NCBI GenBank assembly: GCA_963169885.1
Contig: CAUJFR010000283.1
Location: 1-33,267 of the forward strand
From: Bacteroidota bacterium
GTDB taxonomy: Bacteria > Bacteroidota > Bacteroidia > Chitinophagales > Chitinophagaceae
DNA length: 33,267 nt
Direction: 5' to 3'
Shown here piece by piece: positions 1-33,267 of this stretch (within the stretch, counting starts at the first letter, position 1; every line of letters begins with the position of its first letter). The translations under genes and the position numbers were made by a program. The notes under the pieces are model-generated. The model was not told where the DNA came from. It worked only from the letters and a program-made list of their open reading frames with translations, and searched no databases.

Positions 1-191
1 CAGGCTGGGACCGGACGTTAAACAATTGCGTGATAAAAGTTATCAGCATAAACAGGCGCTTCATTGAATGAGGGTATTAGACCGTAAAGTTAATGATTGC
101 CCCGACCCGGAATCGGGATAAATATTTTCGGATACAAGAAGGCAATCCAGTAAATTGTTGCTTCAAATTCAATAACGATTATACGTTTTAT

Positions 192-1940
192 ATGGGAGAT
201 CTCCAGGTTAAGAAACAGCCAAAGAAATACGATGCCGTGATCATCGGCTCCGGTGCCGGAGGCGGGATGGCCGCCTATACACTGGCAAAAGCGGGATTAA
301 ATGTTTGTATTATTGAGGCGGGCTATATGTACGATCCGCAGAAAAACATAACCCAGTTAAAAAATCCATGGGATTCTCCCCGTCGTGGTGCCAGTACCAA
401 ACTCCGGCCTTTTGGTGATTTTGATGCCTGTTATGGTGGCTGGAATGTGGACGGAGAACCTTTTACCAAGGAAGCCGGCACCGACTGGATGTGGTGGCGG
501 GCACGGATGCTGGGTGGCCGTACCAATCACTGGGGCCGTATTTCCCTTCGCTTCGGCCCTAAGGATTTTAAACGAAAAAGTATTGACGGCCTCGGCGATG
601 ACTGGCCGATCGGTTATGAAGATGTTAAGCCATATTATGACCGGGTGGATAAAATGATCGGCATTTTTGGTACCAATGAAGGATTGGAAAATGATCCGGA
701 TGGTTTTTTTCTGCCTCCTCCCCGACCCCGGTTACATGAACTGATGATTAAGAACGGCGCTACACAGGCCGGTGTAAAAGTGATTCCTTCGCGGTTATCG
801 ATTCTGACTAAACCAATTGAAAATGATGCGGGTCGCGGGGCCTGTTTTTTCTGTGCACAATGCAGTCGTAACTGCAGTATTGCTAAAGCTGATTTCTCTT
901 CACCCAATGTACTGATCTATCCCGCGATGAAAACCGGTAAGGTTGAAGTGATCTCCAACGCGATGGCCCGGGAAGTACTGACCAATAAAGAAGGCCTGGC
1001 CACTGGTGTATCTTTTGTCAGTAAGGATGATGGGATGGAATACCAGGTAGAAGGTCGTGTAGTGATCCTGGCCGCCAGTGCCTGTGAAAGTGCCCGGCTT
1101 TTATTAAACTCAAAATCAGACCGGCATCCCAACGGACTGGCCAACAGCAGTAATGTTGTCGGTAAATACCTGCACGATTCCACAGGTGCGGCATTGGGAG
1201 GCGTGCTGCCGCAACTGTTTGACCGGAAACGCTACAATGAAGATGGTGTGGGTGGTATGCACGTGTATTCCCCCTGGTGGCTGGATAATAAAAAACTGGA
1301 TTTTCCACGCGGTTATCATATTGAATACTGGGGTGGCATGAGTCAGCCTGCTTATGGATTCGCCGGGGGGATAGAAAAAATGAATGGCAAATACCTGGTG
1401 AAAGGCAAACAAAAAGAAGCCGGTGGTTACGGGGCTTCACTTAAAGAAGATTATCGTTTCTTTTATGGAGCCAGTGTCGGTATGGCCGGACGCGGAGAAG
1501 CGATTCCCATAGCCTCCAATTACTGCAGCATTGATCCCAATGTGGTGGACCGCTATGGTATACCGGTATTGAAATTTAATGTGAAGTGGACCGAGCACGA
1601 GATCAATCAGGCAAAACACATGAAGGAAACCTTTAAGGAGGTGATGCATAATATGGGTGCCTTTATTACCTGGGGTGGTGATGATGATGAATGCAATAAC
1701 TGGGGACTTTCAAAACCCGGGGAAATCATCCATGAAGCCGGAACCGTACGGATGGGCAATGATCCCAAAACTTCGGCCCTGAATAAATGGAGCCAGGCAC
1801 ATGATTGCAAAAATCTGTTCTGTGTGGACGGCGGGCAATTTGTGAGTCAGGCCGATAAAAACATCACCTGGACCATTCTCGCCTTATCGATGCGGGCCTG
1901 TGATTATATCGTGGATGAAATGAAAAAGCAAAACCTGTAA
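192..1940 (+). CDS. GMC-family flavoprotein dehydrogenase (large subunit, gluconate/glucose dehydrogenase type)
   Basis: FAD-dependent oxidoreductase of the glucose-methanol-choline family, expected to oxidise a sugar or polyol and pass electrons to a redox partner. A dinucleotide-binding motif (GSGAGGG) lies near residue 20 and the C-terminal GMC block HEAGTVRMG is present, followed by a VDGG...NITWTI segment. Around residues 218-228 there is a cysteine cluster ([11 protein letters not shown]) where FAD-glucose dehydrogenases carry a 3Fe-4S cluster. I chose the ATG at 192 because the 33 extra residues of the longer ORF from 93 look non-conserved and the FAD motif then sits at a normal distance from the N-terminus. 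It has no signal peptide of its own. It lies 15 nt upstream of the Tat-signal subunit-3 gene, which suggests piggyback export. The substrate cannot be told from sequence. Confidence 0.88.
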
Positions 1941-1955
1941 TTGAAATAATATTTT

Positions 1956-2624
1956 ATGGACAGAAGAAAATCGTTAAAACTGATTGCTACCGGAGCCGTT
2001 GCGGTTCCTGCAGTTATGGCTGGTTGTGCTACGGATGACAAAAAAGAAACAGCTAAGGCCGCTGAACCTGTTTTTAACCTGGACCGCAATCCGGATGAAA
2101 TAAAGAATGAAAAGGAAATCCTTGCAAAAGGTCCATTTTTCAATGCCCATGAAATGGCTACGATCACTATTTTATGTGATATCATTATCCCGAAAGATGA
2201 AGTCAGCGGCAGTGCCAGTGAAGCCGGGGTGCCGGATTTTATTGATTTTATCGTAAGAGATATGCCATCGCACCAGGTACCTGTACAGGGTGGCTTGCGC
2301 TGGTTGGATCTGCAATGCTTCAAACGATATGAAAAGGCGTTTAAAGATTGTACTCCTGCACAACAGATCGAACTGGTGGATCAGATCGCGTATCCGGAGA
2401 AAGCCAAACAGGAAATGAGTCAGGGAGTTCAGTTTTTCAACCTGATGCGTAACCTGACCGCTTCCGGTTTTTATACTTCGGAAATCGGCGTAAAAGATAT
2501 TGGCTATGCGGGAAATCAGCCCAATCAGTGGAACGGCGTACCGCCTGAAGTACTGGCTCAATACAAACTGGCGTATACAGAGAAAGAACTGAAAGAATGT
2601 ATTAGCTTTGATAAAGAGGTCTGA
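1956..2624 (+). CDS. gluconate 2-dehydrogenase subunit 3 family protein (Tat/lipoprotein)
   Basis: Small partner subunit of GMC dehydrogenases, about 222 residues. The N-terminus combines a twin-arginine-like motif (DRRKSLKL) with a hydrophobic stretch and a lipobox ending VMAGC, so Cys24 is the probable lipidation site. The mature part begins with a charged linker, then the conserved region starting ATITILCDIIIPKDEVSGSA, which is typical of this family. In known dehydrogenases this subunit matures the catalytic subunit and carries the Tat signal for the complex. The same role is inferred here from its position directly after the flavoprotein. No cytochrome c subunit follows; the next gene encodes a crystallin-fold protein. 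Confidence 0.88.
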   Translation: MDRRKSLKLIATGAVAVPAVMAGCATDDKKETAKAAEPVFNLDRNPDEIKNEKEILAKGPFFNAHEMATITILCDIIIPKDEVSGSASEAGVPDFIDFIVRDMPSHQVPVQGGLRWLDLQCFKRYEKAFKDCTPAQQIELVDQIAYPEKAKQEMSQGVQFFNLMRNLTASGFYTSEIGVKDIGYAGNQPNQWNGVPPEVLAQYKLAYTEKELKECISFDKEV

Positions 2625-2663
2625 TTCCTCAGCCTTTCAGCCCCTCCGTATAAAACTATATCT

Positions 2664-3845
2664 ATGAAAAAAATAACGTTGCTCGTCTTGGTATTCCTGC
2701 AATACACTATTCTCTCCGCCCAGAATTATGTAACGCTGCATGAGGATTGCAATTTCCGCGGTAAAAGTTATACGCTTGAAGCTGGCACCTACCGGTTATA
2801 CCAGATGCGGATCGGAAATGATCGCTTATCTTCTTTCCAGGTACCTTCCGGTTTTCGCATCACGATCTATGAGCATGACGATTTTAACAGTCGTTCTAAA
2901 ACATATACCGAAACGGTCAGTTGCCTGGATTCTGCCTGGGACAATAACGCTTCCGCCATTGTAGTGGAGAATACCAATATCCAGCAGACCAACCCGAATG
3001 AGTATGTGGTGGTATACAGCGATTGTTATTCCAGGGGATTTTCCCGCAGCCTGCGGCCCGGGGTGTATAAAGGTGCAGACCTGGGTGAATTAAAGAATAA
3101 CATTTCATCCTTTGCCATTTTCGGCAACCTCCGGTTGCGGGTCTATACCGGGTCAGAAGATGCCAGTGGTTATTTTGTAACCCTGGAAAACAGTGAAACC
3201 TGTCTAAGCCGGACGTATAATGACCGGATCAGTTCGCTCGTTGTTGAATATAAACCCTATACTTCCCCCGGTACCGGTAATAATAATAACAACGGGTCTT
3301 ACGCTGAGTTGTATACGGATTGTAATTTTAAGGGGAATAAACTGAGTCTGCTCCCCGGCCGTTATACCGGTGCAGAACTGGGTATGTTCAGAAAGACCGT
3401 GGGATCCCTGCAGCTGCCCGCCGGGCTTACTATTAAAGTATATGATGGCGACAATTTCAATGGTGCTTCTGAAACATATAGCTCCGGCATTGATTGTATC
3501 AGTTTCAGCTGGAGAAACCGGATCAGTTCAATGATCGTTGAAGACAGAGGGAACTGGGGCAGTAATGGAAATACAACCGTGAATGAACTGATACTTTACA
3601 CGGATGCCGGCTATAAAGGACAATCGGTCACCTTGTTGCCCGGAACTTATTCAACTATGGCTGCCGCGAATGGTTTCCCGGAAAAAGCACTCAGTTCCAT
3701 TCAGATCCCGCAGGGATACCGGGTCGTACTTTATGACCAACCCAATCTGAGGGGCAAGAGCATCAGCCTGACGGCTTCCAGGAGCAGTTTCATTATGTCA
3801 GGCTGGAATGACCGAGCCGCCTCTATCGCAGTATACCGCAATTAA
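2664..3845 (+). CDS. secreted protein with four beta/gamma-crystallin domains
   Basis: A 393-residue protein with a signal peptide (cleavage probably after ILSAQ) followed by four repeats of roughly 80-90 residues, each a double Greek-key crystallin domain. Repeats open with a Y/L-x-D/E-C/A-x-F/Y-x-G-type strand such as DCNFRGKSY, DCNFKGNKL and DAGYKGQSV. They end in the calcium-site signature [ND][ND]xx[ST]S. NDRLSS and NDRISS are exact matches; DNNASA, KNNISS, RNRISS and NDRAAS are partial, and two motifs (RKTVGS, EKALSS) are degenerate. A short N/G-rich linker (about residues 205-212) separates domains 2 and 3. Likely role: Ca2+-binding or Ca2+-stabilised extracellular protein; no enzymatic motif is seen. 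It lies 39 nt after the dehydrogenase subunit gene and may be cotranscribed. Confidence 0.85.
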   Translation: MKKITLLVLVFLQYTILSAQNYVTLHEDCNFRGKSYTLEAGTYRLYQMRIGNDRLSSFQVPSGFRITIYEHDDFNSRSKTYTETVSCLDSAWDNNASAIVVENTNIQQTNPNEYVVVYSDCYSRGFSRSLRPGVYKGADLGELKNNISSFAIFGNLRLRVYTGSEDASGYFVTLENSETCLSRTYNDRISSLVVEYKPYTSPGTGNNNNNGSYAELYTDCNFKGNKLSLLPGRYTGAELGMFRKTVGSLQLPAGLTIKVYDGDNFNGASETYSSGIDCISFSWRNRISSMIVEDRGNWGSNGNTTVNELILYTDAGYKGQSVTLLPGTYSTMAAANGFPEKALSSIQIPQGYRVVLYDQPNLRGKSISLTASRSSFIMSGWNDRAASIAVYRN

Positions 3846-3877
3846 TAAAAAACGCCGGTCAGAAATCTGGCCGGCGT
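3845..3877 (-). terminator. intrinsic terminator of the EF-G paralogue gene
   Basis: Hairpin with arms ACGCCGG (3852-3858) and CCGGCGT (3871-3877), extended inward by CAGA/TCTG. On the minus strand it is followed by a TTTTTTATT tract and lies about 20 nt after the EF-G stop codon. The U-tract overlaps the stop codon of the convergent crystallin gene. Confidence 0.85.
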
Positions 3878-3898
3878 GGTAGCATTGTTGATTAAGGA

Positions 3899-6034
3899 TT
3901 ACGCAAACTCTTCTTTTGCCGTTTTACTGTATTCATCGATCAGTTTCCGTTGCAAATCAAAAGGCACTGGTTCATAACCGGCGAAAGCCATTTTGAATTT
4001 GGCCCTTCCCTGTGTAATGGAACGGAGGGATGAGGAATAACCATCCATTTCAGCCAGTGGCACTTTGGCTATCACTTTCTGGAAATGGCCCTCACTATCG
4101 ATACCCTCCACAATGGCTCTTCGGCTTTGCAGATCACCCATTACGGCTCCGGTCAGGTCATCAGGACAAAGTACATCCAGTTGATAGATCGGTTCCAGGA
4201 TCTGTGGATCGGCTTGCTGGAAAGCCTGGCGGAATGCCTGTAAACCGGCAATTTTAAACGAGATATCGTTACTATCCACCGGGTGCATTTTACCGTCATA
4301 CACACAAACCCGTATATCACGTGCATAGGATCCTGTCAGCGGTCCATTATGCATTTTTTCCATGACCCCTTTCAGGACAGAGGGAAGAAAGCGGGCATCA
4401 ATAGCACCACCCACGATACAATTGTAAAACACCAAACGGCCTCCCCATTCGAGTTCGTGGGTATCACGACCTCTTACGTTCAGGTCAGCCGGTTCGGGCA
4501 TGCCTTCATACCAGGGTTCAATCCGCATATAAACTTCCCCAAACTGACCGGCTCCCCCACTCTGTTTTTTATGGCGGTAGTTGGCATCTGCCATTTTCCG
4601 GATAGTTTCGCGGTAAGCGATTCTGGGCTTGGTGAATTTTACTTCCAGTTTATGCTGGTGCTCAATCTTCCATTTTGCTACAGCCAGGTGCATATCACCC
4701 TGGCAATGAATCAGCGTCTGTTTCAGTTCGGAAGAAACTTCTACCAATAAAGTGGGATCTTCTTCCCGTAACTGATGCAAGGCCTGTGACAATTTTTCCT
4801 CCTCGCCCTTTTTCAGGGTTTCAATGGCCACTGTCATATTAGGAGCCGGGAAAACGATCGGAGGAAGTTCATAATTCTTACCCTTTATATGCAGGGTATT
4901 GTTTACATGGGTGTTTTTAAGTTTCAGCGTGGCCCCAATATCGCCCGCCACCAGTTCATTGATTGGGGTGCGTTTGTTGCCTTCTACCAGAAATAGTTGC
5001 GTGATCTTTTCAGTCACCCCCGTAGTTTCATTTTCCAGTTCCATTCCGCTCTTTATTGTACCTGAATACACTTTAAAGAACGAAAGCTCACCCACATGGG
5101 GTTCAGAAATGGTTTTATAAATGAAAATGCAGGCTGGTCCGTTCGCATCACAAGGTAGTGCGTCTCCTTTTTGGGTGGTCTGTGGCGGCATTTCATTAGC
5201 ACTGGGACAAACATTATCGATAAAGCCCATCAGGCGGCCACTGCCCATATTTCGTTCGGCAGAAAGACAGAACAGGGGAAACAGGTCATGATTGATCATG
5301 GCTTTTTTAAGGCCATTTTTCATCTCATCTTCGTCCAGTTCTCCTTTATCGAAGTATTTTTCCATCAGCGTTTCATCATTACTGGCAATCGCTTCGATCA
5401 GTTCCTTATGGAGTTCTTCTGCTTTTGCTTTTTCTTCTTCAGGAATCGCCATTTTTTCGGGTTTCCCGCCATTGTCCTTAAAATGATACATGGTCATCCG
5501 CAATACATCGATAATTTCGTGAAAGCCGGCACCGGTCTGGCGGGGATATTGTACCACCACCACATTACTGCCGAAATGCGATTTGGCTTCCCGGACAGCT
5601 TTTTCAAAATCGGCATTATCATCATCCAGTTTGTTCACCCCGAAGATCATGGGTGTTTTAAACTGCTCCGTGTACTCCCATATAATATCTGTACCGACTT
5701 CCACGCCCATCACGGCATTAATAAGCATTACACCGGTATCAGCCACACGGAGTGCAGAGATCACTTCACCGGAGAAATCATCATAGCCGGGGGTATCAAT
5801 AATATTGATTTTATATCCTCTCCATTTTGTATGAAGGAGCTTGCTGAAAATAGAATTACCACGTTCCTGTTCAAGTTCGTGGTAATCTCCGGTAGTATTC
5901 CGCTCCGCGATAGAACCCTTCCGGGTTATGAGGCCTGCTTCAAACAACATGCACTCCGCTAAGGTGGTCTTACCGGAGCCGGCATGTCCGAGCAAGACTA
6001 TATTTTTTACGTGTGAGGTATCAAATTCTGGCAT
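3899..6034 (-). CDS. elongation factor G-like paralogue (EF-G2 type)
   Basis: Translational GTPase of 711 residues with the five-domain EF-G architecture. G1 is GHAGSGKT (residues 16-23), switch I RGNSI (58-62), G3 DTPGYDDF (80-87) and G4 NKLD (134-137); the domain IV tip HPVDS is followed by FKIAG. Three features set it apart from canonical EF-G: the P-loop is not AHIDAGKT, the switch I RGITI motif reads RGNSI, and the catalytic His of DTPGH is Tyr84. Paralogues with this kind of G3 in Bacteroides and mycobacteria (EF-G2) bind GTP but are reported to have little or no ribosome-dependent GTPase activity. By analogy this is an auxiliary translocase, not the housekeeping EF-G. A strong terminator follows it. 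It may share a transcript with the small coiled-coil gene 120 nt upstream, whose start region is nearly identical. Confidence 0.88.
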   Translation of the reverse strand: MPEFDTSHVKNIVLLGHAGSGKTTLAECMLFEAGLITRKGSIAERNTTGDYHELEQERGNSIFSKLLHTKWRGYKINIIDTPGYDDFSGEVISALRVADTGVMLINAVMGVEVGTDIIWEYTEQFKTPMIFGVNKLDDDNADFEKAVREAKSHFGSNVVVVQYPRQTGAGFHEIIDVLRMTMYHFKDNGGKPEKMAIPEEEKAKAEELHKELIEAIASNDETLMEKYFDKGELDEDEMKNGLKKAMINHDLFPLFCLSAERNMGSGRLMGFIDNVCPSANEMPPQTTQKGDALPCDANGPACIFIYKTISEPHVGELSFFKVYSGTIKSGMELENETTGVTEKITQLFLVEGNKRTPINELVAGDIGATLKLKNTHVNNTLHIKGKNYELPPIVFPAPNMTVAIETLKKGEEEKLSQALHQLREEDPTLLVEVSSELKQTLIHCQGDMHLAVAKWKIEHQHKLEVKFTKPRIAYRETIRKMADANYRHKKQSGGAGQFGEVYMRIEPWYEGMPEPADLNVRGRDTHELEWGGRLVFYNCIVGGAIDARFLPSVLKGVMEKMHNGPLTGSYARDIRVCVYDGKMHPVDSNDISFKIAGLQAFRQAFQQADPQILEPIYQLDVLCPDDLTGAVMGDLQSRRAIVEGIDSEGHFQKVIAKVPLAEMDGYSSSLRSITQGRAKFKMAFAGYEPVPFDLQRKLIDEYSKTAKEEFA

Positions 6035-6154
6035 AGCAATAAAATTTAGTATTGAAGAAAATGTGTATGACTTCTACAAATCTTCAAAATTGATCAGATA
6101 GTAACTATGAACCCGGTTAGGGTCCGGGCTGATTAAAGTCAGTAATCAGTCGCT

Positions 6155-6520
6155 TCAGGAAGTTCGCGACAAAAAACCACTGAACTCTGAGCGGAGTTGT
6201 TGCAGGGTAATTTCAAGTGAGCGGAATTCGTCGAGCAGTGATTCGTGTTTACCGGTCGTGTCTTCCGATGCAGGTGATTCAGTCTGTAATTGACGTTCGT
6301 GAAGTTTGATGGATTGTTTTAGATCGTGGATGTTGATCAACTGGATGTGAAACTGATTGTGCAGATGTTCGACTTCCTGTAACTGTTCTTTGGAGAGGGG
6401 TTTGCCGGCAACTTGTCGGATCTGGTTTTCGTCTTGCATAAGTTCATCACGATAGTTGCGGAGCTGAGCTCTCCAGGCATTGCACTCTCCGGAGAGCTGT
6501 GAGATGTCTACCTGTACCAT
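6155..6520 (-). CDS. small coiled-coil protein of unknown function
   Basis: 121 residues, no signal peptide, no membrane segment, rich in Q, E, L and R with heptad-like spacing of hydrophobics over most of its length. This predicts a soluble alpha-helical hairpin or coiled coil. A weakly conserved, disordered-looking patch (about residues 80-92, SPASEDTTGK) separates two helical halves. I do not recognise a family. The 18 nt around and before its ATG match those of the downstream EF-G paralogue at 16 of 18 positions, and both genes run in the same direction, so cotranslation or coregulation is possible. The ORF is judged real from its clean start context, its composition and the lack of a competing ORF. 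Confidence 0.6.
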   Translation of the reverse strand: MVQVDISQLSGECNAWRAQLRNYRDELMQDENQIRQVAGKPLSKEQLQEVEHLHNQFHIQLINIHDLKQSIKLHERQLQTESPASEDTTGKHESLLDEFRSLEITLQQLRSEFSGFLSRTS

Positions 6521-6690
6521 GGCATTAAAATTTAGAAGTTAATGAATAAAAAGAACTGTTGGAAATACTGTCGGGGCTGACAAATTTCCCGGGTTCTGGA
6601 CTAAGTAGAGGTGGGTTAGCGTGTTTCTTTGCTTATGTTAAGGTAAGACCAATTTGAACAAAACCAAATAAATCGGACATGATTTCTGTT

Positions 6691-6732
6691 AAAAAAGAAA
6701 TGCACAGGAATCATCCTGTGCATTTTGTTTAT
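6691..6732. terminator. bidirectional intrinsic terminator
   Basis: Perfect 12-bp stem AAATGCACAGGA/TCCTGTGCATTT (6698-6709 and 6714-6725) with a 4-nt loop, preceded by an A-tract and followed by TTTTGTTTATTT. It lies about 30 nt after the stop codon of the minus-strand gene ending at 6755 and is best read as that gene's terminator. Confidence 0.85.
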
Positions 6733-6754
6733 TTCCGTTGAATCACTTATATTA

Positions 6755-7666
6755 TCAATGACGGCGGACTTTTACTTTAGTAGCCTTATTGCCTCTTGGT
6801 CCTTTAACGGTTGTTTTTTTGATAGTGGCTTTATTACCACGGGGGCCGGTAACAGTGGTTCTTGTATGGTTGACCCGGTAGTTGCCAACGGTTGATGCAT
6901 GACGGGTACGGACGGTTACTGAAGTAGTACGGAACGGCGTGTACACCCGGTGCGCATGCAATACCCTGTGGGTGCGTACCACTACAAAGGGACGATGATA
7001 ATGCATCCGGTAAGGATGCCAGACTTGCCAGGCAAATGGACGCCAGGGTCTCCACCAGCCTGGATAATTTTTCCAGCGCCAGGGTGAAATCCAGGGACGG
7101 TAAACGGGCCCATATACAAAACGAACCGAAGGCCATGCCCATACATTAATGACAATGCGGGGGGCCATATAATCATAACCGGCATTCGGACCGCTCAGTT
7201 GACTATCATTATAATTCATGAAGGCCTCTTCCTCTCCACCACCATCCGGTTCTACAATCACTGCTTCACCATAGATATCCTCATCCCCGATAATTTGCAC
7301 AACAGCCGTGGTATCACCGGTTTTTTCCAGTTCGATCACGGCTATATCCTGATTCTCTGAACCGGAAACAGGTACCTGCAATACAAAAGCATGTACGTCT
7401 TTTTCCGATTGGTCGATGACCCGGACATAATCGGTTTCTCCGTCCCCGTTCAGGTCAAGGTTATTTACGTGGTTAGATTCAAGGTTCAGGGCTTTCTCAA
7501 AATCCTCAATCGTTGATGATTGCTGGAATAATTGCAGGGCTCCCTGCAGGCTGAAATGGTCGCCGGGTAACCCGGTGGAATCAACCCCCGTTTGCTGGGC
7601 GGTTGCGGAAGCTCCCACAAAAAGGAATCCGGTGATCAGGGTGGATAAATGTTTCAAAGCTTTCAT
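6755..7666 (-). CDS. secreted basic protein with EF-hand-like loop and C-terminal GPRGNKAT repeats
   Basis: Predicted 303-residue exported protein. I place the start at 7666 (MKALKHLSTL), which gives a clean signal peptide ending ASATAQ; the longer ORF would run into the neighbouring esterase gene. An EF-hand-like loop DLNGDGETD lies near residue 75, in a mixed alpha/beta region with acidic stretches. The middle is very rich in W, P, R and H (about residues 175-235). The C-terminus carries two copies of TTV-T/K-GPRGNKAT and ends in KVKVRRH. The acidic N-terminal half and strongly basic C-terminal half suggest a protein that binds polyanions or the cell surface, but this is inference. No catalytic motif is visible and I do not know a named family. 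Confidence 0.72.
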   Translation of the reverse strand: MKALKHLSTLITGFLFVGASATAQQTGVDSTGLPGDHFSLQGALQLFQQSSTIEDFEKALNLESNHVNNLDLNGDGETDYVRVIDQSEKDVHAFVLQVPVSGSENQDIAVIELEKTGDTTAVVQIIGDEDIYGEAVIVEPDGGGEEEAFMNYNDSQLSGPNAGYDYMAPRIVINVWAWPSVRFVYGPVYRPWISPWRWKNYPGWWRPWRPFAWQVWHPYRMHYHRPFVVVRTHRVLHAHRVYTPFRTTSVTVRTRHASTVGNYRVNHTRTTVTGPRGNKATIKKTTVKGPRGNKATKVKVRRH

Positions 7667-7755
7667 GTAATAAGTTTTGTATGAGACGATAAAAGTAGCA
7701 ATGGGTTTAGTCAACAGCGATTTTTTATACAAAAAAATCATGCTTCCGCGTGTTT

Positions 7756-8736
7756 TTACGGCAAACTGAATTGTTTTAACCAGGCCCAGTGTACTCTGGC
7801 CGCCTCCATCCAATGATTCTCGCCATTCGGATAGGCGTGTTTCAGTCCTTTTACGAATACAAACCGGAATTCATATCCGGAAGCCGGTGCAGCTGGCCGG
7901 TAGGTTGCCCAGCTGACCGAATTAGTATCGCCACTGATCGTGTACAAAGGATTAAGACCGAAATTGGCAATATGCCGGTGGGCAATATTATAATGCTTGC
8001 CATTCAGCAAAGGAATACCGGGTGTACTGATCAGGGTATCGAGCAAGCTGAGCGGTAGTACCGGCCCGGTATTACCCGGCCCGTAATCCTCATTCCCTAC
8101 CTGGAACATCACCGGGATTTTTCTTTTGGGTACATAAACCGTGTCTTTATAAAAAGCGGAGGCATTTTCAACAACGGCGGCGAGTTTATCACTCAGTGAG
8201 ATGGCACATTTGGCAGCCATTTGTCCCCCATTTGAAAAGCCAACCAGGTATATCCGCTTGTTGTCTGATTTAAACCGCACACCGAGGTCATTCATAACTT
8301 CCGTTAAAAACTTAATATCGTCTTTGGGTGTCTGTCCGGTACAGAAAGTCCAATCGGCATCGGGCGGTGTATTCCATTTTGTAATATTCTTGGTTTCCCC
8401 GTTATCGTTTATGCAATACCGCAGGGATGACGGGAATACTGTTATTACATTTTGTTCATCACCAACCTCTTTCCATCCGGATCGGGTATACATGTCTTCC
8501 CCGTTACCACTCGTCCCATGCAACATAAAAACAACCGGCAGCGGTGTTGTGCCCGTATAGGAGTCCGGAACATGCACATAGTATTCACGACTGACGCCTT
8601 CCACCACCAGCGTGAACCTGTTTTTACCTTTGGTAGCCGCACCGCTGCTTCCACTGCTATTGCTGTCCTCCTTCTGACAACTACTGAAAAAAAGGAGTCC
8701 TGTGAATAATAAAAGGAATAATGATTTACGGTTCAT
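7756..8736 (-). CDS. lipoprotein alpha/beta-hydrolase, PHB depolymerase/LpqC-type esterase
   Basis: 326-residue predicted outer-membrane or periplasmic lipoprotein (lipobox ending FFSSC, Cys20) followed by a Ser/Gly-rich linker. The hydrolase core shows an oxyanion-hole strand MLHGTSGNGED (about residues 71-81), the nucleophile elbow GFSNGG with Ser168, and a late histidine in GLKHAYPNGENHW, as in the PHB-depolymerase/feruloyl-esterase (COG3509) group. Such enzymes cleave ester bonds in polyesters or in acetylated or feruloylated polysaccharides; the substrate here is unknown. It lies 74 nt downstream of the response-regulator gene on the same strand and 90 nt upstream of the basic secreted protein. 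Cotranscription with either is possible but not shown. Confidence 0.82.
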   Translation of the reverse strand: MNRKSLFLLLFTGLLFFSSCQKEDSNSSGSSGAATKGKNRFTLVVEGVSREYYVHVPDSYTGTTPLPVVFMLHGTSGNGEDMYTRSGWKEVGDEQNVITVFPSSLRYCINDNGETKNITKWNTPPDADWTFCTGQTPKDDIKFLTEVMNDLGVRFKSDNKRIYLVGFSNGGQMAAKCAISLSDKLAAVVENASAFYKDTVYVPKRKIPVMFQVGNEDYGPGNTGPVLPLSLLDTLISTPGIPLLNGKHYNIAHRHIANFGLNPLYTISGDTNSVSWATYRPAAPASGYEFRFVFVKGLKHAYPNGENHWMEAARVHWAWLKQFSLP

Positions 8737-8810
8737 AATATTTTTTTAATGGTATGCCATAAAAGTGCAGTCAATTAAAAAAACTTCAGTAGAACCCAGG
8801 GGTGATATTT

Positions 8811-9434
8811 TTATTTAAGCATGAAACTCCGCAGACGTGCTACTGCAACTGTACGGCTTGTAACGTCCAGTTTGAAATAAGCATTGTTAATATGCTTTTT
8901 CAGGGTATTGAGCGAGATAAATAATTCAGCCGCTATCTGCTGGTTGGTTTTTCCATCGTATAACAATTGCATCACTTCAAATTCGCGGTCACTCAGCGGT
9001 GTTACCAACTGGTGATTGATCTTGCCGGTATCAAGCCGGGGTACATGGCGGTTCAGGTCTCTGGCATGATTGGATAAAGCGATCTCGATCGTGGCAAAAA
9101 GGGTTTTGTCATTGAAGGGTTTTACAATATAGCCGTATGGATTGGTCTGTTTGGCCCGTTCAAGTGTGTCTTTATCGGAATAGGAAGTGAGGAATACAAA
9201 CGGGATATTGTTATGCTGGTTAATATACCGGGCCACTTCAATACCGTCCCGGTCATTTTCCAGGTTGATGTCCAGGATCGCCAGGTCAGGAGGATTCCGC
9301 TTCAGTTGGAAAAGGGCTTCCTCCGGATCATAGGCTATCGCGGATACCTCATAGTCATTATTATTCAGGTACATGCCAATGTTTTTGGCAATCAGCGGTT
9401 CATCCTCCACGATTAGTACACGGATTCCGGACAT
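8811..9434 (-). CDS. two-component response regulator, REC plus LuxR-type HTH
   Basis: 207 residues. The N-terminal receiver domain has the acidic pocket EDE (10-12), the phospho-acceptor Asp55 in LAILDINL, a switch Thr in FLTSYSD and the conserved Lys in YIVKPF. The C-terminal LuxR/GerE-type helix-turn-helix (about 143-205) reads LSDREFEVMQLL...TNQQIAAELFISLNTLKKHI. Its ATG overlaps the stop codon of the upstream histidine kinase by one base (TGATG), so the two are translationally coupled and form a cognate pair. The LuxR output domain argues that it directly activates or represses promoters; targets are not evident. The esterase gene immediately downstream is a candidate. Confidence 0.93.
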   Translation of the reverse strand: MSGIRVLIVEDEPLIAKNIGMYLNNNDYEVSAIAYDPEEALFQLKRNPPDLAILDINLENDRDGIEVARYINQHNNIPFVFLTSYSDKDTLERAKQTNPYGYIVKPFNDKTLFATIEIALSNHARDLNRHVPRLDTGKINHQLVTPLSDREFEVMQLLYDGKTNQQIAAELFISLNTLKKHINNAYFKLDVTSRTVAVARLRSFMLK

Positions 9435-11515
9435 CAGCCAATAGTTTTAAATTTTGAAATAATAATACGGACATCCGTGCCCTGGCTGCCATCAATATTT
9501 ATCCGGGCTTTCATCTTCTGGGCAAAGGCTTTGATGATTTCATAACCAAATGAAGTTACCGTATCCGGACTGAATCCCTCCGGCAATCCTCTCCCGTTAT
9601 CTTTCACCTGTAGCAGCAGTTCATTGTCGGATCGTTTCATGGTTACCCGGATATCACCTTCTTCCCGACCGGTAAACGCATATTTCAGCGAATTACTGAT
9701 CAGTTCATTCAGGATCATCCCCAGCGGAATGGCTGTATCCGTATGCAGATTGAGCTCTTCAATGCTGGTATGCAGCCTGATCTTGTCACGCCGGATATTA
9801 TAAGTCTGGAATAAATGATTGCTCAGCATCCGGATATACTCATTCATATTTACACTGTTCACCGAATGACCCTGGTAAAGGTTTTGGTGTATAAAGGCCA
9901 TACTCTGTACCCGTTGAATGCCTTCTTTGATAATCGCCGTTGCCTGATCATCCTGTAAGGTCTGAGATTGGAGGTCGAGCATGCTGCTGATAACCTGGAG
10001 GTTGTTTTTTACCCGGTGATGAATCTCTTTATTCAGGACTTCCAGTTCTCCTGATTGTTTGCGGATAATGGCATTTTTACGAAGCTGCCGGCGGTATTGA
10101 ATAAAAATTACGGCGCCTGACAAAGCCAGGCCGGCAATCCCCATCCACAGCATCCACTTACTGTTTCTTTCCTCATTCAGGTGTTCCTGTTTGAGCTCAT
10201 TTTCCCGGCTTAATGAAAGACGCAGCTCCTTTTCCCGTTGTAATTGATCGTTCCGCAGCGCGCTTTCCCTTTCTTTAATGGCCGTCAAAAGCCGCTGTTG
10301 ATCCAGGGACGAATCGATTAACAGGTTTTGCCGTATCAGGGCCATCCGCAGTAAGGTCTCATTACGCAGTTTATCGGCTTTCAGGTTGTTTTCCCGGTTC
10401 AAAAATTCAATTTCCTTGGCACTCATATCCGCTTCCGCGGTATTCTTGATCTCCGCACTGATGCGTTCCATATTGTTATTCCGGAAAATATCCTTGTATT
10501 TATCCATCAGCAACAACATACTGTAAGCGGTCTTATAATCCCCTTGCTGACTGCTCATATCCGCCAGAATCGCCAATCCTGATACCGCTAACTCTGTTCC
10601 TTTTACCTTCTCAATTTTGGCAGCAGCTGAATCAAAATAAAGACGGGCTTCCGTTTTATTCTGCTTCGCGGTATAATATACCGATATGCTGGTAAGCATC
10701 CGAATGGTCAACGCCATGTTCTGCAAATTCCCGGTCAGTCCTTCGGCCTGTTGCCTTGCCAGTTCCGCCGCTTCATAATTTCCCTGGAAGGAATGAATCA
10801 CCAGTTCATCAATCAGGGCTTCAGCGAGTACTTCCTGATCCGCCTGCGCTATCCGTTGTATTTCCCGGGTAAAAAATAAAGCACTGTCGTATTGCTTCAG
10901 CGTAAGATAGAGTTTAGACAGCTTTGACATGGTGGTGATCATACCCTGTTGATCATTCAGGCTGTTTTTTAACATTAGCAGTCGCTTGAAGGCACCGATC
11001 GCATTGCGCGGATAACCGAATTCGAGGCTCAGATTCGCAATGGCTTCCTGCACCTGGCTATTTTCAGTCAGTTGATTGGTCTTTCTTAATAAAACCACCG
11101 CGTCCCTGTAATGGTCGAAAGCCTGCCTGAAATAACTGCCGGCCGAATACACATCGCCCATCACTTTCAGTACCCTGCCAAGATAATAATCCTCGCCTCT
11201 CTCTTTGAACAAATCACGGGACCGTGTCAGCAAGTCCATCGAACGTGTTCTGTCGCGGTTGATAAATGCCTGGAGTCCGAGCAGGTAAGAACTCCTGGCG
11301 ATGCCGTACTTGTATCCCTTTTTTTCAGACTGCGACAGCGATTTCTGTGCAAGTTTTTGAGATTCGCTAAAATGGGTATTAAGCAGTTTTTCTCCTTGAG
11401 ACAGCCAGCTAATGATCTGGAGACTGTCATCCGCCTGTACATCCGGTAACAGCCCCTGCGAAAAAACCGATGCCGGAATCAGTAAAACAATGATAAAGAA
11501 GGGAAACCGCTTCAT
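9434..11515 (-). CDS. TPR-containing sensor histidine kinase (HisKA_2 type)
   Basis: About 693 residues from the ATG at 11515, which gives a good signal peptide (MKRFPFF...ASVFSQ); the ORF track begins five codons earlier. A long periplasmic TPR-like helical region (about residues 30-340) is followed by a charged coiled coil and one membrane segment (about 453-475, MLWMGIAGLALSGAVIFI). The cytoplasmic kinase core has a HisKA_2-type phosphoacceptor box EIHHRVKNNLQVISSML (His near 498), an N-box NELISNSLKYAF and a G-box DNGRGLPEGF. This layout is common in Bacteroidota, where the TPR region senses an unknown periplasmic or inner-membrane cue. It is coupled to the LuxR-type regulator by a one-base overlap. 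Confidence 0.92.
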   Translation of the reverse strand: MKRFPFFIIVLLIPASVFSQGLLPDVQADDSLQIISWLSQGEKLLNTHFSESQKLAQKSLSQSEKKGYKYGIARSSYLLGLQAFINRDRTRSMDLLTRSRDLFKERGEDYYLGRVLKVMGDVYSAGSYFRQAFDHYRDAVVLLRKTNQLTENSQVQEAIANLSLEFGYPRNAIGAFKRLLMLKNSLNDQQGMITTMSKLSKLYLTLKQYDSALFFTREIQRIAQADQEVLAEALIDELVIHSFQGNYEAAELARQQAEGLTGNLQNMALTIRMLTSISVYYTAKQNKTEARLYFDSAAAKIEKVKGTELAVSGLAILADMSSQQGDYKTAYSMLLLMDKYKDIFRNNNMERISAEIKNTAEADMSAKEIEFLNRENNLKADKLRNETLLRMALIRQNLLIDSSLDQQRLLTAIKERESALRNDQLQREKELRLSLSRENELKQEHLNEERNSKWMLWMGIAGLALSGAVIFIQYRRQLRKNAIIRKQSGELEVLNKEIHHRVKNNLQVISSMLDLQSQTLQDDQATAIIKEGIQRVQSMAFIHQNLYQGHSVNSVNMNEYIRMLSNHLFQTYNIRRDKIRLHTSIEELNLHTDTAIPLGMILNELISNSLKYAFTGREEGDIRVTMKRSDNELLLQVKDNGRGLPEGFSPDTVTSFGYEIIKAFAQKMKARINIDGSQGTDVRIIISKFKTIG

Positions 11516-11527
11516 TTTTTGAAAATA

Positions 11528-11559
11528 CAAATTTTAACCGGCTGCCCGGTACTGACAAA
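11528..11559 (-). promoter_or_regulatory. probable promoter of the histidine kinase/response regulator operon
   Basis: On the minus strand TTTG (11556-11559) lies 19 nt from TAAAATTTG (11528-11536). This resembles the Bacteroidota consensus TTTG-N19-TAnnTTTG, but the -7 box has one extra base. Transcription would start just before the ATG at 11515, which supports that start over the one at 11530 and implies a very short leader. Confidence 0.4.
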
Positions 11560-11691
11560 AATGAACCATTTATTGGTGTATTGACTCACCCCTGAGGGTT
11601 ATTTGTTTCATTTTCAGGGAGTAAATGACTACTGTTTAACCGGAACTTCCTTTTACCGATCCTTAATTTTTCAATAACTTGCCCTCCCTTT

Positions 11692-13725
11692 ATGATTTCG
11701 CCCAATACGATACAACAGATACAAGGCCGCACTGATATAATCGATGTGGTGGGCAATTTTGTCAAACTGAAAAGACGGGGATCCAATTACCTTGGACTCT
11801 GCCCTTTTCATAATGAAAAGAGCCCATCCTTTACCGTTTCGCCCAGTAAGGAAATTTATAAATGTTTCGGGTGTGGCAGAAGCGGCAATACCATCAGCTT
11901 TGTAATGGAGCATGAAAAGTACAGCTATGTGGAGGCCCTGAAATGGCTGGCCAACCGCTACGGGATTGAAATTGAAGAAACCTTTGTCAGCGATGAACAA
12001 CGGCAACAGTTACAGGCCGCAGACAGCCTGTATATCATCAATAGCTTTGCACAGCAGTTTTTCAGCCGGGTACTTTTTGAAACGGAAGAAGGCCAGGATG
12101 TGGGTTTAGCCTATTTCAAGGAACGGGGATTCCGGGAAGAGATTATTAAAAAATTCCAGTTGGGTTATTCTCCTGAACAACGGGATGCATTTACCCGGGA
12201 AGCCATGGGCAAACAATTTAATCCGGAACTGCTGGTGAAATCCGGATTAGTGGCCAACCGGAATGACCAGCTGATGGACAATTACCGGGGCCGGGTCATT
12301 TTCCCGGTGCATAATCACAGCGGTAAAGTACTGGGCTTTGGAGCCCGGATCCTGAAAGCCAATGAAAAGGCGCCCAAGTATATCAATACCCCGGAAAATG
12401 AACTCTATATTAAAAGTAAGATACTGTATGGATCTTATTTTGCCCGGCAGGCAATTGATAAAGCCGATGAATGTCTGCTGGTAGAGGGATATACGGATGT
12501 GGTATCCCTGCACCAGGCCGGGATTGAAAACGTGGTGGCCAGCGGTGGTACCTCCCTGACTCCCGATCAGTTAAGGCTGATCCGGAAGTATACCAATAAC
12601 CTCACGATTATTTATGACGGGGACTCGGCCGGTATTAAAGCGGCACTGCGGGGACTGGATCTTGCCCTGGAAGAAGGGTTGAATGTAAAGCTGGTTCTGA
12701 TTCCGGATAAAGAAGATCCCGACAGTTATGTCAATAAGGTGGGTGCAGGGGCTTTCACCCAGTTTATCCAAAAAAATAAAAAGGATTTCATCCTCTTTCA
12801 GCTGGAAGTTGCCCTCAAAGATGCCGGCTCGGATTCGGTAAAAAAATCGGAAGTCGTGAACCGGATGGCTGAAACCATTGCCCGGATTAACAAGGCCGAG
12901 GATTTTACCCGGCAGCAGGATTATATCAAGCAATGTGCAGAGTTGCTGAAGATTGATGAAGGAGGACTGCATGCCCTGGTCAATAAATTTATCCGTGACC
13001 GGGTGAGCACGATGGAACGGAAGCAACCGGTGGAAGAGGCGAAGCAGTTTGAACAGAATGCTCGACAGGGAGAAGAAAGTAATTTTGATGAATCTACCTT
13101 CAACCTGTTATTTAAGGATGATCTCCAGGAACGGGAAGTAGCCCGGATCATACTTGAGTACGGGATAAAAAAATGGGACAATGAGAAACTGATCGGGGAA
13201 TATATCCTGGAAGAAATGGTGGACGAATCCCTGCTGGATAATAAAGAAGTAATCCGGCTGATCGCTGTTTTCAGGGAATTACTGCAGCGGCAGCCCGAAC
13301 AAGCCAGCCGTAGTTTCTTTATTCATCATCCGGATTCCAGCCTGAGCGCTTTTGCCGTTTCCCTGCTTAATTTTCCGTACGAAGAAAGTGACCACTGGCG
13401 CAGTGAATACAGCCAGTCTTCCGGCTATCAGAAGGGACTGTTTGAGCAATCCTATGAGGACTTTATCCGCACTGTTTCGCCGGATAATAATGAACAGCTC
13501 CTGGGTTTCCTTAAAATCGGGGAAGATAAAACGAATGACCAGGTGGAGTCTGCGGTAAACTACCTGAAACTGCGAAAAATAAAGCGGATGTTGCTGGAAA
13601 ATCAACTGGACCTGGAAAAGGAACATACACCGGAAGAATTCAGCATGTTGCATCAGACACACGATCACCTGAAGCAGCTGGAGATTGAGCTTACCCGGAA
13701 AATGGGAACCGTGATCATCCGCTGA
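11692..13725 (+). CDS. dnaG: DNA primase
   Basis: Synthesises RNA primers for lagging-strand replication in partnership with the DnaB helicase. The 677-residue length is normal for Bacteroidota DnaG. The N-terminal CHC2 zinc finger has Cys37, His40, Cys58 and Cys61 (CPFHNEKSPSF...CFGCG). The RNA-polymerase core includes GRVIFPV and LGFGAR, and the Toprim domain has LLVEGYTDV plus IYDGDSAG and DKEDPDSYV for metal binding. The C-terminal part (about 430-677) is the more divergent helicase-interaction region. The gene is divergent from the histidine kinase, with about 175 nt between them and no clear -33/-7 pair. It is not part of an rpsU-dnaG-rpoD operon here. Its last 11 bases overlap the end of the convergent CYTH gene. 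Confidence 0.97.
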   Translation: MISPNTIQQIQGRTDIIDVVGNFVKLKRRGSNYLGLCPFHNEKSPSFTVSPSKEIYKCFGCGRSGNTISFVMEHEKYSYVEALKWLANRYGIEIEETFVSDEQRQQLQAADSLYIINSFAQQFFSRVLFETEEGQDVGLAYFKERGFREEIIKKFQLGYSPEQRDAFTREAMGKQFNPELLVKSGLVANRNDQLMDNYRGRVIFPVHNHSGKVLGFGARILKANEKAPKYINTPENELYIKSKILYGSYFARQAIDKADECLLVEGYTDVVSLHQAGIENVVASGGTSLTPDQLRLIRKYTNNLTIIYDGDSAGIKAALRGLDLALEEGLNVKLVLIPDKEDPDSYVNKVGAGAFTQFIQKNKKDFILFQLEVALKDAGSDSVKKSEVVNRMAETIARINKAEDFTRQQDYIKQCAELLKIDEGGLHALVNKFIRDRVSTMERKQPVEEAKQFEQNARQGEESNFDESTFNLLFKDDLQEREVARIILEYGIKKWDNEKLIGEYILEEMVDESLLDNKEVIRLIAVFRELLQRQPEQASRSFFIHHPDSSLSAFAVSLLNFPYEESDHWRSEYSQSSGYQKGLFEQSYEDFIRTVSPDNNEQLLGFLKIGEDKTNDQVESAVNYLKLRKIKRMLLENQLDLEKEHTPEEFSMLHQTHDHLKQLEIELTRKMGTVIIR

Positions 13726-14248
13726 TTCCCTGTGTTTTCATCAGCAAGTCACTATAAGAGACTTCCACCAGTTCCTTTTCTGTAATACCAAATGCCGTTA
13801 CATAAAAATCGCATTGTGCTTTCAGTTGCACCGCATCCATTTCAGGAGCCGTGATATTCCCGGCTTCTATTTCCACAAAAGAGCCAAGTCCCGGGACTTC
13901 ATCGATATGGAATTTGACATTGGCGATATAATAGATCTCCCTGATTTTTTCTACAATCACTTTTATGCCCGTTGCGGCGATGAGGGCTTTTTTCAATCCG
14001 GCCGCATCGGGTACATGCACCAGCTGGAAAGCGGATTGTTTCGGTCCGGCCTGATCCGGGCGGTCATAAAAAATAAGGTTATTCTCAATATTACCCTCCC
14101 TCAGTTTTAGTCGTCCATTGGGTACATTGAAATAGGTATCAGTCTGGTGATCGGTCCCTTTTAATTCAGCTCCTTTACTGAGCAGGAACTTCCGGATTGA
14201 TCCGGGATCCGAACAACGGGCTTTTATTTCGATATTCAGGTAAGCCAT
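13715..14248 (-). CDS. CYTH-domain protein (class IV cyclase/triphosphatase superfamily)
   Basis: 177 residues matching the CYTH fold throughout. The N-terminal strand NIEIKARC corresponds to the ExExK signature, but with Asn at the first acidic position. Then come the KGAELKGTDHQTDTYFNVPNGRLKLRE segment with conserved basic residues, VEKIREIY, VKFHIDEVPGLGSFVEIE and a C-terminal helical pair. CYTH enzymes act on triphosphate substrates (adenylate cyclase, thiamine or inorganic triphosphatase) in a beta-tunnel with metal. Which reaction applies here is not clear. A terminator of the upstream DUF3052 gene ends only a few bases before its ATG, so expression may depend on read-through. The gene ends inside dnaG. 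Confidence 0.83.
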   Translation of the reverse strand: MAYLNIEIKARCSDPGSIRKFLLSKGAELKGTDHQTDTYFNVPNGRLKLREGNIENNLIFYDRPDQAGPKQSAFQLVHVPDAAGLKKALIAATGIKVIVEKIREIYYIANVKFHIDEVPGLGSFVEIEAGNITAPEMDAVQLKAQCDFYVTAFGITEKELVEVSYSDLLMKTQGISG

Positions 14249-14250
14249 AA

Positions 14251-14285
14251 AATATAAAAGGGCTGTACCGGTAGGATACAGCCCT
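14251..14285 (-). terminator. intrinsic terminator after the DUF3052 gene, abutting the CYTH start codon
   Basis: Nine-bp stem AGGGCTGTA/TACAGCCCT (14259-14267 and 14277-14285). On the minus strand it is followed by TTTTATATTTT, which runs directly into the CYTH ATG at 14248. It lies 18 nt after the upstream stop codon. Confidence 0.82.
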
Positions 14286-14303
14286 GAATTTGCTTAAAAA
14301 AAT

Positions 14304-14750
14304 TTATTCGGCTACAGCAGCAGCGGCCCGTTTCCGGGTAGCTCCGATATCTGCACCCCGGTACTCTTCACCCCGGGTAAAACGCATCGCACTCCATACA
14401 TGATCGAGTTCGATCCGTTCAATACTTTCATAACCTTCACAGGTCAGCCCGTTCCAGCTGCATTCCCGGTTGAGGTCGGTCACAATTTTGGAAGTGGTCT
14501 TGGGATAAGCCACCCAGAATTTAGAACCGGTTTTAAGGGAAGGCATCACATCACGGAGAATACCATTCAGCTGGTTTTCATTTACAGCAAATACGAGCGC
14601 AAAGTCAATTTTCCGGCTTTTTAAAAGCGGCGTCATGTTCTTGCAGAAAGACAGCTTGCTGAATTGTTTCTCGATGGAGGAGGGCAAACCCTGGATTAGA
14701 AGATTCTTTTCGTCTGCCAGTTGTAACTTTTCAAAAACAGTTTGTGACAT
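14304..14750 (-). CDS. DUF3052 family protein
   Basis: 148-residue soluble protein. The central pattern (a hydrophobic strand IDFALVFAVN, a helix, then GSKFWVAYPKTTSK with TDL, and a C-terminal strand VWSAMRF) matches from memory the DUF3052 family, where the corresponding stretch reads WVAWPKKAS...TDL and ends WSGLKFV. The alternating strand-helix order resembles a Rossmann-like fold, but no SAM or nucleotide motif is clear. The tail EEYRGADIGATRKRAAAAVAE is charged and Ala-rich, probably disordered. It appears to be a single-gene transcript, with a perfect -7 box and a palindrome upstream and a strong terminator downstream. No function is known for the family. Confidence 0.72.
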   Translation of the reverse strand: MSQTVFEKLQLADEKNLLIQGLPSSIEKQFSKLSFCKNMTPLLKSRKIDFALVFAVNENQLNGILRDVMPSLKTGSKFWVAYPKTTSKIVTDLNRECSWNGLTCEGYESIERIELDHVWSAMRFTRGEEYRGADIGATRKRAAAAVAE

Positions 14751-14822
14751 ACTTAGAAGCTATTTTAAAGGTTCCGGCTGATTTCAATTAAAAACCAACC
14801 GAGTTCTCAAAGCAGGGGACTG

Positions 14823-14830
14823 CAAAGGTA
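14823..14830 (-). promoter_or_regulatory. -7 element of the DUF3052 gene promoter
   Basis: TACCTTTG on the minus strand is an exact match to the Bacteroidota -7 consensus TAnnTTTG and is identical to the rpsO element. No TTTG is present 19 nt upstream, where an 18-bp palindrome lies instead. The inferred leader before the ATG at 14750 is about 65 nt. Confidence 0.6.
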
Positions 14831-14847
14831 CTGATTTATATGTGTAT

Positions 14848-14865
14848 TTTCTACACCTGTAGAAA
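14848..14865. promoter_or_regulatory. 18-bp palindrome, candidate operator
   Basis: Perfect inverted repeat TTTCTACA-CC-TGTAGAAA. Its near edge is 17 bp upstream of the -7 element of the DUF3052 gene, so it covers the -33 position. The size and symmetry suit a dimeric transcription factor. It lies just beyond the terminator of the M48 peptidase gene. Confidence 0.5.
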
Positions 14866-14908
14866 TTAAAATCCCCCTGAAGTGATTTTTTTACCTCAGG
14901 GGGATTTT
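14860..14908 (-). terminator. intrinsic terminator of the M48 peptidase gene
   Basis: Thirteen-bp stem AAAATCCCCCTGA/TCAGGGGGATTTT (14868-14880 and 14896-14908) with a 15-nt loop, 18 nt after the stop codon. On the minus strand it ends in TTTTAATTTCT. Confidence 0.85.
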
Positions 14909-14926
14909 CAATTAACTTGATCTAAA

Positions 14927-15739
14927 TCATTTACCTACAGGCTTGTAGCGTGCAAGTGCCTCAGGCATATATTTCTTCAGTTGCTCTATACGGCGGGCTT
15001 CTGCCGGGTGTGTACTCATAAACTCAGGCGGTGATTGTCCGCCAGAAGCTTTCTCCATCCGTTCCCAAAGGGCGATCGCTTCCTGTGGATTATACCCGGC
15101 CATGGCGGCGAAAATCAGACCAAACCGGTCTGCTTCCAGTTCATGTTTACGGCTGAATGGAAGCATGACCCCTACCTGTGATCCTGCGCCATAAGCGCCC
15201 AGGAAAAGATTTTGAGTTTCCTGTGGTTTATTGGCAACGGCCACCGACAGGGCCACGCCGCCAAGTTGCTGAATAATTCCCTGGCTCATTCGTTGGTTAC
15301 CGTGCTGAAGCAGGGCATGTGATACTTCATGTCCCATAACTGCAGCAAGGGCTGCTTCATTCTGAGTGATCGGCAAAATACCGGTATAGACCACAATCTT
15401 ACCACCGGGCATACACCAGGCATTGACTGTTTTATCTTCCACCAGATTCACTTCCCATTTATAGCCGGCAAGATCACCTGACTTACCGATCTCCGTATAG
15501 TAAGCTTCCACCGCTTTGACAATACGCTGGCCTACTCTTTTCACCATTTCCGCATCCCGGTTATTGGTTGTACCCACCACTTTTGTGGAGGACAGGAACT
15601 GCTGGTATTGCGAAGTGGCCATATTCTGTAATTCAGCTTCGGGCAGTAGCTTTAGTTGCTTTTTACCCGACAACGAGTTCTTAGAACAGGATGAAAAAAA
15701 CAGGATGGCGGAGAAAAGAAACACAGAACTTTTTATCAT
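14927..15739 (-). CDS. M48 family metallopeptidase, lipoprotein
   Basis: Zinc metalloprotease of about 270 residues, probably tethered to the outer membrane facing the periplasm and acting on misfolded envelope proteins, like LoiP/BepA-type enzymes. I place the start at 15739 (MIKSSVFLFSAILFFSSC), which gives a proper lipoprotein signal with Cys18. Zinc motif HEVSH lies at 137-141 and the third ligand in HELEAD near 200. The segment WCMPGGKIVVYTGI, a hallmark of this subgroup, precedes the active site. The C-terminus contains the STHPAEARRIEQL motif usual in M48 periplasmic peptidases. It lies about 90 nt downstream of plsY, and a strong terminator follows. Confidence 0.92.
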   Translation of the reverse strand: MIKSSVFLFSAILFFSSCSKNSLSGKKQLKLLPEAELQNMATSQYQQFLSSTKVVGTTNNRDAEMVKRVGQRIVKAVEAYYTEIGKSGDLAGYKWEVNLVEDKTVNAWCMPGGKIVVYTGILPITQNEAALAAVMGHEVSHALLQHGNQRMSQGIIQQLGGVALSVAVANKPQETQNLFLGAYGAGSQVGVMLPFSRKHELEADRFGLIFAAMAGYNPQEAIALWERMEKASGGQSPPEFMSTHPAEARRIEQLKKYMPEALARYKPVGK

Positions 15740-15832
15740 ACTGATGAATTTACCTGTAAAAATAAACAATCATTATACCAATCAGGACGACTGGCTGATC
15801 AATTTACGAATCCTGAAGTTAAAAAAAATGAA

Positions 15833-16501
15833 TTAGTCGATTTGTTGTCGGGCATCCTTTCTGCGCTGACGACGGCGGTCCCGGCTTTTGAGAATGGGTA
15901 CTTTGCTTTCGTTACCTTTTAAAAGGCGACTGATATTTTTCTGATGGGTAAGCAGAACCATCAGGGCTACAGCGATGGCAAATACACGGTATACCGGATT
16001 ATCGACATTAAAAATGACCAGAATAAAGAATGGAAATGCGATACTGGCCAGTATGGAACTGAGCGAAACAAAGCGGGTCAGGTATAAAACAAGGGAAAAT
16101 ATGCCTACACAGCTGAGAGCGGTCCAGGGGGAAATTCCAAGCACCAGTCCGAATAAAGTTGCCACCCCTTTACCTCCCCTGAAATCGGCCCAGATCGGAA
16201 AGATATGGCCAACTACTGCCGCCAGCCCAAGGCCGGTCTGAAGGTTCTGGAGATTGACATCATTGTCCGCATATTCAGGTAATAATAAGGCGAGTTTTAC
16301 GGCCAGAACGCCTTTCAGCATATCCGCCACCATCACAAATGTGCCCCATTTGGAACCCAGTACACGATAGGTATTGGTGGCACCGGCATTACCGCTGCCA
16401 TAATCCCGTATATCTATATTGAAAAAGGATTTGCTCACCCATACAGAGGTGGGTACACTACCAATCAGATATGCAACTATAATCAGAAGAAGTTCATTCA
16501 T
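15833..16501 (-). CDS. plsY: glycerol-3-phosphate acyltransferase PlsY
   Basis: Integral membrane acyltransferase that uses acyl-phosphate to acylate glycerol-3-phosphate, the first step of phospholipid synthesis. Family motifs are present in order: GSVPTSVW near residue 14, DYGSGNAGATNTYRVLG (about 33-49), GHIFPIWADFRGGKGVAT (about 94-111), with multiple hydrophobic segments between. It is 222 residues; the last 20 are strongly basic (RDRRRQRRKDARQ), probably cytoplasmic. A candidate -7 box lies about 40 nt upstream of the ATG. The M48 peptidase gene follows on the same strand. Confidence 0.95.
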   Translation of the reverse strand: MNELLLIIVAYLIGSVPTSVWVSKSFFNIDIRDYGSGNAGATNTYRVLGSKWGTFVMVADMLKGVLAVKLALLLPEYADNDVNLQNLQTGLGLAAVVGHIFPIWADFRGGKGVATLFGLVLGISPWTALSCVGIFSLVLYLTRFVSLSSILASIAFPFFILVIFNVDNPVYRVFAIAVALMVLLTHQKNISRLLKGNESKVPILKSRDRRRQRRKDARQQID

Positions 16502-16539
16502 AGAACCTTGCCATTTTGCTGCTGTTTAGAGACAGCGCC

Positions 16540-16547
16540 CAAAAATA
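16540..16547 (-). promoter_or_regulatory. candidate -7 element for plsY
   Basis: TATTTTTG on the minus strand matches TAnnTTTG exactly and sits 38 nt before the plsY ATG. The expected TTTG 19 nt further upstream is absent (GTTA there), so the call is tentative. Confidence 0.4.
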
Positions 16548-16629
16548 CAAAATTCCCTGAAATTGGTAACAGTAAATTAATCTGTTGAATATGTGGAAGT
16601 AATGCTTAAACAGTATAGAAAAGCTGACG

Positions 16630-16812
16630 GGTGTCAGGTGTCGGGTGTCAGGAAACAGCCCATTTAGATAGGTGTTCGGTGTTCGCTGTTAGGTGTTGGG
16701 AAACAGCCCCTTATTTAGAAGGTGTTCGGTGTTAGCTGTTAGGTGTTAGGAAACAGCCCCTTATTTAGAAGGTGTTCGGTGTTTGCTGTTAGGTGTTGGG
16801 AACCTTATTTAG
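16630..16812. repeat. 50-bp minisatellite, about 3.7 copies, itself made of GGTGTTN heptads
   Basis: Two full 50-bp units (16671-16720 and 16721-16770, differing at two positions) are flanked by a shorter left copy (16630-16670) and a truncated right copy (16771-16812). Each unit begins with four heptads (GGTGTTC, GGTGTTC, GCTGTTA, GGTGTTG), followed by GGAAACAGCCCCTTATTTAGAA. The left copy carries GGTGTCA, GGTGTCG and GGTGTCA. It lies in the 394-bp gap between plsY and prmA, the only long non-coding stretch in the window. The rest of that gap holds the candidate plsY promoter, a short AT-rich segment and a second heptad tract. Confidence 0.9.
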
Positions 16813-16867
16813 TACTCTCTCAACCCAAAAACCTCAAAAAAAACAATCAGCTGCTCGATTTACGAAC

Positions 16868-16895
16868 TATACCTCGTACTTCGTACCTCGTACCT
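16868..16895 (-). repeat. heptad tract at the 3' end of prmA
   Basis: Reading the minus strand from the prmA stop codon: AGTTAAA, GGTACGA, GGTACGA, AGTACGA, GGTATAG. These are 7-bp units that all begin RGT. The prmA TAA stop lies within the first unit. Confidence 0.75.
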
Positions 16896-17714
16896 TTAAC
16901 TTGCTTCCATTACCAGGCAAATCCAGTTATTCATCACGTCCTTTTTGACCAATTGAAGCGATAATGGTTTTGCCGCATTAACAATATCCTCTTCATCGCT
17001 GATCAGCAGGCCACTCAGCAATAATACCCCCCCTTCATTCAGGTCATTCTTCAGGTGGGCGAGGTTATCGAGAATAACATTCTTATTAATATTGGCAAGA
17101 ATAATATCCGACTTGCCGGCGTCAGCAGCATTATCGGCCTGGTGTAGCCGGATATGACTGCACTGATTGTTCGCACAGTTTTCCGTGGCATTTTCAATGC
17201 TCCAGTCATCATAATCGATGGCATATACATCAGCTGCTCCCCTTTTTTCAGCAAGAATGGCCAGCACGCCTGTGCCGGTACCAAAATCAAATACTTTTTT
17301 TCCGGTAAAATCCAGTTGACGCATCTGCCGCATCATCATGTATGTGGTGGCATGATGCCCTGTTCCAAAACTCATTTTAGGGGTGATCACAATTTCCAGT
17401 TCCACTCCTGCTACCGGTTCATGAAAGCCGGCCCTTACTGCTACAAAATCATCCACGACTACAGGGTCAAAATTAGATTCCCAGACCGCATTCCAGTTCT
17501 GGCTTTCGATGAGTGTGGCAGAAAAAGTAACCAGGTGCGCATCCGCAATGTTCTGCACTTTTTCTTTTTCATAATCCGCTTCCGGAATAAAGGCTTTCAG
17601 CGATGAATCGTTTTCTTCAAACCCTTCATACCCTTCTTCGGATAATTGAGCAATCAATACCTGCTGCAATTCGGTGTCAGTTACCGGAAAGGTGATTTCT
17701 ATGTAATTAGCCAT
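16896..17714 (-). CDS. prmA: ribosomal protein L11 methyltransferase
   Basis: SAM-dependent methyltransferase that trimethylates ribosomal protein L11. 272 residues, slightly shorter than the E. coli enzyme but normal for Bacteroidota. The N-terminal substrate-recognition domain (about 1-90) begins ANYIEITFPV. The catalytic domain has MSFGTGHHATT before motif I VFDFGTGTGVLAI, an acidic ribose-binding strand VYAIDYDDWSIENA, and ILANINKNV as motif IV. It lies 42 nt downstream of pnp, and that gap is filled by the pnp terminator. No separate promoter is visible, so expression may rely on read-through. The 3' end runs into a heptad-repeat tract. Confidence 0.95.
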   Translation of the reverse strand: MANYIEITFPVTDTELQQVLIAQLSEEGYEGFEENDSSLKAFIPEADYEKEKVQNIADAHLVTFSATLIESQNWNAVWESNFDPVVVDDFVAVRAGFHEPVAGVELEIVITPKMSFGTGHHATTYMMMRQMRQLDFTGKKVFDFGTGTGVLAILAEKRGAADVYAIDYDDWSIENATENCANNQCSHIRLHQADNAADAGKSDIILANINKNVILDNLAHLKNDLNEGGVLLLSGLLISDEEDIVNAAKPLSLQLVKKDVMNNWICLVMEAS

Positions 17715-17745
17715 AATAAAAAAAGCCCCGGATTTTTCCGGGGCT
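17715..17745 (-). terminator. pnp terminator whose U-tract abuts the prmA start codon
   Basis: Nine-bp stem AGCCCCGGA/TCCGGGGCT (17724-17732 and 17737-17745) with a 4-nt loop. On the minus strand it is followed by TTTTTTTATT, which continues directly into the prmA ATG at 17714. It lies 11 nt after the pnp stop codon. Confidence 0.9.
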
Positions 17746-17756
17746 GTAAAGGTATT

Positions 17757-19949
17757 TTAGTTAGCGGAATTATCGTCCTGAGCCGGAGGTCTTTGTCCGT
17801 CGCGGGGACCCTGTTCCGGTTTAGGGATCAGGACCTTACGGGAAAGCTTGAACTTACCGGATTTAGGATCCGTTCCGATTAATTTCACTTTCATCATATC
17901 GCCTTCGCGTACGATTCCTTCGAGGGTTTCGAGACGCTTCCAGCTGATTTCACTGATATGTACCAGTCCTTGTTTGCCGGGAAGGAATTCCACAAATGCA
18001 CCGAAAGGCATGATGGATTTAACGGTGGCATCGTAGGTATCACCAACCTGGGGAACAGCAACAATACCCTTGATCCAGGATACGGCTTTATCCACCCCAT
18101 CCTTACTGGTACTGAAGATGCTGATTTCACCACGGCCATTCACCTCTTCGAGGTTGATGGTAGTGCCGGTCTCCCGCTGGATTTCCTGGATCACTTTACC
18201 ACCGGGCCCGATAACGGCACCGATGAATTCTTTATCGATAAACAGTTTCACCATTCTCGGTGCATGTGGTTTCACGTCTGCACGGGCGGCAGGGATCGTG
18301 TTGTACATGGCATCGAGGATATGTAAACGGCCTCTTTTTGCCTGGTCGAGGGCCTGCTGCATGACTTCCATTTTCAGCCCGTCCACTTTGATGTCCATCT
18401 GCACACCGCAGATACCATCCCGGGTACCGGTTACTTTGAAGTCCATATCACCCAGGTGATCCTCATCGCCCAGGATATCAGTGAGGATTGCAAATTTGTC
18501 TCCTTTGGTAATCAGTCCCATGGCGACACCGGAAACGTGCTTGGGAATACCAATACCGGCATCCATCAGGGCTAATGAACCCGCACAAACCGTTGCCATG
18601 GAAGAAGAACCATTTGATTCCAGGATATCACTCACTACACGTACCGTGTAAGGGAAATCACCGGATGGCATCATTTGTTTCAAAGAACGCTGAGCCAGGT
18701 TACCATGCCCTACTTCACGACGGCTTTGTCCACGCATCATCTTGATCTCACCGGTAGAAAACGGCGGGAAATTATAGTGCAGGTAAAATTTGGAATCTAC
18801 AGATTTAGCGGCACTTTCAACCAATAGTTCATCTAAAGGAGTACCTAAAGTAACAGTTGTAATTGATTGTGTTTCACCGCGTGTAAATAAGGCTGCGCCG
18901 TGTGGGGAAGGAAGTACATCGATCTCCATATCCAGCGGGCGAACTGTTTCCAGGTCACGTCCATCCAGCCGTACTCTTTCGTCCAGAATCATATCACGAA
19001 TCACATCATACTGCAGGTCGTGGTAGTAAACTGAGGCCAGTTTCTTGGTCAGATCCGGCAGGTTTTCACCTTCAGCCAGATTAGCGTCCTTTTTCAGGAA
19101 TTCAACCAGTTCCACTTTAATTGCGTCAAAACGGTCACTACGCTCATGCTTACTCAAAGCAGCTTTTGCCACTTCATATACTTTCGGTTGAGCAAACGCA
19201 TATACTTTAGCTTTCAGGGCTTCGTCAGAAGCGGGTTTTGTATACGCTCTTTTGGGTTTTGCACCGGCCATATCACGCAGTTCTTCCTGGGCTTTCACCT
19301 GGATACGGATGGCGTCGTGTGCAATTTCGAGTGCTTTGCAAAGATCAGCTTCGCTGCATTCTTTGGCTTCCCCTTCCACCATCATCAGGTTCTTGTCAGT
19401 AGCGGCAATCAGGAAATCCATATCGGATTTTTCCATTTCGCTGCGGGTAGGGTTTACCACAAACTGTCCATTGACACGGGATACCCGTACTTCAGAGATG
19501 ATTTCCTTGATGGGCACATCGGATACAGCCAGGGCGGCAGATGCAGCCAGACAAGCCATTGCATCCGGCATGATTTCAGGATCGCTGGACATCAACGTCA
19601 CCAGTACCTGAACCTCACATAAATAATCTTCAGGAAATAACGGACGCAGCGCCCGGTCAATCAGGCGGCTGGTCAGCACTTCATAATCGTTCAGTTTAGC
19701 TTCGCGTTTGAAGAAGGATCCGGGAATACGACCGGCGGCCGCAAATTTTTCCTGGTAATCTACCGACAGCGGGAAAAAGCTCTGACCCTCTTTGGGTTCA
19801 GTATTGGCACACACTGTGGCCAGGATCATACAATTGCCCATGGATACGGTAACCGCTCCATCAGCCTGGCGGGCCAGACGACCTGTTTCAATGGTCACCA
19901 TACGACCACCGCCAATATCAAATGTTTTACGAATTTTCTGTTGTAACAT
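17757..19949 (-). CDS. pnp: polyribonucleotide nucleotidyltransferase (PNPase)
   Basis: 3'-5' phosphorolytic exoribonuclease and RNA-degradation enzyme. About 730 residues with the usual order: first RNase PH domain (from DIGGGRMVTIETG), helical linker, second RNase PH domain with the catalytic region FPPFSTGEIKMMRGQSRREVGHG, KH domain (FIGAVIGPGGKVIQEIQ), S1 domain (SIMPFGAFVEFLPGKQGLVHISEI). A short Pro/Gln-rich tail ends the protein. I chose the ATG at 19949; the ORF-track start at 19958 is a TTG three codons upstream. It follows rpsO on the same strand, the classic rpsO-pnp arrangement, with a 263-nt spacer containing a hairpin and a G/C-rich repeat. A strong terminator follows. Confidence 0.97.
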   Translation of the reverse strand: MLQQKIRKTFDIGGGRMVTIETGRLARQADGAVTVSMGNCMILATVCANTEPKEGQSFFPLSVDYQEKFAAAGRIPGSFFKREAKLNDYEVLTSRLIDRALRPLFPEDYLCEVQVLVTLMSSDPEIMPDAMACLAASAALAVSDVPIKEIISEVRVSRVNGQFVVNPTRSEMEKSDMDFLIAATDKNLMMVEGEAKECSEADLCKALEIAHDAIRIQVKAQEELRDMAGAKPKRAYTKPASDEALKAKVYAFAQPKVYEVAKAALSKHERSDRFDAIKVELVEFLKKDANLAEGENLPDLTKKLASVYYHDLQYDVIRDMILDERVRLDGRDLETVRPLDMEIDVLPSPHGAALFTRGETQSITTVTLGTPLDELLVESAAKSVDSKFYLHYNFPPFSTGEIKMMRGQSRREVGHGNLAQRSLKQMMPSGDFPYTVRVVSDILESNGSSSMATVCAGSLALMDAGIGIPKHVSGVAMGLITKGDKFAILTDILGDEDHLGDMDFKVTGTRDGICGVQMDIKVDGLKMEVMQQALDQAKRGRLHILDAMYNTIPAARADVKPHAPRMVKLFIDKEFIGAVIGPGGKVIQEIQRETGTTINLEEVNGRGEISIFSTSKDGVDKAVSWIKGIVAVPQVGDTYDATVKSIMPFGAFVEFLPGKQGLVHISEISWKRLETLEGIVREGDMMKVKLIGTDPKSGKFKLSRKVLIPKPEQGPRDGQRPPAQDDNSAN

Positions 19950-20085
19950 GTTTTTCAATTTTTGGGCGTTGCACCCAGTGAAGAATTTGATCAGGAGAAT
20001 TTGAACTGTTTATACCCGGAATCAGGCAACGGCAGAACAGCATATGGCTATTAAAACGTCAGCAACCGATATGTATAAAAACAGT

Positions 20086-20116
20086 TATTCCCAACATCCG
20101 GAAGACATTGGGAATA
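20086..20116 (-). promoter_or_regulatory. stem-loop in the rpsO-pnp intergenic leader
   Basis: Nine-bp inverted repeat TATTCCCAA/TTGGGAATA (20086-20094 and 20108-20116) with a 13-nt loop, about 140 nt upstream of the pnp ATG. In E. coli a hairpin in the pnp leader is the site of RNase III cleavage and PNPase autoregulation. An equivalent role here is inference from position only. Confidence 0.45.
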
Positions 20117-20170
20117 GTATTATAAAACTTGCTTTTCTTAACGAAAGAAAACTTCAGGTTTAAAGACTCT

Positions 20171-20213
20171 TCCCAAGTCCCCTTTTGGGGGATTTAGGGG
20201 GCCGGAAAGGCCT
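20171..20213. repeat. REP-like palindromic element between rpsO and pnp
   Basis: Contains AGTCCCCTTTTGGGGGATTT followed by AGGGGGCC and a small GGCC-GGAAA-GGCC hairpin next to the rpsO stop codon. I recognise the core TCCCC...GGGGGATTTAGGGGGC as a sequence interspersed between genes in many Bacteroidota genomes. It may act as the rpsO 3' stem-loop. Confidence 0.55.
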
Positions 20214-20482
20214 TATTTCCTGATACCAAGTTTCTCAATCAGCTGGCGGTAACCAGTCAGGTTCTGCTTCTGCAGGTAATTCAGTAAACGTTTACGTTTA
20301 CCTACCATTTTCATCAGTCCGCGGTGAGTAGAGAAATCTTTTTTGTTTTGCTGGAGGTGACCACTGATCTGGCTGATACGCTCAGTCAGCAGGGCAATTT
20401 GTCCTTCAATGGATCCGGTGTTCTTGGCAGAACCCGCAAAGGTGGTTAAAACGGTCGCTTTTTTTTCTTTAGTTAAAGGCAT
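20213..20482 (-). CDS. rpsO: 30S ribosomal protein S15
   Basis: 89 residues, the exact family length. It binds 16S rRNA helix 22 early in small-subunit assembly. The family signature is complete: GSAKNTGSIEGQIALLTERI (about 17-36), then HLQQNKKDFSTHRGLMKMVGKR with the conserved His, Lys and Arg contacts, and the C-terminal LLNYLQ...YRQLIEKLGIRK. It has the best-defined promoter type in the window (see 20531-20561), with a leader of about 40 nt. It is followed by pnp on the same strand. Confidence 0.98.
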   Translation of the reverse strand: MPLTKEKKATVLTTFAGSAKNTGSIEGQIALLTERISQISGHLQQNKKDFSTHRGLMKMVGKRKRLLNYLQKQNLTGYRQLIEKLGIRK

Positions 20483-20530
20483 CTTTTTAATTTTTAAATT
20501 TCATCCGATTTGCATCTTGTAATAAGGCGG

Positions 20531-20561
20531 CAAAGGTAAGACGGATTCTGCTAACAGCAAA
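20531..20561 (-). promoter_or_regulatory. rpsO promoter, Bacteroidota consensus
   Basis: On the minus strand TTTG (20558-20561), exactly 19 nt, then TACCTTTG (20531-20538). Both boxes and the spacing match the Bacteroidota primary-sigma consensus TTTG-N19-TAnnTTTG. Confidence 0.82.
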
Positions 20562-20626
20562 AGCTTTCCCTGCCTTTTTTTACGGTCATTTTACAGGCTC
20601 TCCTGCCTGATTATCAATCTATAACC

Positions 20627-20634
20627 TAATTTTG
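20627..20634 (+). promoter_or_regulatory. -7 element of the miaE-like gene, implying a leaderless mRNA
   Basis: TAATTTTG, an exact TAnnTTTG match, ends five bases before the ATG at 20640. Bacteroidota transcripts usually start about 4-7 nt after this box, which would be at or next to the A of the start codon. The -33 region is weak (no TTTG). Confidence 0.5.
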
Positions 20635-20639
20635 CCTTC

Positions 20640-21251
20640 ATGGAAGAATTATCCCAGGACACCCGTAACATTCTGGGGCTGCAATTGCCCACGGATCCCC
20701 GCTGGGTTGACCTGGCCGGATTATCGCTGGAAGAGATACTGACCGACCATGCCTATTGTGAACAAAAAGCGGCAACTACCTGTATTTCACTGATTCAGCG
20801 TTATAGCAGCCGGGTTAAACTGGTTGCGGCCCTTGCGCCGATCGTAACGGAGGAGTGGGGACATTTCCGGCTGGTGCTGGCTGAACTGGAAAAGCGAAAA
20901 CTCGCCTTGGGAAAACAACGGAAGGATGAATATGTAAATGCCCTGATCGACTTTCAGCAGAAAGGCGGCGACAGTGAAGGCCGGATGCTGGATCAGTTAC
21001 TTACCATGGCACTGATTGAAGCCCGCAGTTGCGAACGGTTCAAGCGGCTGAGTGAGGGTTTGCAGGATCCTTATATGCAGAAATTTTATCGCCGCTTTAT
21101 GGAAAGTGAAGCGGGACATTATACCCTTTTTATTGAACTGGCCGAAACCTATATCGACAAGGAAAAAGTAAGGGCCCGATGGAAAGAATGGCTGGTCTAT
21201 GAAGCATCCGTTATGCTATCCATCGATATCCGGGGCGATCGTATCCATTGA
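20640..21251 (+). CDS. miaE: tRNA-(ms2io6A37)-hydroxylase, MiaE family
   Basis: Non-haem di-iron monooxygenase of the ferritin-like superfamily that hydroxylates the isopentenyl group of ms2i6A at tRNA position 37. 203 residues, all helical, with the four iron-ligand helices visible: DHAYCEQKAA (about 36-45), VTEEWGHFRLV (about 77-87), IEARSCERF (about 131-139) and SEAGHYTLF (about 160-168). The Glu and His pattern (E, ExxH, E, ExxH) fits the family. The two upstream modification enzymes, MiaA and MiaB, are not in the window. The gene appears to start at or very near its transcription start site. Confidence 0.9.
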   Translation: MEELSQDTRNILGLQLPTDPRWVDLAGLSLEEILTDHAYCEQKAATTCISLIQRYSSRVKLVAALAPIVTEEWGHFRLVLAELEKRKLALGKQRKDEYVNALIDFQQKGGDSEGRMLDQLLTMALIEARSCERFKRLSEGLQDPYMQKFYRRFMESEAGHYTLFIELAETYIDKEKVRARWKEWLVYEASVMLSIDIRGDRIH

Positions 21252-21331
21252 TCTGCCAGTTTCTTTTATTTATTTACCGCAAACGATTGTAGCGTTTTTG
21301 CATGTACTGATGAATTAATTTCATACAGTAT

Positions 21332-22399
21332 ATGATGCAAGCTGATTGCCAGGAAGCAGTATATGCTTTATTACCAGCAGGCCACCCGTACACGGTGGAA
21401 CCTCTATCAGGCGGGTTGATCAATCATACCTTTAAAGTAACGGATCTGCAAACCGGGGAATCTTTTCTTTTACAGAAAATAAACCGGCAGGTATTCCCGG
21501 ATCCGGAAAAGATCCAGGCAAACTACCAGCAGCTCTGGCAGTTTTTGGCTGAAAAGTCCATGCCGCTTTTTATACCGGAAATGAAATTTTTTAACGGTAG
21601 TAAAAACCTGTTTACGGATCGAACTGATCAATGCTGGCGGTCCTTTGAATTTATCGGTTCAGGTTTGCAGCTCAACGGTACGGAAGTTCCGGCGCAGGCT
21701 GCTGCAGTAGCGGAAACATTTGCCCGTTTTACCGCCTCCTTTCATCAGCTGGATAGCACTTTACTACATCGGATCCTGCCGGGATTTCATGATGTGAAGC
21801 AACGGTTTGATCAGTTCACTGGTTCGTTAACAGGCGCTCCCACCACACGCCTTGAAAAAGCGGCTATTCTGATCAGTGAATTAAAGAAAAGGCAACGATA
21901 TGCCGGCTTATACCAGCAGTTTACGGCAGATCCTGATTTCAAGTTCCGTGTGATGCATCATGATGCAAAAATTGCCAATGTACTTTTTGACCGACAGTCA
22001 GGAAAAGTGATCTGTCCGGTGGATCTGGATACAGTTATGCCCGGTTATTTCTTTTCCGACCTGGGTGATATGATCCGGTCAATGGCCGGCACCACAGATG
22101 AAAATTCCACCGATTTTGACCGGATACAGATCCGGCCTGCTATTTATCAGTCAATAATCGATGGATATACAAGGGGAATTAATGAGTGGCTGTCCGGGCC
22201 GGAGAGAGCGTATCTCCATGCGTCCGGAATCCTCCTGATTTATATGCAGGCCCTGCGTTTTATGACCGATTATCTCCGGAATGATTCCTATTACAAGATC
22301 AATTACCCTGAACAAAATTTTGACCGGGCAAAAAACCAGCTGGTTTTATTAAACAGACTGGAGGAATTCCTCGCAGATAACTATAAATTTACATGCTGA
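21332..22399 (+). CDS. APH-fold phosphotransferase, N-acetylhexosamine 1-kinase-like
   Basis: 355-residue kinase of the aminoglycoside-phosphotransferase/choline-kinase fold. The N-lobe begins PLSGGLINHTFKV and FLLQKINRQVFPDPEKI, a pattern shared with NahK-type N-acetylhexosamine 1-kinases. The catalytic loop is VMHHDAKIANVLF (HxDxxxxN type, about residues 209-221) and the metal-binding segment VDLDTVMPGYFFSDLGDM (about 231-248). A resistance function is unlikely: the gene sits 40 nt upstream of galactose mutarotase on the same strand, which suggests phosphorylation of a galactose- or hexosamine-type sugar at C1. Substrate identity is inference. The ATG at 21335 is an equally possible start. 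Confidence 0.78.
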   Translation: MMQADCQEAVYALLPAGHPYTVEPLSGGLINHTFKVTDLQTGESFLLQKINRQVFPDPEKIQANYQQLWQFLAEKSMPLFIPEMKFFNGSKNLFTDRTDQCWRSFEFIGSGLQLNGTEVPAQAAAVAETFARFTASFHQLDSTLLHRILPGFHDVKQRFDQFTGSLTGAPTTRLEKAAILISELKKRQRYAGLYQQFTADPDFKFRVMHHDAKIANVLFDRQSGKVICPVDLDTVMPGYFFSDLGDMIRSMAGTTDENSTDFDRIQIRPAIYQSIIDGYTRGINEWLSGPERAYLHASGILLIYMQALRFMTDYLRNDSYYKINYPEQNFDRAKNQLVLLNRLEEFLADNYKFTC

Positions 22400-22439
22400 C
22401 CAACCGGGTCAGGGAACCACGAACCACACAACTCAAAGT

Positions 22440-23489
22440 ATGCCCCTGCATAAAACGTTTTGCTTCCCCGCTGCATCTGGAAAAGATGTATATCTGTTCA
22501 CCCTGCGTAATGTAGCCGGAACAGAAGCCCGTATCACGAATTACGGTGGAATAATCACTTCTTTTTCGGTCCCTGCTTCCCAGGATACCCGGAACGATAT
22601 TGTGCTGGGATTTGATAAAGTGGAAGACTATCACTCCCCTGCTTACCTGGCACAATACCCCTATTTTGGTTGTGTGGTCGGTCGGACCGCGAACCGGATC
22701 AGGAATGCCAGCTTTGAAATAGACGGTAAACCGAATCCCGTAACAGCCAATTTTGGTAAACACCAGCTGCATGGAGGAAACGAAGGATTTGATAAAAAAA
22801 TCTGGGATATAACCGGCTTCGGTGAATTCCCTTCACCCTGGGTGGAAATGAAATACCATAGTCCGGATGGAGAAGAAGGCTATCCGGGCAACCTGGATGT
22901 ATGGATTCGTTTTGAACTGACTGATGACAACGAACTCAGTTATAGTTTTACGGCCAGAACGGATAAAACGACAGCCGTTAACCTCACTCACCATGGGTAC
23001 TTTAACCTGAATAACGGACAGGGAGATATTAAGGATTATGAACTCAAAATTTATAGTTCACAGGTACTGGATCAGGATGAGGAATTATGTACCACCGGCA
23101 CCGTAACACCGGTAAAAGATACTGTTTTTGATTTCCGGAGTTTTACCCGGATTGGTGAACGGCTGGAAACAGTACCCGAATTTGATAAGAGTTATGTGGT
23201 GGATAAAAACAATGATCCGGCCGGATTAGCCCTGATGGCTGAGGCCCGTTGTGCTGCCTCTGGATTATTGCTCCAGGTCTATGCCACTGATCCCGTTGTC
23301 CACTTTTATACCGGTAAATGGATCCCTGAAATGACCGGGAAAAACGATACATGTTATGGCGCGTTCTCCGGTTTTTGCCTCGAAACACAGATACATCCCA
23401 ATGCCATTAATATCCCGCATTTCCCGACAATGCTGCTGAAGCCGGGAGAAGAGTATAAGAGTAAGACGGTGTATAAAGTGATAAGTTAA
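22440..23489 (+). CDS. galM: aldose 1-epimerase (galactose mutarotase)
   Basis: Interconverts alpha and beta anomers of galactose and other hexoses, feeding the alpha form to a sugar kinase. 349 residues with the family landmarks in order: ITNYGGIITSF, VVGRTANRI (substrate Asn/Arg), HQLHGG (first His), LTHHGYFNL (catalytic His near 181), a D/F segment TVFDFR, and the C-terminal catalytic Glu in GFCLETQIHPNAIN. No signal peptide, so cytoplasmic. It follows the kinase gene by 40 nt in a likely operon. The last codons and stop merge into a 7-bp-periodic tract. Confidence 0.95.
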   Translation: MPLHKTFCFPAASGKDVYLFTLRNVAGTEARITNYGGIITSFSVPASQDTRNDIVLGFDKVEDYHSPAYLAQYPYFGCVVGRTANRIRNASFEIDGKPNPVTANFGKHQLHGGNEGFDKKIWDITGFGEFPSPWVEMKYHSPDGEEGYPGNLDVWIRFELTDDNELSYSFTARTDKTTAVNLTHHGYFNLNNGQGDIKDYELKIYSSQVLDQDEELCTTGTVTPVKDTVFDFRSFTRIGERLETVPEFDKSYVVDKNNDPAGLALMAEARCAASGLLLQVYATDPVVHFYTGKWIPEMTGKNDTCYGAFSGFCLETQIHPNAINIPHFPTMLLKPGEEYKSKTVYKVIS

Positions 23490-23504
23490 AAGTTGTAAGT
23501 TCGA
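23477..23504 (+). repeat. heptad tract at the 3' end of galM
   Basis: Four consecutive 7-bp units beginning AGT: AGTGATA, AGTTAAA, AGTTGTA, AGTTCGA. The galM TAA stop lies inside the second unit, so the tract begins in coding sequence and continues beyond it. Confidence 0.7.
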
Positions 23505-23523
23505 ATTCTCTCTGTAAAGCAGG

Positions 23524-23554
23524 AAACTGTTGATGATTTTAGATTCAACAGTTT
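23524..23554. terminator. stem-loop between convergent galM and GSCFA genes
   Basis: Ten-bp stem AAACTGTTGA/TCAACAGTTT (23524-23533 and 23545-23554) with an 11-nt loop, midway between two convergent genes and between two heptad tracts. It lacks a clear U-tract on either side, so the terminator role is tentative. Confidence 0.4.
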
Positions 23555-23567
23555 AGAAGGTGTATTT

Positions 23568-23610
23568 ACTCCCGACTACCGACTTCTTACTCCCGACTAA
23601 AATACTCCCG
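23568..23610 (-). repeat. heptad tract at the 3' end of the GSCFA gene
   Basis: Minus-strand units AGTCGGG, AGTAAGA, AGTCGGT, AGTCGGG; on the plus strand ACT recurs at 23568, 23575, 23582, 23589 and 23596, exactly 7 bp apart. A further CGGGAGTA copy sits just inside the coding end, shifted by one base. The stop codon TAA is within AGTAAGA. Confidence 0.8.
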
Positions 23611-24588
23611 TTCTTCCCTCAGATCCAGAAACGGATATTTCTCCATCAGCACTTTTACCTTCTCCGCATGATCCGCTAAAAACTTACGGTGGGCGTTGGT
23701 GTCCGGCTGAAAAGGTTTATGCCGGCGGGCAATCATAATCTTTTTTACCTCCTGCATCAGTAGCCGGGTTTCTTCTTCAATGCAATAGTGGCCAAATTTC
23801 TCCAGTACAAATTCGGTGGCGGCATAGTTTGGATGAACCAGATCGATATCATAAAACCGGTAATCCCGCAATACATCGATCACCAGTTCATAAGCCGGGA
23901 AATAATAAATAAAATCATGGGCTGAAACCAACTGGTGAACGGCTTCAATCAACCGGGCCTTGCTCCGGTTATTCTCCACCACCCCATCCCTGATATGCCT
24001 GACAGGACTAATCGTAAATAGTAGTTTAATCGAAGGATTGAATTGCCGGAGTCGGGTGATTGTACCTGTCAGTAGTCGGCTGATCTCCTGTATTTCCAGC
24101 ATTTCCTTATCAAACCAGGCCGAAGGGGCACGGTGACAATTGGCCACGGCTGCATGCAAAGAGGAACTGGCCCTGTTTGCTGCGCCGGTCAGGCGATAGG
24201 TGTAGGATGATCCCAATGTGATGATCAGCCATCCGGCCTGTTTCAAAAAATCATGGGCGGTCTGACGGGATTGATTCATACCCGCCAGGGCTTGCTCAGG
24301 ATTGGTATGTGAAAAACGGGAATGGTGCATCCAGCTATGCCAGACTTCATTCAGCTGAAAGAGGTCGGCTGTGGTAAGCTCCCCATTATCCATATACCAA
24401 TCCAGGCTCCGGCATACACTGTCCGGCCCGAATAAAATTCCATTGGGATTTTGCAGCACCGGGAATTTCAGCTCACCCAGGGCATTGCCGATATGTTCGG
24501 TAAAACAGGAACCGATCAGCATTATTTGATCCTGGTACCGGATCGGTTCAGGCAGTTTTTCCAGCGCTATATCCAGGATAAAGTCCAT
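23587..24588 (-). CDS. GSCFA-domain SGNH-type hydrolase
   Basis: 333 residues of the GSCFA family, named for a motif seen here as IGSCFTEHIGNAL (about 25-37), which supplies the Ser of an SGNH-like esterase. Further family blocks are LQNPNGILFGP, HSWMHHSRF, ITLGSSYTYRL and VANCHRAPS. No signal peptide, so cytoplasmic. GSCFA proteins are presumed acyl-esterases of unknown substrate, common in Bacteroidota. Its ATG follows the stop codon of the HMG-CoA lyase gene by two bases, so the two are cotranscribed and probably coupled. The last residues (YFSRE) are encoded by DNA that already belongs to a 7-bp-periodic tract. Confidence 0.88.
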   Translation of the reverse strand: MDFILDIALEKLPEPIRYQDQIMLIGSCFTEHIGNALGELKFPVLQNPNGILFGPDSVCRSLDWYMDNGELTTADLFQLNEVWHSWMHHSRFSHTNPEQALAGMNQSRQTAHDFLKQAGWLIITLGSSYTYRLTGAANRASSSLHAAVANCHRAPSAWFDKEMLEIQEISRLLTGTITRLRQFNPSIKLLFTISPVRHIRDGVVENNRSKARLIEAVHQLVSAHDFIYYFPAYELVIDVLRDYRFYDIDLVHPNYAATEFVLEKFGHYCIEEETRLLMQEVKKIMIARRHKPFQPDTNAHRKFLADHAEKVKVLMEKYPFLDLREEREYFSRE

Positions 24589-24590
24589 GA

Positions 24591-25454
24591 TCAGTGCTTA
24601 AAAAGTTCAGCGGCCATTTGAGTACAGGCATTCAGGATAACCGGATCCATATCCGGTAACAGGTTTCTTTCCCTGAAATATTCAATCATCCGTTCGCTAT
24701 CCATATTACCTACCAGTTCATCATTGGCCATCGGACAGCCGCCGATTCCTTTCAGTGCCCCGTCAAAACGAAGACAGCCTGCTTTTACTGCGGCATCCAG
24801 TTTTTCCCGCCAGTTGTCGGGTGTCGAGTGCAGGTGCACGCCGATCTCAGTTCCCGGAAGTGATTCCACCAAATACCGGGTCATCGAATAAACCTGTTCC
24901 GGACTGGCCAGTCCTACCGTATCTGCCAGTGAAATAATGCCGATATCCATTCCCACGAGCCGGTTGACCCATTCAAATACCTGTTCTTCGTCATAGGGAT
25001 CGCCATACGGATTTCCAAAGCCCATGGAAATATAAATCACGAGTTGTTTACCTGATTTTACACAGATTTCCTGGATCTCTTCCACCCTTGTCAGGGATTC
25101 ACGGATGGTACTGTTGGTGTTTCGCTGCTGAAAAGTTTCGGAAACGGAGAAGGGGTAGCCCAGGTAACTGATTTCATCAAATACAACGGCATCCGTTGCA
25201 CCCCGGAGATTTGCAACAATTGCAAGTAACCTGGTGGAGGTACCTGAAAGATCCAGTTGCCCGATCACTTCACGGGTATCCGCCAGTTGGGGAATAGCTT
25301 TGGGTGAAACAAAACTGCCAAAATCGATGGTATCAAAACCGGCTTTCAGCAACAGATTGATATAAGCGGCTTTCTGCGTGGCAGGAATGGGTGTCTTCCA
25401 GCCCTGCATGGCATCCCGCGGACATTCGATCAATCTGACCTGATTTGAAATCAT
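24591..25454 (-). CDS. hydroxymethylglutaryl-CoA lyase family protein
   Basis: TIM-barrel lyase of the HMGL-like/DRE-TIM family, cleaving 3-hydroxy-3-methylglutaryl-CoA to acetyl-CoA and acetoacetate in leucine degradation. 287 residues, near the standard length of 290-300. Seen: ECPRDAMQG at residues 10-18 (catalytic Arg/Asp of the usual EVGPRDGLQ), DFGSFVSPKAIPQL, the metal-binding IGVHLHSTP and the catalytic Cys loop KGIGGCPMANDELVGN. These fit HMG-CoA lyase better than citramalate or isopropylmalate synthase. It lies between an HTH regulator (29 nt upstream) and the GSCFA hydrolase (2 nt downstream). No other leucine-catabolic genes are in the window. Confidence 0.88.
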   Translation of the reverse strand: MISNQVRLIECPRDAMQGWKTPIPATQKAAYINLLLKAGFDTIDFGSFVSPKAIPQLADTREVIGQLDLSGTSTRLLAIVANLRGATDAVVFDEISYLGYPFSVSETFQQRNTNSTIRESLTRVEEIQEICVKSGKQLVIYISMGFGNPYGDPYDEEQVFEWVNRLVGMDIGIISLADTVGLASPEQVYSMTRYLVESLPGTEIGVHLHSTPDNWREKLDAAVKAGCLRFDGALKGIGGCPMANDELVGNMDSERMIEYFRERNLLPDMDPVILNACTQMAAELFKH

Positions 25455-25483
25455 TTCATGCGAAGTTAAGACCGTCTGGCTAA

Positions 25484-26476
25484 TTACTTTGAAAGGTTAT
25501 GAACCTTATCCCGAAGGGAGTTAAAAAAGCGGTTCCTGTCTTTCTCGCCGGTTTTACTGATCAGGGTTGAACGGCTAAGCAGTGTATTAAATGATTCCAT
25601 GACTTTATCCCGGAACCGGATATCCCTTGTAAATAAATAATGAAATACACTGTAAGTAACCATCGTTAAGCTATTGCCATCCAGATTAATGACCATATTA
25701 TTACTGCCCAGGATAATCTCATTTACATAAAACTGAATGGGTGCTTTATAAGATACTTCATTGGCCCCTGGCAGAAATTTCACCCCTTTTTCAGTCTGCA
25801 GATCCAGATGATCAATCAGTTGCTGGAATGAATCAAGTACACGGTCATATTCCTTACGTGAACTGAAATTGCCGGATTCCTTATAATAGACCAGCTGATT
25901 GATTGTACTCTGCAGACTTTCCTGGTTCCATAACTCCACACAGGGGATCTGGTTAAATTCTTCCAGGACTTTCTGGCCTAACTGGAAACACTCATGGTAC
26001 GGAAACTCTTCATAAGAGAATGTCTTATTCCGGAGTTTTTCCTGATTATTAATTGTTTTGGACCAGAAAAAAGTTTTAAAAGCGGCCATTTCCGGAAACA
26101 GAAAGAAATTCCAGATGGTGGATTCTTTACAGAGATAAAACATCTCCCGCTTTTCAAACGAATTGAAATAGTGAAATTGCCGGAGCATTCCCTTCAGGTA
26201 ATCCTCAAACTCCGGCGTACTTCCGCTTAATCCGGGGGCATCAAACAAAACAGAATCAGTCTGTAACTGAATGAGTTTGTCGAGTGACAAACGGTATTTT
26301 TCGCAAATAACACGTAACTCAGTAAGTGTGATCGGCTTTTCACCCCTTATCCGGCGGTAAACACTATCTGCACTGAGATCCAGTAATGAACATAGTTCAT
26401 CTACCAGTGAAAGGTGTGCCGGCAGGTTCTCTTTCAGGTGCTGAAACAATTGTTGTTGAAGCTCAATAGTTTCCAT
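25484..26476 (-). CDS. HTH transcriptional regulator of Bacteroidota type with unknown C-terminal domain
   Basis: About 330 residues from the ATG at 26476 (METIELQQQLFQHL); the longer ORF to 26605 adds a non-conserved AT-rich extension. The N-terminus (about 20-75) reads as a helix-turn-helix of Cro/C1 or BetR type: LVDELCSLLDLSADSVYRRIRGEKPITLTELRVICEKY. The remaining 250 residues are helical with many aromatics (FHYFNSFEKREMFYLC, WNFFLFPEMAAFKTFFW) and contain no recognised ligand domain. It is the first gene of a run with HMG-CoA lyase and GSCFA hydrolase and is divergent from the caspase-like gene with 237 nt between. It may regulate either direction. Function inferred only from the HTH. 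Confidence 0.72.
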   Translation of the reverse strand: METIELQQQLFQHLKENLPAHLSLVDELCSLLDLSADSVYRRIRGEKPITLTELRVICEKYRLSLDKLIQLQTDSVLFDAPGLSGSTPEFEDYLKGMLRQFHYFNSFEKREMFYLCKESTIWNFFLFPEMAAFKTFFWSKTINNQEKLRNKTFSYEEFPYHECFQLGQKVLEEFNQIPCVELWNQESLQSTINQLVYYKESGNFSSRKEYDRVLDSFQQLIDHLDLQTEKGVKFLPGANEVSYKAPIQFYVNEIILGSNNMVINLDGNSLTMVTYSVFHYLFTRDIRFRDKVMESFNTLLSRSTLISKTGEKDRNRFFNSLRDKVHNLSK

Positions 26477-26713
26477 TGCATAAGAAATATACGAAAAATC
26501 CGTAATGTTCAAAAAAATGTTTACGGAAAACTGCAAAAGGCTGCCCGAAACACATTTTATAATACGGGAAAAATCCAAATCTGGATCACCTGGCAGAAAA
26601 ATCACTGATAACTACCATTTTAGATTATAGTAATGCTAAAACCAATTATTTCAAACGGATGTACCTGCTGATTTTTGATAGGTCAACAAACCAAATCATC
26701 TTAAAGCAACACC

Positions 26714-27592
26714 ATGCAAACTAAAACGATCATTTGCCTGATACTGTTTCTGGGATTCCAGTTTCATAAAGGTATTTGCCAGCAAACTGAAGTAAATATT
26801 TCATCAGACGTAACAGAAAAAAAGAAAATCAACTTCTTTGTAGTGAGTAAAAGAAAAAAAGGGAAACTGGATATGGCGACCCGTTATAATGTGTTTCGAT
26901 CCAAAGTAAGAGGCTTCTTCTGTAAAAGACAATTTGTTTCCATCGTTGCACGTGATGCAAAACACGCATCGTTAAAAATAACTAAGCGCCTGCAAGCTAA
27001 TGATGCCAGGTTAGGTACCATCTGGTTTGATTCTCATGGTATGTATAAAAAGGGATATTCATTATTTTATATCGGAAGTGATGAAATAAGTTACAAAACT
27101 CTAAAAGACAGTACTCTTATTAAATACTTATCGGGCTTAACCTCCTATGCGGATGCAGAATCAAGATTGGTTATCGGATCCTGTTATGGAGGTGCCACTT
27201 ATAATCGGTCTTCGGTTGACTATAAGGACACGACAAGAATGAATGGAGATTCGCTGATGATTGCCATTGGCAATATAGTACACTGCGGCAAAGTATATGC
27301 ATCTGAAAGCTGGGTAATGACCAAACCTGGTCTATTCCGTCGCAGACCATCCGTTGGAGGATTTCCCGGACGCAAATTGTTCAGGGATTTATGTTACGAA
27401 CCGGCCTGGAAAAATATGGGAATCTGGAATAAGTATGATGCAGAAATCGGAGTATTAAGCCGAAGTAATCCGGTAGCACTCGACAGGTATGGGAATCTGA
27501 TCATCCGTGGAGTTCCATTCAAACACGAAAAAACGTTCAGGAAAAGCTACCACAAAAAATCATCCCGGCTTCAGACAAATCTGTATAAGTAA
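26714..27592 (+). CDS. secreted protein with caspase-like (clan CD) His/Cys motif, function unknown
   Basis: 292 residues with a signal peptide (IICLILFLGFQFHKGICQQ). Residues about 98-165 look like the catalytic half of a caspase/C80/DUF4347-type fold: a hydrophobic strand ending in His-Gly (LGTIWFDSHG, His108), a region with a short helix, then a second strand ending in Cys (SRLVIGSCYGG, Cys157). The 49-residue His-Cys spacing is in the usual range for clan CD peptidases. The C-terminal 100 residues (ASESWVMTKPGLFRRRPSVGGF and onward) are basic and aromatic. The gene is more AT-rich than its neighbours, which suggests acquisition. No family is recognised with certainty, and peptidase activity is a hypothesis. 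Confidence 0.6.
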   Translation: MQTKTIICLILFLGFQFHKGICQQTEVNISSDVTEKKKINFFVVSKRKKGKLDMATRYNVFRSKVRGFFCKRQFVSIVARDAKHASLKITKRLQANDARLGTIWFDSHGMYKKGYSLFYIGSDEISYKTLKDSTLIKYLSGLTSYADAESRLVIGSCYGGATYNRSSVDYKDTTRMNGDSLMIAIGNIVHCGKVYASESWVMTKPGLFRRRPSVGGFPGRKLFRDLCYEPAWKNMGIWNKYDAEIGVLSRSNPVALDRYGNLIIRGVPFKHEKTFRKSYHKKSSRLQTNLYK

Positions 27593-27748
27593 AACAGGTA
27601 CAAGTATATAAGTATTTGAAAGTGATTATAAGGGAAGGTCTGCAAGTTTAAAAGCACGACGGATGAAATTGAATGAATAGAATCCGGGAAAATTAACTTG
27701 AAATCCTGGTTCTTAACACTGAACGTTAAACAGATAAATTCGCTGGTT

Positions 27749-28366
27749 ATGAATAAATATCTCATGCTTCTGATGTTAACCGTTCTTAGTTTTAAACTGG
27801 ATGCGCAGCAGCAGTTAAAAACAAAGTTTATAAGTTTCTCCGTAATGAATACCCACACAGCTCTTCCCTTCGGGAAGTTTACCGGTATATTTTACAAAGC
27901 GTTTCATCCGGGTATTGAAATTTCGTATGGGAAAAACTTCGCTGTAAAAAACAAACATGACTGGTATTACGATTTCCGGCTTGCCTGTTTCTATCACCGG
28001 TTTGTACAGTATGGTATACCGGTTTACAGCAACCTGGGTTATCGGTATAAATTTAATCAGCACTGGTCTGCTTTCACTGAAGCCGGTGCCGGATACCTGC
28101 ATTCCATTCCTGCTACGGCCAAACTACGGTTGAATGAGGCAGGTGACTATGAAAATAATAAAGGCCCCGGACGTATGCAGGCCAATGCCTGCTTCGCATT
28201 GGGAGCAGGTTATCAGTTGCAAGGAGCTTCCGCCAATTCGCTCAATCTGTTTATCAGTTATCAGCAACGGCTGCAATTTCCTTTTGTGAAGTCCTATGTA
28301 CCCCTTCTTCCCTATAACAGTTTTCTCCTGGGATTATCCAGACCACTGACCAGAAAAAACAAATAG
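27749..28366 (+). CDS. small secreted protein, probable outer-membrane beta-barrel
   Basis: About 205 residues from the ATG at 27749 (MNKYLMLLMLTVLSFKLDAQQ), a clear signal peptide; the ORF track begins earlier at a TTG with no export signal. The mature part alternates short amphipathic strands rich in aromatics (WYYDFRLACFYHRF, SNLGYRYKFNQHWSAF, LNLFISYQQRLQFPF). This suggests an eight- to ten-stranded outer-membrane barrel. No catalytic motif. It lies 156 nt after the caspase-like gene and 16 nt before the serine-hydrolase gene, so it probably shares a transcript with the latter. Confidence 0.62.
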   Translation: MNKYLMLLMLTVLSFKLDAQQQLKTKFISFSVMNTHTALPFGKFTGIFYKAFHPGIEISYGKNFAVKNKHDWYYDFRLACFYHRFVQYGIPVYSNLGYRYKFNQHWSAFTEAGAGYLHSIPATAKLRLNEAGDYENNKGPGRMQANACFALGAGYQLQGASANSLNLFISYQQRLQFPFVKSYVPLLPYNSFLLGLSRPLTRKNK

Positions 28367-28382
28367 CCTTTAAACTATTCGT

Positions 28383-29570
28383 ATGAAAAAAATCGTGCTT
28401 TACCTTTTTGTACTGCCGCTCTTCCCTTGCTCTTGTAAAAAGGCACAGATCAGCATTACCACCCAGGTGGGTATCAGCAGCCCATGGTCTGACAGCAGCA
28501 GCCGTCATCCGAAAAATACCGCTTTCCTGAACCTGCTGGAAAAATATAAAAAGAAGGGGTTTCCGGGTATCTCCCTCCTGGTCAGGGATGCATCCGGTAC
28601 CTGGATGGGTGCCGCCGGTAAAGCGGATCTTTCAAATGATATCGATTTTAATCCGGGTACAGTATCCAAAGCAGCGAGTATCACCAAATTTTTCATAGGC
28701 ACCCTGGTTTTTCGCCTGATGGAAGATTCTGCTAATACCGGAATGGGATATGCCGCACTGCACCGCAAGGTAAAAGACTGGTTGCCGGCCAGGATTACAG
28801 ACAAACTGGCCAACGGGAATCAGATCACGCTCGGACATTGTTTGAAACATGAAACGGGCATTGCGGACCTGATCAATGAAGACGCTTTTTACCTGGCTGT
28901 TCTCAATAATCCAACTAAAAAATGGGGACCAGCGGAATTACTGGAGTATATCTATGATAAACCGGCCGAATTTTCAGCCGGTGATACCGCAGTTTATTCC
29001 AATACCAATACAGTACTTGTCACCATGATCCTGGAGGCACAGACAGGAAAAAAGCATAGTCAGTTGCTCCACCAGTATGTACTGGAGCCATTGGGTTTGA
29101 AAAATACATTTTATCAGCCACATGATCTGTTGCCACGAACCACTGCACAGGGGTATTATGATCTCTATAATAATGGCAGTATTGTGAATGTATCTAATCT
29201 TGTAACCGGCAGCGGGAATGGATATGGCGGGTTATACAGTAATATTTATGATCTGTACACTTTTATTGACGCGGTGCTGATCCGTGAAACTTTCCTGAAG
29301 CCGGCATCACTGACCCTTATGAAAAGCTGGGGAAAAAAGGACGACAGTAATTACTACGGGTATGGAATTCAGCAATCATATATTCGGGGTACCGACTTTG
29401 GAATCGGACATAAAGGAAGGGATCTCGGTTATTCAGCCAACCTGTTTTTCTTTCCCACACGGGGTGTTACGCATATCTTCTTTGTCAATTACGGTACCGA
29501 TGCTGACAGCGGGCTTAAAGATATTTTCTTTGAATTTGTAGACGAAATGGTAGCACTGAGCCTGCAATGA
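28383..29570 (+). CDS. serine hydrolase lipoprotein, beta-lactamase class C/PBP4-like fold
   Basis: 395 residues with an N-terminal lipoprotein-type signal (FPCSCKK). All three penicillin-recognising active-site elements are visible and well spaced: SITK at 99-102 (nucleophile Ser99, general base Lys102), YSN at 205-207, HKG at 343-345 in the place of KTG. Members include D-aminopeptidases, esterases and endopeptidases as well as class C beta-lactamases. The HKG triad and absence of other AmpC features argue for an esterase/peptidase role over antibiotic resistance. It ends exactly where the convergent rlmB gene ends, with no spacer. Confidence 0.88.
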   Translation: MKKIVLYLFVLPLFPCSCKKAQISITTQVGISSPWSDSSSRHPKNTAFLNLLEKYKKKGFPGISLLVRDASGTWMGAAGKADLSNDIDFNPGTVSKAASITKFFIGTLVFRLMEDSANTGMGYAALHRKVKDWLPARITDKLANGNQITLGHCLKHETGIADLINEDAFYLAVLNNPTKKWGPAELLEYIYDKPAEFSAGDTAVYSNTNTVLVTMILEAQTGKKHSQLLHQYVLEPLGLKNTFYQPHDLLPRTTAQGYYDLYNNGSIVNVSNLVTGSGNGYGGLYSNIYDLYTFIDAVLIRETFLKPASLTLMKSWGKKDDSNYYGYGIQQSYIRGTDFGIGHKGRDLGYSANLFFFPTRGVTHIFFVNYGTDADSGLKDIFFEFVDEMVALSLQ

Positions 29571-30338
29571 TCAGCCTTTCATCCGCTGGGTCATCGCTTC
29601 ATACAGGATCATTCCGGTGGCCACAGATACATTCAGGCTTTCGAAATCACCTTTCATGGGAATCCTGATTTTCTCATCACATATTTTCATCAGTGCAGGG
29701 TAAACGCCTTTTTCTTCTCCACCCAATACAATCGCACAGGGGATGGTAAAATCGACCTCACTGATTGTCTTTTCAGCCGTCATTTCACTGGCAAACACCA
29801 GGATACCGTTCAGGTGAAGTTCATCGACCGCTTTCATCAGACTGTTTACACGGCAAACCGGAATCGTTTCCAGCGCGCCGGCGGAAGTCAGGATGGCATC
29901 TTCATTCAGGGCCCCTACTCCTTTATCGGGTATGATAATGGCCTGCACCCCGGTACACAGAGCTGTACGGGCAATTCCCCCGATATTCCGGATATCCGTG
30001 ATGCCATCAAGGATCAGGAATAAAGGTGCTTCCCCGCTTTCTGTGACAAAGGAAATTACATCCTGCAGGGATTGGTATTGTACTTTGGCTATTTGTGCCA
30101 CACAGCCTTCATGACCGGTAATATTAAAACTGTTGAGTTTAGCTGCTGGTACATAATTGATGGGTACACCAGCCTGGGAAGCCAGGTGCTTTAGTTCCCG
30201 TATATCGGTACCCTGGGCCATTGTATCCAGGTAAATCCGGTCGAGTTGCTGTCCGTTTCGTAATGCATCCATTACAGCCGGGCGGCCAATGACGAGTGTA
30301 TTTTTTTTGGGACGATGGGGTTGTCTGAATTGTTTCAC
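29571..30338 (-). CDS. rlmB: 23S rRNA 2'-O-methyltransferase, TrmH/SpoU family (RlmB type)
   Basis: Knotted SPOUT methyltransferase; RlmB methylates the 2'-OH of G2251 in 23S rRNA. 255 residues: an N-terminal substrate-binding domain (about 1-85, GRPAVMDALRNGQ...HEGCVAQIA), then the SPOUT motifs NIGGIARTALCTGVQAI (motif 1), IVLGGEEKGV (motif 2) and LNVSVATGMILYE (motif 3). Start codon is GTG at 30338, as there is no upstream in-frame ATG near the conserved N-terminus. The gene follows metK on the same strand but is separated from it by a good terminator. Confidence 0.92.
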   Translation of the reverse strand: MKQFRQPHRPKKNTLVIGRPAVMDALRNGQQLDRIYLDTMAQGTDIRELKHLASQAGVPINYVPAAKLNSFNITGHEGCVAQIAKVQYQSLQDVISFVTESGEAPLFLILDGITDIRNIGGIARTALCTGVQAIIIPDKGVGALNEDAILTSAGALETIPVCRVNSLMKAVDELHLNGILVFASEMTAEKTISEVDFTIPCAIVLGGEEKGVYPALMKICDEKIRIPMKGDFESLNVSVATGMILYEAMTQRMKG

Positions 30339-30365
30339 CGTGTAAAATTAAGCGATTCGTGATGT

Positions 30366-30408
30366 GGAAATAAAAAACCCTGAAAAGACAGGATCTTCCA
30401 GGGTTTTT
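30366..30408 (-). terminator. metK terminator
   Basis: Ten-bp stem AAAAACCCTG/CAGGGTTTTT (30373-30382 and 30399-30408), 17 nt after the metK stop codon. On the minus strand it is followed by a T-rich stretch (TTTATTTCC). Confidence 0.85.
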
Positions 30409-30425
30409 AAATGAGACTGTTCAGT

Positions 30426-31682
30426 TTATTTAAGACCGAAAGCTTTTTTCACTTTGCTGACATAATCCAGTTTCTCCCAGGTAAAGAGTTCAACTTTACG
30501 GGTTACCGTTTTGCCATCAGGAGAGGTGAAGGTTTTCTCAACCACCTGGGGCAAACGACCCATATGTCCGTAAGCAGCAGTTTCGCTGTATATCGGATTA
30601 CGCAGTTTCAGGCGTTGTTCAATAAAGTAAGGACGCATGTCAAATACGGCTTCCACGATCTTCCCGATTTCTCCGTCGGTCAGGTCCACTTTTGCGGTAC
30701 CATAAGTATTCACGTTAATACTGGTAGGCTTGGCCACTCCGATCGCGTATGAAACCTGTACAAGCACTTCACTGGCTACGCCGGCTGCTACCAGGTTCTT
30801 GGCAATATGACGGGTGGCATAAGCGGCAGAACGATCTACTTTAGAAGGATCTTTACCACTGAAGGCTCCACCTCCGTGTGCACCTTTTCCACCGTAGGTA
30901 TCCACAATGATTTTACGGCCGGTAAGACCGGTATCACCATGCGGACCACCGATTACAAACTTACCAGTTGGGTTAACGTGGTATTTGATATCGCTGTTGA
31001 ACAGCTTTGCGTACTTCTTGTATTTGGTCTTCATCCGGGGAATCAGGATGTTGATCACATCGCTTTTAATACGGGCCAGCATTTTAGCTTCGCTGTCAAA
31101 ATCATCGTGCTGGGTTGAAATAACGATCGCATCAATACGTACGGGCTGATTATTGTCATCATATTCCAGGGTTACCTGGCTTTTGGCATCCGGACGCAGG
31201 TAAGGCATTTTAGAGTTCTTTTCGCGACGGATAGCAGCCAGTTCGATCAGGAGATTATGCGCCAGGTCAAGTGCCAGGGGCATATAGTGCTCTGTCTCGT
31301 TGGTGGCATAGCCAAACATCATTCCCTGGTCACCGGCACCCTGCTCTTCTTTCTTTTTGCGGTCTACACCCTGGTTGATATCGGAAGATTGTTCGTGAAT
31401 AGCAGACAATACCCCGCAACTGCTGGCTTCAAACATGTATTCACTCTTGGTATACCCTATTTTACGGATGACTCCGCGGGCGATTTCCTGAACGTCCAGG
31501 TAAGCTTTTGACTTTACTTCACCGGCAAGCACCACCTGTCCGGTAGTAACCAGGGTTTCGCAAGCCACTTTTGACTGTGCATCAAAAGCCAGGAAGTTAT
31601 CAATGAGTGCATCGGAAATCTGGTCGGCCACTTTATCAGGATGACCTTCACTTACGGATTCAGAGGTAAATAAATAAGGCAT
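30426..31682 (-). CDS. metK: S-adenosylmethionine synthetase
   Basis: Makes SAM from methionine and ATP; SAM feeds the methyltransferases encoded in this window (PrmA, RlmB). 418 residues, slightly longer than the E. coli enzyme as in other Bacteroidota. Diagnostic motifs: [21 protein letters not shown] at the N-terminus, the family signature [12 protein letters not shown] (residues 116-127) and [23 protein letters not shown]-like sequence near 265-287 with metal and phosphate contacts. The promoter (31705-31735) is a perfect Bacteroidota consensus and leaves a leader of about 17 nt, too short for a SAM riboswitch. A good terminator separates it from rlmB. Confidence 0.98.
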
Positions 31683-31704
31683 GAGTTAATAGTTTTTAAG
31701 GACG

Positions 31705-31735
31705 CAAAGATAAGGGGGCATTTATAAAGAACAAA
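31705..31735 (-). promoter_or_regulatory. metK promoter, Bacteroidota consensus
   Basis: On the minus strand TTTG (31732-31735), exactly 19 nt, then TATCTTTG (31705-31712). The -33 element overlaps the arm and U-rich tail of the upstream DUF4270 terminator. Confidence 0.85.
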
Positions 31736-31762
31736 GCCCTTCCCGTGAAAGGAAGGACTTTT
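31721..31762 (-). terminator. terminator of the DUF4270 gene, overlapping the metK promoter
   Basis: Stem AAAGCCCTTCC/GGAAGGACTTT (31733-31743 and 31751-31761) with one C/A mismatch, followed on the minus strand by the T-rich run GTTCTTTATAAAT. It lies 20 nt after the DUF4270 stop codon. Confidence 0.72.
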
Positions 31763-31782
31763 GAACATATTTTGATCACCCG

Positions 31783-33222
31783 TTACAATTTAGAATAGAC
31801 CAGGCGCATCCGCAGCCGTTTTGCCGGGTTAATATAGCTGCCGCCGGCCAGTACCACCCTTCCATATCCAGGCTGGTCTGTCACATAGATCTGATTGATG
31901 GCATTATAGCCTGGTGAAAAGACGAAGGTTCTGACAGGGGTATATAACCGCATTTTATAATTAGCCGTCCGGTTGGTTACCATACTCTGTACATACCTCG
32001 ATATATTAAACCGGTAGGTACTGTCCGACTTGATCAACCCGCCAAACGTGTTGATTTCGTAAGTATAGTTCGTGAAGTTATTGGACAACAACATATCGGC
32101 ATCAAAGGTCAGTAAGGAGTCTCCTGTGGCACTGACCCGGTCCAGAAACAGGGCCTGCTGGTGCGGGAACATATCATCCCCTGCAGTACGGATAGGATTG
32201 GCTATAATTTCTGCCCGGTGGACTACCACATTCCGGAAAGTATCCAGGGCCGGAATACGGAGCAAACCGTAGGATCCCGGGGTACCCGGAATATAAAGCA
32301 GGTCGTCATTGGTACCGGTATTGGTCAGGTAATTATTCCATCCCCCCCCCGGTGTACGCCTGATGATATTTGCCTGTCCGCCTGAGGAGTGCTGGAAGTC
32401 GACCGACGTGGTATCAATAATCCCGTTTTTCTTGACCTGAAAATAGATCGTGAGACGGGTGTTACTATTATCAGAAGGACTGATATACGTCAGGGCATTC
32501 CCACTATTATCTGCTTTAATGGCCAGGCCGCGAAAGAGGGTCTTCAGGATTGAATCGGAGCGAAACCCGCCATTGGCGGAAAAAGTGGTATCATAATTCA
32601 TAAACCGGGTCCCCAGTGTATTGACCAATGGGATCCGGAGTACATTTACCAGTTTGGTGGTATCTCTCTTCCTGATATGGAGGATGGTATCATTCAGATT
32701 CTTAACCTGGAATGATTTAGACCCCAGTTCAGAACCGGTGGTCAGAAAATCAGCCTGATTGTACTTATATAACGTGGTATCGTTGAATCCGGAAGTCTGC
32801 GCCAGTTCATAAACCCGGACCGTCTGCACACTGCTGGTATCGCCATAATAGCTGTCGTAGCCTAAAGAGAGGACCACCGAATCAATCGCTATCACTGAAT
32901 CTTTATTATAAAACGGGTTGATCAGGTAATTGGAATAACTGATATTAAAATAAGATTCCCCCTTGGTGGTGCCAAATTCCGTATCCCCGCTGATATAACC
33001 AAGTGCGTGAAGATCAGCATAATACACTTTATTAGTGTCATTATACAACAGGTTATCGGATTCGATATCCAGGAAGGTTTCAAAGGTATTAATATTGTCA
33101 ATTGGTGGTATAAGACCGCTGCCCAGCTCAGTAGCATCGTTGATTTTGCGGCAGGCCGGAAACAGAATAGCAACCGCGAGAACGATTGCTATAACCGGGA
33201 AAGCGTTTTTTGTATACTTCAC
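31783..33222 (-). CDS. DUF4270 family lipoprotein
   Basis: 479-residue exported lipoprotein (lipobox ending LFPAC, about Cys24), a family restricted to Bacteroidota. It begins with the characteristic stretch after lipidation ELGSGLIPPIDNINTFET and has repeated short beta-strand segments with IDSVVLSLGYDSYYGDTSSVQTVRVYEL, typical of an all-beta, carbohydrate-binding-like fold. Function is unknown; the family is probably anchored at the outer membrane. The start codon is GTG at 33222, directly before a good signal peptide, with no nearby ATG. It ends 100 nt before metK on the same strand; a terminator and the metK promoter lie between. Confidence 0.9.
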   Translation of the reverse strand: MKYTKNAFPVIAIVLAVAILFPACRKINDATELGSGLIPPIDNINTFETFLDIESDNLLYNDTNKVYYADLHALGYISGDTEFGTTKGESYFNISYSNYLINPFYNKDSVIAIDSVVLSLGYDSYYGDTSSVQTVRVYELAQTSGFNDTTLYKYNQADFLTTGSELGSKSFQVKNLNDTILHIRKRDTTKLVNVLRIPLVNTLGTRFMNYDTTFSANGGFRSDSILKTLFRGLAIKADNSGNALTYISPSDNSNTRLTIYFQVKKNGIIDTTSVDFQHSSGGQANIIRRTPGGGWNNYLTNTGTNDDLLYIPGTPGSYGLLRIPALDTFRNVVVHRAEIIANPIRTAGDDMFPHQQALFLDRVSATGDSLLTFDADMLLSNNFTNYTYEINTFGGLIKSDSTYRFNISRYVQSMVTNRTANYKMRLYTPVRTFVFSPGYNAINQIYVTDQPGYGRVVLAGGSYINPAKRLRMRLVYSKL

Positions 33223-33267
33223 AAAGAAATTTTATAATCGGGGTTAGTGATTTTTATTTACCTGCAA

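Follow-up and report, generated by a model that had tools for sequence, protein, structure and literature searches.

Tandem heptanucleotides dispersed in the genome, the STRR repeats, were reportedly described in cyanobacteria by Mazel et al. in 1990, and their function is said not to have been established. In Xanthomonas and Nostoc, intergenic heptads of the types GGGAATC (GGGNATC) and GGGGAYT, respectively, were reported by Rehm et al. 2015 (PMC4692102), who also cite repeats of Calothrix, and no function was established for them. On the coding strand they stand no more than 50 bp from the stop codon or overlap it, and on the non-coding strand they are found upstream of starts; they form G-quadruplexes (G4s), with four units preferred, and 83% of them are kept between relatives, in the same gene context and with changed lengths (PMC4692102). 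Convergent pairs of these heptads number 70 in Xcc and are few in Nostoc, and the heptads are under-represented between divergent genes (PMC4692102). TAACTGA direct repeats were described by MacGregor 2015 (PMC4679880) in intergenic regions of Beggiatoaceae, Cyanobacteria and some Bacteroidetes, together with mixed heptads in Microcystis; in Maribeggiatoa they stand just upstream of start codons, in one orientation, and neither stop-codon anchoring nor a rule of facing pairs was reported for them.

The heptads considered here come from a window of 33,267 nucleotides, the whole stretch of DNA that was analysed, in a Chitinophagaceae genome (a MAG of 3.64 Mb in 494 contigs, with 84% completeness). 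Like those of Xanthomonas and Nostoc, they are tandem 7-nt intergenic units that meet or overlap the stop codon on the coding strand, and they occur in convergent pairs; unlike them, they are mostly not G4-competent, belong to several families with 8-mers besides, and have a tail and a core common to many arrays. With the cyanobacterial STRR they share the form of dispersed tandem heptanucleotides, but units and phylum are others, and the STRR are not known to have such pairing or a tail. TAACTGA, read on the other strand, is an AGTNNNN unit of the AGTTATC type, and those repeats too are intergenic heptads, whereas the units at the GSCFA gene are AGTCGGG, AGTAAGA, AGTCGGT and AGTAAAT, and the tracts abut stops rather than starts. 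A preliminary description of this locus knew of no function described for such an arrangement: the arrangement had in fact been published, and it is true that no function was established there (Rehm et al. 2015, PMC4692102). Sense-strand placement at stops and convergent pairs were thus already known from Xanthomonas. New in the present case are the range of unit families without G4 ability, the 8-mers, a common tail and core in arrays whose unit number is fixed, and, in Bacteroidota, an inward rule with hardly an exception.

Heptad tracts at three stop codons of the window

The features of the window are the following.

16630-16802, plus strand: GGTGTTA heptads with ACAGCCCCTTATTTA tail, 50-bp period (TRF, tail search)
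16834-16886, plus strand: next to the prmA arm, a second hit of the core profile (nhmmer, E = 3.2e-8), from which window sequence was excluded
16867-16901, minus strand: prmA-side heptad arm, AGTTAAA GGTACGA GGTACGA AGTACGA GGTATAG, with the prmA stop in unit 1 (tract scan)
16896-17714, minus strand: prmA, ribosomal protein L11 methyltransferase (Pfam PF06325, E 2.5e-48)
22440-23489, plus strand: galM, aldose 1-epimerase (Pfam PF01263, E 3.9e-74)
23477-23504, plus strand: galM-side heptad arm, AGTGATA AGTTAAA AGTTGTA AGTTCGA, with the galM TAA stop in unit 2 (sequence, tract scan)
23512-23569, minus strand: tail and linker separating the GSCFA and galM arms, together the dispersed core, which reads ACACCTTCTAAACTGTTGAATCTAAAATC... 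(nhmmer, alignment to other copies)
23564-23598, minus strand: GSCFA-side heptad arm, AGTCGGG AGTAAGA AGTCGGT AGTCGGG AGTAAAT (sequence, tract scan, shuffles)
23587-24588, minus strand: gene of a GSCFA-family protein (Pfam PF08885, E 5.5e-81)

On the plus strand, ACT recurs at 23568, 23575, 23582, 23589 and 23596, an exact 7-bp spacing; a further ACT, at 23604, misses this phase by one base. The window has a single match to the pattern AGT(N4)x5, and 100 dinucleotide-preserving shuffles of it had none. The stop codon of the GSCFA gene (TAA, 23589-23587, minus strand) falls inside unit 2, AGTAAGA, so that the five AGT positions in strict period with the stop inside a unit, as first described, are seen directly in the sequence; the name "AGTCGGG heptads" holds for the AGT start of the units, but AGTCGGG itself makes up only two of the five. 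The last codons of the protein, S-R-E-stop, are encoded by the array: the gene ends YFSRE-stop here and YFSQT-stop in many relatives, the array replacing the last codons with the length unchanged. The tract was absent from the orthologues checked (61 loci), with the exception, by eye, of L179, in which interrupted AGTGGGG heptads are found.

The galM stop (23487-23489, plus strand) likewise lies inside its tract, which ends 63 bp before the GSCFA tract on the minus strand, the two arms facing each other. Together with prmA, the tract scan gives three genes of the window with the stop inside an RGTNNNN tract, as had been proposed, and Pfam confirmed all three genes. AGTACGA heptads occur at the same end of prmA in the sister genome G011. 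The last array of the repeat at 16630-16802 faces the prmA arm, forming an inward pair at 16771-16900. This repeat beside prmA is a 50-bp tandem of GGTGTTA heptads and ACAGCCCCTTATTTAGAAGG tail in 3.5 copies.

Period, placement, pairing and build of the arrays in the genome

In the whole genome AGT5 gave 186 matches against 25 for the reversed-pattern control, and GGT5 gave 52 against 25. Positional statistics were taken from 788 kb (22% of the genome), partly picked for containing tracts, and from smaller samples of relatives. When no motif was chosen in advance, period 7 dominated this sample with 128 arrays, 118 of them intergenic; period 8 followed with 28 and, multiples of 7 and 8 aside, every other period had at most 7. 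RGT in phase is the commonest core, in 86 of the 128 period-7 arrays, beside the families AGAAGCN, GTTAGCT, GTCAGAT and AATAATG, and the 8-mer units, RGTTNAYA, keep the RGT start. Across the order, AGT5 is present in 112 of 160 genomes, in amounts that differ greatly between species, and in some genomes the same five-unit string stands at many loci, such as AGTATCAAGTAGTGAGTATCAAGTATCAAGT in G063, which looks like copying. Arrays of the period-8 type (GTTGACAG, GTTGATAA) were seen in L034, L045, L046, L050, L095, L129, L135 and others, also as facing pairs.

To place the tracts relative to genes we used a simple codon-usage caller written for the analysis, and a tract was counted as being at a stop when its start fell between −20 and +10 nt relative to the end of the stop codon. 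By this measure 36 of 78 intergenic RGT tracts in the 788 kb start at a sense stop, against 6.6 ± 2.4 under random placement in the same gaps on a random strand (maximum 17 in 2000 trials), and a single one of the 78 lies antisense at a stop. The enrichment of RGT heptads at stops anticipated in the preliminary description is thus real, genome-wide and specific to the strand. The commonest offset is −2 from the end of the stop, where T + AGT gives TAG, and TAG is the stop of 20 of 35 tract genes, as compared with 85 of 550 other genes. Where a sense start follows downstream, no fewer than 18 nt, and mostly more than 90, separate it from the tract. Offsets from the stop are similar in G011 and in the more distant G018 of the same genus; by contrast, 80 loci from other genera held 9 intergenic tracts, none of them at a stop, so that the expected link between tracts and gene ends in related species holds within the genus and is not seen in these few tracts from outside it.

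Neighbouring arrays within 300 bp were taken as pairs and oriented by G/C skew alone. Of these, 51 point inward, 1 outward and 36 in the same direction, and the inward to outward ratio is 14:1 in G011, 11:0 in other Chitinophagaceae (80 loci), 5:0 at other loci and 2:0 in G021. Inward pairs are found between tandem, convergent and divergent genes and also at 5' sides; since the rule holds between tandem and divergent genes too, it is not merely the outcome of two genes each carrying a sense tract. Partner arms are more alike than random arms (0.395 vs 0.256 ± 0.025), the arms of many pairs, including the galM/GSCFA copy, come from different unit families, and roughly one array in two stands without a facing partner. 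In the cores of some pairs (L046 9138-9375, L045 204-348 and, in G018, L072 1372-1530) a hairpin followed by a T-run resembles a two-way terminator.

Many arrays, whatever their unit family, are followed by the tail (A)ACAGCCCCTTCTNAG, and a fixed build recurs in many of them: four AGTNNNN units, AGTCAAC, and then ACAGCCCCTTCTNAG. Among tail-linked arrays exactly four AGTNNNN units precede AGTCAA[CT] in 16 of 23 copies, and in 7 of 9 in G011, and the lengths of AGT runs peak at five units (44 runs, against 21 with four and 5 with six). Unit types follow one another in an order that depends only weakly on position (p = 0.008 here, with no such effect in the sister), and on this ground we rejected the arrays as exact copies of one master. 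The tail ACAGCCCNTYCTNAG has 62 copies here and 0 for the reversed control; in the genus, with 42 genomes searched, G011 has 45, G048 9, G018 2, G015 1 and the other 37 none, and counts that are high in this genome and its sister and 0-2 in most others fit a recent amplification. A weakly conserved core of about 80 bp, which starts with the tail, is dispersed at many loci. Its nhmmer profile, built with no sequence of the window, matches the GSCFA-galM linker at 23569-23512 (17.2 bits, E = 1.5e-4). The galM and GSCFA tracts had at first been taken as separate stop-codon tracts: that they lie on opposite strands, 64 bp apart, is correct, but the inward pairing of 51:1 and the dispersed core in the linker speak against their independence.

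Proposed origin and comparison with the sister genome

On balance we think it probable that the GSCFA tract belongs, as one of two converging heptad arms, to a dispersed element that accumulates at gene 3' ends. This reading draws on the period, the inward rule, the sense anchoring at stops, the common tail and core and the amplification in this species and its sister, all of which were observed. The element would be intergenic, about 100-130 bp long, with two opposite, inward-facing arrays built of degenerate 7-mers or, in some copies, 8-mers; each arm would measure about 30-35 nt and the core between them mostly 20-110 bp; the GSCFA and galM tracts would be the two arms of one copy, filling the convergent gap from stop to stop. 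Copying may be the way in which it spreads, the element probably being a non-autonomous passenger of the REPIN or MITE type, with arms that some protein would recognise in one polarity. Copies would persist where they are least harmful, at the 3' ends of transcription units, the outer end of the arm merging with the stop codon or possibly supplying it (T + AGT to TAG).

REPs are single palindromes of 20-40 bp with a GTAG or CGTC tag and a link to RAYT; MITEs are marked by defined terminal inverted repeats and by target duplications. The arrays resemble both in being short, dispersed and intergenic, often in inverted pairs and sometimes near stops, as E. coli REPs are; in contrast to REPs and REPINs, their arms are non-palindromic tandem heptads with no GTAG/CGTC-tagged palindrome, and in comparison with the terminal inverted repeats of MITEs, partner arms are more alike than random, yet many pairs mix families. 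For the element itself we could identify neither a transposase nor a target-site duplication, nor a clean empty site. The genome has three Y1_Tnp (RAYT-type) genes, with arrays near two of the three loci; the high array density explains this proximity, and no specific link between these genes and the arrays was seen. Against the reading also count the arrays that lack a partner, the pairs with arms of mixed families, the weak conservation of the core and the weak dependence of unit order on position. Of the earlier idea of a mobile repeat, the dispersed repeat, with its common tail and core and its amplification in the lineage, is supported, and transposition itself stays hypothetical.

In the sister genome G011 some contigs are 99.7% identical to the window and others 83-93%. 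The near-identical ones may be shared strain sequence, and cross-binning is a possible reason for the mixture; MAG assemblies break at repeats, and the arrays break them here. In the diverged stretches heptads occur in both genomes with changed units, at the prmA end, at two L098 ends and at one L138 end; the same gene ends carry different units in the two genomes, hence arrays keep their place while units turn over. A stretch of about 84 bp with an array is present here and absent in G011, with no clear target duplication in the alignment. Contigs G011:C258 and G011:C172 (99.7%) correspond to window positions 17809-23479 and 24512-33267, with breaks at 23479, within the galM tract, and at 24512.

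Alternative explanations and wider occurrence

The main rival to the dispersed element is an RNA function, whereas slippage and G4 formation each explain too little alone. As a 3'-UTR element, the transcribed heptads after the stop would either be bound by a protein or pair with the opposite arm into a fold, and in this way slow ribosomes or protect the 3' end of the mRNA, effects reported for E. coli REPs close to stop codons. The abutment on stops in the sense orientation only (36 vs 1) is what such a role would lead one to expect; several arrays are situated between a stop and a hairpin resembling a terminator (4 of 51 spacers; shuffles gave 0.2), paired elements have a median fold z of −2.7 when compared with simple shuffling of their letters, and REPs within 15 nt of the stop stall ribosomes (PMC12306157). 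However, the galM-GSCFA copy shows no unusual folding (z = 0.25), no terminator was detected at it, the inward rule holds also between divergent genes and at 5' sides, and the tracts are not conserved at orthologous gene ends, all of which makes this explanation rather unlikely. An RNA hairpin between the galM and GSCFA arms was rejected, folding being in no excess and the 10-bp AAACTGTTGA / TCAACAGTTT stem being local and not kept in other copies. No Rfam match to a known RNA family was found in the window, and no intrinsic terminator (GC-rich hairpin plus T-run) at 23300-23800 on either strand; a role in 3' end formation, suggested earlier, is thus unsupported at this locus. In part the sense placement follows from geometry, since any arm that borders a gene end is directed away from the gene; still, an abutment on the native stop of 36 against 6.6 exceeds simple insertion tolerance, a point against the dispersed element as proposed, and hints at selection or at a link to the end of translation or transcription.

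Replication slippage with a 7-nt step, leaving simple tandem repeats tolerated only outside coding regions, is an unlikely explanation in our view. Heptameric repeats are over-represented in bacteria, and slippage by the polymerase footprint has been put forward (PMC4692102); long arrays of 16-17 units exist here, and unit sequences shift together between the sister genomes. Against this, arrays cluster around one set unit number in their length, and slippage predicts neither the 51:1 facing pairs, nor the tail and core common to many loci, nor the orientation at stops. Very improbable is the reading of the tracts as G-quadruplex heptads acting through G4 formation as in Xanthomonas and Nostoc, for although the AGTCGGG arrays carry G-runs and follow the placement rule of Rehm et al., a G3+ quadruplex motif occurs in only 4 of 97 tracts and not in the GSCFA tract, and G-tracts are missing from the galM tract as well as from most families (AGTTATA, AGTACGA, AGTAATG), so that G4 was rejected as a general mechanism.

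The same placement and facing rule, found in Bacteroidota with mostly non-G4 units, argues that the rule is independent of G4s, and its extension beyond G4 units points to a common way of making or keeping arrays. We regard as doubtful that a single class of elements spans several phyla, with facing arrays of 7- or 8-nt units that may drift freely in sequence but keep their length, their number and their polarity, the RGT- or G-rich strand leading inward. If this were so, some machinery, probably a protein reading a short anchor every 7 nt directionally, would copy or maintain elements at gene ends. The inward rule and the build of four units plus tail provide sharp, countable predictions for any complete genome.

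By eye, the tail GGAACAGCCCCTTCTAAGA (e.g., L046 9171) looks like GGAACACCTCCTTTCTAGA, which we take to be the 3' end of the 16S rRNA of Bacteroidota, a likeness that may be due to chance. Further dispersed modules, ATCCGTGTTTATCCGTGTTATCCGTGGCC, TTTCGAGCGCAGCGAGAAATCTTG and TCACCCTGAGCGTGCCGAAGGGTG, were observed downstream of the tails in L043, L142, L150 and L321.
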